Assembly: GCF_040807025.1 (NCBI RefSeq)
Contig: NC_090952.1
Location: 16,923,068-16,987,067 of the forward strand
Direction: 5' to 3'
DNA: 64,000 bases
Origin: Struthio camelus
Taxonomy: Eukaryota; Chordata; Aves; Struthioniformes; Struthionidae
The translations under genes and the position numbers were made by a program. How positions within the stretch are numbered: the stretch's first letter is position 1; each line of letters starts with the position of its first letter. The notes beneath the pieces are model-generated. The model saw only the letters and a program-made list of their open reading frames with translations. It had not been told where the DNA came from and did no database searches. This document shows, one piece after another, positions 1-64,000 of this stretch.

Positions 1-3000
1 AACATGCTCCCAGCCTCCAGCAACTTGTTTTTTCAGGGACTTCTTGAGCTGTCTTACTTGGTTTAAATGCTGCTGTGCTCCAGCCACAGGCCATGGCTGG
101 TTCATGACCACCAGAAGATCAGGGCTTTGGGACAGGACACATCAGAGAACCAAACGCTCACCTACACTCCAGACAGAACAGCAGGAAAGAAAGGAGGAGT
201 GAGACAGTAATTCAGCCTTAATTAGCATCATCAAACATTCATCCGCTAATTTCCCTGAATTTACAGAGAACATTAACAACATCAATATGATTCATTGACT
301 CTTTGAAGATCCTGCAGCACAAAGCCAATTCCACTCCAAAAAGAGACTAGGGAAGGAAGGTCATGGGTTTAAGTAGGCAGTCAAGTGCCACGGGGATGGG
401 ATACTATGTGGTAACAAAGCCAGGCCACCAGGTAGCGAGACTTGTTCCAGAAGGGCCTTCAGACATGCTCAGGTTAGCCTGGGGCGCTCAAGCTCATGTT
501 ATTCTCCTTGACTCACACCCCAGGCCTTGCTCTCTGAATCTTGTTCCATTTGGCACACAGGGATATGAAGTCAGGAGGCTGCAAGACCACCTTGTGGCTG
601 GAGAGCATGGTGGCACTTAGTGTAACACCATGCAACAGAGGCAGAATAACCCTTACAGAGTTACAGAATAACCCTTTTTGGAGGGAGGGATAAACTTTGG
701 CAGTTCAACGCGCACCGCGCGCATTGCTGTGATGTTGTTTGGCTCCTGAGTCCTGGTAGAGGACTACCAGCAGCAAAACCTTGCCATCCTCCTGGTCCAA
801 AACCCTATGCAATTCTTCTCTCATCAGATCCTCCATGTTTTCATTTATGCAAGACATGATGCACCATGTAGAAATAACACAAAGCATAGCCCCGAAACGA
901 CAAGATCCTCACCTCCCATGTCACGCCAGTCTGAAAGCAGAAGCCTGCTCCAAAGCAGCATCAGAGCCAGAAACAGCCAACAACAGAGCACCAGGGCCGA
1001 AGGGAGGGTGGGAGCAGCCACGAGCCCACTTGGACAGTAAGACCGCGCTTGTCTGGAAGAAGGTTTTCAACTCGCAACACTACCTGGAGTCCTAGGAAGG
1101 GCCCACTTCTGGGTTTTAAAGTTCAGGTTCAAAACCGGGATGATCAAATTTCCAAATTCCACACAGGACTTGCTCTCCTAAATTCAGAGCACCAAATTCA
1201 CCTAAGATTTTACAGCCAAAATCTTAAGATAAAAAGAAAGATTTAAGACAGGAAAGGGAATGAAAGCCAACTACTTTGTGCAAACAGGTTCCTAAGTCTG
1301 AGTTCTCACAAAAAGCCATGCTCTTCATGTTTGACAGAAAGCAATCAAGCCAAGGGCAACTTACAAGGAACCTTTGCCATTACTTTGCAGTAGAAAGATT
1401 TCCATAAACGACTGTTTCTTCTCCCCTGCCAAAGAGACATTTTCCCTCAATTTGTCTTTCACAAAAAGTCATTTTTAAAGGCAGCAGCCCACTGGCACCT
1501 ATCACTCAGAAACTTTGACAAGCCAAAGAAACTGTCAGACCACATTTCGCCTCCCAGCTACATTCAAGGTTTTGCTGTCCATGTTTTTTTATTTTCCTAA
1601 TGGAGTTTTCCCTTCAAGGCCACCGCACTACTGGAAACCAGAGAACACCAGCATCAGTCAAAACATCACGAAGAAGTCCTAAAATGAAACTTACCCCCAG
1701 AGAGATGCTACTATTGCTGGCCACAATAGGAAATCACAAGTTGGACATTACTCTGGTAGCAGGATAGAATAGCCCTAAATTTAGGATGATCCAGACCATG
1801 ATGAGATTCACAGGGATCATGAGCGGACATATATGGATAAGACTGTGTCCCAGGAAAGGAGAAAGGGAGTAATTATCAGGAAATGGCAGGATTCTTGAAG
1901 CCTCTTCTCCAGGAGGGAAAGTCTCTGCTTCATTGGCAGACCGCAGAGCACAGGGGACAGCCTGTCTACAGCACTTTGTGCAGGGAGTCTTCTTCCATCC
2001 CTAAAAACTGCAAAGAAACTTTGCAAAGGATTTACTCTGCTCCCTCTGAAGGATGGCATTTCTGCTGTGGTTCCCCACCGGAGCAGGGACCGCAATTAAA
2101 GTGACCCAGGCCAAAACATGCTGCACGTCCGAGCATCACAGGGGATTAGTTCTAAGAGCAGCTTGAATTAGCACTACTAAAAATAATCATTTACACTTCC
2201 CTTTCATGTGACAATCACAAAAGCCTTTCCATGCACTAACTAAACAAACTTAGCTGAAGCTCCTGAAGCAGGAAAGAGAAACCCACTGCAGGAAACAACA
2301 AATGAACTGTGGGCTAGAGACCACCAGCCAGTTAAAAAGACACAGCTGCGCAACAATTTAGGGTAGGACATGAAGAAACCTGTCCTCAACTAAAACTGCA
2401 GAAAGATATTCAGCTGGGCTTGGTGGAACACAAGTCAGAAACTGGCTGGGGTTGTATTATTCTTCCACCCTGCTTTAGCTAGCATTTGCACTTTCAGCCT
2501 GACCCAGAGTCTGTTCCCACTGGGCAAGATGCTCATAACAGCTTCCTGTGAGTTTCGGTTTGGGCCAGAAAAGACACACTGTGCCAGTCCTCGCATCGTG
2601 TCCAGCGGCAAAGCCTGGACAAGAAGTCCCCCGCCAGCCAAACTCGGGTCATCTCCCTCTGGTGCCCCAGCTGATTTCCACCCCACGGGTTTGCCCAGCC
2701 AACATAGCAAGCAGCAAGGTGCGCTGCAAGACAGTCATGCGCTGCAAGACAGAGCCCACACCCCTGGATCAGCAGTCAGCCCTCTGTTGGAAGCGGGACA
2801 CTACCTAGCAAGAGGACTGCAGCCAGGAAATCCTCTCCTCCAGCCACGGCATCAAGGAAGGTCTTGCCAAGCTGTTGTCCTCCCCAAGCCAGTCACTGTC
2901 TCTCAGCGTCCCCAGCCAGCACGGGAGCTGCTTGCTCTCGGCAGGGGTGGCCATTCAAATATCCTAGCTGGAGCCAACACCCAGCACTACCCAGCTGGGC

Positions 3001-6000
3001 CCTGTGGAGCAGGGTCTGTACAAGGAGGTGGCCAGGAAAACCTTCACACCATGTTTATATTACACAGCAACCTGCCCTCCCTTGCCATTGCCACGCATGC
3101 AAGCCTTCCGGCAATGGACAGCTTTCGGAGGCGAGGGTAAGCCCGGGACATAGAGTCAACCCAGGGACTGAAAAGCCAGGCTAACCAGCACGAGCAGAGG
3201 TTGTATCAGCTTGTATTTGCCACCAGCATCTGATTGCCCTTGGCCTCAGCGGGAGGAGGGCAGGCTGCCTGTGTCACTGCAGCCTGCTGCCTCCTCCTTG
3301 GACAGCCCTGGTAGCGACACAGCCACACGGGAGGCCAGCTGGGGATGCTACAGGGACACTCGCTTGGGACAGCTGTCAGGTGGGAGCAGAGGCCATGAAG
3401 GAGGGAAAAGGGACCCCAGGGCAGGAGGGGATTGGAGACTAGCTGTGCCACATAACACCTATTGTTAATAGTTGTGATATACTTACGATTAACATGAGTA
3501 GATTGAACTACCTAAGGCCCCAGAATAAAGCTGCAGCCTTATAGCCCTGAGGTGCGATGATGGTAGTAGCAGGTATCTTGAAGAGCTGGGCACAGCGAAT
3601 ACCAAAGACCCCAAGGCTACCCGCATCTCACCAATAGCAATGCAAACTTGGGAGATGGACAAAATTTCTTCAAGCGTAACAGAAAGGATAAAAGAACTGG
3701 TATTTGCCATATGTGCAAGGCACTAGATAAAGTCGGGTGTGATGTCAACTTGCAGACCAGTGAAGAAAGAGCTGAGTGTAATGCCTGTTAGAAAGTACAT
3801 AAAAATAGCCCCAAGTGGACTCTAGAGAGGAAAAGAAAGCAAGCCCCCACTGTGAACATCACATTACTCCTGCCAAAGACCTGAAGATGCTGATGGCTCA
3901 CTGCCCCCCACTGAAACTGTCTGCCTGAGGGTGCCCAGGGAGAGGAGCATAGCACAGAAACAGGGCTAATAATTCCAGGTTGTACTTGCATAGCAACTTT
4001 TAACTGCAGTGCTATTGGTGAGACTTGTCAGGTATTCGCTACAGAATTGACACTACCATTGTTAGCGTCATTTTAACTGGACTAACGATAACAAAATACT
4101 CATTGCATTTTGGTTATGCTGTTAAAAGTTTTAATCAGACTAAAAATAAATTCTTGGTTGACCCACAGGGCGTCTTCAGCTTTTTGTGGATAGGTTACAC
4201 TGGCTCAGTGAGTCTGTCTTGGCCCTGGCCTGACTCAGGTGGATGGGAAGCAGGGAGCTGCAGCCCTTCCAATAGCTCAGCCGCCCCCCGGCTTTGGCAG
4301 GGGCAAAAGCAGGGCAAACGGCTGGTACTTCTCCCTCTTGCAAAGCGATGTTTGTGGGTCAGGGCATGGACTAACGCACCAGCCACAGGCTGCCATGACT
4401 TCTGAAAGCCCTTCTGCAAACAGCCACCACCACGCATCAAAAGCCTTGGCACACAAAGAGATAGCCGGAAAGCACAAAGCCAACCCTGGTTTAATCTCAG
4501 CCTGTCACTGATACCACTACAGAGGTAGATTAAGAAGACAGCAATGACTGGATCAAGCCAGATCTGTACTCCATATAGCTGAGCCACAGCTCCAAGAGCA
4601 GCCCAGATCAGAGGTGGCAGAGGGAGGCTTAAAACCTCTGAAGAAGGAGCCTGCTCACAGGAGAAAGCATGCAGACCATACAGATGGCAGCAGCCTCACC
4701 AGATCATATCAGCTCCAGAGGATATTACACTATACTGAGCCCCTGCGCCAACACGGAGCTCTTCGGGCTCCGCAGGCAGGGATCAGCTGGATCCGTTTGG
4801 GACGGGGGACATCTCCCTGCCACTGCTGGGGCTTCCCACCTGCATCAGCCACATCAGCCTGACTCCATCAAAGGATGCTGCCGGGCTGGGAGACGGCTGA
4901 GCTCAGAGCATCCCTACAAGGAGGAGCTTAGCCCCACATCAACCCAAGTGGGGTCTCACCCCTTCCACTCCATCGCCTGCAAGCCTCCCTCAGGCTCCCA
5001 GGATGCTCTTGGAAGAGGGAACATGTGCCAGACACCCATCCCAAAGGTCATGACAGGCCTGCCAGCACCCCAAATTTTGCCCCGCTGCGTGATCCTGACA
5101 CATGGCATCACGTGGGGCTGCAAAACCCCTCTGTGCCTGCACCCAGGGCACCCTCTCCTCACAGCATCTCCTTCCCTGTCTGGGACATGGTGCCTTTCCC
5201 CCCCATGAAAACCAGGTCAAAGGTCTGCAGGAGTTGGTCCCCCAGCAGAGGGCAGGGCTGCTAGCGGCCCCTGTGTCCCTTGCCTCCAGGAGGAGCACTT
5301 GGCCCAATCCCCCACCCCCCAGACAAGCCAGGCTCTTCTCCAGCTCCTCCTTCCCTACAGTCCTCCGCACTGGGCATCTCCAATGCTGCAGGCTGGTCCT
5401 CCTCTGGAGGAAAAAACATGTGTTTGCAGCCAACCCAGAGAACCATTTCTCCCTAACATACTCACTTTTAATTTGCTCACCGAACCAATAAAGCAAAAAT
5501 GAGAAATGGCAGCTAATTAAATGTATCAATTCATATGGCATTCAAAACTATTCGGAGTAGGCTAGGATGAGCAGCCCGGAATAAGAAGAGGGAATAACAA
5601 GGCTGCAATACTCCACACTAGTGTATCCGCACTACTTGCAACTTCTTACCACAGGAAAGACTCTTCTCATCTGATGATACTGCTCCTACAGGGCATTTTC
5701 CCCCAAAATACCTAGTTGTTTTCTCACCAGAGAAGGCTCCAAGTTTCCCCTTACATCAGCTCTCTATTTTCACTGCAGCTTGGCATGCCCTATTTATTTC
5801 TAAGATTAGCTGTCAACAGGCAGACAAAAATCCAAAAAAGGAGAAATGCAGTTTGAACACGTGCTTTCTACAGCAGTGGCACAGCTCAAAGGTTACTGCA
5901 TGCATTCCCCTCTGACCTTCACATCTATGAAGCCTTATGCAAACATACAAAATACTGCTGTCTTTTTGATTCAGGTACATGCAGTTACATGCATTAGTAA

Positions 6001-8291
6001 ACTTTAGGGAAGAAATTATTGGAAGGAAAAGAAGAGTGCCTTGGATAAGCAAATCCAGACAGCTTTCAATCTAGACGGTCCACAGTTCATTCACGCTAAC
6101 CCCCAATGAATATTCCTTACTATAACAGAACAGCCTTCAGCACCAAAGCTGCAGCCTGCAGCACACCCAGGACTCGGGTCAGCACCAGGGACCTGGGTCT
6201 CTGCATGGGCCGGGGTTCACCAAGCAGGAACCCCCAGTTGCTCAGATGGAGAAGGTGCTTATGACAGCACAGGAACTCCGACTGCCTGTGTCTGGCCAGC
6301 ACAGATTTGGAGAGGGAAGAAGCTGCAGAATCCTCACTTCAAGAGGGGCAAAAACTTTGTGTCTTAATTAAAGACAAGCCAAGCGAAGAGCATCTTGGCA
6401 GCTCTCTGCTGGTGACAGAGTTATGAATAGACTCAGGAGCACCTGCAGCCACCCATGAGGTGAGAAACTGCCACACTCTTGTTCTGCGTTACCCATGTCA
6501 TCATCTCCCCACTCCTCCATCTTGTGTAACTACTGACAGCTATCCTCGTGGGAGAGGAAAATAGAGTCAAAAACTGGGATTGAAAGCTTGCTCCCGCCCC
6601 TGTGGACACAGGCTACAAGGTCCCTCTGATCACACATACCAAGCAGAAGCCACCAGGGTCTAGATTACAATGGGAGCAGAGTCCCCAAGTGCAGCAGTAG
6701 CATCTGAGGACTCCAAAGGAACAGTGATCCTCACTGAGTTTTGTTACACTGATTTTCTACAGTCTCACGGGTGAAAGCTTTTGGTGAAAGCTACACACCT
6801 AGATCCAGAGTTCAAAAAAAATGGATGTTACCAGCCTTTATTTGCATGCATAGTCTGAACGGTGTGTATATTATACATACACAGTTTTTTCAGAAGGCTT
6901 TGTATGTGAATTGCAAAGGTGGAAATAAGTCTCATGCAAAACATACAGAAGTAACATTAGGATATGAACAATTATTTGGAGAAAAAATTACGCTAGATAC
7001 AAACTTTTTATAGCCTAAGGAATTATCACTGCGAAGAACATGTGTTGATTGCCACTAGTAAATCACATTATGGTAAAGAGCTCTGCCAGGGAAACATCAC
7101 AACACTTTGCTTTCTATAAAGCTTGGACACCAAAAACTCCTATTAAAACGGAATCACATTTAACATTAAAGAGAGAAAAGCTAATGACTTCATTCAACCT
7201 TTCGTTTGAGATTTGTAATCAGTATAAGAATATGTAGTGCATTTGGCCTGGAAAAGGCTTCTTAGACCAACCCAGTGAACATCAAAACTTCAAATGCTTT
7301 TTGTTCACAGCTCCAATGGTTTATGAACTTCAGTAATACTGCAGCTAATATAGCAAGTGCATTCAGCATTTCACATTCTTACATAGGATATGATGAATTG
7401 AGATGAAATTTATGAGTATCCTGAGGAAGCAAGTTGTATCCAGATACTTTAAGCACAAAACATCGACACTGATGAAGCAGAAAGCCAAGTATCAATTACT
7501 TCAGAAATACTCCCCAGAAATACCCCCCCCCAAAAAATTTTGCAAAAAAAAAAATTAAACTTGATTTCTTTCTAAAGAAATAATTTTAAAGGTCTAATCT
7601 CTTTCTAGAAATGAATTAAAACTTCCCATGACTAAAATAAAACTCAGTTATCAAGTTCCTAATATAAAACACTAGCGCAGAAGGAAAAAACTGTTAGCAA
7701 AACATGTCCAAAAATGCACTGCAAGATTCCTAAACATATGAATAATAAGGAAATAGATTTTTTTTTTTAAATGAGGGAGAGTAATTTATCATGGGCACAT
7801 TATAAGGAAATAAATCACTATTTTTTGTTAGTTTCTCTCTCTGCGTCTAAGGAGTCCATGATTTTTCAAACACCTAACAACTCTGCTTTTAGATAAGTTC
7901 CTTTGAGTTCTGAACTAGAGCTAGATGAAAAGTTGTGAACCTTCTTCCCCTTGGTCCTTTCATACTTTAGATATTTAACTAAATATAAAATATTTTAGGA
8001 GAATACAGAATAGCAGCAAGTGTAATTTTTCCTCATCCTCAACAACAGAGGAATACGACAGCTCAGGATATTTACAGCATTACTCATCAGCTTTCAAATT
8101 CCGAGTAAGCTTAAATCTGAGCCTCACGCAGGATTAAAACACAGAGCTATTAACTGTTGAAGAACTGTTGAAGAACATCCTGTCTTTCACCACTTCCCAG
8201 CTCTCTCTCAGCTTCTACCAGAAAATAAATCTATAATGTTCTTGCCAGGTTTCTATCCCCTACCTTAGAACATTAATGATATAGGACTTAC
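1..8291. other. No supportable gene; intergenic or downstream flank
   Basis: I read this stretch on both strands and found no exon I can defend. Open frames of 60-200 codons occur in the GC-richer part (about 2.4-5.5 kb), but they lack splice signals, family motifs or repeated support. I looked for the formin FH1/FH2 exons that should follow the DIAPH2-like exon at 8292-8365 and did not find them. A short direct duplication (TGCGCTGCAAGACAG-type) lies near 2720-2755. The part from 5.6 kb onward is AT-rich. Confidence 0.5.
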
Positions 8292-8365
8292 TTTTTTGGA
8301 AAATTCTGGTGCCTTTTTTTCCCTCCCCTCACTTTCCTCTACTTTAGCTTTCTCCACAAACGAAT
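8292..8365 (-). pseudogene. DIAPH2-like exon, last one recognised
   Basis: A 74-base exon after acceptor TAACTTTAG completes an Asp codon from the previous exon. It reads SFVEKAKVEESEGREKKAPE and then FSKK before a strong donor, GTAAGTCC. DIAPH2 has SCVNKAKVEESEQKAAEFSKK. Relative to that, three codons are inserted in frame after ESE. Both splice sites look usable. Confidence 0.75.
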
Positions 8366-10048
8366 CTAAAGTTACATAGTTACCACAAAAAAGTCGTGTA
8401 AAACGTACCACACCGCTGAGGTTCCTTCCAACTTCAGTTATGCTAAGATCCCATGATACAAAAGCCATAGACAAAAAAACAGTAAATTTAAATCACAAAG
8501 GACTTGCAACCACAACCACTTTCTCTGCTTAACTATAATATTCAGTTAGTTTGAAATTAAATACTGTTTTAAAAAATTTTTTTTGAACAGTCTGGTCTCT
8601 AGTATACTACAGAAGTGCGATTTCACAGTATGCACAATCTATAGCGTAAGTAACTATCAAAAATTGTAGTACTACTCTCTCTCAAATTATGCATTCCCGT
8701 CATCATCCTGATTAATAATTAGGCAACCACAATGAATTAATAAGCTGATCTGACCAAACAGTTGGTGAATTATTTTGTTTTGCTCATCTAAATCAGTAAA
8801 TATAAAAAAGTAGTGAGAACACGTGCCCAGGAAAGTTGAAGACAAATCCTCATAGACTTGTTCTGTTCACTCTCTAACAAATTAGAATTTGCACGTGATG
8901 ATCTTTGCCCTTCTCTTTTACATGAGCTTACTACTAAATAAAAGACAAAAAAGTAGAGTTTAACGCTAGAATGAAGTCATAGCTCCTTCAGGGTTTTTAA
9001 ATCAGAAAGTCTCCCCTTTAACATTAGAAATCCAAAAATAAGTATTTCTGATTTCAACACAATTATTTCGTAGGCTTCTAAAGGAAAAATATAGGCAGAT
9101 TGTAGGGCAGATTTCTTCACTGAACAGTGCTATGAACCACTTCTATTGACTTTTCATGGACTGCAAAACTTAAAACGTTTTAAGTGAGGTAAACATGATT
9201 AACTGCGTATTATAAATAGGAACTAGCATAGGGAGAGAAAACAGTTACCCCTAAAACTAGTAGGTCAGGGGAAACTGAAGTAAGATCAAGCGGTCAGGTT
9301 TTTAAGTCATAATTGAGTAACAGAATGCAGATAGGTACTTTCTGAAAACTGTATTTTTTCCAAAAGTCAACCTGTACAGCAATCTTCCTTTCTTCCCCTT
9401 GTCACATTGCCAAAAACATTTCCCTAAATGAAGATATTTTCAAACAATAACTACTTCCCCATATGAAGTATTTACTCCAGGTATGGCACTGTATTTCAAG
9501 AAAGCAGTCACCTCTACCAATCAAAAAAGCCAAAAACAAAACAAAAAATCCACACTTCTAAATGCAGATAACTCATTTGCAGGACAGTATGATACTTACT
9601 CATCCGTTTCTTCCCCAAACATGTGAATCCACAGTCCCCAATGCTTCAACTAATTAGCTGACCTTACTAAGCAAGGTTAAGTACTTGGTTGCAGAAAATA
9701 TACTGAGAATTAAACGCAGAAGAATTATAAATCCATTAACAATTAATGCTAACTTAAATTTTGAGATTTGGAAGAGACTAGAAATTCAGAAAATTTTGAA
9801 AAAGCAATTTCCAGTTATTAGGATTATACGATTCAGATAGAAGTCAAGATAAAGCTGGAGAAGCAGCCTCAACTACGTAATTTCTTAAAGGCTGGAGAGC
9901 TTGATTTGGCAATATATTCATAACTTATATGAATACTTCCAGAAAATTGAGAAAATTTACACAGCCAATGTAATTTCACACAGAAGCACACAAAGAAAAA
10001 CATATAATTTAGCAAAGAAAAAGGTAAATTTGATTGTAGAATACAAAC

Positions 10049-10160
10049 CCATAAGCCGAGTAAGATCCACATCCAGTCTTCCTCTACATTTAAAATGTGA
10101 GCCCATTCCGCTGCGATACTCTGTGAAATGCATTCTTCTGATATCTTGTAATACCGAGGT
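10049..10160 (-). pseudogene. DIAPH2-like exon with 7-base frameshifting deletion
   Basis: After acceptor GTCAG the exon reads PRYYKISEECISQ (DIAPH2: PQYYKIIEECVSQ). The frame is then lost. About 60 bases later the +1-shifted frame reads SGMGSHFKCRGRLDVDLTRL (DIAPH2: SGMDPDFKYRQRLDIDLTHL). Between SQ and SGM there are 8 bases where 15 are expected, so 7 bases are missing. The donor is ATGG|GTTTGTAT. Homology on both sides makes this the clearest inactivating lesion. Confidence 0.8.
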
Positions 10161-10814
10161 CTGACATTTTACAAGATAATGAGAACATGAATAATAATGT
10201 ATGCAAGCAGGAGGGGGAAAAAAGGACAGCTATACCTCCTGATATTTGAATTACACAATTGCCAGTAAAAGATTCCAATTAAAAGCCTTATTTGTACATC
10301 GGCTAATAAAATATCATTATCAGTTTCTCAAAGGGACATTTGAAAAAATTGAGAACTCCATGAAATATAGTATTTAATTACTCACTGAATGAGTACATCA
10401 ATAGCTTAATTTAACTGCTTGATATACATCTCTGTACTACAGCATCAGGAACCTCTAAGATCACAAGATTCTGTGCTCCCAATTATCAGCTCTTATCACT
10501 GCAAGGTACTACATCTCAATTTCACATAGCAGAGAGCTCTCAGAGGAGAAAACCCTGAAAGCCAAACCAGTGATATTCTAAACTTTCAAATTAAAAAAAA
10601 AAAAAAAACATGTTACAAAAACATTGAAGATTCTCAAGTTTTATTAAACTCTTAATTTATTCATCTCATACATCAGTCATTGTTATCATCCCTTTATAAC
10701 AAAGTATTATTTTTCAAAACAAGCCTTTGTATGTAGTACTTCCATATTGTTAAAGATACTATGCTTCCCCTTCTCCCCACTCCAAAAAAATCAACCATGA
10801 TAGCTGATTCTTAC

Positions 10815-10931
10815 TGGATATAATAACCATTCCTGATGAGAAGGAAGCGTGGAGGAATTGGCAGGAAGTAGTTTTCAGAAGATGCATCTTTCAACATATC
10901 ATACAACAGATTATATACTTCATTAATATCA
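10815..10931 (-). pseudogene. DIAPH2-like exon downstream of U12 intron
   Basis: This 117-base exon reads INEVYNLLYDMLKDASSENY followed by FLPIPPRFLLIRNGYYI. DIAPH2 has MNEVYHLLYNMLKDTAAENY followed by FLSILQHFLLIRNDYYI. The substitutions cluster in a segment that is normally almost invariant. The donor is CCA|GTAAGA. The exon is open in the aligned frame. Confidence 0.8.
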
Positions 10932-11784
10932 GTGCAAATATTGTCAAGGAAATGCACAAGAATTTTAAAAGCTCCCTACATGAGCATTCACATAATTAAT
11001 ATAAACCCTTTAACATTCTGAACTACTACCTTTATTAGTAAATACCCTTTTTGCTGCAACAATTATCCACAGAACCTCTGCTCCCTGTTGAACAATTAAA
11101 ACATGTTTCATAACTACTGAGAAAGATTGCACTGTATACTCATTATCACAAAATCCTATAAGCATATTTCACACAGTTTTCATTTTTACTTTGAAGTAAG
11201 TCTGTCTATTGGCAAAAAGCACACGGGTTAATCATTTTAATTTCTTAAAGATGACAATTCCCAGAATTCTATACCCCCTTCATTGGTACCCACGTTTCTC
11301 AGTTTCTTCAGTACTAACTACTACTTTTTCAGATTCAGAGAACATCAAGCAAGTGTTCTGGAGTCGTAACTTGAAATTTACTGCTTCTTCACATCTACAG
11401 AAGGCATGCATCTTAATGGTTTCCAAACCCATTTGAAAAATTTTTCTGAATTAGTTATCAAACCTATCATTTTATTTCAGACTTAAAATTCAAGTATAAC
11501 TTTACATCTTCATGTCTTAGAAACCAACAGAGTATTTAGTTTAAAAATTGGTATTTATGAAAAACTAATTCAGTTCTTAATGACTTGCATTTGATAGAAA
11601 TCTATCAATATAGACACTAATTTTCTAACTAAATTTCTAACAAAAACACGTGGACTGAAATCTGGTGGTGAAAATCCTTAGGAAGACATGTAATTGAGAT
11701 AGTCAGCTGCATTCAGAGAAGGCTACCTTAAGTTTAATAGAACTATTAATCCGTACATTAGAACACCATTTCTATAAAGGATAT
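10932..11784 (-). other. U12-type AT-AC intron
   Basis: The intron starts with ATATCCTTTA directly after ...GAAATGGA. It ends with TTTGCAC directly before TGATATTAATG. A branch-point motif TTCCTTGAC lies at 10943-10951, close to the minor-spliceosome consensus TTCCTTAAC. Its branch A is about 12 bases from the terminal AC. Joining the exons restores AEM-DD-INEVY, which matches DIAPH2 (AEMDDMNEVY). Length is 853 bases. Confidence 0.82.
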
Positions 11785-11903
11785 TCCATTTCAGCTCCAA
11801 TATCACTGAGACGATGTGACAGCTCAATTAGGTCTTCTTCTTTGTTTTCATCAAACACTTTTAACTGAATATCAAACTCTTCATTCTTGCTACCTTTCAA
11901 GTT
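11785..11903 (-). pseudogene. DIAPH2-like exon upstream of U12 intron
   Basis: This 119-base open exon contains EEFDIQLKVFDENKEEDL and ELSHRLSDIGAEM. It is nearly collinear with DIAPH2 (NDELDIQLKVFDENKEDDL, then ELSHRLNDIRAEM). Substitutions such as Arg to Gly in DIRAEM hit conserved positions. The acceptor (CTTGAAAAATAG) has almost no polypyrimidine tract. The donor is ATATCCTTT, the U12 AT-AC consensus, and the split Asp codon (GA|T) is completed by the next exon. Confidence 0.8.
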
Positions 11904-12034
11904 CTATTTTTCAAGATACAGAATATCTTAATTTTCCATTTTTTCCTTAAAGTAACAATTTCCCCCCTTCAAAGACTACATCACTGCAAAATATAATATA
12001 TTAACCTTGCGAGCAGAAAATACATGATTTAAAA

Positions 12035-12121
12035 GGATATGTTGTAACTCATTTTCTGATTTTAAATATTAGTGCACAGTTGATTAAAGGCAACAATATC
12101 AGCCAATATAGCAGGTACAGG
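12035..12121 (-). pseudogene. Decayed DIAPH2-like exon (ACMQFINALV region)
   Basis: After TACTGCAG the minus strand aligns base by base, with substitutions, to the DIAPH2 exon encoding ACMQFINALVTSPYELDFRIHLRNEF. GCCTGTA and TTGTTGCC are recognisable near the start, and AGAAAATGAGTT near the end. In the aligned frame a TGA appears after about seven codons. No usable donor was recognised, so the low-coordinate end is approximate. Confidence 0.38.
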
Positions 12122-12800
12122 CTGCAGTAGAAACATAAAACCTTCTAATAGAGTTAAGTTCTCTTAACAGAGCATAGCTGACAATTCAGTCTTGTCAATC
12201 TCAGTTCCTCTTAAAAAAAAAAAAAGTGTAAGAATATTTAAGATATCAAAGAAACCAAGCTAAATGCAGCTAAAGAAGGCTAAAAAAGTGTAAATGAGGG
12301 ATGCTTACAACTTTTGTTATTAGACGTTAATCTAGATCATAGCATAAAAACCATCTATAGTGCATTCTCAGAAATACTTACATGAGAAGTAAAAAAACAA
12401 AACAGTTCACTTTTGTTTACTCAAATCATAAAAACAGATGTCAAGAGATGAACATTGCCATAAAAACAGTAACAAAACTTCAGGACACAAGTAAAACAAC
12501 TTTGTCTAACGTAAAACGCAATCCGTCGTTACGTTAGCAACAACGTAATGTAAGAGGCAATAGCATGCTGGTCACATAAACCCCAGTAGGGTATATTCAG
12601 GTATTGCAATGCAAACACACAGAAATAATTACAGTGGTACCAAATTTATTATTTATATATCACATATATATATATAACATCAGTTAGTAGAAACAACATC
12701 AAATATTGTATTGCAAGTGCTTCTGCTATTTTAAAATTGTATCACCTGTAAAGGACCAAGCTTTAGTTCAGAAAATTATTCCCATACTACATTTCCACAC

Positions 12801-12862
12801 TGCTACTCCTTCTCTTCCTCCTCAGTGTTCTCCAATTTGAATATAACTTGTTTTTGCAGTAA
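12801..12862 (-). pseudogene. Decayed DIAPH2-like exon (LENQE region)
   Basis: After a strong polypyrimidine acceptor (TTTAATCTCCAG), the minus strand reads LLQKQVIFKLENTEEEEKE followed by a stop. At DNA level TTACTGCA, then TATTCAAATT, then GGAGAACACTGAGG line up with the DIAPH2 exon encoding AITTAAERNN...PIVEGLENQE, with two short deletions. The 3' boundary is uncertain. Confidence 0.42.
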
Positions 12863-12865
12863 CTG

Positions 12866-12889
12866 GAGATTAAAAAAAAAAAAAAAAAA
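12866..12889. repeat. A-rich homopolymer run
   Basis: A run of about 18 A bases on the plus strand. On the minus strand it forms the long T tract of the acceptor for the decayed exon at 12801-12862. A similar A run lies at about 10591-10608. Confidence 0.7.
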
Positions 12890-13044
12890 CACATCAACAC
12901 AACTAAAATAACCAGGTATGTAATTTCTACTCCTGCACAGCATTTCTGCAAAATGCCTGAAATCTCAGGCTACTGGCTAATGCTATAACTGAACAGCTCT
13001 GCATTTTAACTGATTTATTTTAAAACTGGCAGACAATAGCAGTA

Positions 13045-13252
13045 AGAAGTGGTGGGAGGAGTGTGATAAGTGGTAGTGGGGGGGGGGAGGGGGACATCAT
13101 GTGCCCAGAGAGGGTGATACTTTAGCATGAGTGGTGATACCTGGCCAGGGGGTGATATACTGGAATGGGAGCATGATAAGTGGGGGGGTGGGGGGAGAGG
13201 GGAAGAGGACGACCTGTCAAAACAGAGGAGTGATGAGTGATGGTGGTGGGAT
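13045..13252 (+). repeat. Imperfect purine-rich tandem repeat, G-run rich
   Basis: Degenerate copies of GTGATAAGTGG and GGGGTGATA with runs of up to eleven G, for example near 13078-13096 and 13180-13198. Nearly all G, A and T on the plus strand. It lies just downstream of the decayed exon at 13290-13369. It could form G-quadruplexes. Confidence 0.65.
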
Positions 13253-13289
13253 CTTCCATACCTGATAACACTACAGTGACAACACTTAC

Positions 13290-13369
13290 CAGCAGCAAAC
13301 ATGCATTACACATTCAGCATGCCCAAGATCTTCTCCACTACCACCTCATGTCGCCACTGCTTTGGCTCA
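13290..13369 (-). pseudogene. Decayed DIAPH2-like exon (DPKQ...KIL region)
   Basis: The minus strand shows a good acceptor (CCTTTCAG) and donor (CTGCTG|GTAAGTG). The only long frame reads EPKQWRHEVVVEKILGMLNV and then hits TAA. The DIAPH2 counterpart is DPKQPNMMTEIVKILSA. DPKQ/EPKQ and KIL match, but the middle is scrambled by small indels and the frame stops before the donor. Confidence 0.45.
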
Positions 13370-14704
13370 CTGAAAGGATCAGGAAGGAAACCTTACAAGG
13401 AAGCCACCTGTTACTCGCATTACCTTGAACTTCCTCTTTTCTCTTCCCCTGCTCCCTCCCACAAAAAGGCTCTGAAACCAATTCAGAAATAAGTTTCCTG
13501 TTTACACAGTAAGAGCCTGTATTTACTACAAACTCCTAAGGGCATTTTGTTTTCTTTAACAGAGAAGGTGTGGCGATCTTACAGTATTCACTACACCTTT
13601 AAAATCAAACACTACCACACCCAGGTGACTGAATACCTTCTGTAGCTGTAACAAATCCAACAGCGTTTTCCATGTGGGGACTCATTCCTGAATTAAATTT
13701 CTAAGGTATTTCTCAATTTTTACAAGTCAGAGGAGGTTATGGTTTATATTAACGTATAGATTACAATATCATACAGTCGCCTTAACAAATATTTTTCAGA
13801 TCTACCAACTTGCATGCATTGTGCTGCTTTCATATCATGTCCAGATAAACAGCTACCATCAGAAGAGGGCTGAAAAGCAGACACAATGGTGTTTTAACAG
13901 TATTAATGGATGAACTCAGACAAACCAATAGAAAAGGAAGAGTTCCAGTGCGCCACAACTCTGGCCGTACTAAATCCAGTAAATAATCCACAAAGAGAAG
14001 AAAAAAAATAAGGGGGATTTTTTGACTGGATCAGTCTCTATCCTTTTTGTTACTCTGCCACACAAAAACTTTAGTGAGTATAGCACACAGATCAGCATGG
14101 TGACTGTTTAAGCAAGCACTGCTGCCAAAAAAACTTAGTGAGCCTTATCCCCTCCCTGCGATTCTGACTGCATTAGAACAAACAAAGCAGCAGCAGTCAC
14201 TTCGGCCCAGACCCACGAAGCACTCAGCTCTGCTACAAATAGCTCTTTCAGAATAAATCTGGCTGAAGTCTTTATGCCCACAGGTGCTCGTTACACTTCT
14301 ACTAAGTTATGCCTTAACAGTTTACACCACTTCTATGAAACAGAGCTGTGAAGTCATTAAAGAGGTTTTTGTTTGTTTAAGACTCTAGTAAATTCAGTTG
14401 TGAACACCTTCCATTAAAGAAAACTAGAGAAAAGCAGCTGAACTGGAGCAAAGTTTTGAAATGCTCCTTCCTTCTGCAAGCCCGCTCACAATCTTTAAGA
14501 ACCTGACAGCATTTTCATCCCAGCTCTGCATACCTGAGTTGACCAATCCTACACTATTAAATCTCACAGGACATATTTGATTATTAACATTAGCACCCAT
14601 TCTGAATTACTTCCTGCTCTATGCTTCTTTCTCCTCCTCACCCAGGGAAGACCCTGAAACCCTGTCATGTATTAAGGATGTCAGTACCACAAAGTGTTCA
14701 AAAA

Positions 14705-14707
14705 TAT

Positions 14708-14762
<55 letters not shown>
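14705..14762. repeat. Compound (AC)n(AT)n(AC)n microsatellite
   Basis: Alternating CA repeats, then TA repeats, then CA repeats, without interruption over about 58 bases inside an intron of the DIAPH2-like locus. Likely polymorphic in length. Confidence 0.9.
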
Positions 14763-14764
<2 letters not shown>

Positions 14765-14963
14765 ATTGGGCACATTATGTACACGCTGCATTATATTTCC
14801 TCCTATGCATGAAAGAGGTCACAAACAGGAAATCTTGAATTCCTGTCAATTCGTAAGTGTCACCAACTTTGAGTTCTTCTTCCATTCTTTTAAAAATCAC
14901 AGCATACTACAAGCATTTTAGCTTCTCTACACTGAAGACAGAGATCTATATCTTAAAAGAGGT

Positions 14964-15079
14964 ACCTTATACATGAAATCTCAGAGTAGCTGAAGTTCTG
15001 CAAGTGATATATTCACAAACTTCTCTTGGTAGCAGTTTGCTCTTCCAGGAATCAAAAATTCTAAAACCAACATCTGCTG
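14964..15079 (-). pseudogene. Decayed DIAPH2-like exon (KREMVVQYIS region)
   Basis: On the minus strand, after an acceptor-like TTTGGACAG, the DNA around 14985-15045 aligns with the codons for RNKDFTTKREMVVQYIS of DIAPH2. The block CTACCAAGAGA is kept, then TTTGTG and AATATATC, with small deletions between. The longest frame reads LLPREVCEYIT and ends at a stop. The outer limits are approximate. Confidence 0.4.
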
Positions 15080-15524
15080 CTGTCCAAAGAGGATAAACAT
15101 GTCATGCTGCATCATGCCACGCTGCATCATGTCACACGCAACAGATGTCAAAGAACCTTGATTGCATTTTTAAATCCATTTCTGAAACATTATTTTCTAC
15201 CTTCAGTCAGTTAAAATGCCTATTAAAGAGTAATGTTTGACCACTCTTCACAAGAGCTAGAGCTGAAATCAGTAAAAACTACTTAGTATAAATATTTTAT
15301 TTGTCAACGAGTAGCTAAAATTGATTTATGTTCAATGACAGCACTGTGCAACACTTTAAAATTAACACATTTACACAAGTATAGTAAAGTAATACTATGA
15401 GAAAATAGTCCTGTTTTTCTAAACAAAATCTAAATATTTCTTATCTTAAAAAAATTAAGAGGAAAAAATTGTTAGCTATCTAAAATACTATTTACTAAAC
15501 CATTTTGGCAGCTCTAAATCCAGA

Positions 15525-15763
15525 TGATTTAGAACCACAGGAAGTTCCATCTGAACCTGAGAAAAAACTTCTTCACTGTGAGGGTGACAGAGCATTGGAA
15601 CAGGTTGCCCAGAGAGGTGGTGGAGTCTCCTTCACTGGAGATATTCAAAACCCGTCAGGATGTGATCCTGGGCAATATGCTCTAGGTGACCCTGCTTGAA
15701 CAGGGAGGTTGGACTAGATGATCTCCAGAGGTCCCTTCCAACCTAAACGATTCTGTGATGATA
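15525..15763 (+). mobile_element. CR1 LINE, truncated 3' end
   Basis: The stretch has the standard 3' portion of a chicken-repeat-1 element. It begins near GGAAGTTCCATCTGAAC, passes through CTTCTTCACTGTGAGGGTG and GGTTGCCCAGAGAGGT, and then GGTTGGACTAGATGATCTCC. It ends in the ATTCTGTGATG-type tail without poly-A. It is 5'-truncated to about 240 bases, as most avian copies are, and sits antisense in an intron of the DIAPH2-like locus. It is the best single indicator that the host is a bird. The 64-codon open frame across it is element sequence, not a gene. Confidence 0.92.
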
Positions 15764-16476
15764 ATCTGGATTTACTCGGATCATGAATATGATACACATC
15801 TGCTATTCACTTGGTGATATATCCAACTATCGCTCCAATTTGCTAAGCAATATGCTGTGAAACACCACAACAGTGCATGAGACTGCCAGAATGTGGCATT
15901 CCATTGTAGGTAAAAAAGATAATATTCACCAATATCTTAGGTGTCTTTTGAGGGAAAAACCTAACAGCAAAATAGTTAATCGAAGAAGATCAAGGGCAAA
16001 TGTATTTTAACCATTGCAGATCTCTGTCTTTTATCCAAGATGTTTAATGTGACCTTTTAAAGGTCATTTTAACATTCTAAGTCCAAACTGCACGTAATCT
16101 GTTCAAAATTACGAATGTTGCCTTAGCAATTGTAGGTATTCTATTCAGGTTATTTTTTGAAGTAAGTGACTGCTTAAGCATTTCTTCCATTTTCACCCCC
16201 TTTTCCCATAAAATGGACTAACGGTCAACAAGAAGAATATATTTGCATTACCAACTGTTTTAGTACGGGCTCCTGTCAAGCAAGGTAGCTTGTCAGAAGA
16301 TAGCTTTAGCTTGTCTAGCTATTAGGAAGTTATGCTTGAAAGCAGGAGATTATAGATGTTCCCTCCACCAATATTGCGGAGAAAAGGTACTTGACTGACA
16401 AGACCTTAAGTGAAAAATCTATTTGATACAAAAAACAACATACAAGTTTAGGCTGGCCTAAATTAGGTTTACTTGC

Positions 16477-16555
16477 CTGCAACTTCCTAAATTGATATAA
16501 ATTGTCTTCTGTTAATCTTCTTTCAAAATTATCTGCTCTCCTCATCATGAATCCT
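16477..16555 (-). pseudogene. Possible DIAPH2-like exon 2 remnant
   Basis: An open stretch following ...TTTTTAATAG reads RRADNFERRLT and then QFRKLQ. It resembles the DIAPH2 segment LADDVRDRITSFRK that directly follows NKPKL, with a few extra codons inserted. It would end at a GC donor (CAG|GCAAGT). The position between exon 1 and the 15.0 kb match fits. Similarity is modest and could be chance. Confidence 0.3.
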
Positions 16556-17489
16556 TTCTATTAAAAAGACTTTTCCTCCAAAATAGAGTTATTAAATGAT
16601 AAAAAATACAAAATAGAACCTTGATATACAAGTTGCAAGCAACTGTGCAAAAACATTCAGTTTAGTCATTTCCTAACTTCTTGTGGTTTTAAGGCTGAGC
16701 GAGTAAAATGATGAATAACTAAATGAAGTTGTCAGTTGCTTCAGCAGCAAGGATCATCTCTTTCTTTTCCACTTTACCTTCTAGATTTGGACAGGGGTAA
16801 AAACAATTACAGAGATTGTATTAGGCAGTACTGCATATCTCTAAAGAATTGCAATTGATGAAGATAAAGTCATCTTTTAACACAGCCAACATTTTTTAAG
16901 CCTATCCTTCCCTTCACATATGAACTTGGGTCATCAGCAATCGCAGTATCATTAACATAAAATTTAGAGGCTAACTGTAAAATAAATATATAAATATATA
17001 AACCATAAGCTCACCCTTACTAACTTGAACATTGAGCACCCCAGTGCTTAACACTAAGAAAGCATCACTTCTATTTGACGCATACACTGTCAGTTTGTGC
17101 TATAATTGTCTTTCTTGTCGCCCAGAGAGAATTAGTTCTGCTTGTAAAGCTTCCTGTACAGTGTGACCTAGCTCAACTGCTTCGTCTTACAAGAAGTACT
17201 CCAGGAAGTTTAACTACCACAAGCAGACAGGCTTGTCACTGTATCTATCATCTCACCTAAACAGCAGCCCTCTCTACCACACTAGAGTTAGTGCCTGCTC
17301 TAATACCAGTATCATCTTCTCCTAAAGAAACAAGTTTCCAGAAGGTGTCAAGTTCACTCTTCAACAACAGCTACCTCTTAACTTCACCTAACTGGAATAA
17401 AGTGAAAAAAAAAACAAACCTGCAGGGGCTCAAGTCCCACTCCACAGGCCTGACGCCCCCAAAAGCTTGTTACACCACCCACCGGACGC

Positions 17490-18200
17490 GGCCGATGCCG
17501 CGGCTGCCCCTCTCCCCCCCGGGACGGCCGAGCAACCCCCGCCCCTCTAACCGGCCTCCAGACGGAGCCCGGGAACTCCCGGCTGCCGCCCGCAGCCGCC
17601 GCGGGCCGTTACCACCCGCGGGCCCCCCGCGCGCCGCCTGCCCCGCCCCGCCCCAGCGCCTCGGGGGCTCCGGACGCCTCGGGCCCCGGCCCCTCCCGCT
17701 GCCCCCGCCCGGCCCCGCCGCCCCCTCACCAGCTTGGGCTTGTTGCGGCTCTCCTCCTCGGCGGCGCGCCCGCTCCTCTTCGCGCTCGCCCTGCCGGCGC
17801 TCAGCGGCTCCTCGCCGCCGCCGCCAGCGCCCAGGGCCGCCTGGCTCTCCATCCTCCCGCCCGCGCCGCGCCCCAGGGGAGACCCTTTCCCGCGCCGAGG
17901 GGCCGTTTCCTCAAGGCCCCATAGGGCCGACGCGCGCCGCCGGCACCGCGGGCGGCTCCCCACCCCCCGCCGCAGCGGACCCCGGCCCCGCCGCCCCCTC
18001 GCCTCCTGCCGGCCCAGCGCCTCAGCAGCGCCCCACCTCGCTCCGCGCGGGGCCGTTGGCGCGCACGCGCCGCCGCCCCGCGCATGCGTCGTCGAGGAAG
18101 GCGGGAAGGGCGCCCTGAGGAGGGGCGGCGGCAGAAGCGCCCGTCGCCGCCCACGGCGGATGCGGCCTCTACCCCGGCAGCCGCCAGGCCCGCGCACGGG
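17490..18200 (-). promoter_or_regulatory. CpG island, promoter of the DIAPH2-like locus
   Basis: Very high G+C with dense CpG from about 17.49 to 18.2 kb, sharply bounded by AT-rich DNA on both sides. It covers exon 1 and its presumed 5' leader (17852 upward). GC-box-like GGGGCGG/CCCCGCCC runs occur near 17640-17660. CpG density has not decayed, which implies an unmethylated germline state. It may also fire towards higher coordinates, but no divergent gene was seen. Confidence 0.75.
17730..17852 (-). pseudogene. DIAPH2-like exon 1, start codon to first donor
   Basis: Forty-one codons run from an ATG at 17852 (context GGGAGGATGG) to a donor CTG|GTGAGG at 17730/17729. The peptide starts MESQAALGAGGGGEEP and ends EEESRNKPKL. 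That has the layout of the DIAPH2 N-terminus: a Gly-rich start, an EEP, a KRS, then an acidic stretch and NKPKL. The frame is open and the donor is good, in contrast to the decayed exons downstream. Confidence 0.75.
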
Positions 18201-18240
18201 GCGCTCTACACATAGAGGGTTTCTAAAAAGGTGGCCTTAA

Positions 18241-21200
18241 GTATCTTCCCCTTCCCAGGCTGGACGTAGTGGACAACCGATGTTTTAATAAAAACTGAGG
18301 GGTTGTTAACACAACCTGAAGACCGTTTTTTGTCCCACGCAGGTTTGAGAACGGCAGTCCCTGGTGTGTGAGGTTTCGACACCTGCTCGCTGTTCACGAC
18401 GATGAATGAAACTCTTTGAGCTGTCTATGTGGGTTAGATAATTCCTTTGGCTGAGCCTCGCTATCTAAATTGAAGGTTTCTCAGCGTGGGCGTATTAGTC
18501 AGAATAGAGGGGAAAAAGGATTGCATCTGTAACTGGTAGAGGGCTCGTGTGGACGGGTGTCCTCCTACCAATAGAGTTACGTTGCTTAAAAAAATACACA
18601 TCTCGCTGGCGTAGCTGAGTATGTGTTGGGTAAGTCACACCGTTTTGGGCCATCCCTGTATCTTTGGCATACAAACTGAGATACGAACATACTATTCGGT
18701 TGCCCTCTCGAGGGTCACAACTGTACGCTCCTGGCAAAGTGGGCCTGTTCCTTTTCAGAAGGCAGGTGAGACCCGAACAGCGGGTTTCCCCAAGTCTAAT
18801 GCACGCGTCGTTAACGCAAGCCTGAGGTGCACGTAGCAGGCTGCGTTTCTTGTGACTCTCCAAGACTAGCCTCAGTCCTGGATGGAATCATATAAATAAA
18901 TATAAGACCCAACATCCACAACCTGTAGATAAAATCTGACAGCAGTAGTTTTCAAATAAAATCACAGCTCTAAAGCTTTCAGTGGCCGTAAAATTGGAGT
19001 TCAATCTTTACAACAGAAGTTAAGAGATTATAAAACAGGCGAGGTCTGTCAAGCAGACTGGCTAACTGCTCAAATCTAAACTTTTATTTGGGATGTACTT
19101 CTGCTTTTTAGCATATATTTTTCCTGTTATTTCATCTCATTCATTTTATATTTGGGCACTGTTCATGCTATCATAACTTCAGAATTACAAAATCAATCAG
19201 GCCGTTATGAATGTAGTCACTTGTTTACAGTGACAGGCAATACAAAGTTATTTCCAACCACATCAGTTCCTAATTTAGAAACTGCATCATTCTACAGGGA
19301 CAGTTTAACACGTAATTTGCTAGCTTCAGTTAAAAAAAAAAAACACACATATCTGTTTTTCTTCTCTTCAGTCAGCCTTTCTGGCAATTTTGTTTTTCTG
19401 TGCTGTCTTTATTTGTCTGTATTAAGCAGCACCCATAACTGGAGCAGAAGGTCAGTCATTCCAGAGTCAGAGAAAAGAGAATACTTTCCAACTGCCTGAC
19501 ATTCCTAGGCACAAATTTAAGGGTTTCTAAAGCAAATGCTGTAGTGCTGTTTGTTCGGCATGACTCTTAAATGCTGTAGAATGTCGTTCTACCCAACATT
19601 CTTGGATTTGCCACAAGACTAGTCATACTGCTTTAGCCAAGTCAAACTTACATTGAACTCAGCTCTAAGATGAGAGAACAGCAGGAAAAACATTACAGAA
19701 AGTAACGGCAGGATTAATGAAAACAGGTACATGTGGAAGGTCTCAAGAAAACTGTACATAGGTATATTTAGGCATTAAGTTAACTTTTTGATGAAGTAGC
19801 ATCATATGCATCATCATCTTAGGCAAGATGGGAAAATAAACCACTGAGGTTAAGTGTAGGGACTATGCACATTAAACTGAAAAAACTTTCATTTACTGTT
19901 TTCAGTGCTCTTACGCAATAATAGCTACAGCCCTCACTGTAATGGAGACAAGATGTGCATCCATCAGGCTATAGCTATATATATCACATGATGAAAGATT
20001 TACCCAAAAGTACTCTTACCTACTTCTTTTTCCTGTTGCCATTTGACAATGGGACAAATGACTGGCAGATGGCAAGTTTACTATATTGCCACTTTTTTAA
20101 ACTCCCAACTTGCACACATTCTGCAAGTCTGCACGTACAGGGCTTGGCTATGACATAAAATCATTCTTTGAATTGTACAAGACACTGCTACAGCATTTTC
20201 TAGAGGAGTGTTTAATTACATTACTGTAAATCAATAATCATTATATCTACTTCACAGTCTCGACTTTAACTTCAGCAGAAGTTAAAGTCTTTTCTTTTTG
20301 CAAATGTTTTTAGTCATACACTAGAATTTTAGTATTCATATTTCTTTCAGTTTCCAGGATGGAAAAACAAATAATCCATGTATGAACCAAAGACATAGGA
20401 GCGTATAAACTCTGCAGGTAATTTTAAGTAAAAGGAGTAAGATGAGATAATGCCATTATCCCAATTAGGAAAATTTAAGTGGGAAAGCCCCTCCACAAAA
20501 AAAAAAAAAAAACAACCCAAAACACAACAAAATGAAAAAAAAAACCCCACAACTCTCTTTAAACCAACAAACAAACTTCAGATCATTTCGGCAATCAGTT
20601 TGCAGTACAGTGTTTTGGCCCATCTCTAAGAGCAGCCTAGTAAGCTTGAAGGTGGAAATTAGTAGTTGTTGTAAATTTGTTTTTAATTTGGCTTGGTCTC
20701 TGAAGAACATTTACTTTAAAAGTATACATTTTGCAAAACTCACTTCATAACATTAAAATTATGTAACCACAGAAGGCCAGTACTATGCAGACACTAACAT
20801 TTCTCCTTGTGGTTTCTCATGTAATCTCGGTCATATTGTCACATAACCACAGTAGCCAACAGTGACAGAAAACTGCAAATAAACATCTATTAAAAAACAA
20901 ACAAACAAACAAAAAACAGACCATTAACTTAGGGCAAAGAGATCGTGGCCTGATAGGCATGAGATATTTTGAGCCCCCTCTCAAAGACATACTATTTATG
21001 TCCGAATTTGAACAAAACGGGCCTGTGAAGATGACTGGCTGACCCAAGCAATACAAGTACTGATCCCTCTCTCCCCCTTTCTCTAAACGTAAAAAATACA
21101 ACTGTGCTAACTTCCAGAAGATACCCCAAGAACATATGTAAAAGAAAAGGGTTTTACGTTTGTGACAGTTTTCAATAACTGAGTTTCCATTTGCCAGAGA

Positions 21201-24200
21201 AGGCATAAGCCTCTGCTTAAGACAGAAATTCTAAAACAGCTGAAGTCAACTGGTCACCAAAGCAGTTACTCATATTTTAGTCCTTGAGAAATGTTCTGTT
21301 CTCCAGATTTTCGGTAGCCAACAAGGAAATCAACAAGGTTGAAATCATTGTCCTAACTGCACTGGGGGAAAAAAAAAAAAAGGAAAGAAAAAATTAATGT
21401 TCTATATACTACCAGAGGTGAAAACATACTATATTTAACTTAACCTCAAGCAGGAAATATGTTGTTAAGTCATCCAGTTGAACATACCCTCAGCTTTTCA
21501 TCCAAAAATTCTTTATCATTAGCACAGCCACTCTATCACAGAAAACCCTCTACAATCATCCTTCCACTGCTCCTGTCGCGTTCCAAACGTTCCTCAAACT
21601 GTCTTGTCTCTCCTCCCTATTACTGTACCCAGTTTTCTCCTGAAGCAGTTACTCTCCTGCCCCTTGCCCCTTTTTGCAGTTTTAGATGACCTATTTTTAC
21701 ATTCAGAAACTTAAAAAGTCCTGAAAACTCTTCAGGAGGAAGCCAGACTGAGATTGCTTACAGTGCGTGAGAACGTGGTAAAATACAGTTATAAAAAAGT
21801 CACAGTGTAAATAACTTAAAAGGTAGGAAAATGAGATTAGAAATATTGACTACTAAGCAATGTAAAGGAACAGAGAACATTATTTGGATACAAATAGATA
21901 TTCTACATTGACAAAATAACATCACTCGCTAAAAATGTTCTCTTTAATAAATATAATTTAGTTTGCAAATCTAAATCTAGAGAAAAATTCACCTACTGTT
22001 AAGATAGTCCCAAGAAGTACCCGTTTGCCAAAGGTTTGTTTAATCCACAAAGGTAACTTCCTGGCCTGTTAGAGGCAGTCATCCTACGTTTGCATAATGT
22101 GTCTGTAAATTAAGTCACAAGAAGCTACTGTCGTATATCTAACAACGTACGAACGTTGTAAGTTCATTAAAACATCCTAAATTAATCATTGAAAAATGAA
22201 GCTATACTTCATATTAAGATCACAAACAGAATCAGAAATGTTAACTAAAAGCACAGCTAATTACGAATATTTCTTAAACAGGGGAGGAATACAGCATAGG
22301 CAGCTTCTGCACAGCTATTTCAGTGAGTTTGATTGTCCATGGCCACAGCTACACTTTGTTTTTAACCAGTTGTGAGATGGCTGCAGAACAGTTCACTGAT
22401 TAGGCTATATAGGGGAAAATTTTGAGCCAGCTTACATATTTGGTCTGTACCTATTTATACTTTTTAGGAAGAGGAAGCTGGCAGCTCCTACCTATTGTTT
22501 AAAAACCGTTTTCATATTGCATAGGCTGGCGAGGTAATGAACTCCACAGTCACAGCAGACCTACAGCTGGACTTTACTTGCTATGTCTAGCTCCAGGTTA
22601 AAACCAAAAACACTGGCGTTAAACAAGGTATAATATTATTACATGCTGTAGTAAACATACGTAGTCAACCTGTGCCAAGACACTTCCTTCCATAAATAAA
22701 CTTATGTAAATCCAAAAAAAACCTAAATACTGGCTTTAATCTGAACAAATTTTTAGCGAGCTTAATTTACTCCAGGACAGGCTCATCTTATATTTAGGAA
22801 CTGAAAATTTGATACACTTTTAAGGTTTACATTTTCCAAAGTGTTACTTTTTTGTTAAGGCATTTTCCCTTTTTGAAGCAATTAACTAAATTAAGTGAAT
22901 TCTGTTTGCACCATTTTCTACATTTTGGCTATTTAGTCTATAATTCTAGATCACAACTATGTTTCTCTTCTCCGCATGATCTTTTCCCGTCAGATTTTAA
23001 CAGAACATTAAAACTGTATTCATTTCCCAGTCACCTTTTCTAGAAACAAATACATGTATGAAAAATTTGCAGAAGACCACTTCAGAGGATGATATAAAAA
23101 AAAAAATACAAAAAGGTTAACATTACTTTTGCAGAAATAAGTAAACATAAATCCTTTTTTTCTTCTTGTTATAGATTTTTTCCCACAGGAAAAAACAGCT
23201 GGGTTTGAGCAAAGCATACAGTCATAGTCCAGAACATAATAAGATCTAGGTTTTTTTTTTTTTCCCGAGAACACAAAAATAGGATTCCCTAAAACAATCT
23301 TTGCTTTCCCAACTATTAAGATATGACTGGCAGTGGTAAACCTGAGTGCAAAGACTACACAGAATCCAAAGCCAGCTACTAAAATGTGGCTACAATAAAT
23401 TAAATTTTTTAAAAGTCAAAGTAAAAGAAGTGATTTCAAACCATTTTGCAAACCTATTTCTTATTATATATAGATTTTCATTGTAAGAAAAGACTTCTCT
23501 TTGACACAGCAAAACCTACCAAGGTCCTCCCTCCTGCCCTTTTTACTCATTGAAATTTAACGCTCCTTCCTGCAAGTTTGATGGTGGTCCTTTATACTCA
23601 AGTTTTCTTTCACTTTTTAAACGTCTCTGTTACTCAGTTTTTCTGTTACCAATACTGTTGTGAAAGCCATGCTACCTAAGCATCATGTGACATTATTCTT
23701 TCATCACCTTTACCTACAGCTATGGAAACTTGGGTACCTACTATGCTACCACGTTTTCCTGCTTCAGTTTACATACAATGACTGAGAATAGTTTAATAGT
23801 TTTAATAACCTACTGAAAGCTGACTAAAAGGACTAGCCTGAGGAATGCAAGACGGGTAAACGCAATATTTACTGGTTGTTTGATATCCTTGCACAAGATT
23901 AATACTTGTGCTGATCTTTATGTCATTTCTTTGGACACTGGTATATGAACTAGCTAATATACTAGTACTAGCTAATCGCTAATATAGTACTTTTTAATTG
24001 ATTCCCTTGTTTCCCTTTGCTTCTAAAATATGAATCTGCAATCATACTTCATACAAACTGTGGTTATTTGTGCAATTTCTCTCTCAGCTTTGCGTCTAGC
24101 AGTAATTCTCAATACTGTTGGCGAGAACAATGCCTGCTGCATTTTTTCATGCAGTAATCATTTTCATGCAATGGTATCGTACAGAACTTCCTGGGTTAAT

Positions 24201-24600
24201 ATTTCCATTTTTAACAACATTTTATGTACCAGAACAGGACTAGTTTATCTGAATATGAGCCAGTAATGCCTCTTTTATTACAATGCTCAGATTTCTTTCC
24301 AGCCTTAAAGAACTGGATATGATCTATACAGAGAGAGAAAAAGAAATATTGCGGCTAAATACTATTTCTCAGTTTTCAAACATACATTTAATACTGCATA
24401 TACGTGCTGCCACCTTGCCATTTTTAACAATACAGTACATCTTTTCGATTTAGAGTCAAATCCCAGTAGTTACTGTTGAATTAGGGTATTCAAGCTCTTT
24501 TAGTAACAGCTACTAAATTTTCACACTTTTTCTATCATCTCTTCTACTTTAGACCAGTGCGTCTATGTACTACCTGTAGCTGACAATGTACTCCAGAGAG
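18241..24600. other. AT-rich intergenic stretch, nothing recognised
   Basis: No exon with paired splice signals and family similarity was found on either strand. Poly-A runs occur near 19330, 20500 and 21370, and an (AAAC)n run near 20900. The sequence is uniformly AT-rich and low in CpG. Confidence 0.5.
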
Positions 24601-27600
24601 CGCCTTCTATCATTGCATGTGGTTCTGCAAAAGGAAACAGAGAAGAAAAGGGGATGTTTCTTCAGAAAAAAGCAGGGTTTTTTCCTGCTCCAAGGCTACT
24701 GGAGGACTTTGCTGTCTGTTTGCTCTGCAGGTCTCCCTATGGACCAGTAGTTGACTTGCTTAGTTTGTAAAGCTGTGGTATGTTCCCCAAAGTATTTAAA
24801 GCTTGTCTTTCGACGTTCCTGTCTCACAGTGCAATTCAGGCAAGGACTTTTGCTCTGGATATAGTCGAAAAGCTTCACAGAGCAGCGCCAAAGTATCTCC
24901 ACTTCAAAACTACCCTAGCGACTTTCTTAGCAAGGTTTGTGTTCTTACCCTGGACATGGGCCTCAGAGAGGGTCCTCACCCTCCACCCAGCGTGTTGTCT
25001 GGGCTTACTCTGACCTCCAGGGAAGGCCAGTGTTGCCCCTCCTGAGAGTTCCCTCCTGTCTATCTTTTTTCCTTCAGGCAGCAGCACTGTCTACGCAAGC
25101 TATTGCAGACCATCCTGCTTAGCAAAGCACCCAGGCATTTCTCCCTAGAGGACAGCCAGACCCAGGAGGGGCCGATGGGATCACTCCAGCCCCGACAACT
25201 CACCCTGGCTCCCCCCCTGTCCTGCACCACACGCAGGCCTGAGCTGCTGGGATCACAGCACTCAAGGAGATCAAGGGTCCTGCTATAACTACAGATAATC
25301 CAGAGAGGGAGGCAAGCAGAGGCATTCGCTTCCTTTATCTGGCTGCAAGAAGGATAAGCCTAAATCCTCAATTATATTTCCCCTCCCTCCCACCCCTCCT
25401 CTAGTCCAGGAGACATAATCTGGCATCTGGCCGAGGCTGAAAGGCAATGTTTAGGAACAGGTACAGGAAAGACTTGATGTCTCAGAGGGAGGGGAGGGAA
25501 AGAGTAAGCCTGCAATCTAAAAGCACCCCTCCCAGCAGACCCTGATTCTGCAGGCTCTCACCTTAAATCAGCCACATGAACGAGAAATCTCTCCTGCCCC
25601 AGAGCCTGGAGAAACTAGCCATGGTCGATGCCCCCGGGAGATGGCAAGCTCAGAGGTGACCTGCTCCTCCTTCAGGTAGGACTGACCCCCTCTGTCCTGG
25701 GCAGTGCCATCTTGCCCAAGCCTGGCTCCCAGCTTTGAGGCTCTCCTCAACTCCTACCAGCTGCAACCCTGCTGAGGCAATGTGGCTTCCCTGCCAGGAG
25801 CTGCCCTGCTCAGACACCTGCACTGCACCGGCACAGCCCCACCGTCCCCATGAAGCTCTGCACTATGAGCAGAGCCTACTGGGGATTCCCAAACCAGATG
25901 GTTCAGGGACTACCTCTGCTTGAACCTTTCCCCCAAGGCCAAGCAGCCCTAGGAGCTTCTCAGCACTTCCCTGCAGAGATGGGCTGAGGAGGGCACTCGG
26001 CAGAGCAGTGCCACTGTCCCATCCTCAGCATGGGGTAGGGAAGCCTTTGCTTCAGGAGCCCTGAAACAGGGGGTCAGTAACTGTCATCCCCAGGGGGGCG
26101 GTGGGAAGGTGGTCCCAGGGTTTTCCATCTTCCCCTCCACATCTCCAAGTGAGATGGCTCCCTCCAGCCTTCTGCTGGGGGTGGGGAGGAGGGTCTGCAA
26201 CTGCCCTCCCCTCTGCTCACCCGCCCATCGCCTGGAGCGGCTGTCATGGCAACACGTGCTGGGGACTTCACTTTAGTGAAACCTGTAGGCAGTGCCTGGA
26301 TAGTTGGAACAGGGAAAGGAGCAGGTGAGCAAGCGAGACAGCCTTGGCTGCAGCTCACAAAGAGGCTGACCTGGACCAGCCCCTCTGCATTCAGTGCAAC
26401 AAACCTATTTACCAGTGTTGGCACAACACACGCAGGTTTGCAGCCTCCTGCACCCCAAGAGAGGGGGTTGCCAACATTAGCCATTCAGCTCTCCTCCTTA
26501 CAGCTTGGCAACATGCCCATACTGACAGTGATATTGCCCCAACACCACCCCAGGGCCCCACGTGAAGATATGGGCAGTGGAGGGTTTGAGCTCCATTGGA
26601 CAAAACTGGGACCAAGCACCCAGTCTGCATGACTTTCTGGGTGCTCAGCATCCATCCTGCTCTCCAAAGGGCAGACCTGACCTCTTGACTCACTGAAACA
26701 CCTTGGTAAGTTTTCTCCCTCTTAAAAGACCTCAAACACCCGTTAGGCACTGCAGAGAAAATATCCATTGCCTGGCACTACCAAAAACTCTTTGGGTATG
26801 GTGGTGGCTCCCATGGTGGTAGGTGGTGGCTGCCCTCCCTGGCCATTTCCCAGGAGCAGTCCCAGGCTCTGGCACCAACCAGCATCACCCGTGGATAATG
26901 AGAACAAGCTGAGAACGGAGCTTTTTCTTAGGAATCCCACTCAGAGCTACAGGAGAGGCAAGCAGTGCTTTGCTTTCAGAGCTATCACGACCAAGTCATT
27001 CCCTCACTTCAGCATACAGTTGCCTAGCAGCCTGGTGATCTTCCTCACCATCCAGCTTCCCAGCCCTTGGAGAAGGGATGCAAATCCTGCACACGGCACC
27101 CACCCAGTGCGGTGCCTCGCTCCCAGGAACACAGCACCAGCAATGCAGTGGGCAGTCCTGACTCTCCCTGGGTGCGGAGCAGGTAGGAGCTGGGGGAGGC
27201 AGATCCATCCAGGGAGAGCTCCAAGAGGCCCATGCCAAAGAGCTTGGAGCTGCCTCTGAGTTTTTCTGATCTTCAGGAGACTACAGTCTGGCTGAGCCCA
27301 CTGGAGAGACATGGTGCCATCAGGAAGACAGAGCGAAACCGGAGCTTTCTCCCTGCTTCTCATCATTGTTGGACCCCATCTCTAGCAAAGCAGACTATTG
27401 CATAGCTCAGCACTGTGAGGAAGGCCGTCCGTGACTTCAGCAGCATCTCTATCACACGACAGGCCAGAATACCAGTTGCCAGGGATCCCAGCAAGCCATC
27501 AAGCCAACCATCCTCACAAACATTTCATACCTCTCCCCCTGGCACTGCACGCACTATGACGAACCTGCTCACCAGGGTGAGCTTGGTGTGCTGCAAGAGC

Positions 27601-30600
27601 CCGAGGCGTAAGGGCTGAGTCAGACACAGGGCTCCAAGCCAGAACCCCTCTGCAATCCCCAAATCCAGTGGTCCAGACATATACAAACCCTGCTCACAGC
27701 TTGCTTACCTGATACCACCTATCTTACCTCTCTAGAGAAGGGGCAAAGCCAGCAGGTCTCCCTGTGTTGCGATCACCAGCCCTGCTGTCCAAAGCCCAAG
27801 GAGAAGAGGTTCATTTGGGATCTGCTCACATTCACAAAATGATCTATTCACGGACACCATAAGAAAAAAAAAAAGCAGGCAGTCCGCATGCAGAAGTTAC
27901 TGCCATAATGTTCTGGCAAGATCTCTCCATTTCCCCCAGCTGTAAAATAGAAGTACTTACATTTACCAAAGGCCCATGAGAGATTTTTTTCTGGGTATCA
28001 TCCAGACATAATTATCTCATTCCTGGAACTACTGCTCAGAGAGAGGGGAGGAAATCTGGTACAACAGAAAGCATTTGTGGTTGATTTGCCTGAAAATCTC
28101 AGCCTTTTTCCATCAACTAAGCTAGGTCCCCTATGCACCCCTTGGGCTGGATCTTCACGTAGCAACAGATTTGCAGAATACATCTGCTGAAGAAGTCAGT
28201 GGGCTTTCCTGGTTTGATGACACTTGAAAGGGCTGCTGCCTGGCGAGGCTGGGGTCCAGGGTCAGTGGGTGCACGTCAGATGGCCCAAGAGAAGGTGCAG
28301 AAGATGCACAAAGTTCTGCATGTAGTTGCCTGCCACCAAGGGCCCACAAGCAGGCCTCAGCAACCAGCTGCAGCCAAAAGGACATCCATGCTCACCCCAA
28401 CCTCCCCTCTCTGGAGGCAAAGCAGCAAAATATGTGCTCTGTATTTGATGCATCCCGCTCGCAACACACAGCTGAGGAAGAGCTTCCGGTTTATAGGGGG
28501 ATTATTTTTTGAAATGGGAGACACCCAGAAGAAAACTTGGACAATATATTGTCAAAGCAGCTTAACACTTCATGGTGCAAGGGCAAATCTCCGCAGGCAC
28601 TGAGCAAGGTCCTTACAGTGGGCACCTTCAGCTTTTCTTCCCAGATGCTGCCCCTGAGGAGCCTTTGACAGCCCTCTGCTCCCCATCTCAAGGAGAACCT
28701 CACAGGGCCATGGTGGTTATTGAAACCACCTGTAAAATGGGCAGCTGGCAAAGCTGCATCTGCTGTGCACTGTGTCTGCTCTGCTGGGAATTTAGGCAGC
28801 CCAAAAGTGCAGCTGTGCCATTGCGCGCTTTTCTCCAACATCTGCCTGTCCTGCTAACTGGAAAATCATGGAGCCGCTGCTAATTTCATTAGCAGGCCCA
28901 TCAAGTGGTTCATCAGACTGTGATTTCCTGGCTTGCCGCCGCGAGAAAACAGGCAGGATCTGTTCTGAATTCGCAAAGCTGTCCTCTGGGGTAGTTTGTC
29001 TGAAGGCTTTAAGTTTCCCAAGTGGATTATTATCTTGGATTAAAACTGGGGAAGGGAGTACTTCTGTCTCCCCAGGGAGAAGCCAGAATATCCTCTAAGC
29101 TACGAGCAGCTCCCCAGCCCAGAGGCTGAAGCTCTGCTTGACCAGCGACAGGGCCAGGGCCGGGCAGGGGCGCAGGCTCCCACAGACCGCAGCTGCCACT
29201 GCCTCCGCCCCGGGCAGCAGAGGCTCCGCAGCCCTCCCGGAGCTGTCTGCCGCTGCAGCAGCGCTCACCACGATCCCTGAGCCACGGAGGGCAAAGTCAG
29301 CTCAGAGCTATTGTCAGCAAAGAAGTGACACCCGCTGGTTTTCAACCTGCCGCCCGTGGAGAAGGGCAGGGATTATGTGCACGGGGCAGGCAAAGGGCAA
29401 CCGAGAAGTGCCAGGAGGCTGGAAGAGGCTCCGATGTGCCAGTTGGAAGGGGCCACAGCTCCATCCGAAAACACTCAGAGCTGTGTTTGCAAATGCTCAG
29501 CTGCTGAAACACGACCCCACGCTTTGCACAGAGGCGCCCGGTGCTCGGGACTGAAATCACAGCCCCTTCCCTCCCTCTGCCCTTTCTCCACGGTCTCCGT
29601 TTCGGGGGACATGCCAAGGCCAGGGTGCTGCGGCTGCCAGGCACAGTGCCGTTCTGCGGTTCACAGCACCCTCTCCTGGCTCCAGCTCTGCATCCGCAGG
29701 ACGAAAGCCGCAGATGTGCTCAGCACCCAGTGGGACAAACAGGTGCTTCTGCAGCCCCTGGCCCACTCCTGCACCCCGAGCGGGGCTGGGGAGAGGGGAG
29801 GCTCTGCCTCCGCCACTTCTGTGCCCTCCCCACTGGCAGCAGTCGGAAAATGACGAGCAGATGATGTTAGTGTTAAATTACAGGACACGGAAACGCTGGG
29901 AAACAGGGATTCCAGCATTAAATAAACAATCAGAGTAGAAGTCAGTTCATCTTTAACCAAAATCAAATTTGTGCTAAAAAAAAAAACCCAGAAAACTCTA
30001 AAATTTAATTCAGAGAGAACAACATCAAACTTTTCATTTTACCCCAAATTGGTAATTTAACCTTCCCAAACACATGCTCCCAAAAAGAAAGGCCATTTTT
30101 TGAAAATGGATAACTCCCACCCAAAATGAAGGGATGTAGCCTCATTTTGGAGGGAAAAGGAAGGACAAAGCAAATAACCTAACTTTTCCACCATTAACCT
30201 TTCTGGGCTGATATCTCCCCTTGTGTCTCCCCATTATTTTAGCCAAACTATTTGCTGAATTTGGCCCAAAACATGAATTTCCCCAGCACCCCTGAAATGC
30301 CTGTCTCCAGTGAACTTCCTTCTCCTGGGAAAATAGCCCCAGCCCTGCAAACTAGCCCCTGCAGACTAGGTGGAGAGGCGCAGGAGGTCCCAGATGCCTG
30401 CACACAGGATCGGAGCGACCTGGGCAGCAGAAACAAGAAAGCAGGTTGCATCTCATAGTCCCAGCTCTTGCCTGGCACCATCAACCCAGTACCAGGAGGC
30501 CAAACCAGTTCGTCTAGTGACGACAAGCACCATAGCAGAGACTGGAAGGCAGAAAGCACAAGGCCAGTTCTTGGCCCTGAGTGATTTGTTCAATCTGCAT

Positions 30601-32448
30601 CTAAAGTCATGTCCTTCCATAGGACAGAGAGCTTGCCAGACCTTGCTGTTCCCAAATTCAGTGACGAACACTGCAAGATATCGAGTTAAACAGACCATAT
30701 TTTTATGTTAAGGTGCTAAATCTGTGAACCTAGGACCAAGTGACTGCTGTACGGGCACCAATGAAATGCTCCCCACTCACAGACAGTTACTACAGGGACT
30801 GCTAGGGCTACAGCAGTCTCTGAAGGTTGGCCCAGCTCGCCCCCGCACAGGAGCCGCACGTACGGCAGGCAAAGCCCCCCCTAGCCTCTCCTGGCCGGGG
30901 GCTGGGGCCAGCTCTGGGAGCCAAAGTTGGCCGTGGGGGACTCTGGTTTAGGGTAGGTGCCTCAGGTGATGTTAGTGCTTATGCTGGGGTTCCTGTGTGA
31001 GAGTTTGCAGGGTTGTGGCGGCCTTTCCTGCCTTGCACCTCTCACCAGCAAGCTGCTCATGCCATGGAGCCCATAGGGCACAGTACAGCCAGGCAGAGTT
31101 TTGCTGGCGGCTTAGAGGGCACCACATTTTCTCGCACAAGCAAACACTTCCCCTTGACTCTGCCACTCATTTCTCATCCAGAAGGCAACTGGCCTGAAAG
31201 ACCCCAAAACTCCCACAGAGGGCAAGGAAACCTCCTGCCTAAGAAAATAAATGCGCTCTGCGCTCTCTCTGAGTTACCCACTCCAAAGTAAGTATGGGCA
31301 CAGTTGGGTCCTACCACTACTTTGTTCCTTTAAAATATATCATTTCAGTAAAACTTTTCCTGGCACCTCTAGCCATCACTACGTAGATGAGAGAGACAGT
31401 TACTGTCTTCCCTCTGTACGTAGCGTAACAGGCACTGTCAGTCCAAAGAGCAGTGTTTTTTTCCCGATGTATTGTACTTGTCATCTGAGACTTCTATAGT
31501 CAAAATGAAATTCATGCTGCCTCTGGAGCAAGAGGGTAGGAGGGCTTGGAAACACCATCCTCCAGGAAAATGCGACGCTGTGGGGCTGCCTGCACCAGGT
31601 GGAACTCAATAGCTCAGGCAGCAAATACAGCAGAAGGGGAAAAGAAGGTGGGTGGGAGGGTTGCAACTGCCTGTCCTTCGAGCAAGATGCTCAACTTCTG
31701 CAACACTGTGGAGATGACCTATGTAGTGACAGTGACCCAGACAAGCCTCCCTGTTTACAGACATGAGAGGCCCAGACTTAGCTTGCTTAGCTGGGTTTAC
31801 ATGCCCCACAGGTGTGGAGTTACTCAGTGCACAACGGGTATTTATCTACTGTGGTGTGATTTACAAAAGCCAGACCCAAAAAGCATTTGTAAATATCTAG
31901 CCTGTGATTTGGTCTCTCTCACTGGGACAGTTTGTTATCTGACAGGAATCTGACATCTTCTAAAGGCCGTCTTCCTCCTTGGCCCTGTTGTGAACGGGGA
32001 GGTGGCACGCAGCAGGCTCTGTCCACTGCCACTCTGTGCCTCCTTGGCGTGCATGAAAGGTCAGCAAGTCCAGGTATCCCTCCACGCAAGAACCTGGACG
32101 ATGATGTCCCACGTTCTATTAAGGCAAAGGGAAAGAAGGAGGTGTGATGAGTAGAGACCTTTTGCAGAAACTGGAAGGAAACATTAGCAGTAGCATAAGC
32201 CATCCTCCTCTTTTTACTGATCCAAGCCCAAGATCTCAGATCAAGGCAGTCAGAGAGACAGGCCTGAGGGAGAACAAAGACAGTCACCTGATTTGGAGCC
32301 ATGTCAAGAGCTGCACCAAGGCAGTAGCAACAGCAACGCTAAGGACTTGAGACTCAAGTCCCTAGTAAAGCAGCCAAAGGAGCTGCCCTGTGAAAAAACA
32401 CTGCCTCAGTACAAGGCAGGACATGGTCTAGCTGACCAGCGTGTCTCC
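24601..32448. other. GC-richer intergenic stretch between DIAPH2-like locus and CNGA2
   Basis: Base composition rises from about 24.6 kb. Many open frames appear, especially at 25-30 kb, but none carries recognisable motifs or consistent splice phase. The low-numbered part next to 32.4 kb should include the CNGA2 3' untranslated region. I could not place its poly-A site. Confidence 0.5.
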
Positions 32449-33866
32449 TCATTGCATCCCACCGGGATGTCCCTCCCCATTCTCAGACAGGCTGTCTGAG
32501 CTATCGGAGAAGTCCTCCAGATCTTGCTGCCTCATCTTGGACTCCAGAACAGTGATGCGCTGCTTAAGTTTCATCTGGGCAGCATTGTACTCTGTCAGGA
32601 GCCGGCCAAAACGAATGTGCAGTGTGTCCAGATTCAAGGCCAGCCTGTCCAGCTTCTCCTCCACGTTCTTGTCTTCCATGCTTTCCTCTGCAGCTGACTC
32701 ATCCAGCAGCCCTTCCTTGATCAGGATCTCCCGGCCACGCTCCTCCAGGACCTTTTTGGCATCAGGATACTCCGTGACTGCTTCCATCAGGTCTTCCTTC
32801 GACAAGCAGAAGAGATCGGAGTAGCCCAAGCTACGAATGTTGGCAGTGCGTCTGTTGCCCATTTTGCTCCCTTTAATATTGAGGATACTGATCTCACCAA
32901 AGCAGCCTCCTGCGGTCAGCAAAGCATATTGTGTTGTTCCATCATCTGCTACCACAGCCAGCTTCCCCTCCTTGATGATGTACATCTCCTTCCCGATGTC
33001 TCCTTTCCGGCAAACATAATCCCCTGGGCTGAATACCTGAGGACGAAGCTTCAGCACCAGCTCCACCAGTAGACCTGCTTCACAGTCCTGGAAGATCCTC
33101 ACCTTCTTCAGTGTCTCCAGATGAACGTTGATGGCAATCTCTGCCCTTAACTTGTCAGGGAGATTCTTCAGCACTTCCCGTTCATCCACTGCCTTCTTGT
33201 TGGTCCACAGGTAGTCAAACCACTTGATGACTTTGGTTTCCATGTCTTTGCTCACCTTGCGGAACTGCATGTAGTGTTTGATGGCATCAATTTTTGCCTG
33301 GAACTCTGCCCTGGTGGCATTCATATTGGATATCATGGATCCCACATTCCCCACAATGGTGGCAAAGATGAGGACACCAATAAGGAAATCAAAGATCACA
33401 AAGAGGTACTCTTCATCACGCTCAGGAGGAGGGGTTTCTCCAATAGTAGTCAAAGTCAACGTAGACCAGTAGAGACAGTAGACATACTCCCGGGTGAGAT
33501 ACCCGTATTCAGGGTCTGTGACGTTGGGATAGACCCAGGTGTCCTCTCCAAAGCCTATGGCTTTGGAGATGGCATAATAAATGCATGCATTCCAGTGGAT
33601 GATGACCAGGATGTAAAGAACCAAGTTGCTGATCCGAAAGATATTGGGGTAGCTGGTTCTGGTCTCAGTCCTATCAAAGAACTCAAACATGCGGGAGAAG
33701 TGCAGCAGCCTGTTGAAACGCAACTCAGGGCGGTGCAATCCCACAGCAAAGTACACCAGGTCTGTTGGCAAGATGGAGAGAACATCCAGCTTGAACTGTA
33801 AGGTGTGGATGTAGCTATCCCGTAATTTCTTCAGGTCCTTAACCAGAAGACCCTGTTCCAAGAAAC
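32449..33866 (-). CDS. CNGA2: CNGA2 last coding exon (S3 to C-terminus)
   Basis: The large terminal exon, 1418 bases, starts after CTCTGTTAG and completes the Gly of RTG with GT. It encodes S3-S6, the pore, the C-linker ([20 protein letters not shown]), the nucleotide-binding domain and the leucine-zipper-like coiled coil. The end is [12 protein letters not shown] and a stop at 32449. This single-exon arrangement of the channel core is typical of CNGA genes. Confidence 0.95.
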
Positions 33867-36800
33867 CTAACAGAGAAGCAAATAGCAGAAGTACCCTGAC
33901 TTATGTGCAACTCTTCTACAGACTTTTTGATAAACATTTCACAGCGTGCCTTTCACATGCATGCATATACACACAGAGTCATTCAAATATTACTAATTCC
34001 ACCTGATCTACGGAGTCTACAAGCTTTCGTTACCCCTAAAGCTTTTCATCTGGCAAAAGCCATGCAAAGATATCACTTAGGGATTTACTCTATTGCCTCA
34101 AAGAAACTGGGATGCAAAGGTTTCCCTCCTCCGGATCATGAATTACTGCAAGTTCTGGACGAAAAACATACAGTGGCCTGCCCCATTCTGAGAACGTTAA
34201 ATCCTACCATTTTTCCCTTTAGATAATCCATTAACTGAACTGATATAAAATCAGAGATACCGACCTTCAACTATGCCCGAGTACTAATACTAATGTGAGT
34301 AATTTTGTACAATTATTCAAAGGTGAAGTTGAAAGCTAGCATGAGTAATCTTTCATTCTGAAGCTTACTCTATTTCTCACGTCTTTTAATTATATTCTTT
34401 CTCTGGAGGCTCCTTCATGCTAGCAAGTGCCAAGGTAGACCAAACCCCTCCTTCTAATGCACCTATAGATCCCATCCCTTGCAGCTCATCTCCACTTTTA
34501 GGGAATTAAAACAAAGCACTCACAAGCTAGGATGCTTCCTCTCCTTACCTGTACGCAGACGGATCACTATGTCCCCTATATAGATACAGTCCGAGATGTA
34601 GTCTAACACCAGCCAGAGGACAACATAGGTCTTTTGTAGGTCACTGAAACAAGCCCTGGAGGAGGACCACATAATGGGGTGGTGAGACCACTGAACACCC
34701 TAATCATCTCCAACTATTACCATCTCCAGTGGTTCCAGGACTCCTAAACTCTACAGCTGAGCTTGGTAACTTGCCCCCTCTACTCCTAGAAATTAAACCC
34801 CTCTTCTCTGAATCATCTGCCCTCCCCTGACTTAGGTAAAGAAATGCTCTTGAGCCACCTCCCAAATGCCCCTCGCAACCTTGCAAGCAGCTGCATCCTG
34901 AGATGACAGTCCTTTTCCGCCAGGGCCAGACAATGGATGCTCTGCCTTTGCACTGCTGCAATCACCACAAAATGGGAGGTCCCTTTCCTTTAGGTTCCCA
35001 CAGGCCCCAGCCCCAGCATGGCCAGCTTCAGTTGTCTGATACCAGCCTGAGCCACAACTGCCAGGTGAATAGGCGGGACGGGGGAGACAGGGACCCTATA
35101 AGCCTTCCAGCTCACCTGGCCACAAGCAAGCACCAGTTATAGAGGACAGGAACTGCAATGACAGCCAGCCAACGGTAATACCAGTCCCCTGCAGGGTCCA
35201 CCACAAAGATCTGCCATTTCTTCCTGGAAGCAGAGAGAACCCAGGGCTGGCATGCAATGTGTGGATCAAGGGCTAAATGTAGAAAATAGGGTTGGAAGAC
35301 AGCATCCAAGTCACCTCCTTCATCCTTTGTACTAGACTGGCTTAAACATAGCTGCAGCTTGAGTGCCAGTCTCTAAGCTAGGACCAATGCCAGGAGTGCT
35401 GAGTAAAAAATTTCAGCACTGTTTAAGCCCCTTTATCCCCAAAACTGTGCTTGATAATGTACCAGAAAAGGAAACTGTAACACAGCAAGGCAAAGCAGGT
35501 GGCCTACGTGCACACAGCATATTAGTGGCAGAGCGAGAAACAGACGTATAGAAGAAGGTAATCTGAAAACTTCTCATTAGATGACATTGCTTTTCCCAGA
35601 AAAGGTAGGGATTGGAGCCAGACAGATTTTTAAGAATAATATTAATTAGAGCAGAAAGAAAAGTGTGCTGCCAGGTCAGCGGGAGCACCAGGAGGGGCTG
35701 CCCAAACAACAGAGCAGTGGCCTGGGCGGATGACATTGCAGGGCTGCCATCGCCGCTCTGCTCACAGCTGCCTTCTTGCAGTCTGTTCAGCCCTGGGTCC
35801 AGTCTTTGAACTGTTCCCAAGTGCTTGATCCAGCTTATCTTGGGACTCTGAGATAAGATGTGTGGGCTCCTGTGGCCAGATATCACTGGAGAAGCCGGGG
35901 AACAGAAACTCTGCAGCTGAACTGATAGGCTGCTGCAGCCTGGTAGAGCAAAACTCCGTCTCGCCCTCCCTCCCTTCCAGCTTTTGAACATGCAGAACTC
36001 CCTCCAGCAACGGGAAGAACAACTCCTTCGCCAGCAGATTGCCCTGCACACCCCACTGCTTCTGACACCTTCAAAGGCAAAACCTCTGCCTTGAAGCCTG
36101 CTTCCCTGGTGCCACGCAGGCAGCAGCGCCCACGGTGCCCAGAGCGTGGGGATTAGCGCCCCAAGCAAAGCCAGCAGCCATCATTCGCATATGCTTTGGG
36201 TACAGCCACAGACAAGCAGGTGGTTCAACCTTCCCTTTAGAAGTGGGGAGAAAGAGCATCCTTTTTGTTCAGAAATGGGTCAGTGTAGAACTTAAATGTT
36301 TTCTGAGAGAGACTGAGATGTACGACAGCTGACACAAGGGAAGCATTGGCTCACCTACAGCCAGCAAGTAGTGTTGTAACACACACACCCCACAAGCACC
36401 AGTAACCTCAATAACTGTGTTAATCATGCTAGCAATTTCAGCCCTAAATCACCAGTTGTGACTACAGCAGGTGGCCAGAGTCACTAACGTTATTTGGCGG
36501 ACATATACAGTACAGCTGTCCCCTCTGACAGCAGGGCTAGGGTAAAAACCAGAGGCTGGAAAACCAGGGGCTGGGTTAACCCAGAAAGAGGGAAGAATCA
36601 GCTGCCTGTTTGTGAAGGCTTTGCACCCAGTCCTGCAAACCACCGAGGCTCCCGCTGCCATGCCTGGCAACTCGTGCTCAGATTTAGCAGAGCTGGGCCT
36701 TTCATCCAAACAGCTGAGGACCTAGAAAATAGCAGAAGTTAGCATGATCTCTCCAGGGGTTGCTTCTGAGAGCCACAGTGCTCTGCCTTCCAGAGATTTG

Positions 36801-38980
36801 TGGGGTAACTCCAAATATACAGTCCTTCCCCCCCCCTCCCCCGGGCCTTTACCCGATCCCTTAAATAGAGTCAAGCTGGCAAAGAAGTTGCATTTATTGG
36901 GCGTGATGCAATAGCACTTGGCTCTGTTGCCACATCACCTGCGGACGCAGGAAACCCTCATCCTGCCAGACTCACCTCAGAAAAGGAACAGCTTCCCCTA
37001 CGGAGCCACAGCACCAAGCAGCCCCTTCACAGCAGCCTGCAGCTCCCTCTTCCTCTGATAATTAACAAGCTCCCTTAAACTCGCAGGGCAGAACATTTTT
37101 CTCCATGACTAGTAAAGTCCCCGATACAAGCCTCAGATATTTTTCTGCTACGGAAAACAATTATTTCTTGGTGTTCTAATTACCATGTAAAATAGTAGGG
37201 TCCAAGCTAGTCCATGAGCTTTGCCCTTTAATTAGTCAGCAGAAGAAAAGCCTGGTTATTGCTTTTCACCAGGTGCGTGAGCTGAGGAGATGAAAGGGCT
37301 GCAATTGAAAGAGCCTTTTTAGAAAGCTGCCCTCACAGTGTCCGCTCTTGGGGGAGGCAGAGGCAGCAATGCACTCCCTTCATCTCCCTTTGTCCTGCAG
37401 ATGATGAAATGAGACTTGCGAACGCAATGCCTTCGTGTTTGCAATGGTCCCCTGAGGGTTTCTTCTGCAAGCAGCTCCTGTTGGGAGAGGGATCCTGGCC
37501 CCCGCTCAGGGCCAGGGTCAGAAAATGTCCCAGACCAGGGACAGGGGCTGTGTTGCCTACGCAGCAGCCTGGGAAGGCCAGGCTGGCTGCCAGGAGAAGG
37601 TTTGGAGAAGACAGGGGACCCTCTCCACGGCTGCCTTCCTCTCGAGGCAGATCTGCACCTTGGGGCCCCGTGACTCGTTCCCAGCCCCATTCCTCCCCTC
37701 CCCTGGGACTTGGCACGCCCCCATCCGTGTCCATTTGCCTATGCTGCCCGGAGGTCCTGAGCACCATGCACAGCTGACCTCCAGCCAAGGACAGCAGAGG
37801 CCTCAGGGAAGGGACTCTACTTTTTGTTTTTTGCCTCTGTCTCCTCGCCCTCTGGATCGCTGCTGACATCCGCAGCCACCGTCTGGAGCTCGGGGCCCTG
37901 GATCCGCTCAAGGAAGGGGTCAGGCCTTTGCTGCTCCTCGTGCAAGCTTTTGCTAGCCCAGTCTCTCAGCACCAGCACCAGGCGGACTATCCTGGACAGG
38001 GGAGAGAGGCAGAGTCAGGGAGGAGGTATCTGTGGAGCCAGAAGAGAGCAAAAACTTGAGAGCAAGCCCTTGTAGGGAGCTGAGGTAGCGCTCGTGCTGG
38101 TGCAGAAGCCCATGGCACGCTCAAGGGTGTTTATGGCTGAGAGGAAAGGTCTCACAGCCCCCTGTCAGGCCCAAACATGGTCTTTTTGCCCCTTGCAGTG
38201 ACAGCATTGGAGCAAGACTATACGAGCAAGACAGCGCGGGGCCCACCCTCGTAGAGTCCAGCGGGCCCTCCCCAAATCCTGCTGTCACTTGCCACGGGGA
38301 CATGAGCGTGTAGGTGACTCAAGCAGAGCTGAGGCTGCCTGCAAGGGAAAGGTGCCCTCGGGCACAGCCAGCCTCCAAGCCCTCCCGGGGCGCTGGAGGT
38401 GATGGAGCCATCCTCTCCTCCGCTCTCTCCATGCACACTGCTGCATGCAGAGCAACAGTTTGCAGAAGTCAGTCCCTGCTGCACTTGAATGATATAAATT
38501 GTGAGTGGTGAGCCCACGCAAGCCCCCAGTGTGCCTCTGCCTGCAGGTACACTGGGGAGCACCCAGCTCTCTGCAGGACAGGGGAAGCCGTCTGCGCACT
38601 GCCTCCTTCCAGGCAAGGGAGCAGACAGGCAGCCTGTGTGCTCCCTAGCCCAGCGTGGTGGGAGATGGCATGTACCACTTTTCAAGGCAAACCCAGAGCA
38701 GGAAGGATAGAGCACTACTTATTCAGTGTCCCTGCAACATGATGACGTTTGGCAGCCCTTTCCCCCATTTTGTCATGCATATTTCAAAGTCAGGCTCAAA
38801 AGACTCTGACTCAGCCTGCAGCTCACAGGAGCTGTCCTGGCACTCGGGGTCCACCGCGCACACGAATACCTGGCCAGGGCTTGCCGCCCTTGGAAAGTGG
38901 GAGCAGCCAGCTGCTCTCCGCCATCCGGAGGAGCATCTCCCCGGGGCTCCGAAGAGGCGTCATCGTGGGGAGAGCAGGCC
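32449..38980 (-). CDS. CNGA2: CNGA2, cyclic-nucleotide-gated channel alpha-2 (lacks first coding exon)
   Basis: Pore-forming subunit of the cAMP-gated cation channel of olfactory neurons, in the ciliary plasma membrane. Five exons join in phase: 38870-38980, 37821-37991, 35116-35223, 34549-34655 and 32449-33866. They give 637 residues; human CNGA2 has 664, so about 30-40 N-terminal residues are missing. In order there is an N-terminal calmodulin-site-like helix ([17 protein letters not shown]), S1 with [13 protein letters not shown], and S2 with [11 protein letters not shown]. The pore helix and filter read [16 protein letters not shown]. The cyclic-nucleotide-binding domain has CFGEISILN and the phosphate-binding arginine in [11 protein letters not shown]-terminal coiled coil follows. 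CNGA1 and CNGA3 are close relatives, but the residue pattern and the PRRG3-FATE1 neighbours favour CNGA2. No lesions seen. Confidence 0.93.
34549..34655 (-). CDS. CNGA2: CNGA2 exon (S1-S2 loop and S2)
   Basis: 107 bases between acceptor CTCCTCCAG and donor ACAG|GTAAGG. It encodes [20 protein letters not shown] and then [15 protein letters not shown]. This closely matches the second membrane segment of CNGA2. Confidence 0.92.
35116..35223 (-). CDS. CNGA2: CNGA2 exon (S1)
   Basis: 108 bases between acceptor CTTCCAG and donor CCAG|GTGAGC. It encodes [20 protein letters not shown] followed by [15 protein letters not shown]. This is the first membrane segment and the invariant DPAGDWYY entry motif. 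Confidence 0.93.
37821..37991 (-). CDS. CNGA2: CNGA2 exon (N-terminal cytosolic region)
   Basis: 171 bases between acceptor CTGTCCAG and donor AAAAA|GTAGAG. It encodes [20 protein letters not shown], then [17 protein letters not shown] and an acidic/lysine-rich linker. The RPDSFLERF-GPELQTV block of mammalian CNGA2 is recognisable. It begins inside the calmodulin-site helix, whose Arg is split across the intron. Confidence 0.9.
38870..38980 (-). CDS. CNGA2: CNGA2 exon (N-terminal disordered region)
   Basis: 111 bases between acceptor CCCTGCTGCAG and donor CCAG|GTATTC. It encodes [20 protein letters not shown] followed by [16 protein letters not shown]. The DDASSE motif and the length match the mammalian segment DDDTSSEL...GGFRR. 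It starts with one base of a split codon, so at least one more coding exon lies upstream; I could not identify it. Confidence 0.75.
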
Positions 38981-40449
38981 CTGCAGCAGGGAGAAAGAGG
39001 GTCACGGCCAACTGTCCTGCAGCAGTGCCTGCCTGCCTACAGCCGCCTTAGGCCAGCTGGAGGAAGCAAGCACTTGGCATTCGTCATTGCAGCCCTGCCG
39101 TTGCCCCCTGTGGCATGGGCCCATCAGGTTTTGATATGCACACTGAGGTGGTCTTCCTCCTCTCCCCCTGCCCCACTGGCACCAGAGCAAGAACCATGAG
39201 CCCCGTCCCAGTGGCACGTGGCCAAGGATGGCCGCTCTCCACTCCCAGACAGGCTGGGCTCTCCCAGAAGGTCCCCAGTGCCCAGAGCCTCCTTGAGCCC
39301 TTCCTCAGAAATGCCCCCCCTTTCCTGGACCAAGGACTGGCCTGACCTCTGGGTGCAGAGCGCCACTGTCCCCTCGGTGTCATCCCCAGCTTGGGCTCGG
39401 GCGGGCAGATGGGGAAGGTGGTTGGCTGGCGAACTCTGCAGGCCGTTACTCTTCATCGTGGTCCTCTATGTGAGGGGACCATGGGTGCACACCCTGCCCC
39501 AGGAACCTCGACAGAGCAGAAAGCAGCTGAGACCGGCTGTGCGCGGAGCAGGACACGCCATGCACTGTGTGGGGCCAGCCCCCTCCTGCTTTACACACAA
39601 CACACTGAGACATGGCACGACACGGGAAGAGAAGGTAGAAACTCACGGGATTTGCCCGTTCAATGTTTCCATCACCGGCCACCACTGACATGGCAGAGCA
39701 GGCAACAGCAGCCCCGCAGAGCATTTCACCATCGCCAAGAGATCTCGCAAACCACAGCAGTGCAATTGCACCCGCCCACGCCATGCGGCCCCGCGGTGAT
39801 GCTGAGCTCTCTCCGGCTCCACAGCAATTGCTGGGGCAACAGTGCTGATGTGCTAACAACAACGAGGGAGCTGCTCCCCATGGAGCAGCAGCAGCCCCAG
39901 GGCAGGAACAAGGGTGCACACGGCAGCCCAGCACAGAGAGGCTGCTGTGCCGGCAGTGCTGCAGAGACATTGCACGAACAGCACTGTTTGCATTAAAGCG
40001 AGCTGACCACCTCCCCTGGCACTGAGACCTGCTGGTGCTCTGGCCGGCAAACCCCAGGTCTAACAAGGGCTGAAACCTCCTCTGCATCAGCAATTAAGGT
40101 TTGCTCTTGAAAGAAAATGAGCCTTGCTGACGTTCTTGCTGGCAGCAGCTACCCTCTGGGTTCAGGGAGCGGTGGGGAAAACCATGTATTTATATACGAA
40201 GGCTGATGCGGAGCTGTTAAATCTGGGATGTCACTGGAGTTTCTTATCCAAAGAGCAGGAGATTGCCCTGCAGAGCTGGCTCGGCTTTCCCTCGTGCTGG
40301 CTCCCCCACACCGCACACAGCCATCGCCGTCCTGCGCCGCCCCTAGGCACCTGCAGCCTCACCTGCCTGGGGAAACAGCCCGGGATTTCAAAGCCGAAGT
40401 CACAGCAGGGAAGAAAGGAAGGGCGCCAGGAATGCCCTGCCCGAGCCAG

Positions 40450-41650
40450 CCGTGCCCCGGGCCGGCACAGGGTCTTGGCACAGCCTGAGACGCTCCTGCC
40501 CACCCAGCCTCCGCGGTCCGATGGCGGCTGCATCTCCCCGACCGGGAGCCTAGCTTTGCTCCGCGTCTCCTGCGCCCGCAGCGACCAAGCACGACCAGCT
40601 GCGCGGCGCTCGCGGGGAGCGTGAGGTTCAGCACGCCGCACTGCCGTACGTGCAAAGGCACCTCAGAAAACACAGATGTGTGCCCTCAGGGCTGCCCGGG
40701 CACACGGGCAAACGCCGACCGGTGCCCACCTGCACCGCCGACCCCTTCCTCATGGCCCTGTCTCCTCCACACCCTGGGCACGCTAAGCCCTCCAAAACCC
40801 CCAGACAGGGACGAGACAGGGAGCAGGTGCCTGGGACAACGCGCTCCCGCGCTCACACACGCAAGCGTGACCTACCCGCAACCGGAGCATCCCAAAACGC
40901 ACAAGAGCCGCCTGCTCGGGGCAGGAGGAGTCGGCACAGTGGGAACCGCGCGGAGTGGCAGCCGCCGTCCACTTACGAGTCTGGCGTCCCGGTCGTGCGG
41001 CCAAGCAGCCCTCGGCCCCGAGACGTCGCGGACCCACGCGTGGGCCAGCGCTGCGCTGCTGTCAGCGGCTTTGCTCCTGCCCAGCGCGGGCTCCGCGCGC
41101 CCCAGGAGCGAGCGGGGGCTGCCAGGAGAGCATCCCTCCCCAGAAACCTCCCCGGGGGTCACTCCAGAGAACTCGCGCTTTTGATACGCCTGTTGATCTG
41201 CCGAACAAACCCAACGAGGCGAGCAGAGCAGCTGGCGGTCTTGCCCCTCTCCACAGCCTGAGCAAGGCAGCGGCGCCCCGGCGATGGCAGCGGGGCCTCT
41301 GCGGCGCCCCGGGAGGGCGCCTGCCTCCTCGCCGCAGCGCGCCCGTCCCCTGCGCGGCGAGGTGCACCTCGGAGGAGTTAATCACACCGGCTCTGCGCCC
41401 AGAGACGAGAGGGGAGGAGGGAAAGGCTGCGCGCAGGGCTAGGCCCCCCCATCTCCCTGCTGCACACCCCGCCGGCGCGCAGCCTCCCGCCTCTCCCTTC
41501 CCCTCGCTGGCACCGCTGGTGTCTCCCGCAGCAAAGCCCGGCCCGAGAGCGCAGCCCCCCTCGGGGCGCTGGGGCCGGGCACTCGCGAGCCCTCGGCAAA
41601 GCCCGGGGGACGGTCGTTCCCGCGCCTGCGGTAGGGGTGACCCCCAGCTG
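40450..41650. promoter_or_regulatory. CpG island, owner unknown
   Basis: Dense CpG and very high G+C from about 40.45 to 41.65 kb, for example 41270-41350 and 41530-41630, with GC-poorer DNA on either side. It lies 1.5-2.7 kb upstream of the first CNGA2 exon I can see, so a CNGA2 promoter or first exon is the simplest reading. A separate transcript on either strand is possible. Confidence 0.6.
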
Positions 41651-43641
41651 GGAACCGCCCTTCCCTGCTTCACAGGCTGCGCCACCGCTACTGCTGTGCT
41701 TGCGGATTTGCACGTGCATCCAGGTTTTAACATCCTCCATCCAGGTACCTCTTCTCACAGAGCAGGAGGGCAAACGTACTGCTCCGGACTCCCAGAGAAG
41801 AGAGCTGCTGAGCTTGAAAACGGTCATGAAAAACATCTTTCACCGATTCCTGCCCTCTTAGTTTGTTTGTAAAGCTGTTCTAATTAGCAGTTGACAGAAA
41901 ATTTGTATCCCCAAAGCACACAGGAAAGAGGGCAGAAGTTTCCCCCTTTCTCCCCTTCTTTCCCACAGCATCCAGCCGCTGGCTGTAGCTAAGGTTAAAC
42001 CAGTCCCTGCCACGCATGCGGCGTCATGCACAGTGTGCAGGGCTGGGCTGAAAGCGCCACCATCCAGAGTCCCTTGGCTATTAGCAGTTTTATTGCTTTC
42101 CTTTCAAGCCTTAATTTCCACCTCTTCTGATCTCACTGAAAACCTGGAAAGCAGGAAGCCCCAAGGTTCAGTGCTCAGAAGGAAATCGGGAACTTTTGCC
42201 CTCTCTCATCAAGCTCTTCAGGCTCCTATGTGTCTTCACACGGTAGAGCAGCTCCTTCGAGCGCTGTGCTGCACAACACACTTGAAGCGCTTTGCTGCAG
42301 CAGTGGCCCTAGGGGACACCCCGCGCTGCCACACAGGCCTGCCCTGGTACAAAGGACAGCCAGGAGGAGGAGGATGGGAAGAGAGAAAGGGAATAAATAA
42401 AAACATCGCACCCCCAGAAAGTGAGGGCAGGGACACTGCAGCAGGAGAGGCCACGGAGAGGTGCTCCTGTGATTACAGGTCTTGCTCTCCTTCTTAATCC
42501 TCTTGCACGCGCACAGCCCGTGCATACACGCAGGACACAGCTGTCTTCCCAGGCGCTTGCTCCTCATTGCTGCATGCAGCCCATCTCCTGGCTCCCGCCA
42601 GCATCACCCCCTCTGCCTCCAGCACTGTGGCATGCGAAGGAGCCATGCGAGAGGGTGGCACATCCGAAGCAGCAGCTCCAGGAACTCGTTTATGTTATTC
42701 ATAAACGAGGAAGCTTGAGATCTCCCTGGCTTGCCCTTCTTCCACCCCCAAAATATTTGTCACTGACTGTTTGGTCCTCGCTGCCCCCAGCTCGATTTCC
42801 AGGTGCGGCTATGTTTTAGTCCGGGTGGACTCCTGCAGCCCAGCTCACCCACGCTCTTTTCAGCCACTTCTGTGCCTCAGTTTCCTTCCCTCTAAAGCAC
42901 ATGCACGCTGTTAGATTTGGGCTTTTTCTGTGCCTTCTTTACAGATAAAGCTAGGGAACATTATTCTCAAGGGCCAGCTTTCCCAGGAGCCGGGGGAACA
43001 GGCCCTTCCTCCTGCCGTGAGACAGCCGCTCCGGACGCGTGCATCCAGGTGGAAAGAGGGCAGCGAGAGATACTGGGGGGCTCGCCTGTGCAGGACTCGT
43101 GCAGCATCTGGGCAGCCTGGCAGCTGGCCTGACAGAGAGGTTTCAAGCCCTCATAGCAGGCGGCTGCCCTCAGCCAGGCAGAAGTAGCACCGTTAACCAG
43201 AAACTCTCCTCCAGATTCTCCTGGCAACCGACATTCCTGTTTTACACCAGCAGGCCAAGTGGCTTGGCACTCTAGAGAGATCAGGAGCCAACATCTGATT
43301 AAATATACACGCACGGCACCAGCTCAGGGTCCTGCTGACAAAGGAACAAATCTTACCCTTTCCCAGTCATGGGGAAACCAGGATCTGACTCCTCGGTTGG
43401 TGGAAGAGACATATCCAGACACACTCAGTTTATTCACACACATATTTTTATGGATCAGTGTTTCCAGATTTACACCAGGAAGCATGCCTTATGAAAAAGC
43501 CATATTGTATCCTCTACAACTTGTCAATAATTAGCCTTCAAGAACACATACGGGGTTAGATCCAAATGTCTCCAATGCACACTTTCAAGGTGTTGTGTCC
43601 CCAAAGGGTCAGCCCTTCTCACCTTAAACTACAGCTTGGGG

Positions 43642-43664
43642 AAAAAAAAAAAAAAAAAAAAAAG
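43642..43664 (+). repeat. Poly-A run of 23
   Basis: An uninterrupted A tract following GGGG. No retroelement body was recognised in front of it, so it is listed only as a homopolymer. Confidence 0.85.
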
Positions 43665-46003
43665 CTTCTTCAGAGCACATTTACAGCTCACAGAGAAAAG
43701 AAACCAGCTGAACAAGTACTTTCCAAACAATGCATTTTCCTGGCATGGCTCTCACAGAGGCTGTGGCAGCTCCCTTTTCAAAAGATGTGTACAAAACAGT
43801 CCATGTTGCCACCTCTCCTTCTCTATTTCCTTCTCCTGCCCCTCCAGAAAAGCCAGTGAGGAGAGCTGGAGTGTCAGCCCAGCAAGCCACACTCCAGTCA
43901 CCCTAGAAGAGCCGCAGGCAGAATTTGTATATGCATTTGTGTAAGGTCGCCTGGTAACCCTGACCGCATCCCTTAGCCACGAATCACATGAACCATCTGT
44001 GCAGCAGTGCTCACACAGTCCCTTATGTGCCCCCTGCTGCTGCACTCTAAGCCAGCCCAGCCATCAGGAGATCTTGGCTCTCATCCACAATAAATCTCAC
44101 CTCTCTCCTCAGCTCAGATATTGGCCACAGAGCCACAGGTTCAGACCTGCAATTACTTGTGGGACAGTTATTTATTAGTAAATGTCTGGCTGCCAGATTT
44201 ACAGGCACAGATAGTTGATGCAGCTGCAGGCACAAAACACCTAAGTATCCATGTCTGTAACTAAGCAGCTGGGACATCTGGATGTCTTGCAGTTCCAGCT
44301 ACAACTATTTATAGGTGGAACAAAGAGGTCCTGTTAAAGCATTGCCAAGACCCGATTCCAAGCCTGCAGGCACAACTCCAGCAGATGTTCTGGATAAACC
44401 ACCAAAAGCATCTCAAAGTCACCTCACTACAGCCTTGAATTTCAAGTGTCATCACTCACTATGGGCACAAAGCATCCCTCGACCTCCAGACACTGTTTTC
44501 TATGTGTTGGTTCCCTTTCCTCCACTCCTACCTTTTCCCCTTACATCCTAAGGGTAAGCATTGACCTTGTCTTCATGCAGCTCTCTGAACAGCCTGCGGC
44601 TTTAGGGTGGTATCAACAATCCCAGTTCACATCCACCCAAAACCACGCTGATGGGGAGGTCGTGGCAGGGGCGGGGAGGAGAGACCTCTGCTGAGCTGGT
44701 CCAGCCAGGCATGTGGGACCCAGGTGGCAAAGCCCACTGCAGATGCAAGTGGGCTAAGTTCCAAGGAAGCAAAGAAATAGCAAAGCTGTTGAACTGGGCT
44801 AGTCATTAACTAAAGAGCATCTGGGCCAAGAATTCCCCTCACCTGTATTATGCACCATTGCTAAAGTTACAGTTTGGCAGCTGCTCTAGGAGTGATCTTG
44901 CCCTCCGGCACTGCCAACCTAACAAATTTATACTGCTGCCCAAGCGGACAATTTTCCGTGAACTGTCTGGTGCTATTAATGTTGTTATGAGGTCTTATTA
45001 TCCAGAGACTCACCATGGGGAGGTTTTTCATTTAAATCTCACAGAGAAACAGCCAAGCTCCTGGATAAGCCCAGGCCTCGCTCTTACAGTCACTCTGGAT
45101 CTCAACATTTGCAAACCCTTTGCTGAACTACATCCAACAGGATGAGAGCCAAGGAGATGGTGGCACAGCAGTGGATGTAGGGATGGGAGCTCCCAGCTCC
45201 ACCAGATTCATCCCTCCTAAGCAGGCATAGGAGAATTGGCAGTACTGCATCCACTTAAGAGCAATTGCTCAAGGAAGAAAAGAAAATCTATCAGTGTAAA
45301 AATGCACAACCACTCTGTGCAAGCTTTGGGGGCAAAAGATGAGGAAGAGACTATAGTAATTGGCTGAGGAATTTTTGAGGTCTGGACTGAGTTGTCCAGC
45401 CTAGGATGCTGGGAGCCTGGGAAGGTAGCCAGGCCCACCACTGCCCAAAACTGTAACAGGACCTGATGCCAACAAACACTCAGCACCTTGGTTTTGCATC
45501 TCCTCTGGCAGACAGCTCAAGGAGTAGAGCATGTCTCATTACTTCACGCACTACAGACACTTACTGCATCACCACCTACTTCTTGTGAGACCTTCGCAGC
45601 ATCTTCCCAGGCAAGCATTGACCCCATCAAACAGGCAACATGGCTGCTGGTGTTCACGGAGCATTTACAGTCATAGCTCAGCCCTGGGACTATGCCTGTT
45701 GGGCCATATTCAGTGTCATTCCCCATCTCTCCCTAACACCCATTTCCAGGTGCTCTGGCACAAGGTCCAGCTTCATCCTTTTCATCTCACCTCCCTCTGA
45801 TGCTAGAGTATGAGAGAAGGATGCCATCTTCATTGTAATCAGTGCCTAAGGGACACAGATCCTCAAGGGCCTACAGTGTGAAAAGCAGATCAAGGGGAAG
45901 AAACACATAATTTTACTGTTCGTAAATATTCGAGCAAGGATTCTTTCCCTGCTCTCACCTGCCCTGCCAGGATGGGGAGGGAAAATCAGGGCACAGCAAA
46001 TCT

Positions 46004-46135
46004 TCATCTCCTCAGCCAGAGCCACGTGTTGATGAGGCAGGCAGAGATCAGCACGGAGTAGACAAGAGCTTCCTTCCGACGCCAGCCATTGCACTGCTCC
46101 TCCAGCACCTGGAGCCTCCCCGAGATCCTTGTCAA
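46004..46135 (-). CDS. FATE1: FATE1-like last exon (coiled coil and tail anchor)
   Basis: After acceptor CTTTCCTTGCAG the exon reads LTRISGRLQVLEEQ, then a basic hinge, then the anchor ALVYSVLISACLINTWLWLR and a stop at 46004. A short C-terminal anchor with a basic tail is typical of outer mitochondrial membrane and peroxisomal tail-anchored proteins. Confidence 0.88.
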   Translation of the reverse strand: MTRISGRLQVLEEQCNGWRRKEALVYSVLISACLINTWLWLRR

Positions 46136-49100
46136 CTGCAAGGAAAGCAGCGGGTCCATTATCAGTCCTGGGGCAAAGTGCAGGACACTAGCAACGCCCC
46201 AGAGATGCAGGATAGCAATGGATGAAGGGATGGGAGCTGCCACCTGCTTCAGGTCCTCAAGAACAGATGCTTCAGGAAAAGACCCTTCCCATCTGGACCC
46301 TTTACTGCAAGCAGATGGAGAGTCTGGCTGCCTCCTGTAGCCCCACAGCCCCTCAGTGTAGGAGCCTGAAGGGTCAACAAACATCTAGGTCTTTTCCTGC
46401 TTCTCCATTAGAAGCATTATCTGGGTCTAGCCTGGCAAAGCCAGCAAGCCAGGATGGAGCAACAGACCCCTGGAGCATCCCCATCTAGCCTCCTGCAGCT
46501 TTCCCAGGAGACATCTGCAGTCCTTCGCCCTCCTCTCTCACCTGTTTTCTCATTGCTGCCATCTCAGCCATGCCAACCTCTTCCAGGGAGCTTTCCAAAG
46601 CTGGGCCTGTCTCCTGGGAACTGGGGAGAAAAACAGAGAGGCAAATGGGCAAACATTGCTCAAGAGGTACAATTACCTTCCTGCACACATGGCCCTGCTG
46701 AGGAAAGCACAGGGGCTCAGCCAGCCCAATTGTGCAGGCAGCATGTGTGTGGCAAGGCCATACCACCCAGGTGCAGCATCAGGAACAGGAAACAGCACCT
46801 GTACAGCATGGAATGATTTCTTTTTAATCCCCATCATGCATATTTAGACCCCTCCACCATGCACCCCACAGTGATCACAGCAAAACACACATGCTGCAGC
46901 AAACAATAAAATAAAAAAGCACATGTTTTTATTTCTTCAGGGGTCCAACAGAGAGAAAACACAGTATTTATCAAGCATCCGTTTTCTATAGCCAGGGGAA
47001 TTCACTGGGGATTGGATAAAGCATCATTAGAGCAACTCAGGCAAATACAGATCATAGGGCCAATGCCGCAACGGAGGGATGATTCTCATTTACATCGGCA
47101 GGTGAGGATCTAGCTGGTGGGAGGCAGGCATCAATGGGGGAAACTATCTGAGCAAGTGCATCAGTCAGCAGAAAAAGGGTCCTGTATTTACTTAGACAAG
47201 GATTTGTTTCCCTTCAGTACCTCCAGATCCCAGAAGCTCACTTTGCCCTCACAAAATGTTATCACGTTTTGCCCTTATAGCAAATTTTACTTGCAACTTT
47301 AAACATAAACAAGCAACACAAGTATGCACCAGTTTCTTCATCCCTGGAGACAAAGCAGCCACCCCTGGGGTTAGCGAACAGGCTCCTCTTAGAGAGGCAA
47401 CCTGGCTACAGGGCCCACAGCACAAAGAGCTGCATCTTAGGAGTACCCACAGAATACAGTAGATCCACAGAGGAAATCAAAATTGCCACGTTCTGTCTGC
47501 TGTTCCCAACGTCATAGACAGCCTTACAACAGTTCATTTATAATCCAAAATTCCCCTGTGCACACCGATAACTCCCACGGACACTTGCTCTGAAGATCTG
47601 ACAGAGTGTGAGTTAATGAGCATCTAACACCGCTCCCTTAGAGACCACGGGGAGGAGACCATTTATTCCCATTTGCAACATGACATTGATCTTGCTGAAG
47701 ACAAGCCAAAACAGTGTGCAGAGATTCAAGGTGTCTAAGTCTGAAAAATACATTCGTAAGCTATCACCTCTACATAATGTAGGTGCTGTGTAAAATGAAA
47801 GTCACGACAGACCGAATATCCAATTTCCCCCAGCACAAAGCCATTAAAAATGGACACATCCCACAGCGTTTAATTGAAAGATCTCAGTTGATAGAAGTGA
47901 ACACCCATTACAGGAGAGGCTAGAAATTACCTTCTGATGACTCATACCCTTCAAGAGGTCACTGTAATGGAAATATTCCAGTCTCTGTCCAAGTCCAGAG
48001 TTTTCTTTATTAAAATTTCAGGAAAAACAAGTTGGGTCAGTCATCTTTTATTTTATTATTGTGTGGGGGTACAAAGTTGTCACACGTTAAAGAAGACAAC
48101 TTACGCATTTGAAGTGATGCAAACTATCAAGAACAGGCACTCCAAGGTTCTCAGTTTCAAAGGGAGACCAAGACCTGGGGCAGAGGCATGGGACTGACGC
48201 CAGCTACGTTACAGCAGCTCACCAAGTTACCACCTCTCATGACACCATAGCCTAAACCTCCTCCACTGCTGAGGGGAGGAGGGAGAAGATCTTAGAAGGC
48301 CACTAACAAACCAGATCTGTTAGCATGCCCAGACTTCTTTAAAAAGCCACATCTGAAGATAGTCAGCTTCATGGGTTTACAAGCAGGGATATCATTTTGC
48401 ATCATCCACAAACAGGCCTCAACTTTGCTGCTTGCACCTTCACGCCAGCTGGTGAGGGAAGATGCAATGTGCCACTGATGGCATAGATGATGTATGTACA
48501 TTGTCATATCCCTCTCTCCTCTCTTTCTGTCTGGAGATTTTGCTCAAGGAGAATTGGAAGAATTGAGACACTCCATGACTCCTGAGTGCTCAGCAGCCTT
48601 AGAGCAGTGGGGACATGTAAGGGCTGTGAAGAAGGCTGTGAATATTTTAAACTTGCTGCAAAAGCACAGCTAACAGTGTGGTACACTGAGAGTGGCTCCA
48701 GCATGTCCTAAGATGCTGAGGTCACTGCCTACCTGATCCATGGAGCATGCAGGCATACTGCCTCCTGGGAGACCCTGGCCATAGGAATTGGCTATGGGTT
48801 AAGTAACTCAGCGCAGCCAAAAAGCAGTGCAGCAGTTCTTGGAAAAGGTAATTTGACGAGGATATAGCCAAGGGTGCTGGGAGATTGCAGGAGACAGTGT
48901 CCTGGTGATAGGCTCCAGGTCAGGCAGCCTGTTCTGGATCTTGATTCCTTTCACACATTTCTCTCCATCGAGCTATCAAAGCATGCAGAAGAAGTAGCAC
49001 TTGCTTCGCTCTGAAGACCAGTTGAAATCCCAGGAATCTCATAGGAGGTATTAGATCACTTAGGGTAACCAAGGCAATGGTATTAAGCTAAGCAGGAGAC

Positions 49101-52100
49101 TAAAGCTCGGCTGTGTTAACAGGGAATATGCAGGCTGACTGCACTAGACACTCCGGAGCCAAGGCACCCAAAGCTGGTGGACAGGATAAGTAGGGCATAG
49201 GGACAGGAACAGGCTGCACAGGATCATCCTGCTGCACTGCTCCTGTGCTCTGCAGCCCTGCGAGTTACAAAGCTCATGCCTGGTTCATGCCATAGTAAAG
49301 CAAAGGCAGGTCCTTGCAGAGCGACAGGACGTGGCTCAGGACAAGCCAAAGTCACCTGGACGGCACTGAGTCTTGCAGAGTGTCCCGGACACGGTGGAAG
49401 AGCACCTGGCCCAGGAGGCACATGGTCTGGAAGATGTTCTGCACAGAGTAGATCCTGCCCGTCTGCGTGAGGAGGGGGAGTGGGGCGCTGCGAGTGGGCA
49501 AGGGGCACGTGTCCAGCCTGAGGTGCACACAGAATCACGCCTGTCATTTCCCAGCCTGGTACAGCACAAGCACAGTTTAATATTTGGTGGTGCCCTTCAT
49601 CCTTAGAACAGCTCTGAGCCTTGCCAGGAACACCGCTAAGGAGGCCATCAGCACAGACCTCCACCTCACTGGGCGGGAGAAACCCCCTCCAGCAGCCAAC
49701 AGGTTCTGAGGCACTAGTTTGACTCATGCCAAGCCAGTTGCGGCAATGGATGGTCACCAGACCATCATCTCATAGGGATCGCAGAGGATAGCTCTCCTGC
49801 CACCCTGATGCAACCCTTGACTTACAGGGGGAAAGATGGTTCTGTTTTGGGATTAATTTAGAGACAGTCTCCCCACTGGAGAGAATTTCTCTACTTTCCC
49901 CTTAACTAGCTTTGTGCAAGAGTAGGATTTGCCTGTCACTGCCTCGCATTGATCTGGATCCTCACCCCACCTTGGGGCACCAATGCCAGAGAGCATCAAA
50001 GAAATGCAGACAGCAAGAGGTGCTGATCCCTACCCACCCCAAACAGTTCTGGGTTAGTGCTCACCGCTCGTGGTGCTGGCCTGGGCTGTGCAAAGCCAGC
50101 TGGGCATAGTCACCTGGAGCCCTCTCCCGCCGTGACCTGCTGCTGTGATGGCCCTGTTGGCATCAAACACAACCGTATTAGTGCGGAAACTGCACAAGGC
50201 AGCTTAGGCCGGCACGCGCTGTCTGCAGTACAAGCAGCACAGTTAGCATGAGGAAAGCATTCAGTGGCAGTGGCATTATATGAGCCCCGAACCTGGAGTG
50301 CCAATGCCAGAGAAGGTGGGAAGACATGCTCGGAGCAGGAGGAGGGTTAGCAATGAGGAGGCTGCCTGATATGGGACTCTATTCAGATGAAAAATTTCTT
50401 TTTTTTTTTTGTTTTTTCTTTTTTCACCTTACTTCACTGCTTATTTCCTCACGTTTCACTTGGCAACGTTAAACTAACACAAACCTGGGAATAAGCTTAA
50501 AAGCGGGTTGTTTCCCAGTCTCCTGCCTCCAGCTGATGGGGCATCCCTGTCCTTGCAGCAGGTGTGAGGCCAGTGCTCCACGTTCGCCTGCCAGCTTGTG
50601 TCCTGGAGTTGCGTTCTGGGGCGCAGCCATGCCCCATGTCTCCAGGACAGCCCTGACACCCCACGCCTCTGGGACAGCCCTGACCCGTCACCCTCAGCAG
50701 TGCCCCTCCGAGCAACGCTGCTTGGTCTCGGCCAGTCGTTGAGGTGGTTCCCTCTAGTTTCACCCGTAGTTAGGGGCTGTGCAGCACCAAGGAAGGGGAA
50801 TTTAAAATTTCAGCTGAGAAGGTGGATTCTGAGGAGAAAGACCTAAAACTAACAAAGCCAGGAAAGGCTCTTGAATCCTAGGTAGGTAAAAGCACTTCAG
50901 AAGGCAGAGCAGCAGCTCCAGGCAGTCAAAATAGCCCTACTCATGTCAGAGGCCTCTCTCTGAATTAGTGTACACAAGGTTAAAATCTGCTTTTAAGCCT
51001 GATACCAGATTCTTTTATGCTGCAATGATGAAACAGCTGTCTTACACTTGACCCAGGAGAAACAGTGGTTGAAACACGACTTCAAAAGTACCAGGTGGGG
51101 GGTGGTGGAGGTCTGAATCACAGCTTGCACCTACTCCAGCCTATTTCCCACTCACAAAAAGTGGTCGGAGACCTGGCTCAATCCATGTCCCAGCATACAG
51201 CAGCCCAGCACACAGGTGTGTACTGGTTATGGGGAGAGAAAGAGATCCCAATGCGCCTACACCCTAGCTCCCAGGTAAGGGTGTAGGAAGTAGCACTCCA
51301 GAAAATGAATTCAGACTTGGGCTTATAACAGATGTCTGGAGAAAACCAAACCTTGGGATTGCTCCCCTCCCATGCTCCCACGGGCAGCCCCATCTGCTCT
51401 CAATACAGTACCGATCGTTTGCGTTTCTGGGTGCTTGATCTGCTGGCTACACGCAGAAAAGGGAGTTCCCCAAGTGCAGCAGGCTGAACGGAGGAGTCTG
51501 AGGATTCGTGACCCACAGTAGAGGGGACCTTCCTTTGCTGGTCTAGCAGGATAGGCCTCGGACCAGTATCCATTATTTCTACAGAGAAAACAGAAGAAAG
51601 AATTAAACCAGCTGGAATGTGCCCCTTTGCGCTCAGGACAGGATGGAGGAGAGATCCACCTGTGTAGGAGAGCCAACCCTGTGTCTAGAGTTACCAGAAA
51701 GTACATCAGAAAACCAGGTCTTACAGATGTGAGATGCGGGATAGCCAGGGGAGGCAAGGAGGAAAGCCATTGGATGCATTGCTCCAGGAAAGCAGCAGCA
51801 CCAAGGTTTGGGGGCTGTCTTTCAAAGAGAAGGGCCATGGGTCTTTGCATCCCAATGTGTGGAGTCTACCAAAGGCCAACAGGGAACTATAAGAGATGTG
51901 GAGGGACAGATTCCTCCTTCCCAAACGCTCACCCCAACCCCCACTCCATTCTCAGCCTTGTCGCCTGCAAAGATATCCTCTCAGGCACGCACTAAAATAT
52001 CTGTTCACTTAACCACCCCTTTTCCAGGGAAACATTCTGGTCCTCATCTTTGGGACCAAGACCTGTCCTGCCTTCTGTTGGTTCTATTTGCCCACCTTTC

Positions 52101-52457
52101 CCACCATGCTGCCCTACCTCGTGGAAGAAAGCTGACATCTGCCTTTTTCCTCTCCGCTTGCACAGCAAACTGGTGAGGTCTTTATAATGGGATCCTTCTC
52201 CCTAGGGTGTTACAGAGTCCCACCAAACCTCAGCTACCCCAAAAATAACCCAAATCTTTACCTGCAAGAGAAATCCTATCCGGGATGTGCATCCGAAAGG
52301 AAGGAGGCACATCCTCTGTCGTCGGCTCCTCGTTGACAGGGCTGAAGCCATCTGCTACCTTCAGCCTGTTGGGTACCTGCATGCTTTGATTGATGGCTTC
52401 TGTAAAGAGCAGGTCACAGCGGACTCGATTCAGTTCCAGTCCCCAAAACGGCCACAT
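46004..52457 (-). CDS. FATE1: FATE1/MFF-family tail-anchored protein (FATE1 orthologue by synteny)
   Basis: Exons seen: 52262-52457 (start), 51412-51578, 46542-46620 and 46004-46135 (stop), plus a probable one at 49356-49517. Phase requires one more, unseen, between 51412 and 49517. The visible protein is at least 244 residues. The N-terminus has FTEAINQSMQVPNRLKVADG and FRMHIPDRISLA. These correspond to the YTEGISQRMRVPEKLKV and MQVPERIVVAG blocks of mitochondrial fission factor. The C-terminus has a coiled-coil segment, RISGRLQVLEEQCNGWRRKE, then a hydrophobic anchor ending NTWLWLRR. That resembles FATE1 (RLRALEEQ...LWLWMNQ) and MFF (RLQLLEEE...NSWLWFRR). Position between PRRG3 and CNGA2 makes it FATE1. 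In mammals FATE1 acts at ER-mitochondria contacts and MFF recruits Drp1. Which role the bird protein has is open. Confidence 0.82.
46542..46620 (-). CDS. FATE1: FATE1-like penultimate exon
   Basis: 79 bases between acceptor TTCTCCCCAG and donor AACAG|GTGAGA. It encodes SQETGPALESSLEEVGMAEM and AAMRKQ. Human FATE1 has AQTSLEEFNVLEMEVMRRQ at the same place, directly before the coiled coil. Confidence 0.8.
46621..49355. other. Large intron of the FATE1-like gene, nothing else recognised
   Basis: No further exon of the gene and no antisense gene could be supported here. Confidence 0.5.
49356..49517 (-). CDS. Probable FATE1-like internal exon
   Basis: 162 bases between acceptor TGTGCACCTCAG and donor CGTCCAG|GTGACT. 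In the frame required by the next exon (46620) it is fully open. It reads QTGRIYSVQNIFQTMCLLGQ followed by VLFHRVRDTLQDSVPS. The split Ser codon AG|T joins it to SQETGPALES. No firm similarity to MFF or FATE1 was recognised in this piece, and it needs an unseen exon on its 5' side. Confidence 0.5.
50397..50425 (+). repeat. T-rich homopolymer tract
   Basis: Nearly uninterrupted T run with single C and G breaks, inside an intron of the FATE1-like gene. Confidence 0.7.
51412..51578 (-). CDS. FATE1: FATE1-like second coding exon
   Basis: After acceptor TTTTCTCTGTAG, two bases complete a Glu codon with the G of the previous exon. The exon reads IMDTGPRPILLDQQRKVPST, later LGELPFLRVASRSSTQKRKR, and ends at TCG|GTACTG, a weak donor. 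Its phase fits the first exon. The basic end resembles the linker that follows the N-terminal block in MFF. Confidence 0.65.
52262..52457 (-). CDS. FATE1: FATE1-like first coding exon (MFF-like N-terminal block)
   Basis: Begins with ATG at 52457 (context AAAAAAGATGT), the first Met in frame, and ends at TTGCAG|GTAAAG after 65 codons plus one base. It carries ELNRVRCDLLFTEAINQSMQ and PSFRMHIPDRISLA. An upstream non-coding exon is likely but was not identified. Confidence 0.85.
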
Positions 52458-55400
52458 CTTTTTTGTTTTCCTCTGATCGCTTAGGCAGTCTAGGATTTCA
52501 TATAGAGGAAGAAAAAGCAGCAGACTGCTGAAAGATAGTGGTAGCAAACACCTCTTCAAAACCTGGCATTTGCCTAGGACAACGTAAGTGCTGCAAGGCA
52601 GTTAAAATATAGAGAGAATCAAGGTGAAAGACAGACACCAGAGGAGCTATCCCAGAGAGCGGGGTGTCCCGGGAAGCCCAGCGGCTGGGGCAGGGGTACA
52701 GGGCCCCAGGCAAGCTGACAGCTGCTACAGAGGGGAACTCCAGCCCAGCAAGACGAGAAAGGAGAAAGGTCCTACATCTGTTAGGAGCACACCTAGGAGT
52801 TTAGCACCGAACAGCTCAGTTTATAATGAGTAAAGGGCAATAGTTCAACACATCCACGGGAGGAGTACAGCATACAGTAAGAACTAGTGAAAAAAGAAAA
52901 ACATTTTCCTTCCTGAAATTTTCCTTCCCCTCCTTTGCAGGGGGAGCTCATTTTTGTGTTCAGATGCCTTCAAGGAAAAGTGAGGCTTTCAAAGAACAAA
53001 AGACATGCTTGGATGATAATATTCCAGATTAACACAGGAAAGAACCTGCTCTGTGCCTCAGTTTCCCCTTGGGGGGGGGAAGGGGGGGAAGGACAAGTTG
53101 CGAAGTCCCAGGGCTTTACCGCTGAGAATCGCCCTGGGACCCCTACCTCCTGGGTGCAGTTTTATGGGGCAAGACAAGCAGAGGGCGAACAAGGCATATG
53201 TTTTGGGGAGGGAGGCAGGCGAGGGCTGCAAGGCCAGCCCCCCGGCGCTGATCCCCAGCGCCTGGACGAGCCACGCACACGCACAGCTCCCTCGGCTCTC
53301 CCTGCTGCCGTCCTCGGATCTCGCCATGCCCAAAAAGGTCCCCCTTTGCTTCTAGGTCTAAATCTCCACCATACAAGGCACGCTTGCTGTCCAGCGCAGC
53401 CCAAACAGCCTTGGGAAGGGGAGGTTTGCTCTTTAAAGCTCAAAGGGGAAATACAGGAGGAGTCAAGCAAGCATGAGCGCACATGGGCCCTCACTGCTTT
53501 GATTACATCCTGGGTCTATTTTTAGCACCTCAGTGTCTGATTTCCAGCCCGTCAGGCTCACTCCAAGCCCACAACAGCAAGTGCTGCCCACCGCCACCTT
53601 TACTGACGGCCCTCTGGGCATTTTGGAGCCCTTCAGTTCCCTCCCTCCTGCCCAGCCACGCTCTCCAGCAGAGAAGGCCCTCCGGGCACGACAGGGCCAA
53701 GCGTCTAGACCCAAAGCCCAGGAGGTGCAAACAGTCTTTTCCCTGCTCCAGACTGGAACGGGGGCTGGTTCAGCCCTTCCCGGCCCAAGCGCTGCCAGCG
53801 CCAGAGGTGGCCAAGGCAAAGCCGGACGCACAGCTGGCTGGTTTTCAGCCAGGTTGGTGAATTCACGGGCTTCTGAGCGGGCCAGCGAGCACCGGAGCAA
53901 GGAAGCAGGATGTGTCCTTAACAGCAGCAAGCTATTAACTCACTCCTGTTGTCCTGACCAGCATCCAGCCCCAGCCACATTGGTCCCACAAACGAGTGGA
54001 TCTGGCTCTGGGAATCCATTGTGGCCAGGCAGGGTGGGAGAGACAGTGCCTAGGATGATCGGCATCTCCAGCGATCACCTGCCTCACTCTGCTCTTTCCT
54101 CCTCCTTCATTAAAAACTTTTTAATTAAAGAAATGGAAACTCACCCAGCATTAGCTGCAGCAACCTCCTGCTTCCAGCCGTGTGTAAATAAGAGCCCATC
54201 TCCACAAGCTAGGTTTGCAAATGCCAGCAACAGAGGTGTCTGCGGGCACAGCAGCCCCTGGGCTCATGGGACCCCGGCCGCCCCACACTTTCTCCACTAG
54301 CCACCTCACAACCCCTGCCCAGGTTCAGCATGTCTTCGCATGTGGGGTAGGTAGAGGATCTGAGGCACCAGCATGGGTGACACCAACCAAGAACTGTTCA
54401 GGCATCAGCAACATCCCGGTCCAACACTCCCTCTTCCATGGGCCCCTCATGAGACCTCCCAGTGCCTGTGGCAGCAGAGGCCGCCCTGTACTCTCCTGCC
54501 CCAAACCCCCGCTATACCTCTGCCCAGCCATGATGCCCACACCCTGCTTCTGCCCACCACGGCCCCAAAACCATAAGAAAAGAGGATTTTTCCAGGGACC
54601 TCCCCCCACCCGGGCGGGGGTCAGTAAGTCCCAGGGCTGTCCCAGAGCGGTGTCAGGCACACAGAAGGAGCGCACGTCAGGCCTTCAGCTCCACAGCCTC
54701 CGGCCAAGGAGGCCAGAGGGTTTTCTTTAGCATTTCTGATGCTTTAGAGGAACAAACACCCGCACTGTTTTCATGGCCTGCTCTCTGTGAAACCAGCATA
54801 TATTAATAATAATAAATCTAGAGGGAAGATCCATTCATTTTCTAATCACCTATGAAACAGCTGCAGCTCCCAAAGAGCAGAGATGGGAGGGGAGTGAGAA
54901 GCAGGCTCTGAGAAGACTAAGCTATTAAGACAAAATAAAATTCAGCTGTCAAAATCCATGAGGATAGAAGGCTTAAATGGCTGGATTTCCTCCTTTAACT
55001 TTCTTTAGGGCTTTTCTATTTCCTGCTGAGCGATCCCCCTCACGTCAGCAGAGGGAGACGGCTTCTGAGGCTCAGGTCCTGCCGTTCTCCTTGCACGTGG
55101 AGCGGCAGGGAATTTCCGGCTCACTAAGCCTGTGTGAGCAGCTCTAGAGCTGGGCAAGCCAGGAAAACCTACCCGGGGGGGAAATCGACACTCTCACCCT
55201 GCTCTCCCCACCAGCCTGGGTGGCCCCATACAACCTGACTCGGGGTACCAGCCCTGTTCAGCACTTGTCCTTTACCTCATGGGACCAGGATGCTGGCAGT
55301 GGTGGGAGGTGACACTGCTTGCAGATGCACTCTTTGGCTTGAGGCTATACCTTGTCAAACCAAGAAGAGATGTACTAACACAGAGAAGGATGGTTTTTCA

Positions 55401-57936
55401 CCAGGCTCAGGTCCTACAGGCTACCACAGACAAGAAGCAGAGCCAAGCAGGCCACAGTAAAGCCCAGGTAACCCGCTTTGCCTTCAGCATTGCCCAGCCT
55501 CAGCTTTCCTCCAGCAAGCACCGCGGGATACCCCAAGCAGCCAAGGGCTCAGGGATCCTAAACACAACATCCTTGCTCCGATCAGAGGGACTCCAGGAGC
55601 AGCCCTGCTCACAGAGGAACTCATGACGTGCGCATGGAGCCTGGCTAAACACGCCGCAGCGGTGAGACCTGGGATGAGAGCGGTGCAGGGCTAAGGCTGG
55701 GTCCGCAGCCACAGCTACCCTACGCAAGAGCTCGCAGGCCGGCAGCCTGCTCTGGGTAACGCTCGCGGCTGTGGGCTGCGACAGGAGACAAAACACCGCC
55801 TCAAAGACAGGGTCTTGCTTCTCCCTGCCTCTCCCAAAGACCGCAGCTCAGGCCAGGGAGCAGCAAGCATGGGGCAGGATCCCACGGGAGGGAGCCCCCT
55901 CCACCCCCCGAGGGCGCTCCTGCCAGCGCTGCCCTCTGCCCCGCCGAGGCCAGGGAGCTGGCAAAGCCAGTACCTGCCGTGGCTGGCGTGGCCAGGAGCC
56001 CCGGCAAAGGCTGCCGGGAGCTGCTGAGCACTCCCCGCTCCTCCAGCCCGGAGCTGCCGGTGGGCCCCTGCACCCTCCAGCGCCCCAGCTTGCAAGGGGC
56101 AGGGGAGGCAATTACTTTTTTTGCAGTTTAAGGCAAGTTAACTAACCTGTAAACAACTGCTCTTCCTGCCCCGTGCAGCCAGCCAGGAGGTGATGTCAGC
56201 TAGGGCCCAAACCCTCCCATCCTGGCAGCTCGCCTGGACACGCTTAAAGACACAGCCGGGCTGGTTAATGAGCCGCAGCAGGTACTAATCCACGTGGCTC
56301 CTTCCCTGCGACAGCCAGACATCTGCCGAGCTGGTCTCGCAGGCAGCCTGGTCCAGACCCCCTTCCTCTCTGGCTCCTGCCCAGCTGTGGCGTAGGACGC
56401 GAGGCAGCAGCACGCGGCCAGCGTGTCCTTCGTGGCTCCGCACACCGCACAGCCCCAGAGCGTTTCACACCGAGCCCCGGCGGCTTTCGCCTCCTGGAGC
56501 TAACGGCTTGTCTCAGGCCATGGCCACGCAGCAGCACCAGAAATAGAAATCAGAGCCACGCTGCAAGCACCAGGCCGTGCAGTCTCCTGGAAGGGCTCCA
56601 AGATGAGGCTCTCCTGTCGGTCCTAGGAGCTTTTCTCTCCTTTTCCACAGAGAGACTTTATTGTTTGTACCAAAACACTGCACAGGCGCTGCAGCTGTGC
56701 ACAAGAGCTGCTTTGTGATGGGGCCTGCGTGCACAGCCCACGGGCTAGCAGGCACTGTCTAAAAACTTGCATGAAAGTGGCATTTGTAGGGGTGCAGCTC
56801 CTGTTGCATGTTCCCCAGTTAACATCTCAGCTCTGCTGTGCATCTCGGTGCACCTCTGATTACACAGGGCGACCTATAAAGGGGAATGAGCTGCACCCAC
56901 ATCGTGCCAGCAGCTAGGAGACAAGCAGCCTGGGAGAGGAGAGACAGGACAGCAGTAGTGAGGAGCCACGGATTCTACCTGGGCTGCCTTCTGCCCTGAT
57001 CACAGAGGTAATGAGTTTGCTAGCCCAGTCGAAAGGACTGCCTTTTCCACGGACAAGACCCTGGATCACAGCACTGGGCCTGGCCCATGCAGATCTCCGG
57101 GCTGAGGGAGGGGGAGTTTTCACCATGAGGTTGTTTGTCAGCAGGGCATCTCTTACGTTCAAACCAGATCCTTCGCGTGGCTCCCAGAGATGCTCCCAGT
57201 GCATCTCTGTGCAGCTGTGAGGATGCAGGGGCCCAGCTCCTTGCCAGGCAGGAGGGCAGGCTTTGGCCATCTGAGCACGGAGCTGTGCCAGAGCTAATCT
57301 CGTCTGCCCCTCAGGGGAGTCTGCAGCGATAAAACGATCCATTTGGGATGAACGACAGTTTTAAATACTTCTGAATGGGGACAGAGTCCAAGGCCTGACC
57401 GTAAAATCCGGTTTTGAAAGAGCTTAAAATAAATCCCATGCTGCCCTAGACTTGCTATTTAAAGGGGATTATCTAAGAGGTTTAGGAGCATATATGGGTA
57501 CATCAAGACAACCTGTGTACCTAAATCCCCTCAAAGACTTTAGGAAATGCCTCCACACTTCATCTACCAGTCAGGGCTCGCAGGACGCTTCTCAGATCTC
57601 ACCACGTGCCTGGGAAGTTAGATGCTTCTCTATGATAGGGGTGACTTAGGGCTTCATTCCCAGCCCCACTGCTGCACACCCTGGCTCTCCAGCCCTGCAC
57701 CCAGCTGCACGGGGGAGCCCGTCCCCTCCTCGCTGCTGACCGTGCTGCAGCCGTGCCCAGAGGGGTAGCGGCACCGTTGTCCCACAGCTGCCTCCATGAC
57801 CCGCACACCTCCACCCCACCGTGGAGCTGAGCCAAGCGCCCGCACAAAACACAAACCCAGCTAAGCCCAGGGAGACATCCCCGGTCCCAGGACTCTGGGA
57901 AAAAGCAACCCTGCACCACTCAGACAGTGAGGGTTT
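52458..57936. other. Intergenic stretch between PRRG3 3' end and the FATE1-like gene
   Basis: No gene recognised. GC-rich patches at about 53.1-53.9 and 55.7-56.1 kb produce overlapping open frames on both strands. None has splice-consistent, family-like protein. The FATE1-like promoter should lie in the low-coordinate part. Confidence 0.45.
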
Positions 57937-57942
57937 TTTAAT
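57937..57942 (-). terminator. Candidate PRRG3 poly-A signal (ATTAAA)
   Basis: On the minus strand, AAAACTTGG, TATATTTCTGTGCAAAAAG and TTATTTATTAAAAAA look like the end of a 3' untranslated region, about 3.1 kb past the PRRG3 stop. The hexamer is ATTAAA. No other minus-strand gene in between would use it. This is inferred from sequence style only. Confidence 0.4.
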
Positions 57943-60900
57943 AAATAACTTTTTGCACAGAAATATACCAAGTTTTACAGAATACAAACTGCAGGGACAA
58001 CGACCAAGCATCAAAGACAGAGGATCGAAGAGCGCCCTTCTGTCTCCCTCTGGTCTTTTCCAGGCTCTGACCCTGACGCTCATTGTCAGGTCTTCACATA
58101 ACCCTAGTTTGCTAAGGCCGAGAGGCAAAGTAAAGGCCTGGGAGGAGACAGACAAGGTGCCGGCAGCTGCAACCCCCACAGAGCTTGTGTCCTGCCCCAG
58201 CAATGGCCACGCTGGGTAAACCTTGGCTCTGAGCTGAGCGGACCTGCTGCAAGAGCATTGCTGGGACCAAGGGGGACGGTGGGGTGCAAGGCCACAGGCA
58301 TACAATGGCCTTTCGGTGCTGGTGGAGAGATTGGTGCTGGGGTAAACCCCCAAGGGGTGGCAGTGCTGAGTGTTTCTGGGCTAGCCTGGGCCGGGGGTGG
58401 TGAGCAGGACCTCTTTTTTAACGCATTGTACCTGGGAAAGGCAGGCCCATGGCTTGGACTCTGCAAGTGGCTGCCCTCTTGGCACAGCTCCAGGAAATGG
58501 GACACGCTTGTCCCATAGCAAAGTGCCTGGCTGAGCCCTGCCTTGCCACCGCAACCACCCAATCAGAGGTGCCAGGGCTTGACCCTGCTCCCATCCCACG
58601 GGGGTCCCCAGCTGCCGGTGCCCAGGACGTGCCGTGATCGGTCAGTTCTCACCTGTGCAGCTGTTTCTCGAGGCAGCTCTGATTTTGTGTCATTTCTCTT
58701 CCTGGTTTTGCTGCTTTCCGGGGTTGTGAGGTCTCTTTGTTTCTCTCTGACTCATTCCTTTCTCCACTGAAGACTGGGAAAGCAAGGGAAAAGCCCCAGG
58801 GTGGCCAAAAGGAGATGAGAAGGGTGGGGTGGGGGGGCCAAATGCTCCACTTAGGCCCTCAGCAGTCGCATGGGGTCTGCCCCCTAAGCCAAGGGCTCAT
58901 GCCCCAGTCAGGGGCTCATGCCTGCAGGGAACGGGATTGAAAGGAGAGGAAGGGCAAAAAGCCAGCCCAGAGCATCAGTTCCTGTAAGCCCTTCACCTCC
59001 TTGCGATGCCCCGGGGAGGTGAAAGCCATGGGTCGAGGTGCCCTGGGCTCAGGCCAGGCAGGACAGGGCAGGGAGGTTGCAGACCATGTGGTTAATGGGT
59101 CCCCTGTTCGTGCACACCTGCCCTTGTTTTACCCCGTTAGCCTGTGGTCCTGAAACCCAGCACAACCTACTAGGCCCTGTCCCCTGCTCCCAAGGGACCA
59201 GCCCAGGAGGGAGCACTGCATTTTCAGCTCTCCCAGGGGCACCAGCATGAGATCTCCCCATGTGTTCCCAGACAACAGAGGGATCTCTCAGACCTCTAAG
59301 ATCTAGAAAACTTCTCCACACCCTAATATTTCCCTATGCGAGATGTTTTTGCCCTCCCCTCCAATAAGATGAAATCAAGGGCCCAAGCAGGGTCTGTTCT
59401 TACAGATGAGGAAATTAGAGGCAGCGTCGGAGCAAGAGAGCACCGACTCCAAGGGGACAGACCCTGTCCCACCTTCCAGGCTGCAATACAGCAGCTGGGT
59501 TGGCAGCTAAAGGCACTACCCGACCTGTCTGACGAACAATCCCTGTGCTGCAAGTCTAGGTTGGGGCTGCCTGGGCTCAGCTACACAGCAGGGTCCCACT
59601 GCAATCCTCATTGCCCTCACTACTCCTTCTAGTGCCCCCAGCTATGCAACCAGCCATGAGATGGAGCAGCAGCTGGCCCTCCATGGCCATGGCCACCAAG
59701 CTTTCTGCGCACCCGAGGGTCTTGGAGCACAGCAAGTCCCACAACTTGCCTGCTCTGTGTGATGAAAAGCATTGAAGAGAGGGCCAGGCAGGACAGAGAT
59801 GTTTGGGGTAGGGAAGGAGGCAGTTTTATCTGCTCCCGGTAGAGAGGGTCCATCGACATTCTCCTGCCTGAAGGAGACAGTGGTTCACAGCTGAATGCTG
59901 GGAGAACAACTGAGACGTAGGCCTGCATGGGACCAGGCCAGGCAGGCACTCTGTAACTGCATCACACCTCTGTGGGAGACATCCCACCTCTGTTCAAAGC
60001 CAAAGGATCACCTTTGGCTCAAGGTCAAAAGATCTCACAAGCCAGTTCCACCACAGCCAGACCCCCTGCTCCCGTCATACCCTGGAGGGCTCTGCACCCG
60101 CTCTCCACTTGGCACCCTGCAGCAGGAAAGCAGAGGCCATCAGGGAAGGAACTGCTGGGACACTATTCCAGAATGACTTACCTCACGGACGAGATCACCA
60201 CAGGCCTTCCCTCCTTTCAAAAGGGTTCTAGATCACAAAACACTTCCCAAGCTGCTCCTCCCTGTTCTCCAAACAAACATTATCTCCACAGGCATCACAG
60301 GATAGACGGAGCTACCCACCGTCACCTGGTAGGTAACCCACACATGGAGGGAACTTTCGCTTCTGAACACAAAGTGTGGACACTGACTGTGAGAACAGAG
60401 AGGAATTTGGAGTATCCCTCCTGCATCCCCAACTCCTAATCAGAGCCCCAAGCAGTGAAACAGGGTCTGGTGAAGACTAAGGTCTCAGCGCATCATGAAT
60501 CAGCCCCAGCCAACTTGGGCATGGAAAGGAACAATCCCAAAGACCCCCTCTGTCCCAACACCCATGGGTGCCTTCAGGCTTGTGAGCCAGTGTGCCCATA
60601 TGGTAGGGGTCTGCAGAGCCCCAGGGAGGCAGCAAGGCTGTTTTAATCATGGGAAATGTTATGTCTGTTTGAAGGGGAGGTGAGGAAATCAAATGCACCA
60701 TGGGGAGACCCCCACATTGAGCCAGTAACAAGCTGCCACTCTGCTCTGGCTGCTACAGCACTTATGTGAGTGGGGAGCGGGTGGAAGGAGATGTCCGGCT
60801 GGACTCCAGAGCCATCCCCATTCCCTCCCCAACCCCACTTTGGGACAGCTGTTTTTGGTAAGGAGGGTAAGGCTATTCTGTGATGGCACCAGCTTGTACA

Positions 60901-61006
60901 AGTGGGATGGGGTATCGATTGGCACAGGAAGCGGGTCCCAGGCACGGCGAGGGGTGGGTGTGAGTGTGAGAGTGTGTGAAGTGGCAGGACAGAGGCATCA
61001 GACCCA

Positions 61007-64000
<2,994 letters not shown>

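Follow-up and report, generated by a model that had tools for sequence, protein, structure and literature searches.

A row of DIAPH2-like formin exons lies beside CNGA2 in the genome of Struthio camelus. These exons could be the genome's own DIAPH2 in decay, the remains of a local paralogue, or a copy of a gene that survives elsewhere. The locus was analysed in a stretch of 64,000 nucleotides of contig NC_090952.1 (positions 16,923,068 to 16,987,067, hereafter the window). In an initial annotation it was read as an unprocessed DIAPH2 pseudogene that was either a segmental duplicate or a relic of a local paralogue. Our analysis suggests that the locus is probably a non-functional partial duplicate of DIAPH2 whose promoter tract was later homogenised with the parent gene by interlocus gene conversion.

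An inverted partial duplicate of DIAPH2

An intact-looking DIAPH2 was found on the same contig (C11) at 20.92-21.10 Mb; its exons 1-15 are ordinary, and FH2 exons follow. The splice signals of exons 1-15 were judged by eye, and the FH2 exons reach C11:21097033 (past 21.06 Mb as FH2 profile hits only). By blastn, window 6,728-24,788 (minus strand) matches C11:20,915,993-20,985,194 co-linearly in inverted orientation and is a duplicate of that region, which runs from upstream of exon 1 into intron 15; some internal stretches are missing from the copy. Parent and duplicate are about 4 Mb apart and in opposite orientation. Exons, introns and upstream DNA share this co-linear inverted pairing in 12 of the 17 blastn matches, at about 86% identity, and about 6.9 kb of DNA upstream of exon 1 can be aligned to the parent. 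The alignment to the parent extends through introns 11-13, apart from small gaps, and takes in portions of introns 1, 9, 10, 14, and 15, at 80-88% identity per block. The introns were thus retained, as the initial annotation had stated, and a processed pseudogene is ruled out.

The genome search that had been proposed as a check found a second DIAPH2, and of the two origins offered, segmental duplication is the one borne out. The idea that the window holds the only DIAPH2 in a decayed state, or a local paralogue of an old genome duplication, is refuted by the intact-looking gene with alignable introns; no support for it was left after the genome search, and its probability is negligible. Outside a near-identical tract described below, the two loci differ at 2,259 of 16,042 columns (14.1%; K80 0.158). 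At the zebra finch mutation rate, this divergence would place the duplication about 40 My ago. Within the sensitivity limits of the genome search, the part with exons 11-14 and the part beyond it are present in the window and the parent only. When 50 and 90 bases were compared at the two junctions, they had no same-orientation word longer than 6 bases in common, and thus no target-site duplication was seen. A palindrome near 6,885-6,947, which the blastn matches had hinted at, was not found in the window; the pattern there fits a small inversion relative to the parent.

CNGA2 is the neighbour of the duplicate, as annotated, with a large open frame that runs from stop to stop (32452..33900, minus strand). 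The second neighbour is an open frame with a Gla domain (62036..62311, minus strand) of a PRRG-type gene, which we take to be PRRG3. No other gene was recognised by eye in the left 6.7 kb of the window among the listed open reading frames of at least 75 codons, and the window gave 0 hits in a tRNA scan and 0 in an Rfam scan.

Exons, joins and lesions of the copy

Exons 1, 11, 12, 13, and 14 are left in the copy, on the minus strand and in DIAPH2 order, which agrees with the five well-defined exons annotated before. In a search with a human DIAPH2 sequence, the best E-values were 4e-12 (exon 11), 2e-11 (exon 12), 7e-6 (exon 13), 1e-5 (exon 1), and 0.006 (exon 14); the exact exon limits were set against this genome's own DIAPH2. 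Exon 1 (17730..17852) has 41 codons, is the same as the parent exon 1, and keeps its GT donor. Exon 11 (11785..11903), a part of the FH3/DID region, has 11 mismatches in 119 positions and no indel. It passes the Pfam Drf_FH3 cut-off of 27 bits with 28.5 bits, while exon 12 alone is under the cut-off and the other window pieces scored in the profile search gave no formin match. Exon 12 (10815..10931) has 13 mismatches in 117 positions and no indel. Exon 13 (10049..10160) has 14 mismatches and a 7-bp deletion that shifts the frame, and exon 14 (8292..8365) has 8 mismatches and a 9-bp in-frame insertion. A loss of the splice sites of exons 11 and 12 was considered and ruled out, since intron 11 has U12-type AT-AC signals that are intact in both copies: the donor ATATCCTTT after exon 11 and the branch site TTCCTTGAC with the AC end before exon 12.

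The splice dinucleotides of all five exons are kept (4 acceptors and 5 donors), and exon 1 joins exon 11 in frame. Stops had been reported in several exons together with a frame-shifting deletion. The deletion is real and lies in exon 13, but exons 1, 11, 12, and 14, each read in its own frame, have no in-frame stop. The reading frame is disabled by this deletion, by the absence of exons 2-10 and 15, and by the end of the copy in intron 15, short of the FH1, FH2, and DAD parts. None of the 44 FH2 matches of the genome falls in the window. A working diaphanous formin has GBD/FH3 and FH1-FH2-DAD in one open frame, and the copy lacks this layout.

The missing parts of the parent correspond to three joins. 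The join at 13042..13258 lacks 45.6 kb (20930530-20976116) with exons 2-9, and holds 217 bp of G-rich DNA with no clear counterpart in the parent. The join at 12403..12414 lacks 1.87 kb including exon 10, and that at 7022..7023 lacks 0.9 kb including exon 15. What aligns between exons 1 and 11 comes from parent intron 1 (20,926,624-20,930,530), intron 9 (20,976,116-20,976,712), and a portion of intron 10. The weaker exons suggested in addition, up to five in number, are spurious, because parent exons 2-10 and 15 fall in the stretches that are absent from the copy. The span of about 9.6 kb given earlier covers the exons, while the whole feature is larger. The compactness of the exons is explained by the parent, in which introns 11, 12, and 13 likewise measure only about 0.9, 0.7, and 1.7 kb, and by the 45.6 kb gone at one join. 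A repeat at 15532..15759, presumably CR1-like, has no equivalent at the parent site (20928326/20928331), and was therefore probably inserted after the duplication. It is 95% like two further places of the DIAPH2 region.

The exons diverge less than the remainder of the duplicate (11.1% vs 14.2%). Between the window copy and the parent, pS is 0.189 and pN is 0.091, as expected if the copy drifts while the parent is constrained. Across exons 11-14, 29 amino-acid changes separate the two loci. Polarised against the DIAPH1 chain 2bnx, used as outgroup, 17 of them are derived in the copy (one of these calls depends on a manually supplied outgroup letter), one is derived in the parent, and 11 are ambiguous. 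The identical exon 1, the kept splice dinucleotides, and the lower divergence of the exons are points against a non-functional copy, which may be transcribed or weakly constrained. Aside from its promoter tract, the pseudogene is ordinary.

A near-identical tract at the CpG island

Neither this tract nor the full extent of the duplicate had been seen in the initial annotation. The tract (17492..18033, minus strand) covers the CpG island, the 5' flank, exon 1, and the start of intron 1. It has 2 substitutions relative to the parent in 542 columns, both non-coding, and one 10-bp indel. Its composition is 83% GC with a CpG o/e of 0.97. The edges are abrupt, and one of them coincides with an indel. 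Elsewhere in the duplicate, every run of 542 aligned columns has at least 47 differences, and the chance of such identity under uniform divergence is 8e-33. The GC-rich island columns immediately beyond the tract differ at 16 of 98 positions, and an island copy on contig C5 (one C5 copy was compared) is 73-75% alike to the window and the parent, so that the island is not intrinsically frozen. The tract is thus bounded, far more alike than both flanks, and not explained by slow local evolution, and it is the sole homogenised part of the 18-kb duplicate.

Origin of the promoter tract

We infer that the tract was produced by interlocus gene conversion. An assembly artefact, in which reads of the working gene served to fill or polish a GC-rich gap in the pseudogene, is unlikely. 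In its favour, DNA of 83% GC is of a type that assemblies lose, and the edges are abrupt, one of them at an indel. However, the two tracts differ by 2 substitutions and the 10-bp indel, the contigs are chromosome-sized (29.8 Mb for C11, with 262 contigs in total), and the window is free of Ns. Moreover, the 14% divergence of the flanks should let long reads from the two loci be told apart. Purifying selection on both islands is still less probable. The promoter of the copy would then be active, driving for instance a non-coding RNA or a 165-codon frame of exons 1-11-12-13-14, as might be suspected from the identical exon 1, the in-frame junction of exons 1 and 11, the kept splice dinucleotides, and an island CpG o/e that is still near 1. 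But within the tract the identity of the non-coding columns comes close to that of the coding columns, and its edges are sharp. Just beyond it, 16 of 98 columns of this island differ, and the C5 copies are about 25% divergent from the island. By a rough estimate, the splice sites would be kept in about 1 in 4 cases even without selection.

If promoter DNA had been inserted a second time, separately and recently, the tract would also have sharp edges. The tract lies at the co-linear place, however, with older homologous island DNA upstream and a 61-bp match of 85% on the intron side, so that newly inserted DNA would need to have taken the exact place of the old stretch, which is the definition of conversion. 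A second insertion is therefore very improbable.

The history that we propose is as follows. A parent segment of about 69 kb, from the upstream region to intron 15 at C11:20.92 Mb, was copied in inverted orientation to another place on this contig, and 7.7 kb separate the copy from the end of the CNGA2 open frame. The copy drifted neutrally and gained the frameshift and probably the CR1-like insertion, and the missing stretches were presumably lost after copying and not during it. Later, about 0.54 kb of DNA including exon 1 and the CpG island would have been copied between the loci, about 1 My ago by the point estimate and within 0.3-8% of the duplication age. Conversion most likely would have started from a meiotic break in the island that was repaired on the paralogue 4 Mb away. 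We assume that the direction was from parent to copy.

A zebra finch study (PMC12047795) states that this species, like birds in general, lacks PRDM9, and that its non-crossovers within 100 bp of a CpG island are 1.54 times as frequent as expected. A recent interlocus conversion at a CpG island fits such PRDM9-free recombination. The events in that study are allelic with a mean non-crossover tract of about 32 bp, while the event here would be ectopic and about 542 bp, which is long for one event. In baboons and humans, fewer than 2% of events are kilobases in length, according to the same study. Another article (PMC10100218) lists interlocus conversion among the possible reasons why promoters of recent mammalian duplicates are similar. 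A sharply bounded stretch of high identity in a diverged duplicate is common to such conversion and to our locus, but here the duplicate would be about 40 My old, the partners are 4 Mb apart and inverted, and the tract is the CpG-island promoter only. The copy also resembles unprocessed duplicated pseudogenes and partial segmental duplications in its kept introns, its lesions, its diverged exons and introns, and the intact-looking parent elsewhere; it differs from them in that only exons 1 and 11-14 remain and the promoter is far younger than the remainder. In the open-access literature searched, no titles or abstract openings mentioned a DIAPH2 duplicate in birds, and nothing was found on non-allelic gene conversion with PRDM9 in birds, or on ectopic gene conversion at CpG islands of paralogs in birds.

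Tentatively, breaks at CpG islands might make promoters the favoured sites of ectopic exchange in a bird without PRDM9, so that the promoter of a living gene periodically overwrites that of a dead copy, or the reverse. The tract offers a simple, roughly dated two-copy system in which only the CpG-island promoter was homogenised. The prediction is that ectopic conversion between duplicates of PRDM9-less birds clusters at CpG islands, and it is testable genome-wide on long-read bird assemblies. If this is general, dispersed avian duplicates would combine an old copy with a young promoter, and live promoters would have long-term sequence partners in pseudogenes that carry CpG islands. Likeness of the promoter and exon 1 can also make an old duplicate seem young.

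Further DIAPH2-related DNA occurs in this genome. A third copy, on contig C13, has the upstream part only, and a more diverged 5' fragment of DIAPH2 occurs on C5, at 37 places among the matches listed.

The DIAPH2 gene and its inverted partial duplicate

An approximate human DIAPH2 protein sequence was used as a tblastn query, and five exons (1, 11, 12, 13, and 14) were found in DIAPH2 order on the minus strand of the window, besides many chance matches to the proline-rich part of the query. Window exon 11 matched the Pfam profile Drf_FH3 at 28.5 bits, above the cut-off, and exon 12 at 12.4 bits, below it; the other eight window pieces tested against Pfam profiles gave no formin match.

We then identified the parent gene in the window's own assembly (1.45 Gb, 262 contigs). 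A six-frame search found 21 Drf_FH3 matches genome-wide, two of them on the plus strand at 20.98 Mb of C11, the contig on which the window occupies 16,923,068-16,987,067. The surrounding region (C11:20,860,001-21,060,000, examined as twenty adjoining 10-kb stretches) contains the DIAPH2 exons in order, exon 1 first (C11:20,923,042-20,923,164). Exons 1-15 have ordinary splice sites except at intron 11 (edges judged by eye), and an FH2 profile search extends the FH2 exons to C11:21,097,033. None of the 44 genome-wide FH2 matches is in the window. Parent exons 11-14 score 118.6 bits against Drf_FH3 and have hits to six different chains of diaphanous homologue 1, of which 2bnx is the best (E 6e-49). 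From avian gene maps, we take contigs C1 and C13 to be the sites of DIAPH3 and DIAPH1. Intron 11 of the parent (C11:20979202-20980076) has a ATATCCTTT donor, a TTCCTTGAC branch site, and an AC end. We take these to be U12-type AT-AC motifs, and the donor, branch site, and AC end of this type are present in intron 11 of both the gene and the pseudogene (window 10932-11784).

Between the window and the 200-kb parent region there are 17 blastn matches, 12 of which line up as a single inverted, co-linear chain that pairs window 6,728-24,788 with parent 20,985,194-20,915,993. The other five are one match within the chain span in the opposite orientation and four to a CR1-like repeat or fragments. 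Exon, intron, and upstream DNA are all alignable. The initial annotation had proposed at least five well-defined DIAPH2 exons in a pseudogene that might be a duplicate. The five exons are confirmed, and the chain to a C11 gene with exons 1-15 and FH2 exons upholds the duplicate reading. The pseudogene is an ordinary partial duplicate; the proposed up to five weaker exons and several stops were too many, and the limits too small.

Parent DNA at 20,910,001-20,915,992 and past 20,985,194 has no match in the window except repeat, and therefore both outer ends of the duplication are abrupt. The GC content falls from about 0.5 in the surroundings to 0.32-0.38 between 8 and 16 kb of the window and to about 0.35 between 20 and 24 kb, and this AT-rich island is the inserted duplicate segment. 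The copy lacks a 45.6-kb stretch that holds exons 2-9 (parent 20,930,530-20,976,116), one of 1.87 kb that holds exon 10, and one of 0.9 kb that holds exon 15. It also has smaller gaps, and a 3.2-kb part of intron 1 is reduced in it to a 61-bp piece. At the sensitivity of the genome-wide searches, neither the exon 11-14 part nor the DNA beyond it has a third locus besides window and parent.

Precisely where the 45.6-kb stretch is missing, the two sides are joined by G-rich, low-complexity DNA (window 13042-13258) without a clear parent counterpart. About 44 bp at window 6885-6928 are 98% identical to parent 20984985-20985028 in an orientation opposite to both neighbours, which marks a small inversion in either the copy or the parent. 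A CR1-like repeat (window 15532-15759), presumably CR1, was probably inserted after the duplication, since the parent site lacks it. CNGA2 (window 32452-33900) and a PRRG-type Gla gene (window 61010-62311) have the same relative order as in human, which we take to be PRRG3-FATE1-CNGA2.

Age and decay of the copy

Outside the near-identical promoter tract, 2,259 of 16,042 aligned columns differ between copy and parent (K80 0.158), about 60 of the aligned columns, near window 6,885-6,947, being probably misaligned across the small inversion. At the zebra finch pedigree rate of 2.0e-9 per site and year, given in PMC12047795, the duplication is about 40 My old, although this rate may not be that of the ostrich; rates of 1.5-2.5e-9 give 53-32 My.

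Of the 413 columns in exons 11-14, 46 (11.1%) differ, against 2,213 of the 15,629 others (14.2%). The 137 comparable codons contain 15 synonymous and 31 non-synonymous changes (pS 0.189, pN 0.091) and no stops. When amino-acid changes were polarised with a DIAPH1 outgroup, 17 fell on the copy (16 if one hand-supplied outgroup residue is left out) and 1 on the parent, with 11 unresolved. Because of this imbalance and of pS and pN, the parent is constrained and the copy much less so or free of constraint. Copy exon 13 has a 7-bp deletion and exon 14 an in-frame 9-bp insertion. As they stand, exons 1-11-12-13-14 of the copy give a predicted frame of 165 codons that ends within exon 14 and lacks the FH1, FH2, and DAD parts.

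A near-identical promoter tract

The part of the pseudogene that deserves specialist attention is its near-identical CpG-island promoter. At window 17,492-18,033, covering 5' flank, the entire exon 1, and the beginning of intron 1, 2 of 542 columns differ from the parent; there are also a 10-bp indel and, at the edge, a single gap column. Elsewhere, every run of 542 aligned columns has at least 47 differences, and no stretch with 2 or fewer differences extends beyond 123 columns. Upstream, divergence resumes immediately (13 of 70 columns at window 18,034-18,103); on the intron side the tract ends in an indel, past which the 61-bp piece is an 85% match. Provided that the island's mutation rate equals that of the remaining DNA, the point estimate of the tract's age is ~1 My, with a 95% interval (from two events) of 0.3-8% of the duplication age.

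This identity is not explained by a slowly evolving island: of the GC-rich columns just beyond the tract, 16 of 98 differ, and related island copies on C5 are ~75% alike. The main rival is misassembly of such very GC-rich DNA; the tract is 83% GC, with a CpG observed/expected of 0.97. Most likely, the tract is a product of interlocus gene conversion. A break in the CpG island at one locus would be repaired with the other locus as template, and only the sufficiently identical stretch would be copied, with an indel and a divergent flank as its bounds. Constraint on the parent is the reason for assuming a parent-to-copy direction. Zebra finch lacks PRDM9; 17.8% of its non-crossovers are no more than 100 bp from a CpG island versus 11.5% expected, and the mean allelic tract is ~32 bp (both from PMC12047795); the latter counts against a simple single event for 542 columns. 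Jointly, a partial duplication of DIAPH2 with later interlocus conversion of the island tract is the best explanation, and we consider it quite probable.

Further copies of the DIAPH2 5' end

A third copy of the upstream part (window 18.9-22.8 kb) is at C13:13,579,869-13,584,075. It resembles the window at 81-83% and the parent at 82-87%, and its parent counterpart is upstream of DIAPH2, starting at 20,918,012; no island match in this interval is among those listed (best 40 of 85). In the same best 40 of 85 candidates, the island/exon-1 query matched at least 37 places on C5 (C5:5888326-14367478, 8.5 Mb) and one further place at C11:3076579; these counts are lower bounds, and weaker copies elsewhere are possible. 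Neither FH3 nor FH2 is in this C5 interval among the genome-wide matches listed (Drf_FH3 21, FH2 44).

The island copy tested had a local score of 128 versus 33.5 for shuffles (sd 5.2, maximum 58; n=300), and intron-1 pieces follow the island in order in all three loci examined, so that for the copy tested the likeness is homology and not GC alone. When 20 kb of one copy was compared with the parent region, 9 of the 15 matches were in order along parent 20,925,399-20,944,982 (69-78%), exon 3 included, and six resembled dispersed repeats. Given the C13 copy, the window copy, and the C5 fragments, at least three copying events have involved DNA of the DIAPH2 5' end, or just upstream of it, and the fragment that has diverged most has multiplied on C5. 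This fragment comprises the island, exon-1-like DNA, intron 1, and exon 3; in the three loci examined, the exon-1-like DNA no longer has its ATG. Two of the C5 copies are 97% alike, and the copy at C11:3076579 is 92-95% like those two.
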